A DNA stretch of 64,000 nucleotides, taken from contig NZ_JAZIFY010000001.1 in assembly GCF_036634195.1 (NCBI RefSeq), forward strand, positions 4,226,501 to 4,290,500. The letters are read 5' to 3'. The position numbers and the translations under genes are program-made. A model generated the notes under the pieces. That model had not been told where the DNA came from, did no database searches, and saw nothing but the letters and a program-made list of their open reading frames with translations. The first letter of the stretch is position 1. Every line of letters begins with the position of its first letter. The stretch is from Streptomyces sp. P9-A4. GTDB taxonomy: Bacteria; Actinomycetota; Actinomycetes; Streptomycetales; Streptomycetaceae. Below, piece by piece: positions 1 through 64,000 of the stretch.

Positions 1-1401
1 AGGGACGAGATCGCCGACGATCCCGGATTCCGTGCGCGCTTCCGGCGGGAGGCCGAGCTGGCGATGAGGGTCGGAGGTTTCTGGACAGCGGCTGTAGTGG
101 AAGCGGACCCCGGCGCCTCCGAACCGTGGATCGCGAGCGAGTACATCCCCGGGCCCTCCCTGCAGCGCAGAATCGCCGACGACGGCCCCTTCTCAGCGGC
201 CGAGGTACGTGATCTCGGTGTCGGACTGGCGGAGGCACTGGCCTCGATCCACGCGCTGGGCCTGGTCCATCGCGACCTGAAACCCTCCAACGTTCTGCTG
301 GCGGATACCGGCCCGCGCGTCATCGATTTCGGCATCTCCAAGGCCCTGGAAGGCTCCGGCGCAAGCACAGCCCTCACCCACACGGGCGTGGTCATCGGCA
401 CCCCCGGCTTCATGTCGCCCGAGCAAGCCACCGGCGCGAAGGTCGGCACGGCCAGCGACGTCTTCTCCCTCGGGGCGGTCCTTGCGTACGCCGCCACCGG
501 CACCGAGCCCTTCGGCGCCGGTACACCCGTCGCTCTGCTCTACCGGGTCGTCAGCGAAGAGCCGGACCTGTCAGCCGTTCCATACGAACTGCGCCACGCG
601 ATTGCGCTGTGCCTCGCGAAGGACCCGGCACGCAGGCCTTCGCCAGGAGCGCTGGTCGCCCTGCTCACGGATGGTGAACACCCGACCGAGCCTGTTCCCG
701 CGCCGTTGTCCACGGTCGCGTATACGCGCAATGCTGACGCGGCCGGCGGGGCAGGACCGGAGACCTCCGCGAGGGCGGGCGTCGAGGAGGCTCACGCCGA
801 TACGCCGCTGGAGCTTGTCGACGGCGGTGGGGCCCGCTTCCGGGAGATACGGTTGCGGCGCTTGTTCGACGCCTTCATGTGGTTGGCGGTGCTCGGGGCG
901 ATCCCCCTGGGTTTGGCCATCACCCGGGGCATCGACGTGGTTGCCAACTGGGTTGTCGTCCTGGCCGTTTACCTCACCTTCGCAGTGCCCGTCGCCGTCT
1001 ACTTCTGGGCGGCCTGTCGCCCCTTCCGGGAGGCCTCCGAACTGAGCGTCGGCCGCAATGGAGTCGCCCTCCGGCGCGGCCATGACACTGCCGAACTACC
1101 CTGGCGCGAGTTTGAACGCGTCCTGGTCTCGGTCGGCTCGGCTCCGTACTCCGTCACTCTTTTCTGCCGCTTCCGCTCCCCGGGCGAAATTGACATCACC
1201 AGTCTTCCGGCCAAGAAGATCGCCACCCGTCCGCCCTTGGTGACCTTCACCCTCCTGGCTCTCAACCGGGCCGAGCGCAACGCCTCATGCTCGGAAATAC
1301 ACCAAGCACTCGGTACATTCGCCCCGCCCGGCGTCTACCGGCCGCATCCCAAGGTCCTCAAGCGGACTGCCCTTCAAACCTCGACTCGTCGAACTCCCTG
1401 A
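1..1401 (+). CDS. Serine/threonine protein kinase, 5' end outside window
   Basis: The reading frame is open from the first base, so the gene begins upstream and 466 residues are visible. The catalytic loop HRDLKPSN (about nt 268-291), the DFG of the motif DFGISKAL and the activation segment GTPGFMSPEQ are all present, so this is an active-looking Hanks-type kinase. The glycine-rich loop and catalytic lysine lie before the window. After the kinase domain comes a low-complexity linker and then two hydrophobic segments (about nt 880-1010), followed by roughly 120 residues of unrecognised cytoplasmic or extracytoplasmic sequence. This suggests a membrane-anchored kinase with its catalytic domain inside the cell. 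The C-terminal domain is not the usual PASTA repeat type. Substrate unknown. Confidence 0.9.
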   Translation, partial: RDEIADDPGFRARFRREAELAMRVGGFWTAAVVEADPGASEPWIASEYIPGPSLQRRIADDGPFSAAEVRDLGVGLAEALASIHALGLVHRDLKPSNVLLADTGPRVIDFGISKALEGSGASTALTHTGVVIGTPGFMSPEQATGAKVGTASDVFSLGAVLAYAATGTEPFGAGTPVALLYRVVSEEPDLSAVPYELRHAIALCLAKDPARRPSPGALVALLTDGEHPTEPVPAPLSTVAYTRNADAAGGAGPETSARAGVEEAHADTPLELVDGGGARFREIRLRRLFDAFMWLAVLGAIPLGLAITRGIDVVANWVVVLAVYLTFAVPVAVYFWAACRPFREASELSVGRNGVALRRGHDTAELPWREFERVLVSVGSAPYSVTLFCRFRSPGEIDITSLPAKKIATRPPLVTFTLLALNRAERNASCSEIHQALGTFAPPGVYRPHPKVLKRTALQTSTRRTP

Positions 1402-1579
1402 ACGCGGCCAGGTGGGTGGGCGCCGCAAAGCTGGGGGAGTGCGCAACGGGCGTCTCCAGAAGGTGCCCGTCCCGTACAACCAGATCATGAACATCACCGG
1501 CGTCTACAACACCCACGCCTCGGCGCTGGGCCCGTTCCGGCACGTCGGGCGAGGCGGTGGCCGGTGATCCCGTCCCGTC

Positions 1580-1948
1580 TCAGTTCCCGTCCGGGGTCCA
1601 GGCCGGTACGGCGGCATCCGTCCTCATGAACGGCTCCACGAGCACCACGTACTGCTCCTCGGTCAGCTTCCCGCGCTTGCGGACCGCCCGCGCCGCGATC
1701 CCGCACGCGGAGATCGCGTCCGAGTGCAGGCCGTTCCGGGATTCCGTCAGCTCGTCGGCACGGGGGAGCAGCGCGGATCGCACCGCGCGGTTGATCGACG
1801 AGTTCTCCGACGCGGACACCTTGGCCTCGCGGCTCGCCTCGCGGCCCCCGGTCGACCTTCGGTTCACCATCTCGTCGAACACCGTCGCCAGCGTGGCGGG
1901 CGGCAACGCCGTCGCGGTCTCGATGAAGCGGGCGGTCACGGGGTCCAT
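1580..1948 (-). CDS. Hypothetical protein, 122 aa
   Basis: No family recognised. The start ATG is preceded by AGGAGG about nine bases upstream, a good ribosome binding site, and codon use has the expected GC-rich third positions. The protein is soluble-looking and charged, with no signal peptide or membrane segment. Its middle part is rich in Arg, Glu and Ser (NRRSTGGREASREAKVSASE). It lies alone between the kinase gene and a small forward gene. The 178 bases between the kinase stop and this gene hold no convincing gene. Confidence 0.6.
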   Translation of the reverse strand: MDPVTARFIETATALPPATLATVFDEMVNRRSTGGREASREAKVSASENSSINRAVRSALLPRADELTESRNGLHSDAISACGIAARAVRKRGKLTEEQYVVLVEPFMRTDAAVPAWTPDGN

Positions 1949-2122
1949 CGCGGGTGCCTCCTGCTGGGGGTGTGGGGCCCCGGGGAGAGTCCCGGCCCGG
2001 CCACCGTCACCGTCACCTTAGTGGCCTCGCCTCGCTCGTTCGGGGGCCGTCCCCGTGCACGCCCGGGGACCTGCTGCTCTGCTGGGCCGTACGCCCTTCC
2101 CGTACGTACAGGAGCACCCCCC

Positions 2123-2401
2123 ATGGCCGTCATCGTCACCATCGAGTTCCCCGGCGGTACCCAGGAGCAGTACGAGGAGACCACCCGCGTGCTCCAGGCC
2201 ACCGACTGGTTCCCGCCCAAGGGGTTCCTCGCGCACGCCGCCGGGCCCGACGGGACCGGTGGGTGGCGGGTCGTGGACTTCTGGGACTCCGAGGAGGACT
2301 TCATCGCCTTCATCGAGAAGGCCCGGCCGATCTTCGAACGCGGCGGCGTCCGGTCGGTCCTGCCCACCGTCCAGCCGGCCGTGAACGTGATCCTCCGATA
2401 G
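2123..2401 (+). CDS. Small ABM/ferredoxin-like fold protein, 92 aa
   Basis: Begins MAVIVTIEFPGGTQEQYEE, with GGAG upstream of the ATG. The pattern of a short beta strand, a helix with Gln/Tyr/Glu, the phrase GGWRVVDFWDS and a helix EDFIAFIEKARPIFE is typical of dimeric alpha-beta barrel proteins related to antibiotic-biosynthesis monooxygenases and NIPSNAP-like proteins. Many such proteins in actinomycetes have no known reaction. The next gene follows about 80 bases later on the same strand. Family placement comes from general sequence pattern only. Confidence 0.7.
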   Translation: MAVIVTIEFPGGTQEQYEETTRVLQATDWFPPKGFLAHAAGPDGTGGWRVVDFWDSEEDFIAFIEKARPIFERGGVRSVLPTVQPAVNVILR

Positions 2402-2480
2402 CCCCGGGCAGGGCCGCCGCCGCAGGGCCGCCGCCTAAAACCCGTTGCCTGGCGACCGCCCCGCCGCCAGGCTTCCGCCC

Positions 2481-2810
2481 ATGACCAGTCACCCTCCCCG
2501 CACTGCCGTCGCGGCCCCCCGCCCCGTCGCCGACCTCTTCTCCGCCGACGGGCGTCTCAAGGCCGTCCCGCGTCGGCCCGCCCGCCGTGAGGCCCTGCTC
2601 GCGCACCTCGCCGTGACCCTCTTCGAGGCCGGCCGCGACTACCGCGAACCCGAGGTCAACCAGGCCCTGCTCACCGTTCACGAGGACTTCTCGGCCCTCC
2701 GCCGGTATCTCGTGACCGGCGGCTTCCTCGCCCGTACGAAGGACGGCTCGGCCTACCGCCGACAGCAGCGGCCCGGCTCCCCCGAAGGCGCGATCCCCGC
2801 CGTCGCGTGA
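2481..2810 (+). CDS. DUF2087-type protein, 109 aa
   Basis: Contains the signature order FSADGRLKAVPRRPARREALLAHLA, then FEAGRDYREPEVNQAL and FSALRRYLVTGGFLARTKDGSAYRR, which I recognise as the DUF2087 pattern. The domain is often fused to or found beside transcriptional regulators and looks like a winged-helix fold. Function unknown. The gene ends in GTGA, where the stop TGA overlaps the GTG of the next gene, so the two are probably translationally coupled. Confidence 0.75.
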   Translation: MTSHPPRTAVAAPRPVADLFSADGRLKAVPRRPARREALLAHLAVTLFEAGRDYREPEVNQALLTVHEDFSALRRYLVTGGFLARTKDGSAYRRQQRPGSPEGAIPAVA

Positions 2811-3436
2811 CCGCCGCGGTGGTGGCCGGTCTGCTCGCCGGCTACGGCATCGCGATCCCGGTCGGCGCCGTCGGCGCCTATCTGGTGGCCGTCACGGCCC
2901 GTACCGGCTGGCGTACCGGTGCCGGCGCGGCCCTCGGCGTCGCCACGGCCGACGGGGTGTACGCGCTCGTCGCCGTCCTCGGCGGCTCCGCCCTCGTCCC
3001 CCTGCTCACTCCGGTGATGACCCCGCTCCGGTGGGCCTCCGCGGTGGTGCTCGTCGTCCTCGCGCTCCGGGCGGCCCACGGCGCGCTCGCCGCGTTCCGT
3101 ACGGGCGGCCTCGCCTCCCGCGACGACGGCACGGCCCTGACGCCGGCCCGCGCGTACCTCACCTTCCTGGGGATCACGATCCTCAACCCGATGACGGTGA
3201 TCTACTTCGCCGCGCTCGTCCTCGCCACCGGGCCCTCCTCGCCCGCGACCCTCCCCGACCGCGTCGCCTTCGTCCTCGCGGCCGTCCTCGCCTCCGCGAG
3301 CTGGCAGCTCCTCCTCGCCCTCGGCGGGACCCTCCTCGGCCGGACCCTCGCCGGGACCCGGGGGCGGCTGGTCACGGCGCTCGCGTCGAGCACGCTCATC
3401 GTGGTGCTCGCGGTGCGGCTCGTGGCCCGCTCGTGA
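2807..3436 (+). CDS. LysE-family amino acid exporter
   Basis: A 209-residue integral membrane protein with about six hydrophobic segments. It starts with a GTG inside the stop codon of the preceding gene. The N-terminal pattern GLLAGYGIAIPVGAVGAYLV and the central FLGITILNPMTVIYFAALV match the LysE/RhtB family, whose members export basic amino acids, homoserine or related metabolites. The conserved NP in the central helix is present. Substrate cannot be told from sequence. Translational coupling with the DUF2087 protein suggests that protein may be a cytoplasmic regulator or partner, which is inference. Confidence 0.85.
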   Translation: MTAAVVAGLLAGYGIAIPVGAVGAYLVAVTARTGWRTGAGAALGVATADGVYALVAVLGGSALVPLLTPVMTPLRWASAVVLVVLALRAAHGALAAFRTGGLASRDDGTALTPARAYLTFLGITILNPMTVIYFAALVLATGPSSPATLPDRVAFVLAAVLASASWQLLLALGGTLLGRTLAGTRGRLVTALASSTLIVVLAVRLVARS

Positions 3437-3466
3437 GGCGGGTGACCGGCCTGTCGGACCGCTGCG

Positions 3467-4150
3467 TCAGGCGCGCGCGTACCGCGCCAGGAACAGGTCC
3501 ACTCCCGAGGCGATCACCCGTGCCAGCTCGGCGTCGCCCAGCTCCGCGTCCGGCGAGAACGTACGGACGAGCTGCGGCACGCCCACCGTGGCCGCCGTCA
3601 GCTGCCGCACGGCGAGCGCCGGGTCGGGTACGGCCAGGGTCCCGCGCGCGTCCAGCTCGGTGAGGGCCTCGATCAGCGGGCCGTTGTTCATGTCGTAGCT
3701 GACCCGGTACCAGAGCTGGCCCAGCTGCGGGAAGCGGTCGATCTCGCCGATCACCAGCCGGCGCAGCTTCATGATGTCGGGGCGCAGCAGGATGCGTGCC
3801 CAGTCGGTGGTGAGCCGGACGAGCGCGGCCCGCAGGTCGGGGGCGTCGGTGAGGGTGGAGTCGGAAAGCTCCAGACCGGCGTACGTCTTCGGGAGCACCC
3901 CGCCGACGACGGCGAGGAACAGGCGCTCCTTGCTGCCGAAGTGCTTGTAGATCGTCGCCTTGGACACTCCGGAACCCCGGGTGATCGCGTCCATCGAGGC
4001 CGCCGAGTAGCCCTCGGCGAGGAACTCCGCGAGCGCCGCGTCGATGATCGCCTGCCGCTTGCGCGAGGCCGCGTCGGCGGGGTCCGGGATGATCGGGATC
4101 CCGTACTCGTCGGTCGCGTCGTCGGCGTGGGCGTCGGCTCCGGCTCCCAT
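3467..4150 (-). CDS. TetR-family transcriptional regulator
   Basis: A 227-residue protein with the classic TetR helix-turn-helix at about residues 30-77 (RQAIIDAALAEFLAEGY followed by SVSKATIYKHFGSKERLF, here GSGVSKATIYKHFGSK). An acidic N-terminal extension of about 28 residues precedes it, and the C-terminal part is an all-helical ligand domain. AAGGAC lies before the ATG. Its own promoter appears to contain the motif ACTGAAC, which also occurs in the pirin/metallo-hydrolase divergent promoter, so it probably represses itself and those two genes. Ligand unknown; pirins act on quinone or flavonoid-like compounds, so an aromatic inducer would fit. Confidence 0.9.
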   Translation of the reverse strand: MGAGADAHADDATDEYGIPIIPDPADAASRKRQAIIDAALAEFLAEGYSAASMDAITRGSGVSKATIYKHFGSKERLFLAVVGGVLPKTYAGLELSDSTLTDAPDLRAALVRLTTDWARILLRPDIMKLRRLVIGEIDRFPQLGQLWYRVSYDMNNGPLIEALTELDARGTLAVPDPALAVRQLTAATVGVPQLVRTFSPDAELGDAELARVIASGVDLFLARYARA

Positions 4151-4246
4151 GGGTGGTCCTTAGCTGTGGTGGCGGGGGTGGCGGGCTGGCGGGGTCTTCT
4201 CGGCGGACGTGATCCACGTCCGTACGTGGACTCCGTCGGTACGCGC

Positions 4247-4276
4247 ACTATATGAACTGAACGGTTTCGTCTGCAA
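4247..4276 (-). promoter_or_regulatory. Candidate tetR promoter with operator in its spacer
   Basis: On the minus strand there is TTGCAG (4276-4271), an 18-base spacer and TATAGT (4252-4247). The spacer contains the complement of ACTGAACGGTTT (4256-4267), matching the sites at 5221-5277. A repressor bound here would block RNA polymerase directly. Confidence 0.5.
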
Positions 4277-4310
4277 AGACCTCCGGGGCCGGCCCGCCCC
4301 CCGGCTGCGG

Positions 4311-5198
4311 TCATACGGGCATCCGGCCCATCAGCCCGCGCCTGAAGTCCTTTTCCGCCTGCCGGAGTTCCGCGGCCGTGTTCATCACGAACGGGCCGCT
4401 GCGGGCGACCGGTTCGCCGATCGGCTCGCCCGCCAGGACCAGTACCTCGGCCGCTTCGCCGGGCGCCTCGACGGTGAACCGTTCGCCGTCGCGGGCGAGG
4501 ACGGCGAGGTGCCCGTCGGGCAGGTGCTCGTCGGCGACCTCGGCCGCGCCCCGCATCACGTACACCATCGCGTTGTGCCCGGCGGGCACGGTGAACGCGG
4601 CGCTGCTCCCGGCCGCGAGCCGCCCATGGACGACGAGGACCGGCGTACGGGTCTCGAACGGCCCGGTCACCCCGTGGCTGCTGCCGGCCAGGACGGTGAG
4701 CGCGGCGCCGTCGGGGGTGGTGACGGTCGGTAGGTCGGCGGCCTCGGCGTTCTGGCTCTGCGGCGGGACGCCCTTGAGGCGGGCGGGCAGGTTCACCCAG
4801 ATCTGGAGCATGTGCTGATGCCCGCCCTCGGCGAGGAACTCCGGGGTGGGCAGGGCCTCGTGGACGATCCCGGACCCGGCGGTGAGCCACTGGACCCCGC
4901 CCGCGCGGACGACGGCGCGGTGGCCCCGGGAGTCGGCGTTCGCGATGTCGCCGTCGAGGACGTACTGGATCGTCTCGAAGCCTCGGTGCGGGTGTGGGGG
5001 AGCACCCTTCGCCTCACCGGGCCCGAGGTCGATCGGGCCGACTTGATCGACCATCAGGAAGGGCTCGAGGAAAGGGAGTTCGGCGGTCGGGAAGGGGCGG
5101 CGGACGGGGAATCCGGCGCCCTCGTGGGTGTGGAAGGGGCGGACGGTGCGGGCGACGGTCCGCTCGGCGGTGGCGGTGGCGGTGGCGGTGGTTGTCAT
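4311..5198 (-). CDS. Pirin family protein
   Basis: A 295-residue bicupin. The N-terminal cupin carries the metal ligands of pirins: the HPHRGFETIQYVLDG motif (two His), then HEALP and a Glu-His pair in EGGHQHMLQIWVNLP. The second cupin begins near residue 190 (PVLVVHGRLAAGSSAAFTVPAG). Pirins bind Fe(II) or Ni and several act as quercetinases or redox sensors. The ATG has no ribosome binding site and lies just downstream of a candidate promoter, so the mRNA may be leaderless. It is divergent from the metallo-hydrolase gene and shares operator motifs with tetR. Confidence 0.9.
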   Translation of the reverse strand: MTTTATATATAERTVARTVRPFHTHEGAGFPVRRPFPTAELPFLEPFLMVDQVGPIDLGPGEAKGAPPHPHRGFETIQYVLDGDIANADSRGHRAVVRAGGVQWLTAGSGIVHEALPTPEFLAEGGHQHMLQIWVNLPARLKGVPPQSQNAEAADLPTVTTPDGAALTVLAGSSHGVTGPFETRTPVLVVHGRLAAGSSAAFTVPAGHNAMVYVMRGAAEVADEHLPDGHLAVLARDGERFTVEAPGEAAEVLVLAGEPIGEPVARSGPFVMNTAAELRQAEKDFRRGLMGRMPV

Positions 5199-5207
5199 GG
5201 GTCGAAT

Positions 5208-5278
5208 GAACTACACCACTCGGTTCAGTGTCAAGACTGAACAGTTTGGTTGACGGACTGAACCGATCGGTTTAGTTT
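5208..5278. promoter_or_regulatory. Divergent promoter region with repeated TetR-type operators
   Basis: Forward: TTGACG (5250-5255), 17 bases, TAGTTT (5273-5278) for the metallo-hydrolase gene. The spacer holds the near-perfect palindrome CTGAACCGATCGGTTTAG (5258-5275). Reverse: a perfect TTGACA (5234-5229) with TAGTTC (5213-5208) 15 bases on, close to the pirin ATG. A second inverted pair, GGTTCAGT (5222-5229) and ACTGAACA (5236-5243), covers the reverse promoter. The same half-site occurs in the tetR promoter. Confidence 0.6.
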
Positions 5279-5357
5279 TCTCGGGTCGGAGTCCGACGGC
5301 TCGTCGGCTCGGCCCCATCCGATCGCTCGGTCCATCCGATCCGCCAGGGAGCACCCC

Positions 5358-6131
5358 ATGACCACCGCGTCCACGCTCTCCGCCACCTATCTGGGCACGG
5401 CGACCGTCCTCCTCCGCATCGGGGACCTCACGGTCCTCACCGACCCCGCCCTCGACCCCGCGCCGGCCGACTACCCGGCCGCCCGCCCGCTGCGGCGCAC
5501 CGCGAGCCCCGCGCCGGCCGCCGGCCGACTGCCGCCCGTGGACCTGGTCCTGCTCTCGCACGACCAGCACGCCGACAACCTCGACCACGCCGGCCGCGAA
5601 GCCCTCGGCCGCGCGGGTGTCGTCCTCACCACCCCGGAGGCCGCCGGACGTCTCGGCGGCCGGGCGGTGGGCCTCGCGCCCTGGGAGAGCCGGACGATCA
5701 CCGCCGGCGCGACGACCGTCACGGTGACGGCCACTCCCGCCCGGCACGGACCCGAGGGAACCGAGCACGTCACCGGGCCTGTCACCGGCTTCGTGATCGC
5801 GTACGACGGCGGCACCCTGTACGTCTCCGGCGACACCGTCCGCCACGACGCCCTGCGGGAGATCGGGCAGCGCTTCGCCCTCGACGTCGCCTTTCTCCAC
5901 CTGGGTGACGCGCACTTCCCGTCCACCGGCGACCGCGCCTTCTCGATGAGCGCCCGCGAAGGCGCCGCGCTCGCCCGCACGCTCGGCGCGCGCACGGTGG
6001 TCCCGCTGCACTTCGACTCCTGGGAGCACCTCGCCGAGGACCCGGCGCGCATCACCGAGGCCTTCGCGGCCGAGCCGGAGCTGGCCGGCCGGCTGAGGTG
6101 GCTCAGGCCCGGCGTACCCGAGACGCTCTGA
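5358..6131 (+). CDS. Metallo-beta-lactamase-fold (UlaG-like) hydrolase
   Basis: A 257-residue MBL-fold protein. The metal motif appears as SHDQHADNLD, the variant HxxHxDH-type site of UlaG-like hydrolases, followed by PARHGP, YVSGDT and VPLHFDSWEH, which supply the other His and Asp ligands. A GGGAG site precedes the ATG. It is divergent from the pirin gene and controlled by the operator palindrome at 5258-5275. Family members hydrolyse phosphodiesters or lactones; the substrate is unknown. The shared operator suggests a job in the same detoxification or redox response as the pirin. Confidence 0.85.
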   Translation: MTTASTLSATYLGTATVLLRIGDLTVLTDPALDPAPADYPAARPLRRTASPAPAAGRLPPVDLVLLSHDQHADNLDHAGREALGRAGVVLTTPEAAGRLGGRAVGLAPWESRTITAGATTVTVTATPARHGPEGTEHVTGPVTGFVIAYDGGTLYVSGDTVRHDALREIGQRFALDVAFLHLGDAHFPSTGDRAFSMSAREGAALARTLGARTVVPLHFDSWEHLAEDPARITEAFAAEPELAGRLRWLRPGVPETL

Positions 6132-6405
6132 TCCCGTACGCGCCCGCCAGCGCCAGGGCCGTACCCGCCGCGAGCACCCCGCCGCGCGAGCGCCAGGAGA
6201 GGACCGACCAGCTCGAACGGGCCGAGAGGAGTGAGCCGACGCTCGCCCAGGAGCCCACGGAGCCCACCGACAGGGCGGAGCCGACCGAGCCGACGGACAG
6301 GAACGAGCCGACCGAGCCGACCGACAGCGTCGAGCCCACCGAGCCGACGGACAGGAACGAGTCCCGGGACCAGAGGGACAGGGCCGAACCGTTACGAGGG
6401 GTCAT
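6103..6405 (-). CDS. Repeat-containing small protein with SVGSVGS motif
   Basis: A 100-residue protein whose N-terminal two thirds repeat a 9-residue unit, L-S-V-G-S-V-G-S-x, about five times (residues 19-58). A C-terminal hydrophobic helix with a basic tail (GGVLAAGTALALAGAYGIRASRVRRA) follows, which looks like a single-pass membrane anchor. There is no ribosome binding site, but TACGAT lies six bases upstream of the ATG, so a leaderless transcript is likely. Its 3' end overlaps the convergent metallo-hydrolase gene by 29 bases. Repeats of this kind may form a beta-solenoid; function unknown. Confidence 0.65.
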   Translation of the reverse strand: MTPRNGSALSLWSRDSFLSVGSVGSTLSVGSVGSFLSVGSVGSALSVGSVGSWASVGSLLSARSSWSVLSWRSRGGVLAAGTALALAGAYGIRASRVRRA

Positions 6406-6453
6406 ACGGCGATCGTAGGCACGCCCGGAGCCGCCCCGCCCGCCGTTCCCGCA

Positions 6454-6618
6454 CTACCCCGCGCACGCCGGCAGGAACTCCAGGCCCTCCGGTGTCCCGA
6501 AGCGGAGTACCGCGAGGTACGCCTCCGGGTAGTCGCAGCCCGCGTCCGTCCACTGGAGCGCGAAGACCGTCCAGACGACGAACACGGCAAGGAAGAACCA
6601 GCGCCATCCCTTTGACAT
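6454..6618 (-). CDS. Small membrane protein, 54 aa
   Basis: Reads MSKGWRWFFLAVFVVWTVF and then a short hydrophilic tail with two Cys residues (DAGCDYPEAYLAV and the end LPACAG). One N-terminal transmembrane helix is clear. The codon use and membrane segment suggest a real gene, but no family is recognised. An in-frame ATG 19 codons upstream exists, but it would put Gly- and Pro-rich sequence before the helix, so the inner start is preferred. Confidence 0.5.
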   Translation of the reverse strand: MSKGWRWFFLAVFVVWTVFALQWTDAGCDYPEAYLAVLRFGTPEGLEFLPACAG

Positions 6619-6787
6619 GTACGCCAAGTACCCTCGCCCGCCCGGAAGAACCGCTTCCCCCGCCGCGAGGGTCAATCAGGAGTAAAGGGTCGGCGTGCGT
6701 GGCTCATTGGACCAATCCGTCCACTCCGCGCAACGCGGCAGTACGCGCCCGGCCTCGCTCCGTGCACCACGCAACGAACACACCCAA

Positions 6788-6803
6788 ATTGGTCTAGTCC
6801 AAC
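6788..6803. promoter_or_regulatory. dre-like (DasR-type) palindrome
   Basis: ATTGGTCTAGTCCAAC resembles the DasR operator (consensus core TGGTCTAGACCA) at most positions and is itself an inverted repeat around CTAG. A related ATTGGACCAAT lies near 6713. The nearest start it could control is the small membrane protein on the minus strand about 170 bases away, so the target is uncertain. Confidence 0.35.
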
Positions 6804-6836
6804 TTTGGCCGGCCGACAGCACCTGCCGAGCGCACC

Positions 6837-6869
6837 GGCCCGCCCCGGGGAACACTCCCGGGGCGGGCC
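6837..6869 (-). terminator. Strong hairpin terminator after the PIG-L gene
   Basis: A perfect 13-base inverted repeat, GGCCCGCCCCGGG (6837-6849) and CCCGGGGCGGGCC (6857-6869), with a 7-base loop. It lies nine bases beyond the stop codon of the deacetylase gene. There is no long T run, as is common in actinomycetes. Confidence 0.75.
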
Positions 6870-6877
6870 GTTCGGGT

Positions 6878-7612
6878 TCAGTCGATGTGGACGATCTGGA
6901 AGGCCTCCGCCATCCGGCCCGGCGGCAGGCCGCCGGCCATCGCGTGTTCCCCGAGCCAGGTGCGGAGCAGCCCCGCGAGGTCGTCGAAGTGAGCCGTCTG
7001 GGAGGTGTGGATGCGCAGGGCCTCGACCTTGCGGTCGAAGACCGTCGTGACGTCCACGTACTGGTTGGGGGTGGGGCCGGTCATCAGCCACAGTTCGTGG
7101 ACGGTCCAGGGCTCCAGGCCCTCGTCCTTGAGCAGTGCGGCGTGCGCGAAGGGGTTGCGGGCCTCGGGGTAGACCGCGCGCAGACAGGCGTCGCCGACGG
7201 CGCGGTGGTCGGGGTGGAGGTCCGCGACCCGCGCCCAGTTGATCTCGGGGGAGGGGATGATGGCCCGCTGCGGGCGGACCTCGCGGATGACCCGGCACAG
7301 GTCCCGGCGGAGTTCCACCGAGGCTTCGACGAAGCTGTCGGGGTAGCCGAGGAAGCGGACGTCCGCGACGCCGCTGAGCTTGGCCGAGTGGACCTGCTCG
7401 GCGCGGCGCAGATCCGCCATCGCCTGGCGGGGGAGCCGATCGTCGTAACCGCCGGCGCCGCCGTCCGTGACGATGCAGTACGTGACGCGGGTGCCGCGCT
7501 CGATCCACTGCATGACGGTGCCGCTGACGCAGAACTCGATGTCGTCGGGGTGTGCCGCCACCACCAGCAGGGATTCGGGCGCGGAACGTTCGGTCGTCGC
7601 GAAGTCCTCCAT
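6878..7612 (-). CDS. PIG-L (LmbE/MshB-like) deacetylase
   Basis: The metal site AHPDD (in VVAAHPDDIEF) and the downstream HPDHRAVGDA motif are diagnostic for zinc-dependent N-acetyl-sugar deacetylases such as MshB. YCIVTDGGAGGYDD also fits the family. The usual family length of about 240-300 residues is met. I place the start at the ATG giving MEDFATTERSAPESLL (244 aa). An ATG 26 codons upstream is possible but adds a Pro-rich non-conserved stretch. The gene is divergent from the asparagine-synthetase-like gene. With the MshA-like glycosyltransferase and tRNA-synthetase-like enzyme nearby, it probably deacetylates an N-acetylglucosaminyl intermediate (inference). Confidence 0.85.
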   Translation of the reverse strand: MEDFATTERSAPESLLVVAAHPDDIEFCVSGTVMQWIERGTRVTYCIVTDGGAGGYDDRLPRQAMADLRRAEQVHSAKLSGVADVRFLGYPDSFVEASVELRRDLCRVIREVRPQRAIIPSPEINWARVADLHPDHRAVGDACLRAVYPEARNPFAHAALLKDEGLEPWTVHELWLMTGPTPNQYVDVTTVFDRKVEALRIHTSQTAHFDDLAGLLRTWLGEHAMAGGLPPGRMAEAFQIVHID

Positions 7613-7688
7613 GGGGCCAGCCTGTTGGGGCGGCGGGGGCGTCGCAAGGCCACGTCGTGGCGTGAACTGGACATGGCACTTACGCGCC

Positions 7689-7712
7689 ATTCAAAAGCTT
7701 GGTAGATTCAAA
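7689..7712 (+). promoter_or_regulatory. Direct repeat and possible -10 upstream of the asnB-like gene
   Basis: ATTCAAA occurs at 7689-7695 and again at 7706-7712. TAGATT (7703-7708) could be a -10 element for the asparagine-synthetase-like gene, leaving a leader of about 50 bases. The direct repeat might bind an activator such as the LuxR-type regulators further on. Tentative. Confidence 0.3.
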
Positions 7713-7766
7713 TCATTGGGTGCGACCAGTGTGTTGACGAGGACAGTGACTACGGAGGCGACCGGC

Positions 7767-9572
7767 ATGTGCAGGATTCTCGGCTCCTTCGCCGCGGGGG
7801 CGGACCGCCCCGAGCCGGCCCAACTCGCGGCGGTCTCCGCCCGCCAGCGCCACGGCGGACCCGACGAGCACCATCTGCTCAGCGGGCCCGGCTGGTCCCT
7901 GGGCTGCGACCGGCTCGCCGTGACCGACCCCTGCGGCGGACAGCAGCCCTACCGGCTGCCCCACCTCCCCGGCATCCTCGCCGTGCTCAACGGCGAGATC
8001 TACAACCACGCCGAACTACGCAGGACCCTCGCCGCGCGCGGCCACCGGTTCCCCGACCGCTGCGACGGCACCGTGCTCCCCGCGCTCTACGCCGAGTACG
8101 GGCCCGCCTTCGCCGAGCACCTCGACGGCATGTTCGCCGTCGCCGTCCTCGACCTGCGCCCCGGCAGCGCCCAACTCGTCCTCGCCGTCGACGACATGGG
8201 CATGAAGCCGGTCCATCTGCACCACGACCCCTACGACGGCTCCACCCGCTTCGCCTCCGAGATCCCCGCCCTCCTCGCCTTCGAAGGGGTACGGATCTCC
8301 CCGCGCGAGGACTCCCTCGACACCGTCCTCGCCACCCGCACCTCCTTCTCCACGCACACCGCGCTCGACGGCGTCAGCGTCCTGCCGCCCGGCGGCACCG
8401 CCCTCGTACGGCCGGGCGCCGCCCCCGTCGTACGCCGCCGGGGCGCCCACCGGGCCACCCCCGTCGGCGACACCCAGGACGTGCTGCGCCACGAGGTGCG
8501 CCGGCTCGCCCAGGCCGAGGTGCCCGTCTGCGCCATCACCAGCGGCGGCCTCGACTCCGGCCTCGTCACCGCGCTCGCCGCCGAACACGCCCGCGAGACC
8601 GACGCGCCGCCGCTGCACACCTTCCACCTCACCTACCGGGGCCGCTGGCCCGAGTCCGAGGCCGCGTACGCCCGTTCCGTCGCCCGCCGCACCCGGACCG
8701 TGCACCACGAGGTCGCCGTCGACCCCGACGAACTCGGCTCCCTCCTCACCCGCACCGTCCGCCACCTCGGCCAGCCCAACGCCGACCCCATCACCCTCTC
8801 CACCTACGCCCTCTTCCGCGCCGTCCGCGAGAACGGCTTCACCGTCGCCCTCACCGGCGACGGCGCCGACGAACTCTTCGGCGGCTACGACCGGATGCGC
8901 GACGCGCTCGCCGCCCCCGCCGGGGCCGACTGGGCCGGCGCCTACGCCGACGCCCTGTCCGCCGCGCCCCGGATGCTCCGCGAGCACCTCTACACCGCCA
9001 ACTACCGGGCGCACATCGCCGACCAGGGCTCCGCCGCCGACCGCATCGAGCAGGAACTCCGCTCGGCCGAGGCCGTCGGCGAGGACCGGCTCACCGCGAT
9101 GACCGCGTTCGAGACCCGCTGGCGGCTCCCCGCGTACCACCTGCGGCGCGTGGACCACCTCTCGATGGCCTGGGCCGTCGAGGCGCGCATGCCGTTCTGC
9201 CAGCCGTCGGTCGTGACACACGCCCGCGCGCTGCCGACGGCCGCCCGTACGGGCAAGCGCGCGCTGTACGAGGCCGGGGCGGAGCTCCTGCCCTCGGCGG
9301 TCCTGCGCCGGCCCAAGCAGCCCTTCACGCTGCCCGTCCCGGCCATGCTCGCGCCCGGCAGCCCGCTGCTCGAGACCGTCCGCGAACTGCTCTCCCCGGC
9401 CCGTCTCGTCCTCGGCGGGAAGGTCCGCGCCGACCGGGTGCAGAAACTCCTCGCCCGCCAGCTCGAACGCCCCTCGCGCCACGACGCCCAGGCCCTGTGG
9501 GCCCTCGCCGTCCACGAACTGTGGACGGAGGTCGTCCAGGGCATGAGGATCCCGGTCGGCTGTGCGGCCTGA
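7767..9572 (+). CDS. Asparagine synthetase-like (glutamine-hydrolysing) amidotransferase
   Basis: A 601-residue protein. The ATG is followed directly by Cys2, the nucleophile of class II glutamine amidotransferases; GGAGG lies upstream. The N-terminal domain has RHGGPDEH and LNGEIYNHAEL. The C-terminal synthetase domain has the PP-loop SGGLDSG (259-265) and GDGADELFGGYDR, so both half-reactions look intact. AsnB homologues outside primary metabolism amidate or cyclise carboxylates in specialised metabolites. Its stop overlaps the next gene's start by 11 bases, so it is coupled to the PrpF-like isomerase. The neighbourhood suggests a biosynthetic rather than housekeeping role. Confidence 0.85.
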   Translation: MCRILGSFAAGADRPEPAQLAAVSARQRHGGPDEHHLLSGPGWSLGCDRLAVTDPCGGQQPYRLPHLPGILAVLNGEIYNHAELRRTLAARGHRFPDRCDGTVLPALYAEYGPAFAEHLDGMFAVAVLDLRPGSAQLVLAVDDMGMKPVHLHHDPYDGSTRFASEIPALLAFEGVRISPREDSLDTVLATRTSFSTHTALDGVSVLPPGGTALVRPGAAPVVRRRGAHRATPVGDTQDVLRHEVRRLAQAEVPVCAITSGGLDSGLVTALAAEHARETDAPPLHTFHLTYRGRWPESEAAYARSVARRTRTVHHEVAVDPDELGSLLTRTVRHLGQPNADPITLSTYALFRAVRENGFTVALTGDGADELFGGYDRMRDALAAPAGADWAGAYADALSAAPRMLREHLYTANYRAHIADQGSAADRIEQELRSAEAVGEDRLTAMTAFETRWRLPAYHLRRVDHLSMAWAVEARMPFCQPSVVTHARALPTAARTGKRALYEAGAELLPSAVLRRPKQPFTLPVPAMLAPGSPLLETVRELLSPARLVLGGKVRADRVQKLLARQLERPSRHDAQALWALAVHELWTEVVQGMRIPVGCAA

Positions 9573-10608
9573 CCCGCCGGGGCCCGGGGGTGCGGTCGTC
9601 CCCGTCACCGTCGTCCGCGCCGACGACGCCCCCGGCCCCACCCTCGTCGTACGCCTCGACCGGCTCCCGGCCGGGGCGCTGGCCCTGGCCGAGGAACTGG
9701 CGCAACTGCGCCGGGCCCTCGCCCGTACGCCGTACGCCGGACTCAACAAGATCGCGCTGTACGGGAGTTCGGCGCGGCCCGGCGTCGACCTCGACCACCG
9801 CTTCGTCCAGGCGCTCCCCGGCGGCGGCTTCGACTTCCGGGCCGGCTGCGGACACTCCCTCCTCGCCTGCGTGGTCGCGACCGCCCGCCGGGGCCCGGTC
9901 ACGGTCCACGCGGTCACCACCGGCGACACGGTGCTGTGCGAACCCGAGCCCGACGCGGGCGGCCCCCTCGGCGCCGAGCCCGAAGCGGACGACCCGCACG
10001 GGACCGCCCCGTACAGCGGCGCACCGTTGCACGGGACCGCCCCGTACCGCGGCGCACCGCACGCGCGCGCGTCCTCGCGGCCCCGGCCCGTCGCGTACAC
10101 CCTCGGCTTCCTCACCCCGCCGACCGCCCCCGGCGCCCTCCCCACCGGCCGGCCCGTCGACCTCCTCGGCGGCATCCCCGCCTCCCTCGTGCGGTACGGC
10201 AACCCGTACGTCTTCGTCGACACCCGCCATCTCGGGGCCCTGAGCGACGACCGTCTCCGCGACCGGCTGCTCCTCCTCCGTGCCGAGGCCGCCCGCCTCC
10301 TCGGCCACCCGCCCCACTCCGCCCTCCCCAAGATCGCCGCCTTCACCGCAGGACCCGACGGGCGGCTCTCCGTCCGCGCCCTCACCGTCGGCGGCTGGCA
10401 CCCCCGGCTCGCCCTCACCGGGGCCGCCGCCCTCGCCGCCGCCGGCGCGCTCGACGGCACCGTCGTGCCGCCCGTCCACGGCGAGGTCCGCACCCCCGGC
10501 GGCCCGGTCACCGTCTCCACCGCGCCCGACCGCGTCCGCGTCCACCACAAGCGCGCCCGTGTCCTGGAAAGGCTCGACGTGCCGTGGCGTATCCACGCAA
10601 CGGCGTGA
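9562..10608 (+). CDS. PrpF-like isomerase (diaminopimelate-epimerase fold)
   Basis: A 348-residue protein starting with a GTG inside the asnB-like gene. The segment NKIALYGSSARPGVDLDHRF resembles the S-K-x-x-x-x-x-S-S-R-P motif of PrpF (2-methylaconitate isomerase), and AGCGHSLLA occupies the place of the family's NCGN catalytic loop, keeping the Cys. A second domain carries GGIPASLVRYGNPYVFVDTRHLG, again PrpF-like. A Pro/His/Ala-rich linker of about 35 residues sits near residue 155. PrpF proteins move double bonds in unsaturated di- and tricarboxylates. A similar isomerisation of a carboxylate later amidated by the upstream enzyme is possible. Family call fairly sure, reaction unknown. Confidence 0.65.
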   Translation: MRPDPPGPGGAVVPVTVVRADDAPGPTLVVRLDRLPAGALALAEELAQLRRALARTPYAGLNKIALYGSSARPGVDLDHRFVQALPGGGFDFRAGCGHSLLACVVATARRGPVTVHAVTTGDTVLCEPEPDAGGPLGAEPEADDPHGTAPYSGAPLHGTAPYRGAPHARASSRPRPVAYTLGFLTPPTAPGALPTGRPVDLLGGIPASLVRYGNPYVFVDTRHLGALSDDRLRDRLLLLRAEAARLLGHPPHSALPKIAAFTAGPDGRLSVRALTVGGWHPRLALTGAAALAAAGALDGTVVPPVHGEVRTPGGPVTVSTAPDRVRVHHKRARVLERLDVPWRIHATA

Positions 10609-10699
10609 ACGCGCACCCCTCTCACCAGGCCCGCGGTCCGTTTCCTCTGCCACGCTGAAATGGACCGGCCATCGGTATCCGTGGGGAGAGCAGACACAC

Positions 10700-11446
10700 A
10701 TGAAATTCGAGAATCTGCGTGTCGTCGTGACCGGGGCGTCCCGCTATTTCGGTCGCGCGCTCGCCGTCGGATTCGCCCATCTCGGCGCCGAGGTGTACGT
10801 GTCGGCGCGGACCGTCGAGGCCGCCGAACGCACCCGTACCGAGGTCATGGGATCGGCCCGTGACCGTATCCACGCCTTCGGCTGCGACCTCAGCAGGCCC
10901 GCCGAGATCCGGGAGTTCGCCGCCCGCGTCGGTGAACACACCGACCGCGTCGACCTGTTGGTCAACAACGGCGCCCGCTGGCTCGACGGCATGGACCTGG
11001 AGGCGGCCAGCGACGCCGAGATCGTGGAGACGATCGAGTCGACGGCCGGCGGCACCGTCCTCATGGTGAAGCACTTCCTGCCGCTGCTGCGCGGCTCGCT
11101 GCGGCCCGACATCGTGAACATGGTCGCCGTCCGCGACGCCGAGGGCGCCTCCGCGGCGACCGCGGGCGTCGCCCACGAGGCCTTCTGGGCGGCGAAGAGC
11201 GCCCAGGCCGGATTCGCCGACATCCTGTCGCGCCGGCTCCGGCCCTCCGGGGTCCGGGTGTTCTCCCTCTTCCCGCCCGACTTCTCGACCTCCGACCCGC
11301 GCTTCGCGGAATGGGACGGCTCGAATCCGGACGGAATAGCACCCGACGAGAAACTGACGACGCAGGCCCTTTTCGAATGCATCGTCTACGCCGTCGAGCA
11401 GCCGCGCGACTGCTTCATCCGCTCGTTCCACTTCGAGCCCCGCTGA
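10700..11446 (+). CDS. Short-chain dehydrogenase-like protein lacking the catalytic Tyr
   Basis: A 248-residue Rossmann protein. The nucleotide loop is TGASRYFGRALA (one glycine of TGxxxGxG replaced by Tyr-Phe-Gly spacing), and NNGA is present. The usual Ser-Tyr-x3-Lys site is altered: where YxxxK is expected the sequence reads FWAAK, and the Ser region reads NMVAVRDAEG. The Lys is kept but Tyr is Phe and Ser is absent. GGGGAG precedes the ATG. It may bind NAD(P) without classical dehydrogenase chemistry. It lies between the isomerase and the MetRS-like gene on the same strand. Confidence 0.75.
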   Translation: MKFENLRVVVTGASRYFGRALAVGFAHLGAEVYVSARTVEAAERTRTEVMGSARDRIHAFGCDLSRPAEIREFAARVGEHTDRVDLLVNNGARWLDGMDLEAASDAEIVETIESTAGGTVLMVKHFLPLLRGSLRPDIVNMVAVRDAEGASAATAGVAHEAFWAAKSAQAGFADILSRRLRPSGVRVFSLFPPDFSTSDPRFAEWDGSNPDGIAPDEKLTTQALFECIVYAVEQPRDCFIRSFHFEPR

Positions 11447-11549
11447 CCGTCCCGCCCGTCCACTTCGACCCGCTGACCGCCCTGCGCCGACCGCGCTCCG
11501 CCGACCGCGACCGCTGAAGCCCACCGCACCACAGCGTCAAGGAGGTCCC

Positions 11550-13115
11550 ATGAGCACCCCCGTCTGGATCACCGCGACCCCTCCCGCCACCCACGGCGAG
11601 CTGCACATCGGCCACCTCGCGGGGCCGTACGTCGCCGCCGACGTCCTCACCCGCTATCTGCGCGCGGAGGGCGAGGCCGTCCGGTTCACCACCGGCACCG
11701 CCGACCACGCCAGCTCCGTCGAGGTCAGGGCGCTGCGCCACAACCGCAAGCCCGAGGAGGTCGCGGAGGGCTACCGTGCCGCGATCACCGCCGACTGGCT
11801 GCGGTCGGGCGTGGAATTCGACCACATCGTGCGCCCGCGCCGCGACAAGGGTTACGGACGCTGGGTGCAGGACCTCTTCGGGCGGCTCTTCGCGCAGGGC
11901 GTGATCGCCCCGCGCACCCGTCTGCTGCCGTACTGCGAGCCCTGCGACCGCTGGCTGTACGGGGCGCACGCCACCGGCACCTGCCCGCACTGCGGCGCGG
12001 TCAGCGACGGCGGGATGTGCCACGAGTGCGCCCGCCCCAACGACGGCGGCGACCTGATCGGGGCGCGCTGCGCGCTCTGCGACACCCCGGCGGTGGCCCG
12101 CCGCTGCCGCCGGCTCTACGTCCCCCTGGAGCCCTTCCGGGAGACGCTGGCCGACTACTGGGCGACGGCGGGCCTGCCGCCGCGCCTCGCGGCCCTGTGC
12201 GAGTCGCTCGTCGAGGACGGCCTGCCGGACATCGCGGTCGGCCACCCCGCCGAGTGGGGTCTTCCGGTGCCGGTCGAGGGCTTCCCCGACCACCGGATCG
12301 ACGGCTGCTTCGAGGCGGCGGCGATGCACCTCTTCGGCTACGACGTGACGGGGCCGCTGCCCCGCCGCGCCATCCACTTCTGCGGCTTCGGGCACGCCTT
12401 CTGCCACGCGGTGCTGCTGCCGGTGCTGCTGCTCGCGCAGGACATCAAGCTGCCGCAGGACTTCAACGTCAACGAGTCGTACGTCATCGAGGAGGGCGTC
12501 CAGGAGGGCAACGTCTGGGCGCTGGACCTGCTCACCGAGTACGGCTCCGACACCCTGCGCCGCCATGTCCTCCAGGCCCGCCCGCTGGGCCGCCGGACGG
12601 TCTTCCACCGGGAGCGGCTCGCGACCGCCCGGCGCGAGCTGGACGAGAACTGGAACAGCTGGCTGTCCCGGCTGTTCGCCGCCGTACGGGAGGAGTGCGG
12701 CGGGCTCGCCCCGCAGGCGCTGCCCGGCGGCACCGGCTGGGAGATCCTGGAGCGGCGGCTGCACCGGGGCGTGGACGATCTGCGCGAGGCCTACGGCCCC
12801 GACGCCTTCGATCCGCGCCGCGCGGTGGCCGTCCTCGACGAGATGGTCCGCTCGGCGGCCGACTTCGGTCATGTCAACGCCCACGAGCGGTGCCGGCCCA
12901 GCACCTCCTGCCGTCATCTCCCGGCGCTGGCCGCGCAGTTGGCGGTGGCCTCGGCGCTGTCGGCGTGGGCGCGGCCGGTGATGCCGGAGGGCGCGGACCG
13001 GCTCGCGGCGGCGCTCCAGGCGGCGCCGGGGCGGGCGGTCGACTGGCACGCGCTGACGGCGCCGCTGCCGGGGACACGGCTCGCACCGCCGTCGGGCCCG
13101 GTCTTCGGCTTCTGA
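11550..13115 (+). CDS. Methionyl-tRNA synthetase-like protein without KMSKS
   Basis: A 521-residue class I synthetase paralogue with a perfect AAGGAGGT before the ATG. HIGH is intact (residues 19-22, in GELHIGHLAG), so ATP and amino-acid binding are likely. The Zn-knuckle insertion of MetRS is present with four CxxC pairs (Cys 129/132, 145/148, 157/160, 174/177). The KMSKS loop is replaced by NESYVIEEG (308-316), and no tRNA-anticodon domain like that of a full MetRS is obvious, though the C-terminal helical part remains. Such paralogues activate an amino acid and pass it to a small amine (MshC, hydrazine synthetases). A role as an aminoacyl ligase in this cluster is inferred. Confidence 0.85.
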   Translation: MSTPVWITATPPATHGELHIGHLAGPYVAADVLTRYLRAEGEAVRFTTGTADHASSVEVRALRHNRKPEEVAEGYRAAITADWLRSGVEFDHIVRPRRDKGYGRWVQDLFGRLFAQGVIAPRTRLLPYCEPCDRWLYGAHATGTCPHCGAVSDGGMCHECARPNDGGDLIGARCALCDTPAVARRCRRLYVPLEPFRETLADYWATAGLPPRLAALCESLVEDGLPDIAVGHPAEWGLPVPVEGFPDHRIDGCFEAAAMHLFGYDVTGPLPRRAIHFCGFGHAFCHAVLLPVLLLAQDIKLPQDFNVNESYVIEEGVQEGNVWALDLLTEYGSDTLRRHVLQARPLGRRTVFHRERLATARRELDENWNSWLSRLFAAVREECGGLAPQALPGGTGWEILERRLHRGVDDLREAYGPDAFDPRRAVAVLDEMVRSAADFGHVNAHERCRPSTSCRHLPALAAQLAVASALSAWARPVMPEGADRLAAALQAAPGRAVDWHALTAPLPGTRLAPPSGPVFGF

Positions 13116-13239
13116 CGGCTCGCTCCGGCTCTCCACTACTAAGCAACTAAGTACATCCGTACGGCAGTGTCTCCGTACAGCAGCATCTCCGTACAGCAGT
13201 GTCCGACTCCCTCCCTGTCGCGTGACCGTGCGCGCGCGA

Positions 13240-13300
13240 GCGACGCGCAGGGACACGTGGCCCCCACTCCTCAGGAGCCCCACGTGTCCCTGCGCGTCGC
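13240..13300 (+). promoter_or_regulatory. Perfect 21-bp hairpin enclosing RBS and start codon of the glycosyltransferase gene
   Basis: Bases 13240-13260 are the exact reverse complement of 13280-13300, with a 19-base loop. The GTG start (13284-13286) lies in the 3' arm and the AGGAG ribosome binding site lies in the loop, where CTCC (13267-13270) can pair with GGAG (13274-13277). In RNA this would hide both signals, so translation should need a helper, a riboregulator or an alternative start. The 3' arm also encodes the first residues of the enzyme. Confidence 0.8.
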
Positions 13301-14606
13301 CATGCTCAGCGTCCACACCTCCCCGCTCCACCAGCCCGGGACGGGGGACGCCGGCGGGATGAACGTCTACATGGTCGAGCTCTCCCGCGCCCTGGCCGAA
13401 CAGGGCGTGGAAGTCGACCTGTTCACCCGCTGCCGGGGCGAGGGCGCGCCCCCGCTCGTCGAACTCGCCCCCGGCGTACGGGTCCGGCATCTGCACGCGG
13501 GGCCGCGCGAGGCGCTGCCCAAGGAGGCCATGCCCGACCTGGTGGTGCCGTTCTCGCTCGCCCTGCTCAAGGAGGAGCGGCGCTACGACCTGGTCCACTC
13601 GCACTACTGGCTCTCCGGGCAGGCGGGCAGGATCGCCTCGGTCGGCTGGCGCATCCCGCTGGTGCACACCGCCCACACCCTGGCCCGGGTGAAGAACGGT
13701 TCCCTCGCCGCCGGTGACACCCCCGAGCCGGAGCTACGGGTCAGGGGCGAGCACCAGGTGGTGTCCGCCGCCGACCGGCTGATCGCCAACACGGCCGACG
13801 AGGCGGAGGCGCTGCGCACCCTGTACGGGGCGGAAGGGCCGCGAACCGAGGTCGTCCGCCCCGGGGTCGACCTGCGGACCTTTCATCCAGCGGACGGCAG
13901 GGCCGCCGCGCGGGCCCGGCTCGGGCTGCCCGCCGGGGCGTTCGTGCCGCTCTACGCCGGCCGCATACAGCCCCTCAAGGGCCCGGACGTGCTCGTACGG
14001 GCGATCGCCGAACTGCTGAGGGAGGCGCCGGAGTTGCGCCACCGGCTGCTGGTGCCGGTGGTCGGCGGCCACTCGGGCGCGACCCGTGAGGGGACGGCCT
14101 GGCAGCTCGCCGCGGAGCTGGGGGTGACCGATGTGCTGCGGTCCTTCCCTCCCGTACGGCAGGAGTTGCTGGCCGACTGGTACCGGGCGGCGGACGTCCT
14201 GGTGGTGCCCTCGCGCAGCGAGTCGTTCGGGCTGGTGGCGCTGGAGGCGCAGGCCTGCGGGACGCCGGTGCTCGCGGCGGCGGTGGGCGGGCTGCCCACG
14301 GCGGTGTGGGACGGGGTGACGGGGATGCTGGTGCGCGGTCACGACCCGGTGGAGTACGCGCGGCGGCTGCGGTGGCTCGCGGAGCACCCGGAGGTGGTGG
14401 GGACGATGGGGGAGGCGGCGGTCCGTCATGCGCGCGGGATGAGCTGGCGCGCTTCCGCCGCGCGGACGGTCGAGGTGTACCGGGGGGCGCTCGCGGAGAC
14501 GCGCCGGCCGGCCGTGCTCGGGGTGGTGGGGCAGGGGCGGCGGCACGCCCCTGCCCCGACGGCCCCTCTCTCCTGGAGGAACGAGAAGGCCGTAGCACAA
14601 GTCTAG
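13284..14606 (+). CDS. MshA-like family 4 glycosyltransferase
   Basis: A 440-residue GT-B enzyme closely patterned on MshA: it begins VSLRVAMLSVHTSPL, then QPGTGDAGGMNVYMVELS, DLVHSHYWLSGQ, VHTAHTLARVKN, the donor-site VYAGRIQPLKGPDVL (here LYAGRIQPLKGPDVL) and the E-x7-E region SRSESFGLVALEAQACGTPV. MshA joins GlcNAc to inositol-1-phosphate. This is most likely a second copy with a changed acceptor, since it sits in a special cluster with a PIG-L deacetylase. The GTG at 13284 has AGGAG six bases upstream; an in-frame GTG at 13167 is possible and would place the hairpin inside the coding region. Confidence 0.85.
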   Translation: MSLRVAMLSVHTSPLHQPGTGDAGGMNVYMVELSRALAEQGVEVDLFTRCRGEGAPPLVELAPGVRVRHLHAGPREALPKEAMPDLVVPFSLALLKEERRYDLVHSHYWLSGQAGRIASVGWRIPLVHTAHTLARVKNGSLAAGDTPEPELRVRGEHQVVSAADRLIANTADEAEALRTLYGAEGPRTEVVRPGVDLRTFHPADGRAAARARLGLPAGAFVPLYAGRIQPLKGPDVLVRAIAELLREAPELRHRLLVPVVGGHSGATREGTAWQLAAELGVTDVLRSFPPVRQELLADWYRAADVLVVPSRSESFGLVALEAQACGTPVLAAAVGGLPTAVWDGVTGMLVRGHDPVEYARRLRWLAEHPEVVGTMGEAAVRHARGMSWRASAARTVEVYRGALAETRRPAVLGVVGQGRRHAPAPTAPLSWRNEKAVAQV

Positions 14607-14613
14607 CATCTCT

Positions 14614-14628
14614 TTTGGTTCGACCAAA
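14614..14628. promoter_or_regulatory. Inverted repeat downstream of the glycosyltransferase
   Basis: TTTGGT (14614-14619), TCG, ACCAAA (14623-14628). It may be an operator for the peptide gene or a weak terminator. No firm assignment. Confidence 0.25.
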
Positions 14629-14823
14629 GATATGGGACGCTCCGGATCCTTCAATTCCGTTGTACGGATGGCGCATTGACGCATCCGCGCCATGGCGGGT
14701 CCACGCAGAGACAATCCCTGGATTCGATTACGGGGCCGGGACAGAATGGAGATGTCTTCAGGGAACGCCCGGCGGCACGGGCCCCCGGAGGACCGAATTC
14801 ACATTCCACTTCCTGGAGGAATC

Positions 14824-15072
14824 ATGTCTGCTGAGCGTGCCACGGGGATGCGTAAGATCGTCCGTCAGTTCGCGGTCGCCGCGGCTGCCTGTCTCTCCGT
14901 CGCGGGCGGTGCGGCGCTCGTGACGGCCCCGGAAACCGCGTCGGCCGCTTCCCAGCATGTGGTGGCCGAAGGAACGGACGGCACCGCGACCGTGACCCCC
15001 ACCCCCACGCCTTCCCCGTCCAGCGGGAACGAGTGGGACCGTGTCTCCCCGGCGCCGATTCCTGCCAATTGA
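14824..15072 (+). CDS. Small secreted peptide precursor, 82 aa
   Basis: A strong GGAGGA precedes the ATG. The N-terminus is basic (RATGMRKIVRQ), then a hydrophobic core (FAVAAAACLSVAGGAALV) and a signal peptidase site after TASA. The mature part would be about 40 residues: a charged start (HVVAEGTDG), a Thr-Pro stretch and the tail GNEWDRVSPAPIPAN. It lies between the biosynthetic genes and two LuxR-type regulators and is convergent with the first. No homologue with known function is recognised. It could be an extracellular signal sensed by the regulators or a peptide product or substrate of the cluster. Both are inference. Confidence 0.7.
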   Translation: MSAERATGMRKIVRQFAVAAAACLSVAGGAALVTAPETASAASQHVVAEGTDGTATVTPTPTPSPSSGNEWDRVSPAPIPAN

Positions 15073-15084
15073 GCGCCGTCGGGT

Positions 15085-15129
15085 AAAAGGCTCCGCGGAC
15101 GCCCTTTCGGGGCAGCCGCGGAGCCTTTT
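15085..15129. terminator. Bidirectional terminator between peptide gene and regulator
   Basis: A perfect 14-base stem, AAAAGGCTCCGCGG (15085-15098) and CCGCGGAGCCTTTT (15116-15129), with a T-rich run beyond it. The A/T flanks make it work in both directions, so the convergent genes are insulated. Confidence 0.85.
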
Positions 15130-15220
15130 GTCTTCTCTTTCCGTCCCCGAAGCAATTCACCGCCGGCCGTGGGGTGTTGGCGTCGCGGGCCATTGGTCCA
15201 TTGGGTCATCGGGATGTCGG

Positions 15221-16279
15221 TCAGTCCACCCAGCCCAGCCGGTAGGCGCGCACCCCGGCCTCGAAACGGCTCGTCGCCCCCATGTCCTGCATGAGTTCGG
15301 AGAGCATCCGGCTCACCGTCCGCAGCGACACCCCGAGTCCCCGCGCGATCTTCTCGTCCTTCATCCCGGAGGCGAGCATGCTCAGCGCCGCCCGCTGCTG
15401 CTCGGAGAGACCGTCACCGCCCTGCTCGGGCGCCGAGGCGTCCCCGTACGGCGAGGCGGTGTGCCAGCAGTGCTCGTACAGCGCGAGATACGAGCGGACC
15501 AGGGCCGGGCCCCGGGCCAGCACCGCGCCCGCCGCCGGCTTCGCCGGATCCACCGGGACCACCGCGAACTGCGCGTCCGCGATGATCAGCGGCATCGGCA
15601 CGTCCGTCGTGATCCGCACCTCGACCCCCGCCTCGACCCGGCGCCGCAGATGCATCTGCACCTCGGGCGAGGCACAGACCCGCTCGCTGTACATGGCGCG
15701 GACGCGCACCCCGTTCTCGATCTGCCGCCGGTCCCGGCTCAGCACCCGCTCACCCACCTCGCGGTTCAGCGAGGTCGCGTGCATCGACGCCAGACCGTGC
15801 TGGATGACGTCCGTGATGTCCTCAAGTACCTGCTGGATCCGCCGGTAGTCGCTGAGCATCTCCACATCGGCGTCCGAACGCGTCAGCGATCCGGCCCGCA
15901 GATAGGACCCCGCCAGCGTCTCCAGGGTGCTGTACGCCCGGTCCGCCTCGTCCAGATGGACCCGCAGCTGCTCCCGCTCGCGGTGCAGCAGCCGCAGCAT
16001 GGCGATCTCCGGGTCGATCACGGCGACCGTGTCGCCGTCCTGCTGCCCCGCGGCGCCCTCGAACTCCCCCCGGGCCCCGTGCTGGGCGGGATTCGTCGGC
16101 ACGATCAGCCCGAGGGACGTCAGTTCGTCCCTACATCGCTCGTACTCCCGCGGCGCGAGCCGCAGTTCGTCCCCCACCTCACGCAGCCGGGACACCCCCC
16201 GCCTGCGTAACTCCTGATAGAGGTCCACCACAGGATCGGGTGACCGCCGCGCTCCCGTACCGCCGCCGCTGGTGATCAT
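15221..16279 (-). CDS. LuxR-type regulator with TrmB-like N-terminus (copy A)
   Basis: 352 residues in three parts. Residues 15-60 look like a TrmB-type winged helix (VVDLYQELRRRGVSRLREVGDELRLAPREYERCRDEL). The middle has the phospholipase-D-like or sugar-sensor pattern seen in TrmB regulators (RAMYSERVCASPEVQMHLRR, VEVRITTDVPMPLIIAD). The C-terminus is a LuxR/GerE helix-turn-helix (GLSEQQRAALSMLASGMKDEKIARGLGVSLRTVSRMLSEL). Copy B next door has the same order and shares long identical stretches, so the pair arose by duplication. Regulators of this kind usually sit beside the pathway they control. Target and ligand unknown. Confidence 0.85.
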   Translation of the reverse strand: MITSGGGTGARRSPDPVVDLYQELRRRGVSRLREVGDELRLAPREYERCRDELTSLGLIVPTNPAQHGARGEFEGAAGQQDGDTVAVIDPEIAMLRLLHREREQLRVHLDEADRAYSTLETLAGSYLRAGSLTRSDADVEMLSDYRRIQQVLEDITDVIQHGLASMHATSLNREVGERVLSRDRRQIENGVRVRAMYSERVCASPEVQMHLRRRVEAGVEVRITTDVPMPLIIADAQFAVVPVDPAKPAAGAVLARGPALVRSYLALYEHCWHTASPYGDASAPEQGGDGLSEQQRAALSMLASGMKDEKIARGLGVSLRTVSRMLSELMQDMGATSRFEAGVRAYRLGWVD

Positions 16280-16408
16280 GGCGAAGTGACCCCCTGTTCC
16301 ATCGAGTCGCCCCCGCCCTCACCCTGTCATACGGCCAGGAGGGGTCCGTGATGCCTGGTCTCGCACCCATCGTGCGTCATCCGAACTCCTCCGGGGAGCC
16401 CCCCGTCC

Positions 16409-17440
16409 TCACAGCCCGCGATCGTTACCCTCGCTGTCCAGCAGTCCCAGCCGCGCCGCCTTCACGCCCGCCTCGAAGCGGCTCGCCGCCCCCAACTCCT
16501 GCATCACCTCGGACAGAAGACGGCTGACCGTCCGCAGCGAGACCCCGAGATTACGGGCGATCTGCTCGTCCTTGATGCCGGAGGCGAGCATCAGCAGCGC
16601 CGTCCGCTGCTGCTCCGACAGCCCGTCGCAGCCCTTCTCCGCCGGATCCTCCTGGCCGTACGGGGCCGCCGCCGTCCAGCAGTACTCGTACAGCGCCACA
16701 TAGGACCGGACCAGGCCGGGACCGCGGGCGAGGATCGACGGGGACGAGGGCTCGTACGGGTCGGTCGGGAGCATCGCGAAGTTCTCGTCGGCCAGCACCA
16801 TGTTCATCGGCACCACCGAGGACAGCCGGATCTCCACGCCCACCGCGGCGCGCTCCTCCAGGTGCTGGGCCATCTCCGGCACCGAGGCGGCCCGGCGGCT
16901 GTACATGGCGCGGACGCGCACGCCCCGCTCGGCCCAGCGCCGGTCCCGGTCCAGCTCACCGCCCATCTCCTCGCGGCGGACGGAGCCGGTGTGCATGAAG
17001 TGCGCGGCCGTCCGGACGGATTCCGCCAGCTCCGCGAGACTCTTCAGGACCCGGTCGGGAGCGTCGACGATCTCGACCTCCACCTCGGCCCGGGGCGTGG
17101 CTCCGGCCTGCAGGAACGGCCCGGCGAGGGCTTCGAGAGCGGTGTGCGTACGGCTGGTCGCGGCAAGGCGTTCCTGGAGCCGGTCGCGCTCCCGGCGCAG
17201 CAGCCGCAGCAGGGCGACATCGGGATCGACGACGGCGGGCGCCCCGGATCCGGCCGGCTCCCCGGCCTCGGTCAGTCCCAGTGCGGCGAGTTCGCCCCGG
17301 CAGCGCTCCCGCTCCTCGGCGGAAAGCTCCAAACGGTCCGCGACCTCGTCGAACGTGGCATCCGGGTGGATGCGGAGTTCCTGGTAGACGGCGAGAGCCT
17401 GATCGCCACCCACACGCGGAACGGCGGTGTTTCTGGACAC
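16409..17440 (-). CDS. LuxR-type regulator with TrmB-like N-terminus (copy B)
   Basis: A 343-residue paralogue of the preceding regulator with the same architecture: winged helix (QALAVYQELRIHPDATFDEVADRLELS), middle sensor (RAMYSRRAASVPEMAQHLEERAAVG) and C-terminal LuxR domain (GLSEQQRTALLMLASGIKDEQIARNLGVSLRTVSRLLSEV). The DNA-recognition helices of A and B are nearly the same (LGVSLRTVSR), so they may bind the same sites, while the middle domains differ more and may sense different signals. The genes are 129 bases apart on the minus strand and could be co-transcribed, B first. Confidence 0.85.
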   Translation of the reverse strand: MSRNTAVPRVGGDQALAVYQELRIHPDATFDEVADRLELSAEERERCRGELAALGLTEAGEPAGSGAPAVVDPDVALLRLLRRERDRLQERLAATSRTHTALEALAGPFLQAGATPRAEVEVEIVDAPDRVLKSLAELAESVRTAAHFMHTGSVRREEMGGELDRDRRWAERGVRVRAMYSRRAASVPEMAQHLEERAAVGVEIRLSSVVPMNMVLADENFAMLPTDPYEPSSPSILARGPGLVRSYVALYEYCWTAAAPYGQEDPAEKGCDGLSEQQRTALLMLASGIKDEQIARNLGVSLRTVSRLLSEVMQELGAASRFEAGVKAARLGLLDSEGNDRGL

Positions 17441-17536
17441 TGCGCAGCAGACTCCCCTCGGTCCACCCGGACCCGTTGAATCGCCCCGCTAGACCCTGCC
17501 ACACATTCGAACGACGCGCACGGAGTTGGACCCCGC

Positions 17537-17977
17537 TCAGGCAGTGGGGGCGCCTGCCCGGCAGTCGGGGCACAGCCCCTTGAAGACGATCTCCGCGTCG
17601 TCCACCCGCCACTCCGGCAGAGCGCCGCGGGGCGGCACCGGCGCGGCCGCCGACACGTTCTCCACCCGGCCGCAGACCGTGCACAGGGCGTGCTGGTGCG
17701 CGGGACCCGAGATCTCGAAGACCGCGGGCAGGCCCGGCCGGTCGAACTTGCTGACCAGGCCCGTCTCCTGGAAGTGCCGCAGCATCTCGTACACGGCCTG
17801 GCTGGTCAGCGTGCCGAGCCGCTCCCGGGCGGTCGTCGTGATCGCCTCGACGTCGAGATGGCCGCCGGCGGCGAGCACCGTGAGCACCTCCAGGCGCGGG
17901 CCCGTGACCCGCAGCCCGACATCACGCAGGCGCTGGATCACCGCCTCGCGGCCCGTCAGCTCTTCCACGACTGCCAT
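17537..17977 (-). CDS. Fur-family metalloregulator
   Basis: 146 residues from an ATG with GGAG upstream. Winged helix at residues 12-80 (IQRLRDVGLRVTGPRLEVLTVLAAGGHLDVEAI, then SQAVYEMLRHFQETGLV), a HQHALCTVCGRVENV dimerisation segment and a closing CPDC pair that with CTVC makes the structural zinc site. The pattern is closer to the peroxide-sensing FurA/CatR branch of actinomycetes than to Zur. No catalase gene is adjacent in the window. It lies downstream of the methyltransferase gene on the same strand, with about 110 bases between. Confidence 0.85.
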   Translation of the reverse strand: MAVVEELTGREAVIQRLRDVGLRVTGPRLEVLTVLAAGGHLDVEAITTTARERLGTLTSQAVYEMLRHFQETGLVSKFDRPGLPAVFEISGPAHQHALCTVCGRVENVSAAAPVPPRGALPEWRVDDAEIVFKGLCPDCRAGAPTA

Positions 17978-18087
17978 CTTCTCCGCCCGCCACCTGGTCG
18001 GCCCAAACTTTTGTGTGCATCGTACCTCTTGCTCGTCAACCTCGTCAGGCGTGCGCGTCCACCTCGTCAGGTGCTCCGCCGCCCCGG

Positions 18088-18981
18088 TCAGTCGTCCGCC
18101 CGGCACACGAGCAGGACGGACTCCGTCCGCTCGTCGATCCGGTGCCGCCGCCGCCCCTCGATGTGCAGCCCCGCCGAGTGCAGCTCGGCCGCGAGCCGCT
18201 CGGGGTCCACGATCCACTTGTCGGTGGTGAGCACCACCCGCTCCGTGGAGAGCTTGCCGGTCCTGGCCGCGTAGTACGTGATCCGCTCGCTCATCGACGG
18301 CAGGTCGAAGACCTGCCGGGCCACCACCCACTCGTCGATCCCGTCGAACCGCGGCACCTGGAACGCCCAGGTCCGCTGCGGCTCCGCGATCAGCCCCGGC
18401 AGCTGGTGGGCCGTGTAGTCCAGGGCCAGCGCCCCGCCCGCCTCCAGATGCCCGGCGACCTCCCGCAGCAGCCCGGGCCGCCGCGCCGGGGGTACGGCGG
18501 TGACCATGGCGCCCGCGAGCAGCGCGAGCCGGTAACTGCCGTCGAGCCGCAGCTCGGTGAGGTCCGCCCGACGGGTCATGACCAGGCCGGCCACCTGCGG
18601 GCCGATCCGGCGGGCCCAGCCTTCGAGGCGCTCAAGGGCCGAGGCGTCCCGGTCCACGGCTTCCACGGCGAAGCCGTGCCGGGCGAACGGGACGGCGAGC
18701 CGCCCGGCGCCGGAGCCGAGGTCCAGGACGGGTCCGCCGGTGGAGCGGGCGAGGCTGAGATACCGGACGATGTCCGCGCTGTGCGGGCCGAGCAGGGCGT
18801 CGTGCAGCCACACGGACGCCTCGTCGGCGGGGGAGACGGACTCGAGCCCCGGCAGGGTGTCCGAGGTGACCCGGACGCCGGCCCCGGGGGCGGGCTCGCG
18901 CTCCCGGCCGTATCGGGACGGCAGGACCGGCGTGAGCGCTGCGGGCACGACGGGCAGGGAAGTGCCGCTCGGTGTGTGCAT
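18088..18981 (-). CDS. Class I SAM-dependent methyltransferase
   Basis: 297 residues from an ATG preceded by GGAGG; an ATG 26 codons earlier exists but lacks a site. Motif I is VLDLGSGAGRLAVPFARHGF, motif II VEAVDRDASALERL, and the post-motif region is RLALLAGAMVTAVPPARRPGLLREVAGHLEAGGALALD. The C-terminal third (RITYYAARTGKLSTERVVLTTDKWIVDPERLAAEL) is a beta-sheet lid as in small-molecule methyltransferases. Substrate unknown. It is set apart from the LuxR-type regulators and may not belong to the cluster. Confidence 0.8.
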   Translation of the reverse strand: MHTPSGTSLPVVPAALTPVLPSRYGREREPAPGAGVRVTSDTLPGLESVSPADEASVWLHDALLGPHSADIVRYLSLARSTGGPVLDLGSGAGRLAVPFARHGFAVEAVDRDASALERLEGWARRIGPQVAGLVMTRRADLTELRLDGSYRLALLAGAMVTAVPPARRPGLLREVAGHLEAGGALALDYTAHQLPGLIAEPQRTWAFQVPRFDGIDEWVVARQVFDLPSMSERITYYAARTGKLSTERVVLTTDKWIVDPERLAAELHSAGLHIEGRRRHRIDERTESVLLVCRADD

Positions 18982-19153
18982 CGCTCCTCCAGGGGCTCGC
19001 TCGGTCCATGCCGTCCGGACGAGGTACCCGTGCCGCCGGGACCGCGCCGCTGGACCCATCCTGACCTGGGGAGGGAGCCCCGATCCACCGGATCGGGCTG
19101 CGTGAACACGCGATGGCGTGGATCTGCCACGCCTCCGGCTCGGAGCGCGCGGC

Positions 19154-19633
19154 TCAGAGTGCGCGGCTCCAGCGCCTGGGGGAGAGGGCCGCGAAACCCA
19201 GGTGCCGGTAGAACGGAAGCGCCGGGTCGGACTCCGCGGGGAGCTCCACGCGCTGGTCGCGGGCGCCGAAGTCGCGCATCCGCTGGGTGGCCGCCGCCAT
19301 CAGGGCCGTACCCACGCCCCGGCGCCGGGAGCCGTCCGCCACGGCCAGGGCGTACACCTCGCCCTCGCCCGGTACGGGGACCCCGCCGGCCGCCGCCCCG
19401 ACGATCGTGCCCTCCGTGTCGGTCGCCACGAGCCAGCCCAGCCAGCCGGGCGCGCCCCCCGGAATTTCAATTTCCGCTCGTATGCGGGGGAGCGCGCACT
19501 GTGCGGAGATCAGCCGTCGCATCGGGATTTCGTCAAGGATTCCCGCGTAGCTGCTCCGAATGGCGTCGGCAAGCAGCCTGGATATCGTCGTCGCATCGCC
19601 GGCCGCGGCCGTTCGAACGCCAGCCAGCTGCAT
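19154..19633 (-). CDS. GNAT-family N-acetyltransferase
   Basis: The acetyl-CoA loop VADGSRRRGVGTALMAAATQRM and the terminal FYRHLGFAALSPRRW are typical GNAT motifs A and B. I use the ATG giving MQLAGVRTAAAGD (159 aa). A start 16 codons upstream is open but would add residues not usual for the fold. Acceptor substrate unknown. There is a clear drop in GC around its 5' end (19450-19700), which may reflect the promoter. Confidence 0.75.
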   Translation of the reverse strand: MQLAGVRTAAAGDATTISRLLADAIRSSYAGILDEIPMRRLISAQCALPRIRAEIEIPGGAPGWLGWLVATDTEGTIVGAAAGGVPVPGEGEVYALAVADGSRRRGVGTALMAAATQRMRDFGARDQRVELPAESDPALPFYRHLGFAALSPRRWSRAL

Positions 19634-19751
19634 TGGTTTTGTACCCTTCGACGTGCCGAGCGTGAGCCCCAACATACCCACAATAGCGGGGAATTAAGTT
19701 GTCCGTGACCGATGCGAAATCTACGAATTCGCTTAGTAAATAGGGCAGTTA

Positions 19752-20660
19752 TCAGGGGAACGAACAGCAGGCGACGATCAAGGGTGCCATCGCCAGTGCC
19801 GCCGAAGCGACGGTCAACAGGCCGAGCAGAACGGGATGTCCGGCGCTGTGCGGAGTGAGGATCCGCCGCATCCGCACCGCCGCCGAAGGACCTCCCGCGG
19901 CAAATGCCGACCTGGGCGCCCGCCCCGAGGCCAGCGCGTACAGAGCGGTGGCCAGCGCGTCCCGCGTACATCGGCGCAATGCCCGGTCGTCCGCCGCCAT
20001 TTCGAGCAGCAGCGGTACGGCGGGACCGCCGTACCGGGCGAGCGGAAGGCGCGCGAAGACCGCCGCGAACGCCTCCGCCGCCGCGACCAGCAGGTGGTGG
20101 CGCCCGGCGATGTGCGCCCGCTCGTGCGCGAGGGCCGCCGCCAGCTGGGCCGGGGTGAGGGCGCGCAGCGCGCCCGAGGAGACCACGACCCGGCGCGTGC
20201 GGCCGGGCAGGCAGTAGACGGCGGGGCGTTCGTCGTCGAGGACGGTGGCGCGCAGGGCGGGGTCGTACCGTCCGACGATCCGCAGCACCCCGGCGTGCCG
20301 CAGCCGCGCCCGGCGGGCCCTGGCGAGGCGGCGGGCGAACGCGGCGGCGGGCAGCGACAGGACGAGCAGGGAGAGCGAAAAAGCGAACCGCTCACGCCCG
20401 TCGAGGTTCATGACCTGAGCGAGCGTGGGCGGTTCGAGGGTGAAGAGCATGTCGGCCAGCCGGTGACTGCTCCCGGCCGAAAGGACCAGCTGGGCGGGGA
20501 TCAGGGCGGTCGCCGCCGCGAAGACGGCCCCGCACGCGGCCCAGACGGTCAGGGCGAGCCTGGGTGCCTGCTGGGCCCAGCGGGACCGGGCCACCAGCCA
20601 GGGGACCAGGCCGCCGGTGAGCAGGACGAGCCCGAGCGGGACGAGGATGTGGTGGTTCAC
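19752..20660 (-). CDS. M56 family (BlaR1-like) membrane metallopeptidase
   Basis: 302 residues with hydrophobic segments at both ends and the zinc motif HERAH (ALAHERAHIAGRHH) in the middle, followed by EMAADDRALRR, the usual third-ligand region. M56 proteins detect a signal through the membrane and cleave or inactivate a BlaI-type repressor. Its ATG overlaps the stop of the upstream BlaI gene by four bases, the standard arrangement. There is no penicillin-binding sensor domain, so the signal is not a beta-lactam. Proximity to copper genes may be chance. Confidence 0.9.
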   Translation of the reverse strand: MNHHILVPLGLVLLTGGLVPWLVARSRWAQQAPRLALTVWAACGAVFAAATALIPAQLVLSAGSSHRLADMLFTLEPPTLAQVMNLDGRERFAFSLSLLVLSLPAAAFARRLARARRARLRHAGVLRIVGRYDPALRATVLDDERPAVYCLPGRTRRVVVSSGALRALTPAQLAAALAHERAHIAGRHHLLVAAAEAFAAVFARLPLARYGGPAVPLLLEMAADDRALRRCTRDALATALYALASGRAPRSAFAAGGPSAAVRMRRILTPHSAGHPVLLGLLTVASAALAMAPLIVACCSFP

Positions 20661-21079
20661 GCGCCGCCCCCGTCCCCTGGGTGTGGATGGTGGAGCGGGT
20701 GCTGGAGCGGTGGCTGATCACCGCGGGCCGCGCGGAGGGCCGCGTCGAGGGCGTCCACGTCCTCGTCCGAGATGACCTCGACGAAGCGGAGCAGGGCCGC
20801 CGGGCGGTCCTGGCTGTCGCCGAGGGCGTCCCGCATCAGTCCGGCCGTGTACTCCTCGCGGCTGCGGACGGGCTCGTACAGCCAGGCCCGGCCGGCCTTC
20901 TCCCGGCGGAGCCAGCCCTTGCGGTGCAGGATGTCCGCGACGGTCATGACGGTCGTGTACGCGACCCGTCGTTCCCGGTTGATGTCGTCGACGATCTCGC
21001 GGACCGTGGCGGGCCGCTGCCAGGCCCACAGTCGGTCCATGATCTCGGCCTCCAGCTCTCCCAGCCGGCGCACGTGCAT
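20657..21079 (-). CDS. BlaI/MecI/CopY-family repressor
   Basis: 140 residues. The winged helix reads LGELEAEIMDRLWAWQRPATVREIVDDINRERRVAYTTVMTVADILHRKGWLRREKAGRAWLYEPV, typical of the family. A dimerisation helix follows, then a His-rich tail (QPPLQHPLHHPHPG) that is unusual and could bind metal. It forms an operon with the M56 peptidase. Its promoter region (21080-21156) is shared with a divergent small gene that has a CsoR-type operator. Confidence 0.9.
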   Translation of the reverse strand: MHVRRLGELEAEIMDRLWAWQRPATVREIVDDINRERRVAYTTVMTVADILHRKGWLRREKAGRAWLYEPVRSREEYTAGLMRDALGDSQDRPAALLRFVEVISDEDVDALDAALRAARGDQPPLQHPLHHPHPGDGGGA

Positions 21080-21130
21080 CCCCTCCCCCTACGGGCGGCT
21101 CATCGTACGGGCCGCTTCCCCCGCTCAGGT

Positions 21131-21147
21131 ATACCCCCCAGGGGTAC
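21131..21147. promoter_or_regulatory. CsoR-type operator
   Basis: ATACCCCCCAGGGGTAC matches the copper-repressor site (G/ATACCCC-GGGGTAT) seen twice more at 24575 and 24657. It lies ten bases before the small Cys protein ATG and within reach of the blaI promoter. Confidence 0.75.
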
Positions 21148-21156
21148 AGTGGCAGG

Positions 21157-21336
21157 ATGTCGACCCTCATGAAGACCCTTCTGGCGGCCCCTACGAAGAA
21201 CCGCCCCTGCGCGAAGGTCTGCGACTCCGGTCTCCCCGGATCGGTGGAGCTGGTGCTCCTCCGGCAGCTGCTCGGCCTCTGTCTCCGGCTGAGTCTCACG
21301 CTGTCCGCCGACTGCCCTTCACGCAAGAGCGGTTGA
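21157..21336 (+). CDS. Small Cys-containing protein under a CsoR operator, 59 aa
   Basis: Begins MSTLMKTLLAAPTKN, with Cys at 18, 22, 42 and 53 and a hydrophobic Leu-rich middle (SVELVLLRQLLGLCLRLSLTL). The CsoR-type operator ten bases upstream means transcription would start almost at the ATG. It is followed by a good terminator. No family recognised. It could be a small copper-binding or membrane-associated peptide in the copper response, or a leader. The gene call rests on its position between operator and terminator. Confidence 0.45.
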   Translation: MSTLMKTLLAAPTKNRPCAKVCDSGLPGSVELVLLRQLLGLCLRLSLTLSADCPSRKSG

Positions 21337-21372
21337 TCTCCCCCGGGGGGCCTCTCGCGGGTCCTCCCGCCG

Positions 21373-21410
21373 GTCCTGTTCAGGACCCCGTCAGGGGCCT
21401 GAACAGGGAC
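21373..21410. terminator. Hairpin terminator between small Cys gene and csoR
   Basis: GTCCTGTTCAGG (21373-21384) pairs with CCTGAACAGGGAC (21398-21410) with one bulge, and the inner CCCC and GGGG extend the stem to a GTCA loop. It separates two convergent genes. Confidence 0.7.
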
Positions 21411-21423
21411 CATGTCACGCGCC

Positions 21424-21705
21424 CTATGTCCGGATCAGCCGGGCGATGGCCTTCGAGGCCTCGCCCACCTTCACCTTCGCCTGGTCCCCGCCCTGGGCGA
21501 TGGCCTCCGTGACGCAGCAGCTGAGGTGCTCGTCCAGCAGGGCCACCGCGCAGGACTGGAGGGCCGCGTTGATCGCGGAGACCTGGGTGAGGACGTCGAT
21601 GCAGTAGACGTCCTCGTCGACCATCCGCTGCACCCCCCTGACCTGACCCTCGATGCGGCGCAGGCGTCTGATGATGTCTTCCTTGTGCTGTCCGTAACCG
21701 GCCAC
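21424..21705 (-). CDS. csoR: Copper-sensing repressor CsoR
   Basis: 93 residues of the all-helical DUF156 fold. The Cu(I) ligands Cys35 (VYCIDVL), His60 and Cys64 (DEHLSCC) are at the spacing of CsoR, and QVRGVQRMVDEDVYC is the family signature. GTG start with GAGGAG upstream. It follows copA on the same strand and probably binds the three ATACCC-GGGTAT palindromes in this region, releasing when Cu(I) binds. Confidence 0.92.
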   Translation of the reverse strand: MAGYGQHKEDIIRRLRRIEGQVRGVQRMVDEDVYCIDVLTQVSAINAALQSCAVALLDEHLSCCVTEAIAQGGDQAKVKVGEASKAIARLIRT

Positions 21706-21751
21706 GACGGGCTCCTCGGGGAGGGGAGGGGGAGGGAGGGAAGGACGTTCG

Positions 21752-24019
21752 TCAGCGGTCGGCGGCCTGGAAGCCCCGCAGACGGAGGCTGTTGCCGACC
21801 ACGAAGACCGAGGAGAAGGCCATCGCCGCGCCCGCGATCATCGGGTTGAGCAGTCCGGCCGCCGCGAGCGGCAGGGCCGCCACGTTGTAGGCGAAGGCCC
21901 AGAACAGGTTCGAGCGGATCGTGCCGAGCGTCTTGCGGGAGAGCCTGATCGCGTCGGCCGCGGCCCGCAGGTCACCCCGTACGAGGGTCAGGTCGCCGGC
22001 CTCGATGGCGGCGTCCGTTCCGGTGCCCATCGCCAGTCCCAGGTCGGCCTGGGCGAGCGCGGCGGCGTCGTTGACGCCGTCGCCGACCATGGCGACCGAA
22101 CGGCCCTCCGCCTGGAGCTTCTTGACGACGTCGACCTTGTCCTGCGGCATGACCTCCGCGATGACCTCGTCGATGCCGACCTCGGCGGCGACGGCCTCCG
22201 CGACCGCCTTGTTGTCACCCGTGAGCAGGATCGGCGTCAGACCCAGACCGCGCAGCCGCCTGATGGCCTCCGCGCTGGTCTCCTTGACGGCGTCGGCGAC
22301 CTCCAGGACCGCGCGGGCCTCACCGTCCCAGGCCACCGCGATGGCGGTCTTGCCGGTCTTCTCGGCGGCGTCCTTCGCGGACTTGAGGTCCGCGGGGAGC
22401 GCCATGGCCCACTCGTCGAGCAGCTTCTCGCGGCCGACGAGGACGGCGTGGCCCTCGACGACGCCCTGCACACCCAGACCGGGGATGTTGGCGAAGTCCT
22501 CGGGGGTCGGGAGCGTCCCCACCCTGGCGGCGGCGCCGGTGGCGACGGCCTGCGCGATCGGGTGCTCCGAGGAGTGCTCCAGGGCGCCCGCCAGTCGCAG
22601 GACGTCCTTCTCGTCGACGCCCTCGGCGGTGTGGACCTTGATGAGGGTCATCCGGCCGGTGGTGACGGTGCCGGTCTTGTCGAGGACGATCGTGTCGACC
22701 TTGCGGGTGGTCTCCAGGACCTCGGGGCCCTTGATGAGGATGCCGAGCTGGGCGCCGCGGCCGGTGCCGACCATGAGGGCGGTCGGGGTGGCCAGGCCCA
22801 GGGCGCAGGGGCAGGCGATGATCAGTACGGCGACGGCGGCGGTGAAGGCGGCGGTCAGGCCCTGCCCCGTACCCAGCCAGAAGCCGAGGGTGCCGAGGGC
22901 GAGCGCGATGACGATCGGGACGAAGACGGCCGAGATCCGGTCGGCGAGGCGCTGGGCTGCGGCCTTGCCGTTCTGCGCGTCCTCGACGAGCTTCGCCATC
23001 CGGGCGAGCTGGGTGTCGGATCCGACGCGGGTGGCCTCGACGACCAGCCGGCCGCCGGCGTTCAGGGTGGCGCCGGTGACGGAGTCGCCGACGGAGACCT
23101 CGACCGGGACGGACTCGCCGGTCAGCATGGAGGCGTCCACGGCGGACGAACCCTCGACGACCGTGCCGTCGGTGGCGATCTTCTCGCCCGGACGGACCAG
23201 GAAACGGTCCCCGACCTGCAGGTCCGCCGTCGGTACGGTGACCTCCTGGCCGTTCCTGAGGACGGTCACCTCCTTGGCGCCCAGCTGCATCAGCGCCTTG
23301 AGCGCGGCGCCCGCCTTGCGCTTCGAACGGGCCTCGAAGTAGCGGCCCGCGAGGATGAAGGCGGTGACGCCGGCCGCGGCCTCCAGGTAGATGTTCCCGG
23401 CGCCGTCGGTACGGGCGATCGTGAACTCGAACGGGTGGGTCATCCCCGGCGTGCCGGCCGTACCGAAGAACAGCGCCCACAGGGACCACAGGAACGCGGC
23501 GATCGTGCCGACCGAGATCAGGGTGTCCATGGTGGCCGCGCCGTGCTTGGCGTTGGTCCAGGCGGCCTTGTGGAAGGGCCAGGCGGCGTAGACGACGACC
23601 GGCGCGGCGAGCGTGAGGCTCAGCCACTGCCAGTACTCGATCTGCAGCGCCGGGACCATCGCCATCGCGATGACCGGCACGGCGAGCGTGACCGCGGTGA
23701 TCAGCCGCTGCTTGAGGGGCCGCAGCTCCTCGTCGGCCTTCTCCTCGTCGGTCGGGCCCTCCTCGCCGCCGCTTCCGGCCGGGCGCTCCGGCTGGGGCTC
23801 GGCGGCGGTGTAGCCGGTGGCCTCGACGGTGGCGATCAGCGCGGCGACGTCGATGTCGGCGTCGAAGGTGACCTTCGCCTTCTCGGTGGCGTAGTTGACG
23901 GTGGCCTCGACCCCGTCCATCCGGTTGAGCTTCTTCTCGATACGGGCCGCACACGAGGCGCAGGTCATGCCGCCGATGGCGAGCTCGACCTGGGCGGTGC
24001 CCGGTGTCGTCGTTGTCAT
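21752..24019 (-). CDS. copA: Copper-exporting P1B-type ATPase
   Basis: 755 residues. An N-terminal HMA domain has the Cu(I) motif GMTCASC (Cys 20 and 23). The metal channel motif CPC ([12 protein letters not shown]), the phosphorylation site DKTGT and the hinge GDGVND are present, with about eight membrane helices. GGAGCAGGAGC precedes the ATG. It pumps Cu(I) out of the cytoplasm. It lies between copZ and csoR on the minus strand and is likely expressed from the CsoR-controlled promoter ahead of copZ, although 241 bases separate the two genes. Confidence 0.93.
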
Positions 24020-24260
24020 AGCTCCTGCTCCTCTTTTTTCAGGGCTCGGTTCGCCTCTGGGGCGCTGGTGCCGGGCTCGCGGCCCCGACCGTGCTCGCCT
24101 CCCTCGTTCCTCGGGAGGCTCCGCGCGCTCGGTTCCGTTCCCCCGGCGCGCCCCTTCGGCTCACTCGCCGGTCCCGGTGGCGGAAGCCCTCGTATGCGGG
24201 ATGTCGGGGGCCGGGGCCCGGGCGTGGTGGGCGGGCCCCGGCGGCCGAGGGGGCTGTCGG

Positions 24261-24545
24261 TCAGGCGGCGCGGCCGGTGAGCTCGTAGCCCGCGTCGTCG
24301 ACCGCCGCGGTGATCGCGGCGTCGTCGGGCTCGCCGCCCGTGGTCACGGTCACCAGGCCGCCGTCCACGTCGACCTCGACGGCGAGGACGCCGTCCAGCG
24401 CGCTGACGGACTTGGTGATCGCGGTCCTGCAGTGCCCGCAGGTCATGCCGGAGACGGCGTAGACCGTGACGGTGCTGTCGGCGACCGCGACGGCGGTGGC
24501 CTCCGTGGTCGAGCAGCTGTTGTCGGGGGTGCAGCAGGAGCCCAT
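24261..24545 (-). CDS. copZ: Copper chaperone (HMA domain, CopZ-like)
   Basis: 94 residues. The HMA motif is GMTCGHC (Cys 36 and 39). Ahead of it is an unusual Cys-rich start, MGSCCTPDNSC, with three more Cys that might form a second copper site. GGAGGAAGCC directly precedes the ATG. It delivers Cu(I) to CopA. A CsoR operator lies 30 bases upstream. Confidence 0.9.
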   Translation of the reverse strand: MGSCCTPDNSCSTTEATAVAVADSTVTVYAVSGMTCGHCRTAITKSVSALDGVLAVEVDVDGGLVTVTTGGEPDDAAITAAVDDAGYELTGRAA

Positions 24546-24574
24546 GGCTTCCTCCTCGGTCGATTCCCGGTCCG

Positions 24575-24627
24575 ATACCCTCGGGGGGTATTCGGTTGTG
24601 AGTCCATGTATACCCCCCTCCCGTATC
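24575..24627 (-). promoter_or_regulatory. CsoR-type operator upstream of copZ, with a second half-site
   Basis: ATACCCTCGGGGGGTAT (24575-24591) is a palindrome of the CsoR type. TATACCCCCCTCCC (24608-24621) looks like a weaker, half-conserved second site. Together they would control copZ-copA-csoR. Confidence 0.7.
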
Positions 24628-24648
24628 CGACGCAAGCCGTTCCCCGAC

Positions 24649-24676
24649 TTGACTTGATACCCCCCAGGGGTATGGT
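24649..24676 (+). promoter_or_regulatory. Promoter with CsoR operator in the spacer
   Basis: TTGACT (24649-24654), 16 bases, TATGGT (24671-24676). The spacer is filled by ATACCCCCCAGGGGTAT (24657-24673), so CsoR would exclude RNA polymerase. It drives the His-rich protein gene. Confidence 0.75.
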
Positions 24677-24762
24677 GAAGTGCATCGGACAGCGCGACAC
24701 GCCCCCTCACGGCACGGCGCGCCGCACGGTCACCCACCCCACCCACGTACGGGAGAGCAGCC

Positions 24763-25761
24763 ATGAACACCGGAGTGAAGATCACTGCCTACGCCGCCGC
24801 GCTCGCCGCGACCTTCGGGGCCGCGTACGGGGTGGGCAAGGGCGTCGGCCCCGTCGAGGAGCCCGCGAAGGCCGAGCACGGCGACCACGCGTCCGCGCCC
24901 TCCGCCACCGAGAGCCCCGCCGCCGGCGGCCACGCCGGACACGAGGAGGCCGCGCCCTCCGGCGCCTCCGCCGCGAACCTCCCCGGCGGCCTCCAGGTCT
25001 CCGACGGCGGCTACACCCTCGCCCTGGAGACCCCCGTCACCACCCCGGGCCGCAGCGTCCTGAAGTTCTCCGTCAAGGACGCGGCGGGCAAGAAGGTCAC
25101 CGCCTTCACCACCGAGCACGGCAAGGAACTGCACTTCATCGTCGCCTCGCGCGACCTCAACACCTTCCGTCACCTGCACCCCGTGAAGGCGGCCGACGGC
25201 ACCTGGACGACCCCCGTCGACCTGCCCGCCGCCGGCGGCTACAAGGCCTTCGCCGACTTCAAGCCCGCCGCGCCCGGCGCCAAGGGCATCACGCTCGGCG
25301 CCGACCTCTCCGTCCCGGGGGCGTACGCGCCGAAGCCGCTGCCCGCCATCGCGCCGACCGCGGCCGTCGACGGCTACCAGGTCCGCCTCGGCGGCACCCT
25401 GGACCCCGGCAAGGCCGGCGAACTGCGGCTCACCGTCACCAAGGGCGGGAAGCCGGTCACCGACCTGGAGCCGTACCTCGGGGCGTACGGACACCTCGTG
25501 GCCCTCCGCGACGGCGACCTCGCCTACCTCCACGTGCACCCGAACGAGGGCGGCCCCGGCCCCGACGTCTCCTTCACGGCGACGGCACCGAGCGCGGGCA
25601 CGTACCGTCTGTTCCTGGACTTCCAGCACCAGGGCAAGGTGCGGACGGCGGCCTTCACCGTCACCGCGGGAGCGACGGGCGCACCGGGAACGACCACCAA
25701 GGCGCCCGTGACCCCGGCCGACGAGGCCACGCACGGTGCGGGAGACCACGCGCACGGCTAG
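24763..25761 (+). CDS. Copper-inducible His-rich extracytoplasmic protein
   Basis: 332 residues with one N-terminal hydrophobic segment (residues 7-24), followed by a His/Glu-rich linker with HGDHAS and GGHAGHEE. The body has two similar beta domains, each ending in a metal-type motif: LHFIVASRDLNTFRHLHPV and LVALRDGDLAYLHVHPNEG. The tail is again His-rich (HGAGDHAHG). This pattern is common in actinomycete proteins next to copper genes; it probably binds copper outside the membrane. GGGAGAGCAG precedes the ATG, and the promoter carries a CsoR site. Confidence 0.8.
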   Translation: MNTGVKITAYAAALAATFGAAYGVGKGVGPVEEPAKAEHGDHASAPSATESPAAGGHAGHEEAAPSGASAANLPGGLQVSDGGYTLALETPVTTPGRSVLKFSVKDAAGKKVTAFTTEHGKELHFIVASRDLNTFRHLHPVKAADGTWTTPVDLPAAGGYKAFADFKPAAPGAKGITLGADLSVPGAYAPKPLPAIAPTAAVDGYQVRLGGTLDPGKAGELRLTVTKGGKPVTDLEPYLGAYGHLVALRDGDLAYLHVHPNEGGPGPDVSFTATAPSAGTYRLFLDFQHQGKVRTAAFTVTAGATGAPGTTTKAPVTPADEATHGAGDHAHG

Positions 25762-25768
25762 TCTGGTC

Positions 25769-25784
25769 ATTGGACTAGACCTAT
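25769..25784. promoter_or_regulatory. dre-like (DasR-type) palindrome before cutC
   Basis: ATTGGACTAGACCTAT matches the DasR operator consensus at about 12 of 16 positions. TATAGC directly after it (25782-25787) could be the -10 element. It lies 29 bases before the cutC start. Confidence 0.4.
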
Positions 25785-25812
25785 AGCCGTCATTCATGGA
25801 GGAATGGGCTCG

Positions 25813-26502
25813 ATGAGCAACCGTGCAGTCCTTGAGGTGATCGCCCTCGACGAGGAAGACGCGGTCGCTGCCCAGACCGGTGGCGCCGACCGGCTCGAAC
25901 TCGTCACCGACATGGCGGCGGACGGACTCACCCCGTCCCGGACCGGCTTCGCCGTGATCCGCGCCGCCGTCGACATCCCGCTGCGCGTGATGCTCCGCCT
26001 CACCGACGGATTCGCGGCCGGAGACGTCGACGCGCTGGTCGGGCGAGCCCTGGAACTGCGCGAAGCCGGGGCGGACGAGTTCGTCCTCGGCTTCCTCACC
26101 CCCGACGGCGAGCCCGACCTCGTGGCCGTCGAGCGCCTCCTCGCCGCCCTCGACGGCGCCCGCTGGACCTTCCACCGGGCGATCGACCGCGCCGCCGACC
26201 GCGACGGCCTCCGCGAGCGCCTCGCCGACCTGCCCGGCCTCGACACCTACCTCACCGCCGGCGCCGCCACCGGCGTCGACGACGGCCTCGCCACCCTCAA
26301 GGCCGAGGCCGCCCGCGCGGGCGAGCCCGGCTACGAGGCGCGGATCCTCGTCGGCGGCGGCCTCCGCCTCGACCACCTCCCCGAACTCCGCGCGGCGGGC
26401 CTCGACGCCTTCCACATCGGCGGCGCGGCCCGCCCCCAGGGCTGGGCGGCCCCGGTCTCGGCGGACGCGGTACGGACGTGGCGGGAGGCGGTGGACGCGT
26501 AG
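25813..26502 (+). CDS. cutC: CutC family protein
   Basis: 229 residues of TIM-barrel type: LEVIALDEEDAVAAQTGGADRLELVTDMAADGLTPS, then VMLRLTDGF, FVLGFLTPDGEPD, WTFHRAIDRAAD and ILVGGGLRLDHLPEL are the CutC landmarks. GGAGG fits the ATG at 25813 better than the one nine bases earlier. CutC was linked to copper tolerance in early work, but its enzymatic role is unsettled. Here it directly follows a copper-induced gene. The dre-like site suggests aminosugar control instead or as well. Confidence 0.88.
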   Translation: MSNRAVLEVIALDEEDAVAAQTGGADRLELVTDMAADGLTPSRTGFAVIRAAVDIPLRVMLRLTDGFAAGDVDALVGRALELREAGADEFVLGFLTPDGEPDLVAVERLLAALDGARWTFHRAIDRAADRDGLRERLADLPGLDTYLTAGAATGVDDGLATLKAEAARAGEPGYEARILVGGGLRLDHLPELRAAGLDAFHIGGAARPQGWAAPVSADAVRTWREAVDA

Positions 26503-26550
26503 CGCCTGTCCGGCAGACCAGGGCCGGGGCGGGGGAGCGGGCGGGACTCG

Positions 26551-26608
26551 GGTACGGAGGCGGGGGCTCGCGTACGGACGCGGGGGCTCGCGTACGGAGG
26601 CGGGGGCG
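26551..26608. repeat. 20-bp tandem repeat, three copies
   Basis: CGTACGGAGGCGGGGGCTCG-type units start at 26551, 26571 and 26591 with two or three differences. The stretch 26503-26734 between cutC and the phosphotransferase has no gene. Confidence 0.7.
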
Positions 26609-26734
26609 CAACGCGCCTTTGGCGCACACGCGTTCACGGCCCCGGGCGCCTGCGGCCCCGGCCCCGCCCGCCCGCGCGCCCACCCCCTCGAAAACGCCTC
26701 GCCCCGCCTGCCCGCCGGTCGTTAACCTCCCCGC

Positions 26735-27640
26735 ATGGCAGCGACCGCGCGAGGAACCGACGGCCCGACCCCCGACACCGCACTCGTCGAACGGCTCGTC
26801 GCCGCCCGGTTTCCCGAGTGGGCCGGGCTCCCGGTGCGTGCCGTGCGCTCGGCCGGTACGGACAACGTGATGTTCCGGCTCGGTGACGACCTCGTCGTCC
26901 GGCTGCCCCGGGTCGCGTACGCCGCCCGCCACGTCGAGAAGGAACAGCGCTGGCTGCCCCTGCTCGCCCCGCACCTGCCCCTGGACGTCCCGGTCCCGGT
27001 GGGCCGCGCCGAGCCGAGCGACGCGTTCCCGATGCCCTGGTCGGTCTACCGCTGGCTCGACGGGGACGACACGTACGACGTCCCGCTCACCGACCTCGCC
27101 CACGCGGCCGTCGAGCTGGGCCGCTTCGGCGCCGCCCTGCGCGCCCTCGACGCGGGCGACGGGCCCACGTCCTTCCGGGGCGGCCCGGTCACCTCCTGGG
27201 AGGAGGGCAACCTGCCGTGGGCCGTCCGGGGCCTCGCCGCCGACGGCCTCGTCGACGCGGACCTCGCGACCGCCTCCTGGGAGGCGGTCCTCCGGCTCCC
27301 CCAGTGGGACGGCGCACCCGTCTGGGTGCACGGCGACCTGCTCCCCGGCAACCTGCTCGGCCGCGACGGCCGGCTCAGCGCCGTCATCGACTTCGGCGGC
27401 CTCGGCACGGGCGACCCGGCCTGCGACACGATGCCCGCCTGGACGCTGTTCACCGCCGACACCCGCCCCCTCTTCCGGGAGGCGGCCCGCGTCGACGACG
27501 CGACCTGGGAACGCGGGCGGGGCTGGGCGCTCGCCTGGGGCCTGGTCACCGAGCAGTACTACCGCGACACGAACCCGGTACTGGCGACGGTCGCCCGCCG
27601 CACCCGCACCGAGGCCCTCGCCGAGTACGCGAAGCTCTGA
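26735..27640 (+). CDS. Aminoglycoside phosphotransferase-family kinase
   Basis: 301 residues with the APH/choline-kinase fold. The catalytic loop VHGDLLPGNLL and the metal site VIDFGGLGTGDPACD are present. The N-lobe shows RAVRSAGTDNVMFRLGDDLVVRLPR. These enzymes phosphorylate small molecules, including aminoglycosides, macrolides or hydroxy-urea compounds. The sequence alone does not show whether it gives resistance. It is a single gene ending in a run of hairpin repeats. Confidence 0.88.
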   Translation: MAATARGTDGPTPDTALVERLVAARFPEWAGLPVRAVRSAGTDNVMFRLGDDLVVRLPRVAYAARHVEKEQRWLPLLAPHLPLDVPVPVGRAEPSDAFPMPWSVYRWLDGDDTYDVPLTDLAHAAVELGRFGAALRALDAGDGPTSFRGGPVTSWEEGNLPWAVRGLAADGLVDADLATASWEAVLRLPQWDGAPVWVHGDLLPGNLLGRDGRLSAVIDFGGLGTGDPACDTMPAWTLFTADTRPLFREAARVDDATWERGRGWALAWGLVTEQYYRDTNPVLATVARRTRTEALAEYAKL

Positions 27641-27708
27641 CCCGACCCTGTCAGGGTCCCGACCCTGTCAGGGTCCCGACCCCGTCAGGGTCCCGACCCC
27701 GTCAGGGG
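27641..27708. repeat. Four tandem 17-bp hairpin units between convergent genes
   Basis: CCCGACCCTGTCAGGGT is repeated four times without spacers; units 3 and 4 read CCCCGTC. Each unit folds as ACCCTGTCAGGGT, a compact hairpin. The array fills exactly the gap between the phosphotransferase stop and the DHFR-like stop, so it most likely serves as a multi-hairpin bidirectional terminator. Confidence 0.8.
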
Positions 27709-28281
27709 TCAGCGGACGACGTCGAAGACGTTCTTCTGCATGCCGTTCGCGTACACCTCGTGCTCGACCAGCTTCAGCTTCTGCGTGTCCTTGTCCGTCG
27801 CGCTGAACAGCCGCTTGCCCGCACCGAGGAGCAGCGGGAAGACCAGCAGGTTGTACCGGTCGATCAGCCCGGCGTCCGAGAGCGAGCGGCCCAGCGACGC
27901 GCTGCCGTGCATGATGATCGGGCCGCCCTCGGTCTCCTTCAGCGCGGCGACCTCGTCGAGCGAGCGCAGGATCGTGATCTCGCCCCAGTTGTCCACGAGG
28001 TCGTCCTCGGTGAGCGTGGTCGACACCACGTACTTCGGCATCGCCTTGTAGTCCGCGAAGTCCTCCATGTCGGGCCAGACGGCGCTGAAGGCCTCGTAGC
28101 TGGCCCGCCCGAGCAGCATCGCGGTGGCCTCCTGCTGCTCCTGGCCCTTGAGGGCGTACGCCTCCGGCAGGAACTCCATGTCCTTGAAGGTCCAGCCCGC
28201 GTTGCGGTAGCCGGTCTCGCCGCCGGGAGCCTCCACGACACCGTCGAGCGAGACGAAGGCGGAGCTGATCAGGGTGCGCAT
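27709..28281 (-). CDS. Dihydrofolate reductase-family (RibD-C domain) protein
   Basis: 190 residues from the ATG giving MRTLISSAFVSLDGVVEAPGG, with GGGAGA upstream; 14 extra codons upstream are open but poor. The motifs LLGRASYEAFSAVWP, KYVVSTTL, GGPIIMHGSASLGRSL and RYNLLVFPLLLGAGKRLF define the RibD C-terminal/DHFR-like fold. It probably is an NADPH-dependent reductase of unknown substrate, not the essential DHFR. Confidence 0.85.
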   Translation of the reverse strand: MRTLISSAFVSLDGVVEAPGGETGYRNAGWTFKDMEFLPEAYALKGQEQQEATAMLLGRASYEAFSAVWPDMEDFADYKAMPKYVVSTTLTEDDLVDNWGEITILRSLDEVAALKETEGGPIIMHGSASLGRSLSDAGLIDRYNLLVFPLLLGAGKRLFSATDKDTQKLKLVEHEVYANGMQKNVFDVVR

Positions 28282-28359
28282 CTGGGGTCTCCCGTGAGGT
28301 TCGTGACTGGTGCTCAGCAGCACCGACTACAACCTATAGACGGGGGAACGCGCCGGAAC

Positions 28360-28806
28360 TCATCGGTCGTGTCCGAGGTCGTGTCCGGCCGGATCGGCGA
28401 CGAGTTCCACCTCGAACCCGTCGGCGTTCTCCAGGTAGGCCGCGTAGACGCCCTCGCCCCCGGCGTACGGGTGCCGGTCCGCGAACAGCAGCCGCCAGCC
28501 GTGCGCCGGCGCCTCGGCGGCCAGCGCGTCGACGGCGGCCCGGTCCCCGGCGTGGAACGCCAGGTGGTTCAGGCCGGGCCGCAGCCGGTCGTGCCGGTCC
28601 GACGTACGGGCGGACGACCGCTCGACGACCAGGTAGCAGGAGCCGAGCGCCCAGCTCCGGCCGCCCTCCCACCGCTGGAACGGCGCGTACCCGAGCGCGC
28701 CGAGCAGCCACCCGAAACTCTCCTCCGCGTGCTCCAGGTCCCCCACCCACACCTCGACGTGATGCAGGGACCCGACGGCGCCGGGCGCGGGCGCCGAGCC
28801 GCTCAC
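28360..28806 (-). CDS. VOC (glyoxalase/bleomycin-resistance) family protein
   Basis: 148 residues. Two beta-alpha-beta-beta-beta modules: GSLHHVEVWVGDLEHAEESFGWLLGALGY with a metal-ligand His, then LNHLAFHAGDRAAVDAL and GVYAAYLENADGFEVELV with the closing Glu. The GTG start overlaps the stop of the helicase gene (GTGA), so the two are translationally coupled. Ring-cleavage, glyoxalase or binding functions all occur in this fold, and none can be chosen. Confidence 0.85.
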   Translation of the reverse strand: MSGSAPAPGAVGSLHHVEVWVGDLEHAEESFGWLLGALGYAPFQRWEGGRSWALGSCYLVVERSSARTSDRHDRLRPGLNHLAFHAGDRAAVDALAAEAPAHGWRLLFADRHPYAGGEGVYAAYLENADGFEVELVADPAGHDLGHDR

Positions 28807-30824
28807 AGCGCGCCCAACTGGTGCGGAACGGGCGCGGAGTGAACGACCGCCAGCCCCGACACCGCACGCGTCAGCGCCACGTACAGCCGCCGCAGGCCCG
28901 TCCGCTCGTCCGGTTCGCCGTCGACGACCGCCGCCGGCTCGTCCAGGACCACGTAGTCGTACTCCAGACCCTTCGCGAGCGAGGCCGGCACCAGCGTCAG
29001 CCGGGACTCCGCGGTCGTCTCCTCACCGGGGGAGAGGTACGCGAGACCGGCGGCCGTCAGCGCCTCCGCGAGCGGCGCGATCCGCGCGTCGGCGGCGATC
29101 AGACCGATCGAGCCCTCGTGCGCCAGCGCCTCGGCGCAGGCCGCGACGACCTCCGCGTCCAGCGCGTCCGTGTGCCGTACCTCCAGCGCACCGGGGTTCT
29201 CCCGCACCGACTCGACCGCAGCGAGCCCCGGCGACATGAACGGAAGCAGCCGAGAGGCGTACGCGATCACCTCGCGCGGCACACGGAAACCGGCCGTCAG
29301 CTCCTCCACCAGCGCCTCCGGCTTCCCCAGATGCCCCAGCGCCTGCGCCCAGCTCTCCGTCGCCCAGGGCGTCGTGCCCTGCGCCAGGTCGCCGAGGACC
29401 GTCGCCGAACCGGTCGTGCAGCGCCGGCCCACCGCCCGGTACTGCATCGGCGACAGGTCCTGCGCCTCGTCGAGGACCACATGTCCGAGCGAGTGCGTCC
29501 GCTCCACGAGGTCCCGCGCCTCGTCGACGAGGACCGCGTCCGCCGCCGACCACTTCGCCGTCTTCACGCTGCGCGCGGGCTTCGCCCACAGCAGCAGCTT
29601 CCGCTCGTCCTCGGTGAGCAGCCCCTCGGCGTGCTCCGCCAGGAACTCCGCGTCGCCCAGCAGCCGCAGCACCAGCTTCGCGGGGTCCACCGCGGGCCAG
29701 CACGCCTTCACGACCGCCTTCACCGCCGGGTTCCGGGCGACGGCGTTCTGCACCCGGTCGTCGGGCGCCTCGCCCGCCTCCTCCATACGGACCAGGACGG
29801 CGTGCGCGATGCGCTGCGGCAGCGCCTCGTGGGCGGCCCCGTACCGGATGTCCCGGTCCAGCAGCTCCCGCACCATCTCCTCGATCTCGTACGCGGGCAC
29901 CCGCCAGCGGCGCGAGCCGCGCACCACCATCAGGGGCTCCTTCGGCAGCGCCACGTGCGAGCGCAGCGCCCGGCGCAGCAGCTCCGCCATCCGGGCGTCG
30001 CCCTTGACGACCGCCGTCGCCGCCTCGTCCGTCCCCCGCACCTCGACGTGCGCGACGAGGCCGTCGACGGTCGCCTGCTTCACCTCCAGCTCACCCAGGG
30101 CGGGCAGCACCTGCTCGATGTACTGGAGGAAGGACCGGTTCGGCCCGATGACCAGGGTGCCGGTGCGGGCGAGCCGCTCCCGGTGCGCGTAGAGGAGGTA
30201 CGCGACACGGTGCAGGCCGACGGCCGTCTTGCCCGTGCCGGGGCCTCCCTGCACGCAGACCGTCCCCGACAGGTCGGAGCGGACGATCCCGTCCTGCTCC
30301 GGCTGGATCGTGGCGACGATGTCGCGCATGGGGCCGACGCGGGGCCGCTCGATCTCGGTCTGGAGCAGCCGGCTGGTCCGCTCCAGCTCGTCCGGGTCGG
30401 AGAGGTGCTCGTCCTCGTACGCGGTGAGGTCGCCGCCCGTGTAACCGAAGCGGCGCCGCAGGCCGACGTCCTGCGGGTCCTTCCGCGAGGCCTGGTAGTA
30501 CGGCTGCGAGACCGGCGCGCGCCAGTCGATCACCATCGGGTCGCCGTTGGCGTCGTGGACGTGCCGCCGCCCGATGTAGAAGCGCTGGCCCTCCTGCGTG
30601 GTGTGCAGGTAGTCGAGCCGCCCGAAGAACAGCGGCGTGTGGGAGAGGTCGGCCAGCGCCTTGATCCGGTCCTCGATCTGCCGGCCGAGGACGAGGGAGT
30701 TCACCCAGTTCGCCGTGACGTCCTTGATGTCGAGCGCCTCCACGTCCTCGCGCATCGCGCGCAGGGCGGCGCGGGACGAGGCCAGATGGGCGCGCTCACG
30801 CGCGAGCGGGTCGGATGCGGACAC
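28803..30824 (-). CDS. helR: UvrD-type helicase of the HelD/HelR family
   Basis: 673 residues from a GTG with GGAGG upstream; the longer open frame lacks coding character. N-terminal coiled region (ARERAHLASSRAALRAMREDVEAL), then FFGRLDYLHTTQEGQRFYIGRRHV and IDWRAPVSQPYYQAS, landmarks of HelD-like RNA polymerase recycling factors. Walker A is GGPGTGKTA, Walker B/DEAQDLSPMQYR follows, and the UvrD C-domain ends in RRLYVALTRAVSGLAVVHS. In related species HelR frees RNA polymerase from rifamycin. I saw no rifamycin-associated element upstream. The symbol is given by resemblance only. Confidence 0.8.
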   Translation of the reverse strand: MSASDPLARERAHLASSRAALRAMREDVEALDIKDVTANWVNSLVLGRQIEDRIKALADLSHTPLFFGRLDYLHTTQEGQRFYIGRRHVHDANGDPMVIDWRAPVSQPYYQASRKDPQDVGLRRRFGYTGGDLTAYEDEHLSDPDELERTSRLLQTEIERPRVGPMRDIVATIQPEQDGIVRSDLSGTVCVQGGPGTGKTAVGLHRVAYLLYAHRERLARTGTLVIGPNRSFLQYIEQVLPALGELEVKQATVDGLVAHVEVRGTDEAATAVVKGDARMAELLRRALRSHVALPKEPLMVVRGSRRWRVPAYEIEEMVRELLDRDIRYGAAHEALPQRIAHAVLVRMEEAGEAPDDRVQNAVARNPAVKAVVKACWPAVDPAKLVLRLLGDAEFLAEHAEGLLTEDERKLLLWAKPARSVKTAKWSAADAVLVDEARDLVERTHSLGHVVLDEAQDLSPMQYRAVGRRCTTGSATVLGDLAQGTTPWATESWAQALGHLGKPEALVEELTAGFRVPREVIAYASRLLPFMSPGLAAVESVRENPGALEVRHTDALDAEVVAACAEALAHEGSIGLIAADARIAPLAEALTAAGLAYLSPGEETTAESRLTLVPASLAKGLEYDYVVLDEPAAVVDGEPDERTGLRRLYVALTRAVSGLAVVHSAPVPHQLGAL

Positions 30825-30972
30825 AGTGAGGCCTCCGGGCAGGTGGATACGCGGACACGACAAGGTGGCCGCCGGTTTCCGACCGGACGGCGGCGCTCCA
30901 CGAACGGGAAGCGGGGAAGCCGAGAAGTCTAACGCCGGGCGGAGGCCCCGGCGAACCGCGTTTTCGCCCCCG

Positions 30973-30994
30973 GGACCCCTAGGGGAAGGGGTCC
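30973..30994 (-). promoter_or_regulatory. Perfect hairpin in the helR-like leader
   Basis: GGACCCCT (30973-30980) pairs with AGGGGTCC (30987-30994) over a six-base loop, about 150 bases upstream of the GTG. It could be an attenuator or simply structure in a leader. Confidence 0.3.
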
Positions 30995-31064
30995 GACGTG
31001 CGGGGGACCCCGATTCCACCCCCAGGGCGATGTGTTCTCAATGTCCGGATTCGATGATGGAGGC

Positions 31065-31253
31065 ATGACCGCGACGACCTTCACCCTCGTGACCACCGTC
31101 CCCCGCCCCCGCGTCCACACCCTGGGCACGGCGCTGCGCGCGATACGCGCCTTCGGCGGCGCGGCGGCCGCGGTCACCCTTCTCGGCGACTACGGCCCAC
31201 CGCGGTCCGGCGTCAGGAACCCACGACCTGAGTACGCGCCGGGCCCGGACTGA
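31065..31253 (+). CDS. Small hypothetical protein, 62 aa
   Basis: Begins MTATTFTLVTTVPRPRVHTLG, continues TALRAIRAFGGAAAAVTLLGDY. The hydrophobic helix and LLGDYG ending look like a family of short proteins I associate with actinomycete chromosomes, but I cannot name it. GGAGG is only one base from the ATG, too close to be ideal; earlier ATGs at 31032 and 31041 are in frame. Confidence 0.45.
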   Translation: MTATTFTLVTTVPRPRVHTLGTALRAIRAFGGAAAAVTLLGDYGPPRSGVRNPRPEYAPGPD

Positions 31254-31386
31254 GTACGCGCACGGCTGTCGGCGCCGGGGAGCGCTGATGCGATCGCAGC
31301 ATGACGACGAAGCCCGCCGCGACCACCGACACCGCGACCACCGACACCGCGACCACCGGCACCAGCACCCGCGCCCTCCGCTTCAC
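31213..31386 (-). CDS. Possible small membrane peptide, 57 aa
   Basis: From a GTG: VKRRARVLVPVVAVSVVAV and onward is a basic start followed by one long hydrophobic helix, then a polar tail. The DNA holds three near copies of a 15-base unit (GCGACCACCGACACC on the plus strand) that encode the VVAVS repeat. It overlaps the forward small gene by 41 bases and lies just after the XPB stop. No ribosome binding site is clear. Weak call. Confidence 0.25.
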   Translation of the reverse strand: MKRRARVLVPVVAVSVVAVSVVAAGFVVMLRSHQRSPAPTAVRVLSPGPARTQVVGS

Positions 31387-31409
31387 CGCCGCCGGCGGAT
31401 TCCTCACCC

Positions 31410-33047
31410 CTACGGCGCGAGCAGCTCGTCCGCGTCGACGATCCGGTACGCGTACCCCTGCTCGGCCAGGAACCGCTGCCGGTGCGCGGCGAAGTCCTGG
31501 TCGATGGTGTCGCGGGCGACGACCGAGTAGAAGTGCGCCTGGTGGCCGTCGGCCTTCGGCCGGAGCACGCGGCCGAGGCGCTGCGCCTCCTCCTGGCGGG
31601 AGCCGAAGGTGCCGGACACCTGGATGGCGACGGTGGCCTCGGGCAGGTCGATGGAGAAGTTGGCGACCTTCGACACGACGAGGACGCTGATCTCGCCGGT
31701 CCGGAAGGCGTCGAAGAGCTTCTCGCGCTGGGCGTTCGGGGTCTCGCCCTTGATGACGGGGGCGTCGAGGTGCTCGCCCAGCTCGTCGAGCTGGTCGATG
31801 TACTGCCCGATGACGAGGATCTGCTGCCCCTCGAACTTCTTCACCAGCGCCTCGGTGACCTTCCGCTTGGTCGCCGTGGTGGCGCAGAAGCGGTACTTCT
31901 CCTCGGCCTCGGCGGTCGCGTAGGCGAGCCGCTCGGAATCGGTCAGGTTGACCCGGACCTCGACGCAGTCGGCGGGCGCGATGTAGCCCTGCGCCTCGAT
32001 CTCCTTCCAGGGCGCGTCGAACCGCTTGGGCCCGATGAGGGAGAAGACGTCGGACTCGCGCCCGTCCTCGCGGACGAGGGTGGCGGTCAGCCCGAGCCGC
32101 CGCCGGGCCTGGAGGTCGGCGGTGAACTTGAAGACGGGCGCGGGAAGCAGATGGACCTCGTCGTAGACGATGAGTCCCCAGTCCCGGGAGTCGAACAGCT
32201 CCAGGTGCGGGTAGACGCCCTTCCGCTTGGTGGTGAGCACCTGGTACGTGGCGATGGTGACCGGCCGGATCTCCTTCTTCGTACCGCTGTACTCGCCGAT
32301 CTCGTCCTCGGTCAGCGAGGTGCGCTTCACCAGCTCGCTCTTCCACTGGCGGGCGGAGACGGTGTTGGTCACGAGGATGAGGGTGGTCGCCTTGGCCTGG
32401 GCCATCGCACCGGCTCCGACCAGCGTCTTCCCGGCGCCGCAGGGCAGTACGACCACACCGGAGCCACCGTGCCAGAAGCCCTCGACGGCCTGCTTCTGGT
32501 ACGGCCGCAGGGACCAGCCGTCCTCGGCGAGATCGATCCGGTGGGCCTCGCCGTCGACGTACCCGGCGAGGTCCTCGGCGGGCCAGCCCAGCTTGAGCAG
32601 CGTCTGCTTGATCTGCCCGCGCTCGGAGGGGTGCACGACGACGGTGTCGGCGTCGATCCGCTCCCCGACCAGCGGCTGCACCTTCCGCGACCGCAGGATC
32701 TCCTCGAGGACGGGCCGGTCGGTGCTGGTCAGGACGAGCCCGTGGGTGGGGTGCTTGGACAGGGTGAGCCGCCCGTAGCGGGCCATGGTCTCGGCGATGT
32801 CGACGAGCAGCGCGTGCGGCACGGGGTAGCGGGAGTACTCGACGAGCGCGTCGACGACCTGCTCGGCATCGTGCCCGGCGGCCCGCGCGTTCCACAGCCC
32901 GAGGGGCGTCACCCGGTAGGTGTGAATGTGCTCAGGAGCCCGCTCCAGCTCGGCGAAGGGCGCGATGACCCGCCGACACGCCTCGGCAAGCTCGTGGTCG
33001 ACCTCCAGGAGCAGCGTCTTGTCACTCTGGACGATCAGGCAGGACAC
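31410..33047 (-). CDS. XPB-family DNA repair helicase with element-derived start
   Basis: 545 residues. SF2 motifs: LPCGAGKTLVG (Walker A), VYDEVHLL (DEVH), GLTATLVRED and QRLGRVLRP (motif VI), with the N-terminal LLLEVDHELAEACRR domain and C-terminal RIVDADELLAP typical of actinobacterial XPB. The GTG start has GGAGG five bases upstream. The first residues MSC-LIVQSDKT replace the native MNGP-LIVQS, which remains stranded at 44788. So the gene was cut at codons 5-8 by element 1 and now uses the start and ribosome binding site supplied by the element. Its promoter must also be new. Confidence 0.9.
   Translation of the reverse strand: MSCLIVQSDKTLLLEVDHELAEACRRVIAPFAELERAPEHIHTYRVTPLGLWNARAAGHDAEQVVDALVEYSRYPVPHALLVDIAETMARYGRLTLSKHPTHGLVLTSTDRPVLEEILRSRKVQPLVGERIDADTVVVHPSERGQIKQTLLKLGWPAEDLAGYVDGEAHRIDLAEDGWSLRPYQKQAVEGFWHGGSGVVVLPCGAGKTLVGAGAMAQAKATTLILVTNTVSARQWKSELVKRTSLTEDEIGEYSGTKKEIRPVTIATYQVLTTKRKGVYPHLELFDSRDWGLIVYDEVHLLPAPVFKFTADLQARRRLGLTATLVREDGRESDVFSLIGPKRFDAPWKEIEAQGYIAPADCVEVRVNLTDSERLAYATAEAEEKYRFCATTATKRKVTEALVKKFEGQQILVIGQYIDQLDELGEHLDAPVIKGETPNAQREKLFDAFRTGEISVLVVSKVANFSIDLPEATVAIQVSGTFGSRQEEAQRLGRVLRPKADGHQAHFYSVVARDTIDQDFAAHRQRFLAEQGYAYRIVDADELLAP
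33028..33035. other. attL core of element 1
   Basis: TGGACGAT. To the left the XPB coding sequence continues; to the right begins the element arm CAGGCAGGACACACATACCT, which supplies the new GTG and GGAGG of XPB. Confidence 0.85.
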
Positions 33048-33062
33048 ACATACCTCCAGCGA

Positions 33063-33068
33063 TAGGAT
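33063..33068 (+). promoter_or_regulatory. -10 element for a leaderless integrase transcript
   Basis: TAGGAT ends six bases before the integrase GTG, so transcription would start at or next to the start codon. Only 27 bases separate this GTG from the divergent XPB GTG. The -35 region would fall in the attachment-site arm, so excision could alter the promoter. Confidence 0.45.
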
Positions 33069-33074
33069 CGTGTT

Positions 33075-34715
33075 GTGACAGACACCACATCTGCGCCTGC
33101 CACGGCCAGGGCCATGCCCCGTGCCCGTCGCCCGAAGGGCGTTCCGGCCAACGCGTCGGGAATGCGCGCGGCCATCTATGTCCGCCTTTCGCGGGAAACA
33201 GAAGAGTCTACCTCGCCGGAGCGTCAGCGGGCGGCGTGCGAGGCGTTGTGCCAGGCCAGAGGCTGGCAGGTCATAACCGTGGAAGAAGACATCGATGTCT
33301 CCGGCTACTCGCGTGGCTTGGACCGTCCGGGGCTGCAACGCGTCCTGTCCCGTCTCGCCGAGTTCGACGTGATCGTGTTCTTCAAGATCGACCGCTTGGC
33401 CCGGTCCACGGTGGACTTCGCGGAGATCATGAAGATCACGCAGGCGGAGAGTGTGGCCCTGGCATCCGCCAGCGAACCCCTGGACCTCACGTCATCCATG
33501 GGCCGCGCCATGGCGAAGGTGATCGCGGTCTTCGCGGAGCTGGAATCCGACACCATCGGGATGCGCGTCTCCAGCGCCCACGAACACCTGCGGCGGGAGG
33601 GCCGCTATACGGGCGGCAGAGTGCCGTACGGGTACCGGGTGGCCCCCAATCCCGGCGGTGCGGGGAAGGTCCTGGAGGTCAACCCCGAGGAAGCGAGGAC
33701 GATCCACGAGATCGTGGAACGAGTCCTCGACAAGGACTCGCTGCTCAAGATCGCAGTGGATCTCACGAAGTCCGACAAGCCATCACCCGGCCACTCGTCG
33801 CGGCAGACAGCGGGCAAGCGCAGCGACTCCAAGCGGTGGTACCCCTCCACGTTGCGGAGCCTCCTCGGCAACCCTCAGTTGCTGGGGCAGGTGATCGAAG
33901 ACGGAAAGCCGATCCTGATGACCGACGGGCTGCCGCTGGTCAACCGCACGCCGATCCTGGACATGGACACGTGGCAGGCATTGCAGGACGAACTGAGCCG
34001 GCGGGCCAATCCGGGCGACAGGCGCCGCGAAGGAACGGCGCTGCTGCGGGGGATCGCCTACTGCGCGGTGTGCCACAACCGCATGTACACGTACGTCGCC
34101 AAGGGCCGAATCCGTTATCGGTGCATCGGCCGGTTGAAGGCCCGGCAGGCGGGCGCGGAGCTCACCTGCTACGGCGTGAGCATCGCGGGTGAGGGCATGG
34201 AGCAGCACGTCACGGCGCTGTTCCTGGAGAAGTTCGGCGCATTCCCCGTGGTGCGCATGGTGGAGCACGCGGGCGAGGACTTCCGCCCGCAGATCCGGCA
34301 GGCCAGGGAAGCGCTGGAAGACCTTGAGAAGGACCGGTACGACCGTGGACTGTTCAAGGGCGAGGAGGGTGCCGCGAGGTACGCGACTCAGTACGCCAAG
34401 CTGGAAGAGCGCTTGGCTTCGCTGAACGAGAAGCAGCGCACCGCGAAGCCTGCGGGCGTGGAGGCGATCCCGACCGGCCGGACGCACGCACAGCTCTGGA
34501 AGGACGCGGACACGGCGGGCAAGCGTGATCTGCTGCTGAACGCGGGGGCGTTCGTGGAAGTCGGCATGTCCCGGAAGGGCGGCCCGAAGCTCGACGTGTC
34601 CCGCCTCGCTGTCCACTTCGGCGAAGACGGCGAGATCCGCCGTGCGGACGCTGACGGCAAGGACGTCGAGGCGGTCATACAGCGTGCCGTAGCCCGGGAG
34701 CTTGAGCTGTTCTGA
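33075..34715 (+). CDS. int: Large serine integrase of element 1
   Basis: 546 residues. Catalytic domain with nucleophile Ser39 in AAIYVRLSRE and SPERQRAACEAL. The central pattern DRLARSTVDFAEIM and AKVIAVFAELESDTI is typical. A recombinase domain starts near GGRVPYGYRVAPNPGG. The zinc ribbon is AYCAVCHNRMYT with later Cys in RYRCIGR and LTCYG. A coiled coil lies around FKGEEGAARYATQYAKLEERLASL. It catalyses attP x attB recombination. The gene lies against attL and reads into the element, as in phiC31-type systems. GTG start without ribosome binding site; ATG codons 14 and 30 are alternatives. Confidence 0.92.
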   Translation: MTDTTSAPATARAMPRARRPKGVPANASGMRAAIYVRLSRETEESTSPERQRAACEALCQARGWQVITVEEDIDVSGYSRGLDRPGLQRVLSRLAEFDVIVFFKIDRLARSTVDFAEIMKITQAESVALASASEPLDLTSSMGRAMAKVIAVFAELESDTIGMRVSSAHEHLRREGRYTGGRVPYGYRVAPNPGGAGKVLEVNPEEARTIHEIVERVLDKDSLLKIAVDLTKSDKPSPGHSSRQTAGKRSDSKRWYPSTLRSLLGNPQLLGQVIEDGKPILMTDGLPLVNRTPILDMDTWQALQDELSRRANPGDRRREGTALLRGIAYCAVCHNRMYTYVAKGRIRYRCIGRLKARQAGAELTCYGVSIAGEGMEQHVTALFLEKFGAFPVVRMVEHAGEDFRPQIRQAREALEDLEKDRYDRGLFKGEEGAARYATQYAKLEERLASLNEKQRTAKPAGVEAIPTGRTHAQLWKDADTAGKRDLLLNAGAFVEVGMSRKGGPKLDVSRLAVHFGEDGEIRRADADGKDVEAVIQRAVARELELF

Positions 34716-34735
34716 GCCCACCTGAGCGCTGTTCG

Positions 34736-34770
34736 CGGCCCGTTGCTGGGGAAGCCCTGGTGGCGGGCCG
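34736..34770 (+). terminator. Candidate terminator after the integrase gene
   Basis: CGGCCCG (34736-34742) and CGGGCCG (34764-34770) form an outer stem, with further pairing inside. It lies 20 bases after the integrase stop. Confidence 0.4.
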
Positions 34771-35310
34771 TGCTCGCTCCCTGGGGGCGCCGCCGGCTTG
34801 CTGCTCCGTCAGCGGCAGGGCGATGACGAGATGACGGTTCTCCCTACTTTTTTGATTGCACATAGAAAAGTAAGAGAAAAACAGACCATGGGCCCCATCC
34901 GTCATCCCGTCATCGGGTTGGCGCGCCGCCGGACGTGGCCCCAGGGAGGTGCCCCCTTCCCGCTTCCTGCCAGAGCGGCAGGGAGGCGGAGACCTCGGAT
35001 GGCTCATCAGGGCGTTCCGGTGGAGCTGTCGAGGCCCGACGTCACGGCGCGTCACCGTCGAACCATCGTCGGCAACCCTCCGTGTCGGAAGGTGGTCAAA
35101 GTGCCGTACTGGCCCCCTATTTCCACTCTCTCTAACGCGCGTTAAGGAGAAAAGGAAAAGAGGGTTCAGTTTGGCGGTTCGACCGGAGAATGACCCGAGG
35201 GGGGCGACCCCGTCGGGAGGATGCGGCGGATCGTTGAGTGGCGGCCCCTCCCGCCCCGTACGGGTCTGGTGAATCCAATCCGCGATCGCGGAGTGTGACG
35301 GACTCGGAGG
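34771..35310. other. Long non-coding stretch after the integrase
   Basis: No convincing gene in either strand; codon bias is absent. It includes an AT-rich patch (34846-34880) unusual for this genome and the palindrome TAACGCGCGTTA at 35133-35144. The function may be replication, resolution or simply decay. Confidence 0.5.
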
Positions 35311-35435
35311 GTCTCAGAAACGATGGTTTGCGAGACGCCTGCCGTAGGGGTCCGAAGGCGTCTGATCCGTGTTCCCAAACCCGTCTCAGAACTCCTTGGG
35401 ATTTCTTTATATTTTGAGACGAGTTGTGAGACGAT
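35311..35435. promoter_or_regulatory. Possible res site of the interrupted resolvase
   Basis: Repeated GTCTCA/TGAGAC half-sites: GTCTCA at 35311 facing GAGAC at 35332, CGTCTGA at 35359, CGTCTCA at 35382 facing TGAGACG at 35415, and TGAGACGAT at 35427. Paired half-sites just upstream of a serine resolvase gene are typical of res subsites that also act as its operator. The downstream start is at 35442. Confidence 0.5.
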
Positions 35436-35441
35436 CTCCGC

Positions 35442-35480
35442 ATGGCGACGACCTCTGGGCACCTGATCGGCTACGCGCGA
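35442..35480 (+). pseudogene. Serine resolvase, 5' fragment
   Basis: ATG plus 12 codons, MATTSGHLIGYAR, then TAG from the inserted transposon. LIGYAR is the opening strand of small serine recombinases. It continues in frame at 42303 (VSTDDQ), where the nucleophile Ser lies. The gene is cut between Arg13 and Val14. Confidence 0.85.
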
Positions 35481-35572
35481 TAGTTCGGCATGAGACACGT
35501 CCGCGTGAGAATGTCCAACCTCAGAGCGCGTATGTCACTCCGTCAGATCGGCCCCGGTGTCAGGGTCGTGTC

Positions 35573-36454
35573 TCACTCAATCTCCGATGTGCCTGCCGTC
35601 GGTTCGCCGGTTCCTTGGTCATCTCGGGCGGCGAAGGCGTCAATGGCCCGTGCGATTGCCTCGTCGAACTCAGTCTGACGCGCGGTGGCTGCCTGCAGGT
35701 CGATCCCGGTCCGCACGTCCTCGTGTGGCCTTCGGGTCTTGGCGTCCAGCCATAGTTCCGCTGGAAACGGTGGCAGTCCGGCCAGCAGCGTCGCCAGGCC
35801 CGGGTCTTCCAGAGTGGCCAATGACTCCAGTTCCATCGCCTTAGCGAGAATCCGCCGCAGCTCGATCTCAATGACCCCCAGATCGAGTGTCTCGCCCGCC
35901 ACCTCGACGACCCAGGAGCCGTTGTCGACGCTCCGCATCGGCGGTGGTGGGAAGGTCGGCAACCCCCTGGTTTCCACCTCTTCGGCCGTGGCGCGGGGGT
36001 GCTTGCCCGTCCACTCGTCGAGGCGCTCGTCGAAGTGTTCGCTGGAGTCCCGGACCTTCCGGTCCAGGACAGGTGATGCGTCATCAACATCCAGGATGGC
36101 GCGCAGACGTTCCCCGCGGTATTTGCGCCGGTCATACGCGTCCTGCTTGGATCCAGCATTTTTCGGACGGTTGTTGTCCAATCCGACGGGCTTGAGCATC
36201 TTCGAGACCTTGGCGCTGAACATCAGGAAGGTCTCCAGCGGGATCCAGACCAGCGGGTCCGGGGGCGTTTGACCGGCCCGCTGTCGGATCTCCAAGAGCG
36301 CGACCTGTGCGTATCGGATGTCTCGCGCCAGCCAGGTCAGGTAGACCCGCTGCGCCCACTCGTCCCAGATCAACTTCTCAGTCACAGCGGCCATCCTCCA
36401 CCCGTGCGGCGCACGAAAGCATTCGATTTGAGTTGCCGAACGGCGGCAGGACAT
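35573..36454 (-). CDS. Passenger protein of the Tn554-like transposon, 293 aa
   Basis: Not recognised. The stop of the TnpC-like gene and this ATG form TAGATG, so translation is probably coupled; an inner ATG 20 codons on (MAAVTEKLIWDEW) is possible. The protein is soluble, with helix-rich acid/base patterns (YLTWLARDIRYAQVALLEIRQRAG, RHFDERLDEWTGKHPRATAEE-like segment) and a C-terminal Ala/Glu/Asp tail. LVWIPLETFLMFSAKVSKMLKP resembles a membrane-free helical bundle. No nuclease, kinase or resistance motif is seen. As the last gene of the transposon operon it may be an accessory factor or cargo. Confidence 0.7.
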   Translation of the reverse strand: MSCRRSATQIECFRAPHGWRMAAVTEKLIWDEWAQRVYLTWLARDIRYAQVALLEIRQRAGQTPPDPLVWIPLETFLMFSAKVSKMLKPVGLDNNRPKNAGSKQDAYDRRKYRGERLRAILDVDDASPVLDRKVRDSSEHFDERLDEWTGKHPRATAEEVETRGLPTFPPPPMRSVDNGSWVVEVAGETLDLGVIEIELRRILAKAMELESLATLEDPGLATLLAGLPPFPAELWLDAKTRRPHEDVRTGIDLQAATARQTEFDEAIARAIDAFAARDDQGTGEPTAGTSEIE

Positions 36455-36883
36455 CTATCTGCGTGGGAGCACGTGGACCGTAGTCTCCGAGGTAGACGTC
36501 AGTTCCCGCCGCAAGGCGATGATCTCGTCGTGCTGGGCGGCGAGGCGGGAGAGTGCCTCCGCTCGAAAGCTTTGCAGCTCATCGATCTCGATGTTCCTCT
36601 TGCCGAGGCGTTCACGCAGGGTCGCGACTTCGGCCTTGAGTCGTTCGATCTGGGCGAGGCGTGGGTCGGAGTGTTGTCCCGCTTCCTGGGCAACGGCCCG
36701 GTGGCGGTCGAACTCGGCTTTCAGATGAGGGTAGGTGCGATAGAGCGTCGCCCGTGGTACTCCGGCGAGGGAGCACAGGCTCTTGACGTCACACTTCAGA
36801 CCGTCGGGGACAGGGCCCGCGAGGAGTTGGTGCATCGCGGACCGGACCCTGGTCTCCGCCTCCGCTTGGTTGTCATGCGTCAC
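36455..36883 (-). CDS. TnpC-like transposition accessory protein (DUF6262 type)
   Basis: 142 residues. The N-terminal part has a helix-turn-helix (DVKSLCSLAGVPRATLYRTYPHLKAEFDRHRA), and residues 80-130 form a coiled coil (IERLKAEVATLRERLGKRNIEIDELQSF). This matches TnpC of Tn554 and its actinobacterial relatives, which helps orientation of transposition. It overlaps the preceding recombinase by 11 bases. Confidence 0.8.
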   Translation of the reverse strand: MTHDNQAEAETRVRSAMHQLLAGPVPDGLKCDVKSLCSLAGVPRATLYRTYPHLKAEFDRHRAVAQEAGQHSDPRLAQIERLKAEVATLRERLGKRNIEIDELQSFRAEALSRLAAQHDEIIALRRELTSTSETTVHVLPRR

Positions 36884-39047
36884 TTTCGGGCTCCTCGGTG
36901 TGTCCGGCGGTGTCGATCTCGGCGACGATGCGGGTGGCGCGGTCGAAGGCGGCCTGGGATCGCGCCCGCTCAGGCTTGGAGAGTCTGGGGTTGCCGAGGA
37001 AGACGGCCTGGGTGTTTGTGGCGTGGTCGGCCCAGACCTGCCGGTGCTGGGGGTGGTGGGTGGCCTGCGGGCAGCGGGCCGAGTCGCACATCCCCATCAG
37101 GGGCTTGTCGGCGTCCGGGGTGCCGGCGAGTTTTAGGCACAACGCCTTGCTCGGGTCAGAGAACCAGCAGTAGTTGCCGACGCCGACGTGGAGGGTCTTG
37201 GCCTTGGCTTTCAGGACGCGCTCGACGCGGCGGTCGTCGATGACGGTGACCGGCCCGGCCTCGTGCCGGTCCAGGGCCTCGTCGGCGGCCTTGAAGGCCG
37301 TAATGAGGTCGCGGGCGCCTTGTCCGCTGGGCAGGATGCCGCGCTGGTAGTCCTCGTAGGCGGCGACGGTCAGTCGCAGGTGTTCGGCCTCTTCCTCGGC
37401 GGCGACCTCGGCGGCGAAGGCGGCCTGGTGGCCGCCGGGGCGGGCGGCATACCCCTCGGTCGTGGCGACACTGACGTGTTTAAGGTGCAGCTTTGTGGCC
37501 ATCAGGCCGTGTGGGCGCTGGGCGATGGCCATCGCGAGGGTGCGGCGGAGGGCTCGCGGGTTGACCGGTCCGTCTGGGAGAGGCTCCAGCCCGAGCCGCT
37601 GCCCGTGCTCGCCGTTCACCCATGAACGCAGGGCTGTGTAGCGGCGGTTGCTGTTGTTGGACGCCTTGGCGAACAGCCGCTGGCCCGGAGGGGCGCCGGT
37701 GAGGGCTTCGGTGGTGGCGATGGCGTGGTGCACGTCCTCGATGACCACCCAGGCGTCCTCGGTCCCGCCGAACGCTTCGCCCTTGATGCGACGGGAGGCC
37801 AGGCGGCAGCGGGTGCCGCCGCCGGGTCGCTGTTCCTGCTGTCGGCATCCGCTGGTCAGTTCCGCCAGCTCGGAGGTGCGCATGCCGGACAGCGCCGAGG
37901 TGAGGAAGTAGGCGGCCGAGGTGACCACGTAGACCGTCGCGTCCAGCTGGTGCCGGGCCATCGGCGTGGCCCACGGCACCAGTTCGCCGTCGCCGTGCCG
38001 GGGAACCCGAGCCGCGTCACGGCACCAGGGCGGTTGCAGGCCACACTGGCTCACCCAACGTTCCAGCTCAGGGCGGAGAGTCTCCAGTTGCCGGCGGTGG
38101 CCCATGGCGCCCGCGGTCTCGACGACGAAGGGGTGCCAGGCCATGTGCAGGAGTGGATCGTCCGGGTCCCATCCGCCCTTGAGCCGCTGAGCGATAGTCG
38201 AGGACTGGGCCTGTGGTGCCGGGATTCCGGCACCACGCCGCTGGTCGACGGCCCCGCGTAAATGGTCGATCTCGTGGGTCAGCAGGCTCCGCTGCGAGTT
38301 GGCCTCGTCGTCGTCGGCGGCGCGGGCTGCCGCGGTCTCGGCCGCCAGTGGCGGGCCGATCGTCTCCAGCAAGTACAGACAGTTCGCCAGCAGGGGCCGC
38401 AGCAACGTATCCGGAACCGGTGGCACCAGGTTCTCGTCGCTGCGTACGTATCCGGCGACCTCGTCGGCGCCGCGTCCCGGCCACGGGGTGAAACCGGGTT
38501 GGTAGCGGTCGCTGAGGATCTCCGTGTAGAGGGCGAGGAACTGTGGGATGCGCACCCTCGCCGCCGTGGTCGAAGGTGACAGCGGCCTGTTGGGATCGGC
38601 GGTGGTGCGCGAGACCGTGGTGAGGTAGGCGTCGCAGTGGTGCTGGCGGACCTGGGGCAGCGAGGTGACGCCGACCGAGGTGAGGTAGTTGAACCACAGG
38701 GCCAGGTGTTTCAGCTCGGACCAGAGCGAGTTCGGGTTCAGCGGGACGCGGAAGGCCCGCGGCAGGGTGGCCACATCCGGATGGAGCGGGGCCAGCCGTG
38801 CCAGCAGATACTCGCGGGCGACCTGCCGCCAGCGCGGGCTGGCGATGGCGGTGAAGTCAAGGATCTTGCGGTGCCTGCTCATCACCACCGGGGCGTCAGC
38901 GAGGCCGGTCAGGTCCCATACGTCCTGGTCGAACACGGGGCGGGGGCTGCCGGGATCGCGCCGCAGGCCGGCGGTCTCGATGACCGGCAGACCGCGGAAG
39001 GGGTGCCGTCCGGCAAGGACCGGGACGGCGGCATGGGCGGTCGTCAC
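36873..39047 (-). CDS. Tyrosine recombinase of the trio, third gene (large)
   Basis: 724 residues from the GTG that overlaps the stop of the second recombinase (GTGA). C-terminal catalytic region: SALSGMRTSELAELT (Arg I), then RALRRTLAMAIAQ (Arg in the H/RxxR box) and LKHVSVATTEGYA, the Tyr being in EGYA. Extra Cys-rich segments (GNYCWFSDPSKALCLKLAG, MGMCDSARCPQATH) suggest a metal site near the C-terminus, as in the long member of such trios. The N-terminal half carries the core-binding domain (WFNYLTSVGVTSL). Confidence 0.85.
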   Translation of the reverse strand: MTTAHAAVPVLAGRHPFRGLPVIETAGLRRDPGSPRPVFDQDVWDLTGLADAPVVMSRHRKILDFTAIASPRWRQVAREYLLARLAPLHPDVATLPRAFRVPLNPNSLWSELKHLALWFNYLTSVGVTSLPQVRQHHCDAYLTTVSRTTADPNRPLSPSTTAARVRIPQFLALYTEILSDRYQPGFTPWPGRGADEVAGYVRSDENLVPPVPDTLLRPLLANCLYLLETIGPPLAAETAAARAADDDEANSQRSLLTHEIDHLRGAVDQRRGAGIPAPQAQSSTIAQRLKGGWDPDDPLLHMAWHPFVVETAGAMGHRRQLETLRPELERWVSQCGLQPPWCRDAARVPRHGDGELVPWATPMARHQLDATVYVVTSAAYFLTSALSGMRTSELAELTSGCRQQEQRPGGGTRCRLASRRIKGEAFGGTEDAWVVIEDVHHAIATTEALTGAPPGQRLFAKASNNSNRRYTALRSWVNGEHGQRLGLEPLPDGPVNPRALRRTLAMAIAQRPHGLMATKLHLKHVSVATTEGYAARPGGHQAAFAAEVAAEEEAEHLRLTVAAYEDYQRGILPSGQGARDLITAFKAADEALDRHEAGPVTVIDDRRVERVLKAKAKTLHVGVGNYCWFSDPSKALCLKLAGTPDADKPLMGMCDSARCPQATHHPQHRQVWADHATNTQAVFLGNPRLSKPERARSQAAFDRATRIVAEIDTAGHTEEPESDA

Positions 39048-40768
39048 TGGGGCTGTTCCTCCAGGTTCAGCGGCAGGAAGGCGCCGGTCTCGTTGATCTG
39101 CCGACTGGCGGCGTCGATGGCTGCCGGGCCGAACCGGGGCAGGATGTCCTCGTCCAGCCGGGCCGCATACGGGCCGAAGATCCGCAGGAACTGGGCGGTG
39201 GTCATCTGCTGGGCCTGCCGGGAGAAGTACTCCTTGAGCCGGAGCAGGTTGGGCAGGTGACGGGGCGCGAACGCCGCGAGCGGACACAGCAGACACACCC
39301 AAGGCCGGGCCGGGCACAAGGTTCCCGGCGACGCGTGCGGGCTGTTCAGCGGACTGGCGCAGGCGGCGACGAACACGTCCTGTTCACCGGAGAGCAGAGC
39401 CTGGATGGTCGCCGCGTCCAGACCGGCGTCCTCGACCAGACGCGGGAACGAAGCGGCGAATGCGGCAGCGTCCTCGCCGCTGACCACGACCGGCGGGCCG
39501 GCCTTGCGGCGCACCTCGCCCTGGGCCTGCTCGATGACGCCCTCCAAGGCGTCCAACTGAGCCGGCGTGTGGGAGCTGAGGTAGTGGTCACCCTCGACGC
39601 GGGCGCTGTGGTTGGGATCGATCGTTGTGCGCCCGGTCCAGGCCGCCCGGTCGCGGCGGTGGTGGTAGGTGGCCCGAACCCGGCCACCGTGCACCGGCAG
39701 TAGCCGTCCATCGTCGCCGAGCACGCCCGAGGACTCCACCCAGGCCCGTCGCCTGCTCTGGGTGCGGGGCCGGGCGAAGATCCTGCCCCGTCCGGCTCCC
39801 CGACCGCCGCCATCGCGGCCCATGTGGATCCACAGATGCACGGCCAGCTCACCGGCATGTTCGCGCAGCGGGGCCGAGTGCTCCAGCCAGCGGTCCAGCA
39901 ACCGCACCGCGTCGCGGGGGAGGTTGAGCACCTCGCCCCCGGTGCGTCCCTTGCGGTAGGAGAGGAGGACCGTGTTGGCCGAGGTCCGGGTGATGTCGTC
40001 GAGTCGCAGCGCGTCGATACCGTCCGGGACGATGCCTGTGCGCATCGCGAACAGAGTGAGATAGGCGAGTGCCGTGTCGGTCACCGGGAAGAGCGCCGCT
40101 TCGACCCCGGCGATCTGAGCCCCGTCCATGCCGACGTCCGCCGGGCCGAGCCGCTCGACGGCTCTTCTCGCCTCTGCGGGCCCTGCGTGGAGCCAGAGCC
40201 AGGCGACGTTGTCGAGGGTGATTCCGTGGGCGGACGGGTCGGCGCCGCGGGCGGCTGCCTCCAGCGCCTTGCGGTGAGCGCGGCGGGCCTCCGCGATCTG
40301 TTCGGTGCACGCGGTTTCGAGCCGCTGCCACTCGCCTTCGCTGTAGGGCTGGTTGGGCCGGCTCTTCCCGGCCTTGTTGATCCGCCGCCCGGCAAGGTGG
40401 CGGCAGATGTCCTTATCCAGCCCTCCGATCGTCTCCTGGAAAGCATCCAGCACCACGCGGATGCGCCGCTCGCGGTGGTAGTCGCAGGTCAGCCAGTACT
40501 GCACCAGCGTGGCTGAATTCAGATCGGCGAGACCGCCCGTGGCGCCCAAGGCGTCGAGGTCATGCGCCATCCGGCGCATCGTCGTCATGTACTGCCGGGC
40601 CACGGAGCGGGTGCGGATCGGCCCGTGCGGGTGGGTTGCCGCCACCAGCCCCATGGCCAGGTCCGCGGCCATCCGCTGGTTCGACAGATCGTGCAGATCC
40701 CCGTGATGGACGACGCCGTCCGGCAGGGTGAACAGCACCGCCAACGGCTGCTGGATCTCGGCCGGCAT
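39044..40768 (-). CDS. Tyrosine recombinase of the trio, second gene
   Basis: 574 residues. The catalytic domain is less canonical: FAMRTGIVPDGIDALRLDD supplies the Arg I box, and the C-terminus has GTLCPARPWVCLLCPLAAFAPRHLPNL, a Cys-rich element that could bind zinc, before FSRQAQQMTTAQFLRIFGP. The start ATG overlaps the upstream stop by one base (TGATG). In Tn554 the second and first proteins act together in strand exchange. Confidence 0.8.
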   Translation of the reverse strand: MPAEIQQPLAVLFTLPDGVVHHGDLHDLSNQRMAADLAMGLVAATHPHGPIRTRSVARQYMTTMRRMAHDLDALGATGGLADLNSATLVQYWLTCDYHRERRIRVVLDAFQETIGGLDKDICRHLAGRRINKAGKSRPNQPYSEGEWQRLETACTEQIAEARRAHRKALEAAARGADPSAHGITLDNVAWLWLHAGPAEARRAVERLGPADVGMDGAQIAGVEAALFPVTDTALAYLTLFAMRTGIVPDGIDALRLDDITRTSANTVLLSYRKGRTGGEVLNLPRDAVRLLDRWLEHSAPLREHAGELAVHLWIHMGRDGGGRGAGRGRIFARPRTQSRRRAWVESSGVLGDDGRLLPVHGGRVRATYHHRRDRAAWTGRTTIDPNHSARVEGDHYLSSHTPAQLDALEGVIEQAQGEVRRKAGPPVVVSGEDAAAFAASFPRLVEDAGLDAATIQALLSGEQDVFVAACASPLNSPHASPGTLCPARPWVCLLCPLAAFAPRHLPNLLRLKEYFSRQAQQMTTAQFLRIFGPYAARLDEDILPRFGPAAIDAASRQINETGAFLPLNLEEQPQ

Positions 40769-42276
40769 CAGATCTCGTCCTCGAACTCGACTGCCGCCGT
40801 CTCGTCTGCGGCCGGGGCTCCCCCGGCGGCTGCGTAGGCGTCGCGGTAGATCCGCTGGGTGTCGAGCAGATGCAGATACGCCTGAGTGGTGACGGCACTG
40901 GCATGTCCCAACAGGTCGCGCAGCACCAGCAGCGGATCGGCCTTGGTCAGGTAGAGCGCCAGCGCGTCATCACCGCCCGCGTCCACGACCAGCTGGGCAG
41001 CCTGCTGGTAGTAGCCGCGCACCAGGCGCTCCAGCGTCGCCATCGCGAAAGTGTGCCTGGTGACATGGGGATGAACATGAGGGAAGGACGGCTCGTAGCG
41101 GTCCCGGATCCGCTGCGCGGTGCGGCGGAGAACGGTCGCCCAGTCGACGAATGGCTTCCCGCCGGACTGCACCGCCAGCAGAGCGCTGCCCCCACCGGGC
41201 GCCACCAGCCGCAGGCGCTCGGCCGGGGTGAGGGTGTGCCAGCGGCGGCGGGTCCCGTTGATGAGTGCGCCGTCATGTGTGGGGGCTTCGACGAACAGCG
41301 GATCGCGGGGCCGCCAGCACGAGTCCTCCGTCGCCGCCGCCCGCTCCCAGCCGAGGTAGTCGTGGACGCGGGCCAGGGCGTCATAGTCGATCCACGTCGA
41401 GCGGCCCCTGCGGCCCTTCGCCGTCGGCGCGGCGAGCACCAGCGGCACCGGCACCGCCGTGCGGCGGCGCGGAAGCGGCGGCACCTCGTAGACCGTCAGG
41501 TGCGTGAACTCCTGCGACCGCAGCCCGCTGGACAGCGCCAGGCCGATCACGGCCGCGTTGCGGCCGGTCTCCCGCCCCCGGAACGAGACATCCCGCCCGC
41601 CCGCCGGGTCGTTGCCCGCCAGGGCATGCATCAGCAGCTCGGCGTACGGCCTCTCCAGGTACTTCCGCGTCGCGTGCGCGTTTCCGGTACGCACCGTCGC
41701 CAGATTCCTGGCCACCTCCACCCGCGAACCATCCGGGCGCGTCATCGACTGCCGCACGTAGGAGAACGGGACCGTCGGCGCGTGCCCCTCGGCCGCCGCC
41801 CACTGGTAGAAGGACGAGAGCGTCTTGACTGCCAGATTCCAGCTCGCCGGACTGAGCCGCACCTCCAGCGGCCCGGACAGCCGGTACTCGGCGTACATCG
41901 ACAACGCATCCCGAAGCCGCTGCCGATCAGCGAACGCCGGGATCCGGCGGGCGTCGAGGAACTCCGTCCAGCCCTTGAGCGCCTGGGCGTACGTACGCCA
42001 CGACTTCGGCGACGGCGCCCCGCTGACCGGTAACTCCCGGAGCCACAGGTTCATCACCACCGTCGGCCGAGGCCCCGCAGAGTCCTCGAAGCAGAGGTCC
42101 TCGTCGATGAGGACGGGCATGGCCTCCCGGATGACGGGCCGCTCGTACAGGCCCCACTCTTCCCACCCGGCGGAACTGAAGTAGTGCAGGATCACATGAC
42201 GAACCTGGAGTGAGACACGAGACAGAGCAAGAGCTATCACTCTTACGTGGGAAGGAACTTCACCCCCACGAGACAC
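40768..42276 (-). CDS. Tyrosine recombinase of the trio, first gene
   Basis: Up to 502 residues. N-terminal SAM-like domain (PSPKSWRTYAQALKGWTEFLDARRI) and full catalytic set: Arg in SSGLRSQEF, HVTRHTFA, LLGHASAVTTQAYLH with Tyr nucleophile. The longest open start (GTG at 42276) is only 18 bases from the transposon end. GTG 42195 or ATG 42120 (preceded by GGGAGG but close) may be the true start. It opens the operon and corresponds to TnpA of Tn554. Confidence 0.85.
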   Translation of the reverse strand: MSRGGEVPSHVRVIALALSRVSLQVRHVILHYFSSAGWEEWGLYERPVIREAMPVLIDEDLCFEDSAGPRPTVVMNLWLRELPVSGAPSPKSWRTYAQALKGWTEFLDARRIPAFADRQRLRDALSMYAEYRLSGPLEVRLSPASWNLAVKTLSSFYQWAAAEGHAPTVPFSYVRQSMTRPDGSRVEVARNLATVRTGNAHATRKYLERPYAELLMHALAGNDPAGGRDVSFRGRETGRNAAVIGLALSSGLRSQEFTHLTVYEVPPLPRRRTAVPVPLVLAAPTAKGRRGRSTWIDYDALARVHDYLGWERAAATEDSCWRPRDPLFVEAPTHDGALINGTRRRWHTLTPAERLRLVAPGGGSALLAVQSGGKPFVDWATVLRRTAQRIRDRYEPSFPHVHPHVTRHTFAMATLERLVRGYYQQAAQLVVDAGGDDALALYLTKADPLLVLRDLLGHASAVTTQAYLHLLDTQRIYRDAYAAAGGAPAADETAAVEFEDEI

Positions 42277-42302
42277 ACTGAAACTGCAGAGCTAACGCGC
42301 GA

Positions 42303-42842
42303 GTCTCCACCGATGACCAGGAAGCGCAGTTGCAGCACGACGCGCTGACTGAGGCAGGGTGCGCCCGGATCTTCACAGACAAGGCGAGTGGCAAGAACAC
42401 GGACCGCCCGGAGCTGACGGCCGCTCTGGACTACGCCCGCCCCGGGGACACCCTGTGCGTGTGGAAGCTGGACCGGTTCGCCCGCTCGCTGATCGACCTT
42501 GTGACGCTGGTGGACTCGCTCGCTGCCCGTGGGGTCGGCTTCAAGGTGCTGACGGGTGCACTGGCGAGCATCGACCCGAACACCCCGGACGGGCGGCTCA
42601 TGCTGCAAGTGGTGGGCGCGATGGCGGAGTTCGAGCGCAGCTTGATCAAGGACCGGACCCGCGCCGGCTTGGACGCTGCCCGTGCGCAGGGGCGTACGGG
42701 TGGACGGCCCGCCGTGATGGACGCTGACAAGCTTGCTGCGGCCAAGGCGCGCCGAGTCAACGGGGAGAGTGTCACGGCCGTCGCCAAGGCGCTTGGGGTG
42801 TCCCGCGCGACGCTGTACCGGGCGCTTGCCGACGCCGAGTAG
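42303..42842 (+). pseudogene. Serine resolvase, 3' fragment
   Basis: Continues from 35480: VSTDDQEAQLQHDAL, with Ser nucleophile in VSTDDQ, then WKLDRFARSLIDL, GRLMLQVVGAMAEFERSLIKDRTRAGL and a C-terminal Hin-type helix-turn-helix (GESVTAVAKALGVSRATLYRAL). Rejoined, the protein would be about 192 residues, full length for the family. Only the Tn554-like insertion disables it, so excision would restore it. Confidence 0.9.
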
Positions 42843-42947
42843 CGTGCGGCCCCGAAACAAGCGATCTGTCTGTCTCACAGCCTGTCAGTGCATCGCGGAC
42901 CGGCAGGCGGGCGGGAGCCGTCTTTGCCGGGGTGTGAGGATGCCTGC

Positions 42948-43367
42948 GTGGATTGTGATGTGTGCGGCGGTGAGATGTGGCGATGGCCGGTGCCGCCGAC
43001 CCGATGGGTGGATGAGATCTGGTCCTGCCCGTGGTGCTACGCCAGCACGCATGTGGGTGGCGAGTGGTTCGAGATAGCTCGGCCGCCGTACCTGCCGATG
43101 GGGGCACGCTGGGAGAGGGCTGTCGCGGACGCCCTCGACGCTGACCTCTCCCATGCCTTCGGAATCTTCGACAAGACTCTGTGCGGTATCCAGGCGGCAG
43201 GCATGTCGCCGTCGGATCTTCTGTGGCTGCCGGAGCGGGAGGGCGCCTGTGGAGCCTGCTACGCAGCAGCGGTGGCTATTGATGAACGCTGGCCGCAATC
43301 CATGAGGGGGGAGGGTGCCCGGATGAACGTCGCGCGTCAGCCTGCCGCCGGGCAAGATGCTTCTTGA
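42948..43367 (+). CDS. Zinc-ribbon hypothetical protein, 139 aa
   Basis: From the GTG at 42948: VDCDVCGGEMWRWPVPP, then WSCPWCYAS, giving two CxxC pairs for a zinc ribbon. A further pair is in GACGACYAAAVAIDERW. The rest is helical and acidic (WERAVADALDADLSHAFGIF). An upstream GTG at 42888 is also open. No family recognised. It is cargo of element 1 and lies after the broken resolvase on the same strand. Confidence 0.6.
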   Translation: MDCDVCGGEMWRWPVPPTRWVDEIWSCPWCYASTHVGGEWFEIARPPYLPMGARWERAVADALDADLSHAFGIFDKTLCGIQAAGMSPSDLLWLPEREGACGACYAAAVAIDERWPQSMRGEGARMNVARQPAAGQDAS

Positions 43368-43390
43368 AGCGCCGTCCGCTGGGGGCGCGC

Positions 43391-44158
43391 TCAGGCGTGA
43401 GCGGAGAGGTGCCGGGGGACGGCCCGCTCCCACAGTTCCTCGCCGTGCTCCGCGAACCGGTCGAACATGCCCCCGCTGTTGTGGCGACGCAGGTGTAGGA
43501 GGGGCGAGTCATGGCCTACGAGTCGAGCGAGATGCGGTGTCACCAGGGCTTCGTCATCGAAGCGGAACACGGACAGGCTCACGTGGTTGATGGCGTCCAG
43601 CGGGGCGGAGACTCGTGCCTCAACCCCTTCGAGCGGGCCGAGCCGGTCCAGGTGCTCCAGGGTGATCCTGATGCGCGTGGAGACGGACAGGGCTACATCC
43701 TCGATCGTCTCTCGCTGGCGGGTCACCTCTCCGTCAGGGTCCCCCACGAGGAACCGCACCCGGCACCCCGCCTCAGCCTTGCGCCGGATCGTGTCCGCGA
43801 AGTGGGGCACCTGGGTCCAGAAGAAGTAGTTCGTGTAGCCGGCGAGGAAGAGCTCCGTGCGCGCCGACTCGACAAGCTCCGTCCAGACCGTTGACGGGCA
43901 CGCGGACCGATACGGGTAGCTGTGGACCAACTCGCGGTCGGTGCCCGTCTTCACGCGTTCCTGCACAGCCTTCGGCCACAACATCTCTTCGTCCACTCCC
44001 AGCGCCCGACAGGCGTCCGCTCGGTTCCTTGCGTGTGGTGTCAGATCAGCATTGCTCAGCCATCGTTCCACCTGCTTCACAGATACCCCCACCCGGTACG
44101 CTAACTGGCGCGAGGACAAGCCTGCGCCTTCCATGGCGGACTGAAGAGCGGCGTTCAA
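43391..44158 (-). CDS. XRE-type regulator with DUF5919-like C-terminal domain
   Basis: 255 residues. N-terminal helix-turn-helix with MEGAGLSSRQLAYRVGVSVKQVERWLSNADLTPHARNR. The C-terminal domain (VWTELVESARTELFLAGYTNYFFWTQVPHFADTIRRKAEAGCRVRFLVGDPDGEVTRQRE) resembles a phospholipase-D-like sensor and fits the DUF5919 pattern. Such regulators are common in Streptomyces, often beside pairs of very small proteins, as here (44271 and 44465). An inverted repeat (44192-44209) in the divergent promoter is a likely binding site. Confidence 0.8.
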   Translation of the reverse strand: MNAALQSAMEGAGLSSRQLAYRVGVSVKQVERWLSNADLTPHARNRADACRALGVDEEMLWPKAVQERVKTGTDRELVHSYPYRSACPSTVWTELVESARTELFLAGYTNYFFWTQVPHFADTIRRKAEAGCRVRFLVGDPDGEVTRQRETIEDVALSVSTRIRITLEHLDRLGPLEGVEARVSAPLDAINHVSLSVFRFDDEALVTPHLARLVGHDSPLLHLRRHNSGGMFDRFAEHGEELWERAVPRHLSAHA

Positions 44159-44191
44159 GTCAACCCCCTCGCCGTGCCCTTTTGGGCTTTC

Positions 44192-44209
44192 TTCGACCTT
44201 AGCGTCGAA
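44192..44209. promoter_or_regulatory. Operator candidate for the DUF5919-type regulator
   Basis: TTCGAC (44192-44197), six bases, GTCGAA (44204-44209): a perfect inverted repeat between the regulator and the two divergent small genes. Confidence 0.45.
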
Positions 44210-44270
44210 CGTCTCAACTGTCCGGCGTGCGGGGGCAGATACGTCCGCGAGGGTGGGTGACGCTCACGCC

Positions 44271-44465
44271 ATGACCGAACCCACGCGATACAGCACCCCG
44301 CCGGTTGAACTGCCGCTGCGACTGGACCCGGAACCGACCCCGGTCGAGGGGTGCGCCGGCTGCGTCGAGTTGGCCAACGTGCGGGACCGCGCTCGCGTCG
44401 TGGGTGACTGGACGACCGTGAGCGACTGCAACGTCTACATGCGGCGCCACCCCGAGGGGCACTGA
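44271..44465 (+). CDS. Small conserved-type protein, 64 aa
   Basis: Starts MTEPTRYSTPPVELPLRL and has two Cys (EGCAGCVELANVRDRARVVGD) and a third in SDCNVYMRRH. GAGGGTGGGTGA precedes the ATG. Its stop overlaps the next start (TGATGG pattern, one base shared), so the pair is coupled. Small pairs of this kind accompany XRE regulators of Streptomyces and may act with them. Function unknown. Confidence 0.65.
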   Translation: MTEPTRYSTPPVELPLRLDPEPTPVEGCAGCVELANVRDRARVVGDWTTVSDCNVYMRRHPEGH

Positions 44466-44662
44466 TGGTCACCCGGGCGGACATTGGCAAGCCGGTCAGG
44501 GATGGCGCCGGGTGGGTCGGCATTCTGCGTGACGTGATCTGGGACTACGAAGACCCCGCCGAGTTGCCCGGAGATCGCCGCAAGCGCCCCACGGCGTTCT
44601 TGTGGCCCGAGGGTGGGGGTCGAGAGTGGCTGGTCCCGCCCCGCGGCGTACAGCGCGTGTGA
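44465..44662 (+). CDS. Small protein coupled to the previous gene, 65 aa
   Basis: MVTRADIGKPVRDGAGWVGILRDVIWDYEDP and FLWPEGGGREWLVPP suggest a compact beta-barrel (SH3- or KOW-like) fold. Starts on the last base of the preceding stop. No known function. It is the last gene before the right attachment site of element 1. Confidence 0.65.
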   Translation: MVTRADIGKPVRDGAGWVGILRDVIWDYEDPAELPGDRRKRPTAFLWPEGGGREWLVPPRGVQRV

Positions 44663-44737
44663 CGCCCACCAGGCGGCCCCGTCCGGCGACGGCGAGCAAC
44701 ACAGCCGGGCGGGCTTTCCGCTGCCTGCCCCGGCGTG

Positions 44738-44788
44738 CTAGGTATGTGCATCCGACCTGATCGATTGGACGATAAGAGGTCCATTCAC
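44738..44788 (-). pseudogene. Stranded native start of the XPB gene
   Basis: GTG then AATGGACCTCTTATCGTCCA, i.e. M-N-G-P-L-I-V-Q, after which the frame runs into element DNA and stops at a TAG after 16 codons. It marks where XPB began before element 1 entered. The original xpb promoter should lie just upstream (44789-44935). Confidence 0.88.
44766..44773. other. attR core of element 1
   Basis: TGGACGAT, direct copy of the attL core at 33028-33035. Left is the element arm (AGGTATGTG...CCTGATCGAT); right is chromosomal XPB 5' sequence. Confidence 0.85.
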
Positions 44789-44935
44789 GCGATCAGGTCC
44801 TTCCGACACCGTGCCGTCCCCATAACGGCCAATCCTCCAGTGTGCCCGACCCACGCCCCACCCGGAGGCCCCTGAGGGCTTCAACCCCGGGCAGGGGTCC
44901 TGCCGCCGTTCGAGGAACTCCTGACCCGCCCGTCC

Positions 44936-47497
44936 TCACACCTGGTCGTCCGCCAGTTCCGCCACGCCCGTGATCCTGTGCAGCGGGTACGTGCGGACCT
45001 CGTCCGCCGTGTGGTCGTAGCCCGTCACGAAGCCGCCCTCCACCCGGACCGGGGCGATCACCCGCTGGCTCGCCGCGCCCTCCGCGTTCACGTAGCCGAT
45101 CCAGACCGCCGAGCCCGTCATCGCCGCCGCCTGGACCGTCGCCAGCGTCTCCGCCGCCGAGGTGCGGGGCAGCGCGCCCGCCGCCGTGGGGGCCGCCGGT
45201 TCCTTGCGTACCGCCGTCGCCGCCCGGTCGCCCGCCCGGATCGCCCGTACCGCCGCGCCCAGCAGCGTCGCGTCCGGGGCCGGCGGGCCGTCCGGGACCG
45301 GCACCGGGGCCTTACGCGCGCCCGTCCGGTACGCGTCCGCCCGGGTGATCAGCACATCGCCCTCCGCCGACTCCGCCGCCGGCGCGTACCCCATCGACCG
45401 CAGCCCTTCGAGCAGCGACGCCGGGTCCGTCTGCGCCGCGAGCACCGTCGGTGCCAGTCTCCGCAGCCCCAGCGCCGCCGATCGCCGGTCGGCCAGGATC
45501 TCCCCGAGGACCGTGTCGTCGTCGCAGCGGACGTATGCCGACGCCGCCCCCACCCGCAGATGGCCGTGGCGTCTCGCCACGTCGTCGATCAGGTACGCCA
45601 GCGGCTGCGGCACCGGCGTACGGGAGTGCGCCTTCAGGAACTCGTGCAGGTCGGACGCCGTCCGCCCCGAGTCGAGTGCCCGGCGCACCGATCCCGGTGT
45701 GAACCGGTAGACCGTCGCACCACCCTTCGACTCCACGTCCGCGAGCACCGCGAGCGCGTCGGACAGCGGCCGTCGCAGCGGCCCCGGCGCCACCGCCGTC
45801 AGGTCCGCCTGGAGAAGTACGTGGTCGACCGCCTCCGGCAGCAGCGGCGCGAGCAGCGTCGCCGCCCTCCCCGCCGCCACCGACAGCTCGACCCCGCCGC
45901 CCGGCTCGGCGTCCGACGCCGCCTCCGCGAGCGGCAGGTTCAGCAGCGCCCGCGCGGGCCCCGACAGGGCGCCCCGCCCGGTGAGCCCCAGCAGCTCCGC
46001 CTCGGCCAGCGTCCAGCGGGCAAGGCGGGACCGCAGATCGCCGGGCGCCGGCGGCGGTAGGGCGGACACACCCGCCCCGCCGGGTCCCGCTCCCGCGCCC
46101 GCCGCCTGTTCCACCGGGCGGCCGCCCTGCGCCGCGCCCCGCAGCGGCCGTTCCCACCGGAGCCGCGCGAACAGCGACTCCGGGTCCGCCGCCGACCCCG
46201 GCGGCAGCGTCGCCAGCAGCCCCAGCACCCGGTGCCGGACCTCCGGCGCCGGCGCCCGGTCCAGCTCGGGCCCGAGCGCCGAAAGCGCCCGTCCCTTCGC
46301 GTCCTGCCCACCGACGAGCCCCGCCGTACGCGTCGCCGTCAGCCACGGCGCCACCAGCAGCGACCAGCGCTCCGCCGGCGGCAGGTCGAGCCAGTCGTCG
46401 TACACCGGCGTCGGCGCGTACCGCTCGTCCGCCTCACCGTCCGAGGCCAGCAGCCCCGCCGCGTAACAGAGCTCCAGCCAGAACGCCGCCGTCTCCTCGG
46501 TGACGTCCAGCGTGGCCGCCGTCCGCCGCAGATCCCGTACCGAAAGACCGCCCGCCCGCAGCACCTGCGGCCCGCCCCGGTCCCAGGACTTGAGCAGCTC
46601 CTCGACCGTCGCGAGCGCCAGCTGCGCCTGCCCGGCCGCCGCACTGTCCACAACCTGTGGGCGGTACTCGCGCTGCACCCGCAGCTCCGGCGCCAGCGGC
46701 TCCGGCGCCCGGTGCGCCCGCCCGCCCCGCAGATGCAGCGCCACCTCACGCGGCAGCACCATCGTCCGCGCCGACACCGGCAGCAGCAGCCCCCGGTCCC
46801 GCAGCCACTGCACCGGCCGCGCCGGCTTCGCCGTCACCTCGCCGTACGGCGGACCCCACACCAGCCGGTCCAGGACCGCCAGCGCGTCCGGCGGCGCCGT
46901 GTCGAGCAGCGCGCTCATCCGGTCCCGGTCCGTGAACAACTCCGTCAGCACCCGCACCGCCGACACCGGATCGTGCGTCGCCGAGAGCCCCGCCGTCCCG
47001 ATGATCTCCTGCACCCGGCCCGGCGACATCCCCGCCGTCGCCTCCGCCACCGTCGGCCCGAGCCCCGTCGGCGACGGATGCTGCGCCGAAGGCGCCAGCA
47101 GCTCCCGCGCCGTCCGCACCAGCCGCAGCCGGTCGTCCTCGCCCCACACGAGCGCCTGCTCGCGCAGCAGCGCCACCGCGCCCGGCAGCGCCGCCTCGAT
47201 CGCCGCGTCCCCCTCGTCGCCGGTGAGCAGCGCCAGGAGTACGGGGTACGGGGCCGGGTCCGGCGCCACCGCCAGCGCCTCCGCGGTCTGGAGCGCGAAC
47301 CGGTCGAGCCGTTCCAGGGCCCGCACCACCGAACCCCGCGTCCCGGCGCGCGTCGCCAGCTGCGTCAGATCGTTCGGTACGGGGCCCAGCAGGTCGGGCC
47401 GGGCCCGCAACAGCGCGGCGAGTCCCTCGTCGCCCCGTGCGCGCAGCGCCTCGGCGAGTGTGCGGGGCGCCGCGGCGGCGCCAGTTACCTCGGGCAC
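44936..47497 (-). CDS. Helicase C-terminal-domain (XPB/Ssl2-like) protein
   Basis: 853 residues from a GTG with GGGAGG five bases upstream; an ATG 11 codons earlier (MGIGELDREAH) is possible. It is Leu/Ala/Arg-rich with many helices and ends in LATVQAAAMTGSAVWIGYVNAEGAASQRVIAPVRVEGGFVTGYDHTADEVRTYPLHRITGVAEL, which looks like a WYL-type sensor strand order. In Streptomyces this gene normally lies directly beside the XPB gene. Here the two are parted by element 1. Probably a partner in DNA repair. Confidence 0.8.
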   Translation of the reverse strand: MPEVTGAAAAPRTLAEALRARGDEGLAALLRARPDLLGPVPNDLTQLATRAGTRGSVVRALERLDRFALQTAEALAVAPDPAPYPVLLALLTGDEGDAAIEAALPGAVALLREQALVWGEDDRLRLVRTARELLAPSAQHPSPTGLGPTVAEATAGMSPGRVQEIIGTAGLSATHDPVSAVRVLTELFTDRDRMSALLDTAPPDALAVLDRLVWGPPYGEVTAKPARPVQWLRDRGLLLPVSARTMVLPREVALHLRGGRAHRAPEPLAPELRVQREYRPQVVDSAAAGQAQLALATVEELLKSWDRGGPQVLRAGGLSVRDLRRTAATLDVTEETAAFWLELCYAAGLLASDGEADERYAPTPVYDDWLDLPPAERWSLLVAPWLTATRTAGLVGGQDAKGRALSALGPELDRAPAPEVRHRVLGLLATLPPGSAADPESLFARLRWERPLRGAAQGGRPVEQAAGAGAGPGGAGVSALPPPAPGDLRSRLARWTLAEAELLGLTGRGALSGPARALLNLPLAEAASDAEPGGGVELSVAAGRAATLLAPLLPEAVDHVLLQADLTAVAPGPLRRPLSDALAVLADVESKGGATVYRFTPGSVRRALDSGRTASDLHEFLKAHSRTPVPQPLAYLIDDVARRHGHLRVGAASAYVRCDDDTVLGEILADRRSAALGLRRLAPTVLAAQTDPASLLEGLRSMGYAPAAESAEGDVLITRADAYRTGARKAPVPVPDGPPAPDATLLGAAVRAIRAGDRAATAVRKEPAAPTAAGALPRTSAAETLATVQAAAMTGSAVWIGYVNAEGAASQRVIAPVRVEGGFVTGYDHTADEVRTYPLHRITGVAELADDQV

Positions 47498-47602
47498 GTG
47501 CGCCTCCCGGTCGAGCTCACCGATCCCCATCCGGACCACGTTAGCCGCTGCGCAGGCGCTAACGTCGGGCCGTACCGGGCGAACCGGCCGTGGAGGGGCA
47601 CC

Positions 47603-48886
47603 GTGGGGATCGAGAGCGACCAGTTGGTCTACGACTATCTGAGCCGGGTCGGCGATCTGGCACAGCAGCGCCAGCTGCCGGCGAGCGAGCGGATGCGGCT
47701 GGTGTCCACCCTCCGCAACGAGATCGACCGCCGCCGCGCCACGCACGGCGAGGAGAGCCCGTCGGCGGTACGCGGCATCCTCGGCGCGCTGGGAACGCCG
47801 GACGAGGTGGTGGAACGCGCGGAGGGCCCGGGCGCGGCGACTCCGCGCGCGGCGCGGGAGGACCGGGAGGACGGGGACGCCCCGTCTCCGGGCGCGTCGC
47901 GGGCGGCTGCGGTGCCGAAACCCCGCAAGGAGGGGCGCCAGGGGAGAGCGCCGGGGTGGCTGCCGGGCAGCAGGAGGACCCGGGAAGGGACGGGTGCGGG
48001 ATCGGGATCGGGATCGGGATCGGGATCGGGATCGGGATCGGGATTGGGATCGGGCGGTTCCAAGTCCGCGTCGGGCAAGATCGCGTCGGGCAAGACTGCG
48101 TCGGGCAAGACCGCGTCGGGCAAGACCGCGTCGGGCAAGTCCGCGCCCGGCAGGTCACTCTTCGGGAAGTCCAGGGCCGGCGGCCGTATCGAGGCCGACG
48201 CCCCCCGCCTCGATACGACCGGCTCCGCCGCCCCCCACACACCCGACAGCGGTGGTGATGGTGGCGGTGACGGCCTCCTCGACGACATGTCGGACTGGTG
48301 GCAGGAGGAGGACCCCACCGAAGGCCTCCCGGGGTTCGTCGGCGGGGTGGAGCGCCCGGACCTCTTCGTGGAGCCGCTCCCAGAGGAGGAGGACGGCGAC
48401 GACGACGAGGACGACGCCGGGGCCTGGGACGAGGACCCCGTCCCGGGGAAGCGCCGCCGCCTCGCCCGTATCCTCCGCCGCCGCAGGGCCGCGGCCCCCG
48501 AGGCGGCGGCGGAACCGGAGTTCGACACGGCCCCGGTCTCCCGTCTGCGCCTCGGGAGCCCCTTCGTGCTGCTCGCGGCGCTCCTCCTGCTCGGCGGGGC
48601 GCTGTTCGGTTCGCTCGTGGCGCTCGCGGCGGGCTGGCTGCTCGCGTACGCCTCCCGGCGGCTGACCCCGGGCGAGGCGAAGGCCGCCGTCCTGGTGATC
48701 CCGGGCCTGGCGGCGGCGTCGGGCGTGCTGTGGCTGTGGGGCAGGGCCGGGGGCCGCTGGGGCGACCCGGTGGCGGCGGGCGGCGAGGCGATGGGCGCGG
48801 CGGTGTCGGAGACCTGGCCGTGGGTGCTGCGGGGGGCGGCGGTGGCCTCGGCCCTGTTCCTCCTGTGGCGCGCCCGCCGCCACTGA
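47603..48886 (+). CDS. Repeat-rich membrane protein with HAAS-like N-terminus
   Basis: 427 residues from a GTG with GGAGG upstream. Residues 1-70 (SDQLVYDYLSRVGDLAQQRQLPASERMRLVSTLRNEIDRRR) fit the helical HAAS/DUF1700 type that helps anchor regulators at the membrane. Then come a basic linker, a GS repeat from 9 hexamers ATCGGG, six SGKxA-type repeats, an acidic stretch and four hydrophobic segments near the C-terminus (SPFVLLAALLLLGGALFGSLVALAAGWLL and others). Divergent from the helicase-C gene. Repeat copy number probably varies between strains. Confidence 0.75.
   Translation: MGIESDQLVYDYLSRVGDLAQQRQLPASERMRLVSTLRNEIDRRRATHGEESPSAVRGILGALGTPDEVVERAEGPGAATPRAAREDREDGDAPSPGASRAAAVPKPRKEGRQGRAPGWLPGSRRTREGTGAGSGSGSGSGSGSGSGLGSGGSKSASGKIASGKTASGKTASGKTASGKSAPGRSLFGKSRAGGRIEADAPRLDTTGSAAPHTPDSGGDGGGDGLLDDMSDWWQEEDPTEGLPGFVGGVERPDLFVEPLPEEEDGDDDEDDAGAWDEDPVPGKRRRLARILRRRRAAAPEAAAEPEFDTAPVSRLRLGSPFVLLAALLLLGGALFGSLVALAAGWLLAYASRRLTPGEAKAAVLVIPGLAAASGVLWLWGRAGGRWGDPVAAGGEAMGAAVSETWPWVLRGAAVASALFLLWRARRH
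48001..48054 (+). repeat. Hexanucleotide repeat (ATCGGG) x9
   Basis: Nine in-frame units, the eighth being ATTGGG, encoding a Gly-Ser run inside the membrane protein gene. Length change by multiples of six would keep the frame. Confidence 0.9.
48062..48151 (+). repeat. 15-bp coding repeat, six units
   Basis: AAG-NCC/T-GCG-TCG-GGC units encode K-x-A-S-G; the last unit has CCC for TCG. A second in-frame tandem repeat in the same gene. Confidence 0.9.
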
Positions 48887-48956
48887 CACGTCCACCGACC
48901 TCACCGACCCCACCCGCCCCGGCCGTATCAGCCGGCCATCGGCCCGCCGCCGGCCG

Positions 48957-49775
48957 TCAGCCCTCGGCCGCCACCGTCTCCACCCGCTCCGCCCCCCACG
49001 GCGCCCCCGGCACCACCAGCGGTGACCCCGTCACCGGGTCCGGGACCACCACCGACGTCAGTCCGAAGACGTCCCTGACGAGTTCCTCCGTCACGACCTC
49101 CTCCGGCGGGCCCTCCGCCACCACCCGGCCCGCCTTCATCGCGACCAGGTGGTCGGCGTACCGCGCCGCCTGGTTCAGGTCGTGGAGGACGAGGACGACG
49201 GTGCGGCCCCGCAGCCGGTTGAGGCGGCGGACCAGGTCGAGGACCTCGACCTGGTGGGAGATGTCCAGATAGGTGGTGGGCTCGTCGAGGAGGAGCAGGT
49301 CCGTCTCCTGTGCGAGGGCCATCGCGATCCACACCCGCTGCCGCTGACCGCCCGACAGCGCGTCCACGGACCGGTCGGCGAGCGCGGCGACGTCCGTGCG
49401 TTCCATGGCGTCGGCGACGGCCCGCTCGTCCTCCTCCGACCACTGCTTCCACCAGGCCTGGTGCGGCTGGCGGCCCCGGGAGACCAGATCGGCGACGGTG
49501 ATCGCCTCGGGCGCGACGGGGGTCTGCGGGAGCAGCCCGACCGCGCGGGCGATCCGCTTGGTGGGCAGCTTCGCCAGCTCCTCGCCGTCGAGCAGGACGG
49601 CTCCGCCGGCCGGCTTGAGGAGCCGGCCGAGCGCCCGGAGGGTGGTGGACTTGCCGCAGGCGTTGGGACCGACGATCACGGTCACCTTGCCGTCGGGGAT
49701 CGCGAGGTCCAGTTCGTGGACGACGGTCCGGTCCTCGTAGGCGAGCGTCAGCTCGCGCGCGGTCAGCCTGCTCAC
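48957..49775 (-). CDS. Iron-siderophore ABC transporter ATPase
   Basis: 272 residues from a GTG overlapping the permease stop (GTGA). Walker [11 protein letters not shown]-loop [10 protein letters not shown], signature LSGGQRQR, Walker [10 protein letters not shown] and the H-loop [15 protein letters not shown] are all intact. The DLNQA-type switch is typical of FecE/FhuC. It is the third gene of a permease-permease-ATPase operon. No substrate-binding protein lies in the window, so the ligand-specific part is elsewhere. Confidence 0.92.
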
Positions 49776-50884
49776 GCCTTGCCTCCAGCGGATCCTGCGG
49801 TACGGCTCCGGACGATGAGCCAGATCAGATACGGGGCGCCGACCGCCGCCGTCAGGACTCCCACCGGCAGTTCGACGGGGGAGAAGAGCCGCCTGCCGAG
49901 CAGGTCGGCGAGGACCACGATCACCGCGCCGGTCAGCGCGGAGCACAGCAGCGGGATCTGCGCGGTCCTGGTCATCCGGCGGGCGATCTGCGGTGCGAGC
50001 AGCGCGACGAAGTCGACCGGCCCCGCGACGCCCGTCGCCACCGACGCCAGCACCACGCCCACGGCGACGAGTCCGAGCCGGACCGGCCCGAGCCGTACGC
50101 CGAGTGCGGTCGCCGTGTCGTCGTCGAGGGAGACGGTCCGCTGCGCGCGGGCCGCCCACAGCACGGCGGGCAGCATGAGGAGCAGCGTCCAGCGGATGGG
50201 CGCGGACTCGTCCCAGCCGCGCCCGTTGAGCGAGCCCGTCATCCAGATCTGGGCCTGCTGGGCGACGAGGTAGTCGCCCTTGGTCATGAAGAGGGTGGTG
50301 AGGGACCGCAGCGCGATGGCGAAGCCGATGCCGATGAGGACGAAGCGGGTCGCGTGCAGCCCGCCGCGCCAGGCGAACGCGTACACGAGCGCGGCGGCGA
50401 GGACACCGCCGGCGATCGAGAGGTACGGCAGGACGGTGTACGAGGTGAGGCCGAAGGTCATCGCGGCGACGGTGACGGCCCCGGCGCCCTGGCTGATGCC
50501 GATGATGTCGGGGGAGGCGAGCGGGTTGCGGGCGACGGTCTGGATGAGGGCGCCCGCGATGCCGAACGCCGCGCCGACGGCGAGCGCGACGACGAGCCGG
50601 GGCTCGCGCAGCTCCTCCACGACGAACGCGGACGGCGACGACTGCCCGAACAGGATGCGGACGACCTCGGAGGGGCCGACGAAGCGCTCGCCGACGCAGA
50701 GGTACGCGACGGAGGACACGGCCAGGAGCAGCAGCAGCCCCCCGGCGACGAGCGCGGAGCGCCGGTGGACGAGGAAGGACACGCTCCGGGCGCGGACGAT
50801 GCCGTACCCGGCGGGCCGCGCGCCGGTGGCCGTCCGCGCGCCCGTGGCCGTACCCGCGTCGGGGGTCGTAGTGGTCGTACTCAT
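49772..50884 (-). CDS. FecCD-type permease, second subunit
   Basis: 370 residues with about ten membrane helices. Family motifs: [63 protein letters not shown] and [19 protein letters not shown]. The ATG overlaps the first permease stop by four bases. A Thr-rich start ([15 protein letters not shown]) precedes the first helix. Confidence 0.92.
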
Positions 50885-51885
50885 GCCGGCACCGCCTTCC
50901 GGCGTACGAGGGTCACCAGGAACGGCACCCCGATCAGCGCCGTCATCACCCCGGCGGGCACCTCGCCCGGCGGGAACACGATCCGCCCGGCGACATCCGC
51001 CACGAGCAGCATCACCGGCCCGACGATCGCGGCCATCGGCAGCACCCACCGGTGGTCGGAGCCGACGATCGCGCGCGCGATGTGCGGCACGGCGAGGCCG
51101 ACGAAGGCGACCGGCCCGGCGGCGGCGACGGCCGCGCCGGTGAGGACGGCCGCGCCGATCCCGCCGACGATCCGCACGGTCGCGACCCGCTGTCCGAGCC
51201 CCTTGGCGACGTCCTCGCCGAGCGCGAGCGCGTCGAGCCCGCGTGCCACGGAGAGGACGAGGACCGCGCCGAGCAGCAGGAAGGGCCAGATCTGGCCGAC
51301 GATCTGCGCGTCGCGCCCGTCGAGCGAGCCGATCTGCCAGAACCGGAACTCGTCGAGCGCCGAGGCCCGGGTGGTGAGGATGCCGGTGGTGACGGAGAGC
51401 AGCAGCGCGTTGATCGCGGCCCCGCCGAGCGCCAGCTTCACGGGTGTCGCCCCGCCGCGCCCGCTGGAGGCGATGGCGTGCACGGCGACCGCCGCGAGGG
51501 CGGCTCCGGCGAAGGCGAACCACACGTACCCGGTGAGGGTGTGCACGCCGAAGAACGAGATCGCGAGGACGACGCCGACGGAGGAGCCCTGGCTGATGCC
51601 GAGGATGCCGGGGTCGGCGATCGGGTTGCGGGTGATGCCCTGGAGCGCGGTGCCGGCGAGCGCGAGCGCGGCGCCGACCATCAGCCCGATGAGGGTGCGG
51701 GGGACGCGGAGCTGCCGTACGACCTCGGCGTCGGGGCTCGTACCGCCGTGCAGCAGGGCGTCGAACACCGTGGAGGGGGCGATGGCGCGGGCGCCGACGG
51801 CGAGGCTGAGGAGTACGGCGAGCAGCAGGGCGACGAGAGCCGCCGAGGTCGCGAGGACCCGTCTGGTACGGAAAGCGGCTGGCAT
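50881..51885 (-). CDS. FecCD-type permease, first subunit
   Basis: 334 residues from the ATG giving [35 protein letters not shown]; a GTG 12 codons upstream is open. Motifs: [94 protein letters not shown]. An iron box lies 56 bases upstream, so the operon is probably repressed by a DtxR/DmdR-type regulator when iron is plentiful. Confidence 0.9.
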
Positions 51886-51940
51886 CAGGACCCATCGGGT
51901 GGTGCGGGGGCGGGGCGACACGGAGAGCGGGTGGGGCAGG

Positions 51941-51959
51941 TTTGGTAAGGCTTAGCTCA
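51941..51959 (-). promoter_or_regulatory. Iron box (DmdR/IdeR type)
   Basis: TTTGGTAAGGCTTAGCTCA agrees with the actinobacterial consensus TTAGGTTAGGCTAACCTAA at about 14 of 19 positions. It sits just ahead of the FecCD operon. Confidence 0.65.
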
Positions 51960-52050
51960 GTGTAAGCAGCACTCCGGCGCGGCCACCCGGGCCGGAGGTC
52001 CCCCGGAGGTCCCTCGTCGGGCCCCCGGAGCGACCCCGGAGAATGGCCCC

Positions 52051-52698
52051 ATGACGACCCCAGCCGCCACTTCACCGGCCACCCCCACCACACCCCCGCT
52101 CACCGTCGGCTTCGACCTCGACCTGACGCTGATCGACACCCGCCCCGGCATCAAGGCCGCCTTCGAGGCGTTCTCGGCGCAGTACGGCGTCCCGATCGAC
52201 GCGGACCTCGTCGTCAGCCGTCTCGGTCCGCCGTTGGAGCAGGAGATGGCGCACTGGGTCCCCGAGGAGCGGGTCACGGACATGGTGGCCCGCTACCGGG
52301 CGCTCTACCCGATGTACGCGATCGAGCCCTCGCACCCGATGCCGGGCGCCCGGGACGCCATAGCGGCGGTCCGCGAGGCGGGTGGCCGCACGATCGTCGT
52401 CACCGCGAAGAACGGCCCGCACGCCGAGCTGCACCTCGCGCACCTCGGCATCGAGCCGGACGCGGTCGTCGGCAGCCTGTGGGCCGAGGGCAAGGCGGAG
52501 GCCCTGCGCGCGCACGGCGCGCAGGTGTACGTGGGGGACCACGTCGGCGATGTCCGGGGCGCCGCGACGGCGGGCGCCTTCTCGGTGGCGGTCGCGACCG
52601 GCCCCTGCCCCGCGGAGGAGTTGAAGGAGGCCGGCGCGGACGTGGTCCTGACGGACCTGACGGACTTCCGTCCCTGGTGGGAGAGCTACCTGGCCTGA
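52051..52698 (+). CDS. HAD-superfamily hydrolase
   Basis: 215 residues. Motif I FDLDLTLIDT, motif II TIVVTAKN, Lys in EGKAEAL and motif III VYVGDHVGDVRGA place it with phosphoglycolate phosphatase-like HAD enzymes. The cap is the small helical type (C1). A Thr/Pro-rich tail of 17 residues precedes motif I. It ends 13 bases inside the convergent small membrane gene. Substrate unknown. Confidence 0.88.
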   Translation: MTTPAATSPATPTTPPLTVGFDLDLTLIDTRPGIKAAFEAFSAQYGVPIDADLVVSRLGPPLEQEMAHWVPEERVTDMVARYRALYPMYAIEPSHPMPGARDAIAAVREAGGRTIVVTAKNGPHAELHLAHLGIEPDAVVGSLWAEGKAEALRAHGAQVYVGDHVGDVRGAATAGAFSVAVATGPCPAEELKEAGADVVLTDLTDFRPWWESYLA

Positions 52699-52964
52699 AC
52701 CGGTGCGGTCGCGCCGGTACGCGCCTGGCGCCGCTGGGCCGCGATCGAGCGCAGCACACCGGCCGCGGCGACGGCGAAGCCGACCCCCATGAGCATGGAG
52801 ACGGTGTACGCGACGGTGGGGAACGGGTCCGTGCCGAGGAACAGCGGAGCCACGGTGACCAGCGTCGCCACCGCGCCGATCGCGAAGAGGACGACACCGG
52901 CCTTGACGAGGCCGTCACCCGGAGCGCTGTCGTTCACCGGTGCGGCAGGGGTTTCACTACGCAT
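52686..52964 (-). CDS. Small two-helix membrane protein, 92 aa
   Basis: Two transmembrane helices (VKAGVVLFAIGAVATLVTVAPLFL and VAYTVSMLMGVGFAVAAAGVLRSI) with an Arg-rich cytoplasmic end. It lies next to the cold-shock gene promoter, just outside element 2. No family name known. Confidence 0.75.
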   Translation of the reverse strand: MRSETPAAPVNDSAPGDGLVKAGVVLFAIGAVATLVTVAPLFLGTDPFPTVAYTVSMLMGVGFAVAAAGVLRSIAAQRRQARTGATAPVQAR

Positions 52965-53092
52965 TCAGCCAGGGTAGTTCCCAGGCCACAGGAACACATC
53001 GGCGACGTCTTGTCGCCGGCCTCCGGACCATTAGCCTGGTGCCGGCGGGCCGGTCGGCCCGCTGTTTGCCATCCCCATCGACGAGGACGCAA

Positions 53093-53125
53093 GTGCCTAC
53101 CGGCAAGGTGAAGCCGGTCACCTAG
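53093..53125 (+). pseudogene. Stranded native start of the cold-shock gene
   Basis: GTG CCT ACC GGC AAG GT gives M-P-T-G-K-V, after which the frame enters element 2 and stops (K-P-V-T-stop). GAGG lies upstream. It keeps the native promoter and ribosome binding site but now encodes only 10 residues. Confidence 0.9.
53102..53109. other. attL core of element 2
   Basis: GGCAAGGT in codons 4-6 of the cold-shock gene (native side left). Confidence 0.85.
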
Positions 53126-53152
53126 GCACACAGATACCGCTACGCTCCTGCC

Positions 53153-54772
53153 ATGACACCCGGCCTGCGCTACCTAGCCTGCCTCCGCCTGTCCGCCGAG
53201 TCCGACGGGTCCACGTCCATCGAGTGGCAGCGTGGCGTCATCCGGCACCACGTCAGCTCTCCCCACCTGTCTGGCGTCTTGGCGGGAGAGGCAGAGGACA
53301 CCGATGTCTCAGGCTCCATGAGCCCCTTCAAGCGGCCCAAGCTGGGACGCTGGCTCACCTCCCGAGCCGATGAGTTCGACGTGATCGTTGCGGCGAAGAT
53401 GGACCGGCTCACCCGACGCTCCATGCACTTCAACGAACTGTTGGAGTGGGCGCAGCAGAACGGGAAGTACATCGTCTGCGTGGAAGAGGGGTTCGACCTC
53501 TCTACCCCTCAGGGGAAGATGATGGCCCGGATGACGGCCGTCTTCGCTGAGGCTGAGTGGGACACGATCCAGGCACGCATCCTGAACGGCGTACAGAGCC
53601 GTCTGGAGAACCGTTCATGGCTGACAGGTGCTCCGCCCACCGGCTACAGCATCAAGGCCGTAGAGGGTGGCAAGCGGAAGGTTCTGGAGATTGACCGGGA
53701 CTTCCACCCCTACGTTGAAGAGGTCTTCCGGCGCGTCCGTGAAGGTCAGTCCACTCACCGGATCGCACGTGACTTCAATTCCCGTGGCGTACTCACCTGG
53801 GGCGATCACCTCAGGAAGGTGAAGGGGGAGGAAACCAAGGGGACGCAATGGCAGTCAACCATCATCAACAAATTCATCCGGTCTTCCTGGCTTCCGGGAA
53901 TCTACACCTACAAGGGTGAAGCCATCCTGGGCGACGACGGAGAAATCGTCATCCTCCCGGAAGAGCCGCTGGCGACAATGGATGAGTGGACAGATTTGGT
54001 GGACCGGATTAAATCCACTCCAAAAGCGGAAGGAGCGGAAAGCCGAAATGGTGCCAAAAGCCTGCTTTCCGGTGTCGCGCGGTGCGGGGAATGCAATTCT
54101 TCGGTGACTTCTCTCATGGGCTCTGGGCATACGAGGAGAGACGGAACCAAGGTCCCCGGACATAGGTATTACCGCTGCTCAAAGAAGTTCAAGGGCGGTG
54201 CCTGCTCCACTGGTCTCTACGTGCGCGCCGATGTGCTCGACACCTGGGTTGACCAGGAGATTCTGGGCAGCGTCGGCACGTGGGACATGTACGAGAGGGC
54301 GGGCGTAGGGCCCTCTCAGGCTCGGGAACTCCGGTCCGCTAAGGCGCGCCTGGAAAAGCTGGAAACTGACTTCCTGGCAGGCGAATATGACGGACAGGGG
54401 CAAGAGGAGTCCTACCGGCGTATGCACAAGAGCCTGTCGGCAAAGGTGGCACTCCTGGACAGGCAGGAAGCCGAGAGGGTTAACCCTGCCATCAAGTCCA
54501 CGGGCAAGAAGTACGGGAAAGTCTGGCAGAGCAAAGACCGGGAAGACCGCAGGGAATTCCTGCGCACCTATGGAGTAAAGCTCTGGGCGTGGGGCAAGGG
54601 GGCCGAGGAAGGCGGAAGCGGAATGGTCATGGACCTAGGGGATATCCAGACGATGGCCAATGAGCTTTCCCTTTCCCGTCCTGGAAATAAGGAGGGAATG
54701 ACGCGAATGGTCATCAGTCATAACGTCACCGAAGAATGCCGCCGGAAAGCGCTGGCATTCGCCAAAGAATAG
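53153..54772 (+). CDS. int: Large serine integrase of element 2
   Basis: 539 residues. Nucleophile Ser14 in YLACLRLSAES, then SIEWQRGVIRHHV, AAKMDRLTRRSMHFNELLEWA and MARMTAVFAEAEWDTI. The recombinase domain includes GAPPTGYSIKAVEGG. The zinc ribbon has RCGECNSSV and YYRCSKKFKGGACSTGLYV. A coiled coil follows (RSAKARLEKLETDFLAGEYD). There is no ribosome binding site ahead of the ATG; TACGCT six bases upstream fits a leaderless start. Different from the integrase of element 1 and thus with different site choice. Confidence 0.92.
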   Translation: MTPGLRYLACLRLSAESDGSTSIEWQRGVIRHHVSSPHLSGVLAGEAEDTDVSGSMSPFKRPKLGRWLTSRADEFDVIVAAKMDRLTRRSMHFNELLEWAQQNGKYIVCVEEGFDLSTPQGKMMARMTAVFAEAEWDTIQARILNGVQSRLENRSWLTGAPPTGYSIKAVEGGKRKVLEIDRDFHPYVEEVFRRVREGQSTHRIARDFNSRGVLTWGDHLRKVKGEETKGTQWQSTIINKFIRSSWLPGIYTYKGEAILGDDGEIVILPEEPLATMDEWTDLVDRIKSTPKAEGAESRNGAKSLLSGVARCGECNSSVTSLMGSGHTRRDGTKVPGHRYYRCSKKFKGGACSTGLYVRADVLDTWVDQEILGSVGTWDMYERAGVGPSQARELRSAKARLEKLETDFLAGEYDGQGQEESYRRMHKSLSAKVALLDRQEAERVNPAIKSTGKKYGKVWQSKDREDRREFLRTYGVKLWAWGKGAEEGGSGMVMDLGDIQTMANELSLSRPGNKEGMTRMVISHNVTEECRRKALAFAKE

Positions 54773-54808
54773 AAAGAGTCGAGATGAAGCCTCGCGGAAT
54801 TGCGGGGC

Positions 54809-54846
54809 CCGCACCACCGAAGCGCCACGTGAGACATCCTCTAAGC
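54809..54846 (-). mobile_element. Left-end fragment of an IS, inverted
   Basis: The complement reads GAGGATGTCTCACGTGGCGC and on to GGTGGTGCGG, matching 56312-56345 with one mismatch. Only about 38 bases remain. With the IS at 56308 in opposite orientation it brackets the gene between them. Confidence 0.75.
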
Positions 54847-55974
54847 CAGGATGCCGTCATCGTATTCCAGCCGCTGCAGCGAAACCAGCAGATCCTGAAG
54901 GATGAGGATCGCTGGAAAACCAACACCAACGGCCACCATTCCGAGAAAATAAATGACGAGTCGACCGCACCCCTCGACGAACCTTTTGCGGAGCTTCGGA
55001 TCGTCGATATAAAAATTGTCCCCATCACCCTGCAGCTGCCCCAAGGCGATTTGCATCAGAACCTTTTCACCTGAGGCGCAGGAATCGGATTCGATCTGAG
55101 ACAGAAGGAGAGAAGTCGCCGACACCTTGCATTTTCGCGCACAAATCTCCACACTGCACATAACGAAAAGCATAGCCGTCAACTGAGCCTCAAAGGGTGT
55201 GGCGTCACATCGGTCCCGCAGGATATCTACATACTGCCAAAATAGCCCCTCATCATTGAGCCACCAAGTGGTTACAGCCCGCGCAAACACCGAAGCGCAC
55301 AAGGGGTCAACAAGGCCGTCCGGCTGGAAGTTGTCACAGAGAGACGAGACCGACGCGACGGCAGCACGGGTTACGGCCGGATGTAAGTCTTCGTGGTATC
55401 GAAGTGACATGGGATCCCACGCATCGCCGTTCATCAGAATGGAGAAATCTGGGCCACCAAGGAGGTCAAAACGCTCGTCACCTGGAAGCCTGCGAACGAT
55501 TTGCCATAGCTCTTGAGGATCCCAGTCGGAGAGGATCTCAACGCCGAGCCCATCCGACTCGCCCCTGAGGATTTCGAGCTCTCGCGTCAATTCCGCAGAG
55601 AGCCCGAAGAGGTCATTATGAACCATGCGCCATCGACGCATTTCGGGCCACTTCTTCAACGCGCCATAAAAATCACTCCGAACCTTGGCGCGAATCGCTG
55701 ATTTACTTTTCCTGGAGAAAGGGGCATAGGCGGCATAAAGAGTCTTCGTCCTGGAATCCCAGCCATCACATTTGAAATCTCCGGCGCTGCCACCCGGTCG
55801 AGCCACATGGAATACATCACCGAATGCGGCGCGCATCACTCGAGTGAAGATGGCTTCGAATTCATCTGCAGGCGACTGCAAAACCCATAGCTTGAATTTT
55901 TGCTCTTGCCAGAGCAGGTGTGTCCAGTTTGAAAATTCTGTCACTTTTATACGCCAATCGTGGGAGTCAGCCAC
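54841..55974 (-). CDS. Putative nuclease/defence protein resembling ABC-3C effectors
   Basis: About 377 residues from a GTG (55974); GTG 55944 is an alternative. The N-terminal part reads FKLWVLQSPADEFEAIFTRVM, ARPGGSAGDFKCDGWDSRTKTLY, AKVRSDFYGALKKWPEM and RWRMVHNDLFGLSAEL. GDxKCDGY/W and VHNDxxGL are patterns I associate with the N-terminal nuclease-like domain of ABC-three-component antiviral effectors. The C-terminal region has a hydrophobic helix (YFLGMVAVGVGFPAILILQDLL). The stop TAG lies within the IS end at 54841, so the C-terminus may be cut short. GC is lower than around it, a sign of transfer. No partner gene is adjacent. Confidence 0.55.
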   Translation of the reverse strand: MADSHDWRIKVTEFSNWTHLLWQEQKFKLWVLQSPADEFEAIFTRVMRAAFGDVFHVARPGGSAGDFKCDGWDSRTKTLYAAYAPFSRKSKSAIRAKVRSDFYGALKKWPEMRRWRMVHNDLFGLSAELTRELEILRGESDGLGVEILSDWDPQELWQIVRRLPGDERFDLLGGPDFSILMNGDAWDPMSLRYHEDLHPAVTRAAVASVSSLCDNFQPDGLVDPLCASVFARAVTTWWLNDEGLFWQYVDILRDRCDATPFEAQLTAMLFVMCSVEICARKCKVSATSLLLSQIESDSCASGEKVLMQIALGQLQGDGDNFYIDDPKLRKRFVEGCGRLVIYFLGMVAVGVGFPAILILQDLLVSLQRLEYDDGILA

Positions 55975-56307
55975 ACCCGCATGCCCCCGTCTGAACGGGG
56001 CTCCCGTGCCCAGGTGGAGTCGATCACCGAACAAACGGCAAATACGACAGCGAAGCTCTTCCCAGGGCGCCAGGCTGTGCGGGCACAAGTACGCCACCAA
56101 CGCTGTGGTCACCGAGGTCGCACGGCGCCAACCAAGCTCTGCGGCAACCAGATCTGCGTCATTCTCTCTCTGACCCATCAGGCCGCGCCCGGAGCACACA
56201 CCCTGGCAGGCTTCCGTTTGCACTGCCAGTCTCGTGCAGACGCCCCGCATCACCTGCCTCCTGGTGGGAATGGGCTGGATGTGAAGGTGATCGAGAGCCC
56301 GGTCGAG

Positions 56308-56738
56308 GCTTGGAGGATGTCTCATGTGGCGCTTCGGTGGTGCGGCATGATGCTGCATTGTGAGGGTTGATCTGTCACGTCGGTTGGTGCCAGACGAACT
56401 GTGGGAGCTGGCAGCTCCGTTGTTGCCGAGGTTCACGCCGGAGGAAGCCGGTGAAGGTCCGCGCGGACAAGGGCGTACTACTCCGCGGAGCACCTTCGCT
56501 GGCTCCGCGGCCGGAACCTCATCGCACGGATCGCCCGTCCCGGTATCGAGGCCGGCGGACGGCTCGGCCAACACCGCTGGAGGATCGAACGGTCGATCTC
56601 CTGGCTCTTCGGCCACCGCTGCCTCACCGTCCGGTACGAACGAAAAGGCAGCCACTCCCTCGCCTTCCTCGGCCTCGCCGCAGCCCTGACCTGCTACAAG
56701 AGACTCGCGAAACTCACCACGTGAGACCCCCTCTAAGG
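56308..56738 (+). mobile_element. Internally deleted IS5-like insertion sequence
   Basis: Left end GGAGGATGTCTCATGTGGCG (56312) and right end, as complement, TTAGAGGGGGTCTCACGTGG (56737) are imperfect inverted repeats. Between them is a shortened transposase. A full IS5-type element would be about twice as long. Confidence 0.75.
56360..56724 (+). pseudogene. IS5-family transposase remnant
   Basis: N-terminal VRVDLSRRLVPDELWELAAP and LLPRF are joined, with loss of the middle and a frame change near 56455, to the C-terminal KVRADKG, YSAEHLRWLRGRNLIARIAR, RIERSISWLFGHRCL and LGLAAALTCYKRLAKLTT. The first and most of the second catalytic acid regions are lost, so it is inactive. Confidence 0.85.
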
Positions 56739-56866
56739 ACCCCCACCATTAACAATGCAATTCCAATTCGGGCCGGTCTGGTCTCTCGCGTGCCTTGAGT
56801 CCCCGGGGGGTAGGGCAGTAGCCCGAACCCTGATGCCTGGGGGAGGGGTCGGCGTACGGTGTCGGC

Positions 56867-58082
56867 GTGACGACCGAAGACCTGGGCAAGACCCTGCGCC
56901 GTCTGCGCCGTCTGGCTGGACTGACACAGGAAGAGCTGTCAGGGCGCTCCAACGTCTCCGTGGACGTGATCCGGCAGCTTGAGCAGCAGCGCAAGCACTC
57001 CGCGCGTCTCCTCACGCTGCACGCCTTGGCGAACGGGCTCGGGGTAGAGCTGACGACGCTCCTGGGGGACCCCCCTGTGGTCTCGTCCAAGGGAGAGACG
57101 GACGGCCCCAAGTTCGTAGCGATGCGCCGGGCGGTCATGCCCGCGCTCTGGGGACCTGAGCCGCAACCGCCGGCCTCTGACTTCTCTCTGGACTCCCCTG
57201 CGTGAGCAGATCGCAGAGGGGTGGACGCGCTATCACGCGGCTGAGTTCGACGCAGTGATGGATGCTCTGCCTGCCCTGATTGGGGACGCTCGCTGTGTCT
57301 CGGCCTCTGCCGACCAGGAGGGGCGGGGGGAGGGGTTCGCAGCTCCGGGGAAGGCGCTTCAACTGGCCGGACACGTCGCCGTGCGCATGGGGAAGACGGA
57401 CCTGGCGCTCATCAGCCTGGAACGCGCGATAGACGCTGCGGGACAGTCGTCCAATCCTCTGCTTCTCCCCATGCTCGTGAACTCCACTGCGTGGACGTAC
57501 CAGCGGCAGGGACGACTTGAAGACGCTCTGTCCATCGCCCTGCGGGCTGCGGGCGACATGAAGAGCGCGGGGAACGCAGAGACGGCAGACGGACTCAAGG
57601 TCTGGGGCGGACTGACGATGAGCGCCGCTACGTCAGCAGCCAGGAGCGGTGACTATGACCGCGCTGCGGACCTCATGGAACGTGCGGAGAAGGAAGCCGC
57701 ACGGGTCGCCAAGCTTCCTGAGGGCGGCGACAGCCGCATGGTGAGCGTCTTCAGTCCGTCGTCCGTCCGCATCGAGCGCGTACGTCTCGCCGTCCAGTAC
57801 GGCCACCCTCACGACGCGTTGGCACTGGCAAAGGGAATGCGGCTGCGGAAGGACACTCCGCCGTCCTGGCGGACATGGCTGCTCCTGGACGTAGCCCGTG
57901 CCCACACGGACACCGGAGACGCTGCCGGGGCGGTCAAGACACTTGAGTCCCTGCGGAAGGTGGCGCCCACGTGGATGCAGCACCACACACTGGCTGTCGC
58001 GATCGTCCGTGACCTGTGGTCGCTACCCAACCATCCCCCGGGGCTGCGGTCGTTGGCTGAGTTCCTGGGAGTCGTCCGCTAA
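56867..58082 (+). pseudogene. XRE-TPR regulator disrupted by a frameshift
   Basis: Residues 1-112 from the GTG at 56867 carry a helix-turn-helix (LAGLTQEELSGRSNVSVDVIRQLEQQRKHSA). The frame ends at 57205. The other frame carries on without break (PLREQIAEGWTRYHAAEFDAVMDALPALIGDAR, then TPR-like helices to EFLGVVR at 58082). The two meet around 57185-57198, near a CCCC run, so one base was lost or gained. Intact relatives have both parts in a single protein of about 400 residues. A sequencing slip cannot be excluded. Confidence 0.8.
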
Positions 58083-58206
58083 GCGATCAGAACTAGGACG
58101 CTGCGTCCCTGTAAGCGATCACGCCAAGTCGATTGCATGAGAGGTCAGCGCTCCGGCGAACAGCGCGCACGGCCCCGGAGCTTGGCCGACTGCAAGGAGT
58201 CGACAC

Positions 58207-58792
58207 GTGAACGCTACCGCGCACGGCGCAGCGGAACAGGTCCCGGAGCAGACGATCCCGCTCGATGCCCAGACGATGCGAGAGACGGCCCTGCGTGCAC
58301 TAGGGCCTGTCGTCAAATTCCCGTCGTCGCCCGAAGGGCGGCCCCGCGGCGTCTGGTGCGTGCTCTCGGCGTGCCGGGCGGAAGCCCTCGTACTGGACGT
58401 ACTCGGGCTTTCGCCCGGTGCGGCGAGAGCGCGTGCCAGGCGTCGTGGGGCAGGCGGGAGTTTGACGACAGGCCCTAGGGGAAGGGCCTGAGAGCCTGTC
58501 CGGGGAAGAGCTGGACAGCCTCACTCAGGCGCTCCGGGGAATGCTGATGCTGCTCCTCCCTGAGGTCACCTCAGCAGCCGACAGGCACCCCAAGGGAGAC
58601 ATGCCCCGTATCTGCGCCCTGGTGGGCATCGAGGAAGCCTGGCGACGTCTCAGGCCCCGTTCCGTACCGGCTGCTTCCCCGTGCGAGCCTCTGAGACACG
58701 CTCAGAGGCTCGCACGGTCCGTCATGGCGCTCACCGACCACTACGTGAACCTGGGTGGTCTCGACTCTGCGAACCTGGGTGGGCAGGCATGA
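58207..58792 (+). pseudogene. DUF6415-like gene split by a MITE
   Basis: GTG start with AAGGAG upstream. MNATAHGAAEQVPEQT and LDAQTMRETALRALG are followed by the MITE. After removal of 175 bases (58303-58477) the frame continues GEGPESLSGEELDSLTQALRGML and LLPEVTSAADRHPKGDMPRICALVGIEEAWRRLRPR to 58792, about 135 residues. The inserted length is not a multiple of three, so the gene is broken. The pattern resembles DUF6415 proteins, often seen with XRE-TPR regulators. Confidence 0.8.
58301..58477. mobile_element. MITE with 15-bp perfect terminal repeats and TA duplication
   Basis: GGGCCTGTCGTCAAA (58303-58317) and TTTGACGACAGGCCC (58461-58475) face each other. TA flanks both ends within CTAG, the target type of IS630/Tc1-mariner transposases. 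At 173 bases it has no gene, so it must have been moved in trans. Confidence 0.9.
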
Positions 58793-59019
58793 GCCAGACG
58801 CTCTTCTGCTGCCGTGGCTGTGAGGGCGTGATCACGGATGAGGAAGGCGCGGTGTTCTTCTGGCACGAGCCGGGGGGCAGCGGCCTAGGAAGAGACGTGT
58901 ACGCCCACCGTGAGCACATCCACCAGGTAAGGGAAGACGAGACCGCTATCCGTCTCCTGGCGCGCATCCTGGTATGGCACCTCACGTCTCCGGATGCCGA
59001 GTGGCGTAAGAACCTCTAG
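58789..59019 (+). CDS. Small Cys-containing protein, 76 aa
   Basis: MSQTLFCCRGCEGVITDEEGA has a CCxxC group, then FFWHEPGGSGLGRDVYAHREHIHQVREDE with several His, so metal binding is possible. Its ATG overlaps the stop of the MITE-split gene by four bases (ATGA), so translation may suffer from that insertion. Function unknown. Confidence 0.65.
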   Translation: MSQTLFCCRGCEGVITDEEGAVFFWHEPGGSGLGRDVYAHREHIHQVREDETAIRLLARILVWHLTSPDAEWRKNL

Positions 59020-59100
59020 CCCCAGACATACCGATGCTCCCATGCCCGGAGTGAAGGGTGTGGGGGTTCTCGCGTAAGCGGAATCTCTCCCGCGCTCCTG

Positions 59101-59331
59101 GTGATCGGCACGTTCGCCGAGATGGAACTGATCTTCCAGCGTGAGCGCCGCGCCTCTGCCCGTGACTCTCGTGAGGCCAACGACAAGACCTGGAGTCGTC
59201 CTGGGAAGATTGACCGTGCGGCCGTCCTGGAAGACCTGGATGTCGGACTGAGCGTCATGAAGGTAGCGGCCAAGCATGGCATCGGACGGGCAACCGTCTT
59301 CCGTATCAAGGCGGAAGCCAAGGAAGCCTGA
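59101..59331 (+). pseudogene. 3' remnant of a serine resolvase/invertase
   Basis: VIGTFAEMELIFQRERRASARDSRE matches the E-helix region of small serine recombinases (F-A-E-x-E), and KIDRAAVLEDLDVGLSVMKVAAKHGIGRATVFRIKAEA is a Hin-like helix-turn-helix. The catalytic N-terminal domain is missing, so it is a fragment. No start codon with a ribosome binding site is present. Confidence 0.75.
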
Positions 59332-59498
59332 GCCCCTGTCACGCCCCCTGTGAGCCTCTGTCCTACCTGGGCAGGGGCTTCCTTCATTTGGGTACGGGGT
59401 TAACCCTCCCCGTCCCTGGGGACAGCCTCGGTAAGGTGTTCCAGGGCATTTCTACGGGCGCCCAGAAGTGTCCGGGACCGACAGAGGGAGCGTGTGCT

Positions 59499-59882
59499 TT
59501 GCCGACTGGCAAGGTCAAATGGTTCAACAGTGAGAAGGGCTTCGGCTTTCTCTCCCGTGACGACGGCGGCGACGTCTTCGTCCACTCGTCGGTGCTCCCT
59601 GCCGGAGTCGACGCACTGAAGCCGGGACAGCGGGTCGAGTTCGGAGTCGTCGCGGGACAGCGCGGCGATCAGGCGCTGTCCGTCACGATCCTCGACCCGA
59701 CCCCGTCGGTCGCCGCGGCGCAGCGCCGTAAGCCCGACGAACTGGCGTCCATCGTGCAGGACCTGACGACGCTCCTGGAGAACATCACACCGATGCTGGA
59801 GCGCGGTCGCTACCCCGACAAGACGCAGGGCGCGAAGATCGCGGGCCTGCTGCGCGCGGTCGCGGACCAGCTGGACGTCTGA
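59499..59882 (+). CDS. Cold-shock domain protein with rebuilt 5' end
   Basis: 127 residues: CSD RNP motifs KGFGFLSRD and VFVHSSVL at residues 10-35, then a longer actinobacterial C-terminal helix domain (KPDELASIVQDLTTLLENI). The start is now TTG, with GAGGGAG 10-15 bases upstream from element 2. MPTGKVKWF is encoded TTG-CCG-ACT, while the stranded native start uses GTG-CCT-ACC for the same residues. RNA chaperone; its promoter is now provided by element 2. Confidence 0.9.
   Translation: MPTGKVKWFNSEKGFGFLSRDDGGDVFVHSSVLPAGVDALKPGQRVEFGVVAGQRGDQALSVTILDPTPSVAAAQRRKPDELASIVQDLTTLLENITPMLERGRYPDKTQGAKIAGLLRAVADQLDV
59508..59515. other. attR core of element 2
   Basis: GGCAAGGT, direct copy of the attL core. 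The element arm to its left supplies TTG-CCG-ACT, coding the same M-P-T as the native start. Confidence 0.85.
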
Positions 59883-59912
59883 TTCCTCGGCTGAGCCCTC
59901 TGGCGGTCCCGG

Positions 59913-60767
59913 CTACGGGAACGCGAGCGCGTCCGGGCCGAGGGGCGGTACGAGTCCCTCGGCCGCGGCGCGGGTGAGCAGCCCGCGGACCGCCGCGTAG
60001 CCGTGCTCGCCGAGGTCGGCCGTGAACTCGTTCACGTACAGCCCGATGTGCTGGTCGGCCACCTTCGGGTCCATCTCCTGCGCGTGCTCCAGGACGTACG
60101 GGCGGGAGGCCCCGGGGTCGTCCCAGGCCATCCGTACCGACGTCCGGGCCGCGTCGGCGAGCCGCCGCAGCGTCTCCTCGCCGAGGGACCGGCGGGCGAC
60201 GATCGCACCGAGCGGGATCGGCAGCCCGGTCGTGGACTCCCAGTGCTCGCCCATGTCGGCGAGGCAGTGCAGCCCGTAGTTCTCGTACGTGAAGCGGGCC
60301 TCGTGGATGACGAGCCCGGCGTCGACCTTGCCGTCGCGCACGGCGGGCATGATCTCGTGGAACGGCATCACGACGACGTTCCCGACCCCGCCCGGCACCT
60401 GTTCGGCCGCCCATAGCCGGAACAGCAGGTACGCGGTCGAGCGCTCGCTCGGCACCGCCACCGTCTTCCCGGCCAGATCGGCACCGGTCCCGGCCTCCCG
60501 GGTCAGTACGAGCGGCCCGCAGCCCCGGCCGAGGGCGCCGCCGCAGGGCAGCAGCGCGTACTCGTCGAGGATCCAGGGCAGCACCGCGTACGACACCTTG
60601 AGGACGTCGTGGCCGTCGGCGCCGCTCTCCGCCCAGCCGTTGGTGATGTCGATGTCGGCGAAGGTCACGTCGAGGCGGGGCGCGTCGGGGACACGGCCGT
60701 GGGCCCAGGCGTCGAAGACGAAGGTGTCGTTCGGGCAGGGCGAGTAGGCGATCTTCAACTTGCTCAC
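59913..60767 (-). CDS. mqnD: 1,4-dihydroxy-6-naphthoate synthase
   Basis: 284 residues with the MqnA/MqnD fold (periplasmic-binding-protein-like). KIAYSPCPNDTFVFDAWAHGRV, ITNGWAESG and LVIHEARFTYENYGL are the MqnD landmarks (Pro-Asn-Asp-Thr near the start, His-Glu-Ala in the middle). It makes 1,4-dihydroxy-6-naphthoate from cyclic dehypoxanthinyl futalosine in menaquinone synthesis. The ATG overlaps the mqnB stop by four bases. Confidence 0.92.
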   Translation of the reverse strand: MSKLKIAYSPCPNDTFVFDAWAHGRVPDAPRLDVTFADIDITNGWAESGADGHDVLKVSYAVLPWILDEYALLPCGGALGRGCGPLVLTREAGTGADLAGKTVAVPSERSTAYLLFRLWAAEQVPGGVGNVVVMPFHEIMPAVRDGKVDAGLVIHEARFTYENYGLHCLADMGEHWESTTGLPIPLGAIVARRSLGEETLRRLADAARTSVRMAWDDPGASRPYVLEHAQEMDPKVADQHIGLYVNEFTADLGEHGYAAVRGLLTRAAAEGLVPPLGPDALAFP

Positions 60768-61603
60768 GACGGCTCCAGCTCCACGAAGACGGTGCTGCTC
60801 AACAGCTCGAAAGTGCGCCGGAGCGCGGCCAGGGCCTCGCCGATGCGCCAGGCGGCGCGGTCGCGGGGGCCGACGGCGTTCGACACGGCCCGGATCTCGA
60901 CGACCGGCAGGCCGTACGCGGCGGCGGCCTCGGCGACGCCGAAGCCCTCCATCGCCTCGGCGGCGGCTCCGGGGTGCCGCTCCGCCAGCTCTGCGGCGCG
61001 CGCGGCGGTACCGGTGACGGTGGAGACGGTGAGGACGGGCGCGACGGTGTATGGCGGTCCGCCGGCGTCCAGGGCGGCGGCGATACGGCCGGTCAGCGCG
61101 TCCGGTACGGGGTGGGCCGAGCGCCCGAAGCCGAGCTCCTCGACGGTCAGGTACCCGTCGGGGGTCTCCGCGCCGAGGTCGGCGGCGACGAGGGCCGAGG
61201 ACACGACGACGGACCCGAGGGGGGCGAGGGGCTGGAACCCGCCGGCGATCCCGGCGGAGACGACCAGGTCGTAGGGCCCGGGTGAGGGACGGTCGGTCCG
61301 GGGGCCGGTGCCGGTGTCCGTGCCCGTTCGGGCGCCGGGGTCCGTGCCGGTGAGCGAGGCGTACGCCAGCGCGGTCCCGGTCGAGGCGGCGACGGCGGCG
61401 GGGCCGACCCCGCCGACGAGCACGTCGATCCGTACGGCCCCGGTGCCGCCCGTGTGGCGGCGCAGGACGAGGCCGCCCGGCAGCGGAAGCGGCTCGGGGC
61501 CGCCGAGGCCGGGGGAGAGGCCGAGGCCCGCGGAGACGGAGTCCGCCTCCGCCGCCACGGCCGTCACGATCAGGATCCGGTGGATCCGATGGTCGGGGAC
61601 CAC
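60764..61603 (-). CDS. mqnB: Futalosine hydrolase
   Basis: 279 residues, nucleoside phosphorylase/hydrolase fold: ILIVTAVAAEADSV at the start, VVSAGIAGGFQPLAPLGSVVVSS in the centre, AAEAMEGFGVAEAAAAYGLPVVEIRAVSN for base binding and WRIGEALAALRRTFELL at the end. It releases hypoxanthine from futalosine. A strain-specific Gly-Thr/Arg-Thr insertion of about 20 residues (GTDPGARTGTDTGTGPRTDR) follows the first domain. GTG start. Upstream of mqnD in the same operon. Confidence 0.9.
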   Translation of the reverse strand: MVPDHRIHRILIVTAVAAEADSVSAGLGLSPGLGGPEPLPLPGGLVLRRHTGGTGAVRIDVLVGGVGPAAVAASTGTALAYASLTGTDPGARTGTDTGTGPRTDRPSPGPYDLVVSAGIAGGFQPLAPLGSVVVSSALVAADLGAETPDGYLTVEELGFGRSAHPVPDALTGRIAAALDAGGPPYTVAPVLTVSTVTGTAARAAELAERHPGAAAEAMEGFGVAEAAAAYGLPVVEIRAVSNAVGPRDRAAWRIGEALAALRRTFELLSSTVFVELEPS

Positions 61604-61610
61604 CGGAGGA

Positions 61611-62090
61611 TCAGGATTCCTTCTTCAGCTGGAAGTGCCAGATGCCGGTCAGCTTCTTGCCGGTGTTCTCGACGATGGTCACCTGGGTCTGGCTGGCGGG
61701 CTCGCCGGACTGGCTGGAGAAGAAGGCGCTGGCCGGAATGGTCCGGTACGTCTTCTTGTACGGCTCGGGCTCGGCCTGCTGGCCGCCGAGGAAGATGGTC
61801 CAGCCGTGGTCCGCGATCTCGGGGTCGACCCCGAAGCGGATCTTGTCGTCCATCGCCACGGTGATGGACTTCTCGGCCTTCTTGTTGAGGCACTGCTGGA
61901 TCTGCGACTCCTTGATGGCGTCGCCGTCGTTGTAGCAGGCGGCCTCGGAGTGGACCGAGTCGGTCCCGACCGTCAGGGTCGCGATCGGAGTCGGCTTGTC
62001 GCAGGCGGAGAGTACGAGGAGCCCGGCGGAGACGGCCCCGAGGGCGACGGCGGCCCGGCGGCGCGAGCCGGTGAAGAACGCAACGGTCAT
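61611..62090 (-). CDS. DUF2771-type lipoprotein
   Basis: 159 residues. Signal with lipobox LLVLSAC (Cys about residue 30), then DKPTPIATLTVGTDSVHSEAACYNDGD, matching actinobacterial DUF2771 proteins. WTIFLGGQQAEP and the final GKKLTGIWHFQLKKES look like an Ig-like beta fold. It lies seven bases before mqnB and is probably in the same transcript. Role unknown. Confidence 0.82.
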   Translation of the reverse strand: MTVAFFTGSRRRAAVALGAVSAGLLVLSACDKPTPIATLTVGTDSVHSEAACYNDGDAIKESQIQQCLNKKAEKSITVAMDDKIRFGVDPEIADHGWTIFLGGQQAEPEPYKKTYRTIPASAFFSSQSGEPASQTQVTIVENTGKKLTGIWHFQLKKES

Positions 62091-62234
62091 GAGCCGAAGG
62101 CTATCGGGCCGCCGCGCCCGCGCCACGCGGGGGTACGGCGTGCCGCCTTCCGGCACCGGATGGCGGCACCCGGGCCGCCGACGGCGAGGCCACCCGGGGG
62201 CTGACCCGGACACCACGCGGACCTCCATCCGGGG

Positions 62235-62352
62235 CCACCCGGACTTCCGTCCGGGCCCCTCGGGTGGCCCGCCCCGGAGGCCACCCGGACTTCCGTCCGG
62301 GCCCCTCGGGTGGCCCGCCCCGGAGGTCACCCGGACTTCCATCCGGGCCACC
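62235..62352. repeat. 46-bp tandem repeat, 2.6 copies
   Basis: Units at 62235-62280 and 62281-62326 are identical (CCACCCGGACTTCCGTCCGG and onward); a third is cut short with two changes. Each unit contains nested hairpins (CCCGGACTTCCGTCCGGG). It lies between the MFS gene stop and the DUF2771 start, so may serve as terminator. Confidence 0.85.
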
Positions 62353-62377
62353 CAGGCCGCCGCCCCTGGCCCGCCCG

Positions 62378-63757
62378 CTAGCCCACCCGCGTCTTGGCCC
62401 GCCCCTTCGGGCCCGGTCTGCGGCGGGCCTCCGCCAGCAGGCCGCGCACCGCGAGCAGCGCGCCCAGAGCCAGGATCGCCGCCGCCACGGCCATGCCCAG
62501 GGTGCCGTTCAGCGGCAGCGCGATGCCGATCCCGCCGCCCACCACCCACGCCATCTGCAACGCCGTCTCGGACCGCGCGAACGCCGACGTCCGTACGGCC
62601 TCCGGCACGTCCCGCTGGATCAGCGCGTCCAGGGACAGCTTCGACAGCGCCTGCGTGAGCCCCGCGACCGCGCCGAGCACGGCCACCATCACGCCGCCGA
62701 AGAACACCGCCGTCAGGATCGCCGTACCGCAGACCACGCTGATCATGGTGGCGATGATCACCTCGGGCCCGTGCCCCCGGTCCCGCAGCAGCGAGCCCAT
62801 CGCCGTACCGCTCGCGTTGCCGACGCCCGCCGCCACGCCCACGATCCCCAGCGAGACGGCGGCGCTCTGCCCGGGGAGCGGGTGCTCGCGCAGCAGGAAC
62901 GCCAGGAAGAAGATCAGGAAACCCGACAGCATCCGCTGCGCCGCGTTCGCCTCCAGACCGTGCAGCACCGAAGGCCCCACCGTCCGCAGGCTCGGCTTCC
63001 GCTCGCCGTGCGTCAGCAGGTGCGCCCGCCGCTCGCCCTTCGCCGAGTCCACCTTCGGCGGCATCCGCAGCGCCCAGAACGTCCCGAGCAGGAACAGCGC
63101 GCACGCCCCGTACAGCGGATACCGGGGCCCCAGCAGTTGGAGCCCCGCCCCGACGGGAGCGGCTATGCCCGTCGCGAGCAGCCCGGCGAGGGTCACCCGG
63201 GAGTTCGCCTTCACCAGGGAGAAGCCCGGTGGCAGCAGCCGGGGCACGACCGCGCTGCGCACCACCCCGTACGCCTTCGAGGCCACCAGGACCCCCAGCG
63301 CCGCCGGGTACAGCTCGAGACCGCCCGTCGCCACCGCGCCCGACATCATGATCGCCAGGACCGCGCGGGTCACCATCGCGCCCGCCATCGCCGCCCGCCG
63401 CCCGTGCGGGATGCGGTCCAGGAGCGGACCGATCACCGGGGCGAGCAGGATGAAGGGGGCCATCGTGACGGCGAGGTAGAGCGCGACCCGGCCCCGGGCC
63501 TCGTCCGTCGGCACCGAGAAGAACACCGTGGAGGCGAGCGCGACGGTGATCATGACGTCCCCGGCGCCGTTCACGGCGTGCAGCTCGATCAGTTTCCCGA
63601 GCCCCGACTCGCCCGCGCCGTGCGCGTGGGTCGCCTTGCGGATCCCCTTCGCCGTCCCCGTGAAGGGCAGGTGCAGGGCATGACCGACCCTCCGGCCCGC
63701 TCGGCGGAGCGGTCCGGCATGATCTTCGGATCGTGCGGGGGACCGTGCGGCTGCCAC
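62378..63757 (-). CDS. MFS transporter
   Basis: About 459 residues with twelve predicted membrane helices. Recognisable parts: HAHGAGESGLGKLIELHAVNGAGDVMITVALASTVFFSVP, LAPVIGPLLDRIPHGRRAAMAG and GVVRSAVVPRLLPPGFSLVKANS. A common actinobacterial single-gene transporter. The start is uncertain: I use the GTG at 63757, but ATG 63835 is the farthest in frame. Substrate unknown. The bases from 63836 to the end hold no clear gene. Confidence 0.8.
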   Translation of the reverse strand: MAAARSPARSEDHAGPLRRAGRRVGHALHLPFTGTAKGIRKATHAHGAGESGLGKLIELHAVNGAGDVMITVALASTVFFSVPTDEARGRVALYLAVTMAPFILLAPVIGPLLDRIPHGRRAAMAGAMVTRAVLAIMMSGAVATGGLELYPAALGVLVASKAYGVVRSAVVPRLLPPGFSLVKANSRVTLAGLLATGIAAPVGAGLQLLGPRYPLYGACALFLLGTFWALRMPPKVDSAKGERRAHLLTHGERKPSLRTVGPSVLHGLEANAAQRMLSGFLIFFLAFLLREHPLPGQSAAVSLGIVGVAAGVGNASGTAMGSLLRDRGHGPEVIIATMISVVCGTAILTAVFFGGVMVAVLGAVAGLTQALSKLSLDALIQRDVPEAVRTSAFARSETALQMAWVVGGGIGIALPLNGTLGMAVAAAILALGALLAVRGLLAEARRRPGPKGRAKTRVG

Positions 63758-64000
63758 TCCGTCATAGTGCCCCACCGGCGCGCCCGGCGAACCGTGGCGC
63801 GGCGGTGAGGGCCCCTTCTCGACCGCCTCAGGCACCCACTTCGACCGCCTCCGACGCCCTTCTCGGCCGCCTCCCGGTGTTCGTGATCCGGGCCACTTGG
63901 GGCGGGCATGTGGGCTGAGGCCCGCGAACGGGGTAGCGTGCGTAGCGCGTCACCGGCGGAAGCTCCCGGCCGCGCGCCTCTTCGGCATCCCGCAGAATGG

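Follow-up and report, generated by a model that had tools for sequence, protein, structure and literature searches.

A conserved streptomycete gene cluster with a mycothiol-like layout and a ligase of the methionyl-tRNA synthetase type

Genes at the locus

The window, the whole stretch of 64,000 nucleotides analysed here, covers C1:4226501-4290500 of a 7.5-Mb Streptomyces genome and has a G+C content of 71-75% across its first 20 kb. An earlier, sequence-only reading had described six genes between positions 6878 and 14606, and all six are present there. The first, encoding a PIG-L (LmbE-type) deacetylase (6878..7612, minus strand; PF02585, 94.7 bits with the longer ORF), diverges from the other genes. 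The next five, on the plus strand, specify an AsnB-type glutamine-dependent amidotransferase (7767..9572; PF00733, 229.9 bits, together with GATase), a PrpF-like isomerase-fold protein (9562..10608; PF04303, 28.4 bits for a cut-off of 27), a short-chain dehydrogenase/reductase (SDR) homologue (10700..11446; PF00106, 89.9 bits), a ligase resembling methionyl-tRNA synthetase (MetRS), assigned to the hydrazine-synthetase branch from profiles, alignment, tree and structure match (11550..13115), and an MshA-like glycosyltransferase that is additional to the housekeeping MshA (13284..14606). The SDR had been called degenerate, rightly so: its FWAAK sequence has a Phe in place of the catalytic Tyr, as do seven aligned relatives.

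The unit does not stop at 14606, however, but goes on to about position 19681. A small, exported-looking peptide with a C-terminal W..P motif (14824..15072, plus strand) is linked to the pathway by position only. It is followed on the minus strand by two LuxR-type regulators with GerE domains (15221..16279 and 16409..17440), an S-adenosylmethionine (SAM) methyltransferase (18088..19059) and a GNAT acetyltransferase, a possible counterpart for the MshD step of mycothiol synthesis (19154..19681). That the peptide might be the RiPP precursor on which AsnB acts was considered and dropped, because the peptide looks exported and because a locus devoid of AsnB (L033) still has a short form of it.

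Conservation and co-occurrence

The neighbourhood search called for by the sequence-only reading was carried out on the 30 loci closest by their MetRS-like protein; all carry the label Streptomyces except L023, which is labelled Microtetraspora glauca. The neighbourhood is conserved, and over two genera, Streptomyces and Kitasatospora. Alongside the MetRS-like protein, PIG-L was found in 26/30 loci, AsnB in 25, the PrpF-like protein in 25, the SDR in 26 and the MshA-like protein in 28; the first LuxR-type regulator, the methyltransferase and the GNAT protein were each found in 28. Contig ends cut three of the loci on one or both sides: the contigs of L010 and L032 are shorter than 4 kb and that of L022 starts 2 kb upstream of the MetRS-like gene. 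Since AsnB lies immediately 5' of the MetRS-like gene in L032, the PrpF-like and SDR genes are absent there, and L031 and L033 genuinely lack AsnB, PrpF-like and SDR genes. The PrpF-like gene is present only as a piece in L021, and the MshA-like gene is in broken frames in L038. In L018 everything from PIG-L through SDR is missing; part of the MetRS-like gene is repeated, with 100% identity, just upstream, which suggests a faulty assembly.

Relatives of the MetRS-like protein (E up to 1e-60) occur in 38 of 394 evenly drawn genomes of the family, many being just 32-39% identical. Co-occurrence was scored in 36 hand-chosen genomes, of which 15 have PIG-L and the MetRS-like gene no more than about 6 kb apart and 21 do not; the counts take no account of kinship, and both genera have members with and without the cluster. 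PIG-L (E limit 1e-40), the methyltransferase (1e-15) and the GNAT protein (1e-10) were each found in the identical 15 genomes and in 0/21 of the rest. The GNAT and ligase genes are separated by about 10 kb at most in 14/15; in the draft of G149 they fall on different contigs. One genome (G199) has PIG-L and the MetRS-like protein, yet no second mshA (its one mshA match is partial), and two (G337 and G253) encode a MetRS-like protein but none of PIG-L, a second mshA, the methyltransferase and the GNAT protein. The core consists of PIG-L and the MetRS-like protein, nearly always accompanied by the MshA-like protein.

The MetRS-like ligase

The ligase had been read as being of the MetRS type, in contrast to the CysRS-type MshC of the mycothiol pathway, and this part of the claim held. 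Like canonical MetRS, the protein has the fold, the HIGH motif and the double zinc ribbon; unlike it, it falls far under the cut-off of the metG equivalog profile (174.6 bits against 336.35), its amino-acid pocket and KMSKS sequence are changed, and the genome has a separate metG of its own (495.6 bits). Descent straight from MetRS was not borne out. In the tree the protein nests among MetRS paralogues that form N-N bonds together with a cupin and a lysine N-hydroxylase, and the best structural match of its model, by both Foldseek and VIA, is PyrN (9l8v, 32% identity); all the Foldseek and VIA rows displayed are MetRS or PyrN, which by itself excludes nothing. Tree and structure place the ligase on the branch of the hydrazine synthetases (cupin/MetRS, PyrN, Spb40; the 'paralogous MtRS' of Aravind et al. 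2010).

An alignment of 53 ligases (the window protein and 52 of 120 relatives among the matches listed) showed residues G16, L18, H19 and G21 of the HIGH region and the eight zinc-ribbon Cys to be invariant in 53/53. The KMSKS-type motif, K-x-S-T, is missing in 29, the window ligase included. Nine sequences of Kitasatospora type retain it with an altered pocket, and the other 15 are of a different kind, with the pocket mostly conserved and the Asn of the GFDN motif kept in 15/15. In the 29 ligases without the motif, the Asp of GFDN is changed to Gly in 26 and the Asn to His (His282) in all. In the tree, the ligases that lost the motif make up the clade's Streptomyces half (16 rows, 100/100). 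Since no Lys or Arg occurs between N308 and R337 of the window ligase, the adenylation lysine (K458 of PyrN) is missing; the equivalence was inferred by counting along the alignment, the KFSTG lysine being residue 336 of the 546-residue construct and 458 of 668. The lost loop (residues 315-320) is the lowest-confidence stretch of the ligase model. Excerpts of the PyrN study (PMC8664883) give the activity of the K458A variant as negligible. With the KMSKS-type lysine gone from the half of the clade to which the window ligase belongs, plain aminoacylation is not to be assumed.

The ligase is under purifying selection (dN/dS 0.09-0.23, four pairs), which rules out a decaying pseudogene and suggests that the protein works despite the lost loop, though probably not through the standard site alone. 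Judging from the alignment, the invariant new His282 is a candidate helper for donor activation in the Streptomyces ligases. The loss of the Asp for the alpha-amine (A51 in the window ligase) was rejected as proof of a donor other than an amino acid, because PyrN, with a Val at the same place in the alignment, still takes L-Glu according to excerpts of PMC8664883 and the title of entry 9l8v.

The loss of the KMSKS-type motif, the poorly modelled loop and the altered GFDN residues would all fit a Streptomyces enzyme that no longer adenylates. It might transfer an acyl group from a donor activated beforehand, or serve as a partner protein, and a different enzyme, for example AsnB, would then form the acyl bond. 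Against this, the HIGH-region residues and the zinc ligands have stayed invariant, selection has preserved the protein, and L033 has lost the motif yet has no AsnB. We regard such an enzyme as unlikely.

The MshA-like and PIG-L proteins and the separate mycothiol pathway

Identification of the glycosyltransferase as MshA-like was borne out by the curated cut-off of the MshA equivalog profile TIGR03449, which the window protein exceeds (537.9 bits against 462.5), as do its counterparts in L072 and L083. It is not a BshA (75.1 bits for a cut-off of 273.7). The sequence-only reading had also asked whether the genome holds separate mshA-D genes. All four are found elsewhere, each over its cut-off (mshA 659.1, mshB 407.1, mshC 677.3 and mshD 383.6 bits; the true mshC is at C1:1311649). 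Thus, the cluster is not the genome's mycothiol pathway, nor can its genes be the only mshA and mshB. With the neighbourhood conserved as well, the idea of a dedicated second set stood. A search with the window MshA-like protein (28 genomes, E up to 1e-80) returned one copy in 13/13 cluster-free genomes and two in 14/15 genomes with the cluster. A tree of 39 rows separates the cluster copies, as a single clade (95/85), from the housekeeping ones; the rows 'loc' L125 and L127 are the L072 and L083 cluster copies fetched twice. The equivalents of K78, Y110, T134 and R154 of Corynebacterium glutamicum MshA, which we take to be the inositol-phosphate site, are retained in 17/17 cluster copies.

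The deacetylase had been called MshB-like, and this did not hold. Its AHPDD and HPDH motifs are intact and it is under purifying-range constraint (dN/dS 0.09-0.19 over four pairs), but it scores far under the MshB cut-off (TIGR03445, 29.6 bits against 224.35). The best PIG-L profile is that of BshB2 from the bacillithiol pathway (BshA, BshB, BshC), itself under cut-off (88.0 against 195.25). Matches occur in 129/394 genomes of the class, at 100% identity in G000, 93% in G150 and 46-60% in the other 127. An origin as an MshB offshoot was rejected on the profile scores and this wide distribution; the protein belongs to a widespread actinobacterial PIG-L group. Among 20 loci fetched around such relatives, none has other cluster genes nearby, one weak CopA match apart; a pcrA-type helicase gene is near the relative in 18/20 and a sucC-type gene in 11/20. 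Outside the cluster family, then, the PIG-L relatives are lone genes, mostly adjoining pcrA. Of the parallels with mycothiol, the deacetylation step is the least secure.

It is conceivable, if distinctly unlikely, that the cluster works in support of mycothiol, with the additional MshA boosting the supply of GlcN-Ins and PIG-L acting as an amidase on mycothiol conjugates. A precedent is found in the lincosamide pathways (excerpts of PMC4351081 and PMC5518657). The intact MshA substrate residues would agree with this, and in L072 PIG-L adjoins a protein carrying the N-terminal domain of mycothiol maleylpyruvate isomerases, with relatives in five further loci. However, PIG-L is far from the amidase Mca by profile (34.1 bits for a cut-off of 277.15), the single mshA in each of the 13 cluster-free genomes speaks against it, and the role of the MetRS-like ligase is left unexplained.

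Partners of the ligase

Within the clade of the window ligase, nearly all members are accompanied by PIG-L, and most by a duplicated MshA, in place of the cupin and N-hydroxylase. None of the 30 loci matched either of two cupin queries, and none of a set of eight cluster loci did so; a lysine N6-hydroxylase was likewise found in 0/30 loci, and DAO queries were unmatched in the 30. The 2010 survey (PMC2922099, in excerpt) reports that these MetRS paralogues are invariably accompanied by the cupin and N-hydroxylase, and excerpts of PMC8664883 have the PyrN product requiring the cupin domain. These facts weigh against the proposal that the product is still of the hydrazine type, or another amino-acid compound, which the sugar genes just decorate. 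The ancestry of the ligase would favour it, as would SDR relatives (60% and 52% identical) and AsnB relatives (32%) in the cupin-linked clusters L079 and L080. On balance it appears quite improbable. Given these relatives, the AsnB/PrpF-like/SDR module may partly have arrived with the ligase.

The amidotransferase exceeds the TIGR01536 cut-off (296.7 bits against 267.1), its Cys2 is intact and its nearest solved sequence is 7ylz, a 'hydroxyamidotransferase'. The SDR is strongly constrained in four pairs (dN/dS 0.03-0.11); the PrpF-like protein evolves fastest of the six (0.37-0.48, four pairs). The suggestion that these three proteins build an acyl or amide part of the product is not supported as formulated: all three look optional, because L031, L033, L072 and L075 lack them and keep PIG-L and the MetRS-like protein. 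L087 has AsnB alone of the three.

By profile the GNAT protein is no MshD (TIGR03448, 24.9 bits against 163.1). The methyltransferase scores 113.3 bits with the daptide type, under the cut-off of 175, and has weak matches among structure sequences to the glycopeptide methyltransferase PCZA361.24 and the cypemycin N-terminal methyltransferase. By sequence, its nearest named kin appear to be amine methyltransferases of peptides.

A proposed pathway

The cluster is real and conserved, and it is laid out like the mycothiol pathway yet is not one. Shared with that pathway are the apparent transfer of GlcNAc to inositol phosphate, by a glycosyltransferase that is MshA by cut-off, a deacetylase, a class I synthetase-like ligase and a GNAT protein; set against these are the MetRS/PyrN type of the ligase, the PIG-L and GNAT scores, and the added AsnB, PrpF-like, SDR and methyltransferase genes. 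Of the three mycothiol-like steps originally proposed, the overall layout and the MshA-like step stand, while plain aminoacylation is not to be taken for granted and PIG-L is not an MshB. The same reading knew of no described pathway with this set; among the matches listed from titles and abstract starts of open-licence PMC articles, none describes PIG-L, MshA-like and MetRS-like proteins together.

We propose, with a probability of about one half, that in Streptomyces and Kitasatospora the cluster builds a mycothiol-like pseudodisaccharide (GlcN-inositol) conjugate. We infer the acceptor, the nature of the donor and the order of steps as follows. The MshA-like protein would make GlcNAc-inositol phosphate, a general phosphatase would take off the phosphate and PIG-L would deacetylate the product to GlcN-inositol. 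The MetRS-like enzyme would then acylate or aminoacylate the amine of the sugar, standing in for MshC with another donor, and the methyltransferase and GNAT protein would cap the conjugate. AsnB, the PrpF-like protein and the SDR could provide optional tailoring, for instance amidation of a side-chain carboxylate. Our best guess for the product is an acyl- or aminoacyl-GlcN-inositol, afterwards methylated or acetylated. Counting against the proposal are the missing KMSKS-type lysine, the profile scores and wide distribution of PIG-L, the GNAT score and the exceptional genomes G199, G337 and G253. GT4/PIG-L pairs are also found in aminoglycoside and tunicamycin pathways, and PIG-L and the ligase might act on an unrelated acyl sugar, the adjoining mshA-like gene being a duplicate with a changed acceptor, but the scores above the MshA cut-off in the window, L072 and L083 and the four presumed inositol-phosphate residues kept in 17/17 make this very improbable.

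A more specific version of the GlcN-inositol proposal can be put forward tentatively. Streptomycetes might make a second, cysteine-free metabolite of the mycothiol type on GlcN-inositol, with a ligase derived from N-N bond-forming enzymes that shed the cupin and N-hydroxylase and then, in Streptomyces, the KMSKS lysine, and that joins an acid to the sugar amine by a modified mechanism. If so, the mycothiol scaffold would be a platform for further metabolites, and a second chemistry would be added for MetRS paralogues that have been described as always going together with cupin and N-hydroxylase. A single evolutionary switch would have turned an ester-forming ligase into a sugar-amide ligase, with the Kitasatospora enzymes, which have the KMSKS-type loop, as living intermediates open to assay. 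The cluster would also be a tractable cryptic one in named Streptomyces strains, among them S. lavendulae CCM 3239 (L033) and S. gardneri NBRC 12865 (L034).

Flanking genes

In many loci the genes 3' of the cluster include copA and csoR, as well as a pair identified by eye as BlaI/M56-type. A copper link was considered and dropped, since a relative of the M56-type protein, mostly at 31-37% identity, also occurs in 13/21 cluster-free genomes; the evidence is thin either way. On the other side of the cluster, the window has a pirin-like gene at 4311-5198 (cupin-fold, named by eye), which has a match in just 3 of the 30 loci.

A small peptide between the mshA-like gene and luxR1

The interval between the mshA-like gene and luxR1 encodes a small peptide with the appearance of an exported product (window 14824-15072). 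Counterparts ranging from 41 to 110 aa lie at the corresponding sites of the cluster loci L009-L037, and are characterized by the N-terminal sequence RQF..A..AC.AVAGGA and by a W..P motif at the C-terminus. The peptide was found in 25 of the 27 loci scanned, to which a short form in L033 is to be added; in L029, L070 and L083, the W motif is doubled. Possibly, this is a signal peptide acting on both LuxR regulators.

Genes flanking the cluster

Downstream from the cluster (window 19752-24785) lie an M56/BlaI pair, CsoR, CopA and CopZ, all named by eye. Their relatives follow the cluster in most Streptomyces loci, and a CopA relative is likewise placed in several Kitasatospora loci. Separately, a gene of a single family, assigned to Fur (Pfam) in L070 and not seen in the window, adjoins luxR1 in seven loci (L069, L070, L073-L075, L083 and L087).

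Relatives of the PIG-L and MetRS-like genes

Across many Actinobacteria, down to a genome of 1.2 Mb, the PIG-L relative is a single-copy gene; a pcrA-type helicase lies near it in 18 of 20 loci from outside Streptomycetaceae (L165-L184). In the 36 Streptomycetaceae genomes examined, it was found solely in the 15 that bear the cluster.

Two loci, L071 and L082, contain a LuxR regulator and a MetRS-like gene that belongs to the clade of the window's ligase; both lack PIG-L and mshA-like genes. In L071, genes for an AMP-binding ligase and for a TetR regulator lie nearby; in L082, two large open frames adjoin the MetRS-like gene, neither with any Pfam match. A further MetRS-like gene (37-39% identical) occurs in the genome of the window itself (L086, C1:5332000-5351500). 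Since a cupin and a DAO oxidoreductase adjoin it, L086 is likely to be an N-N bond cluster of the same strain.
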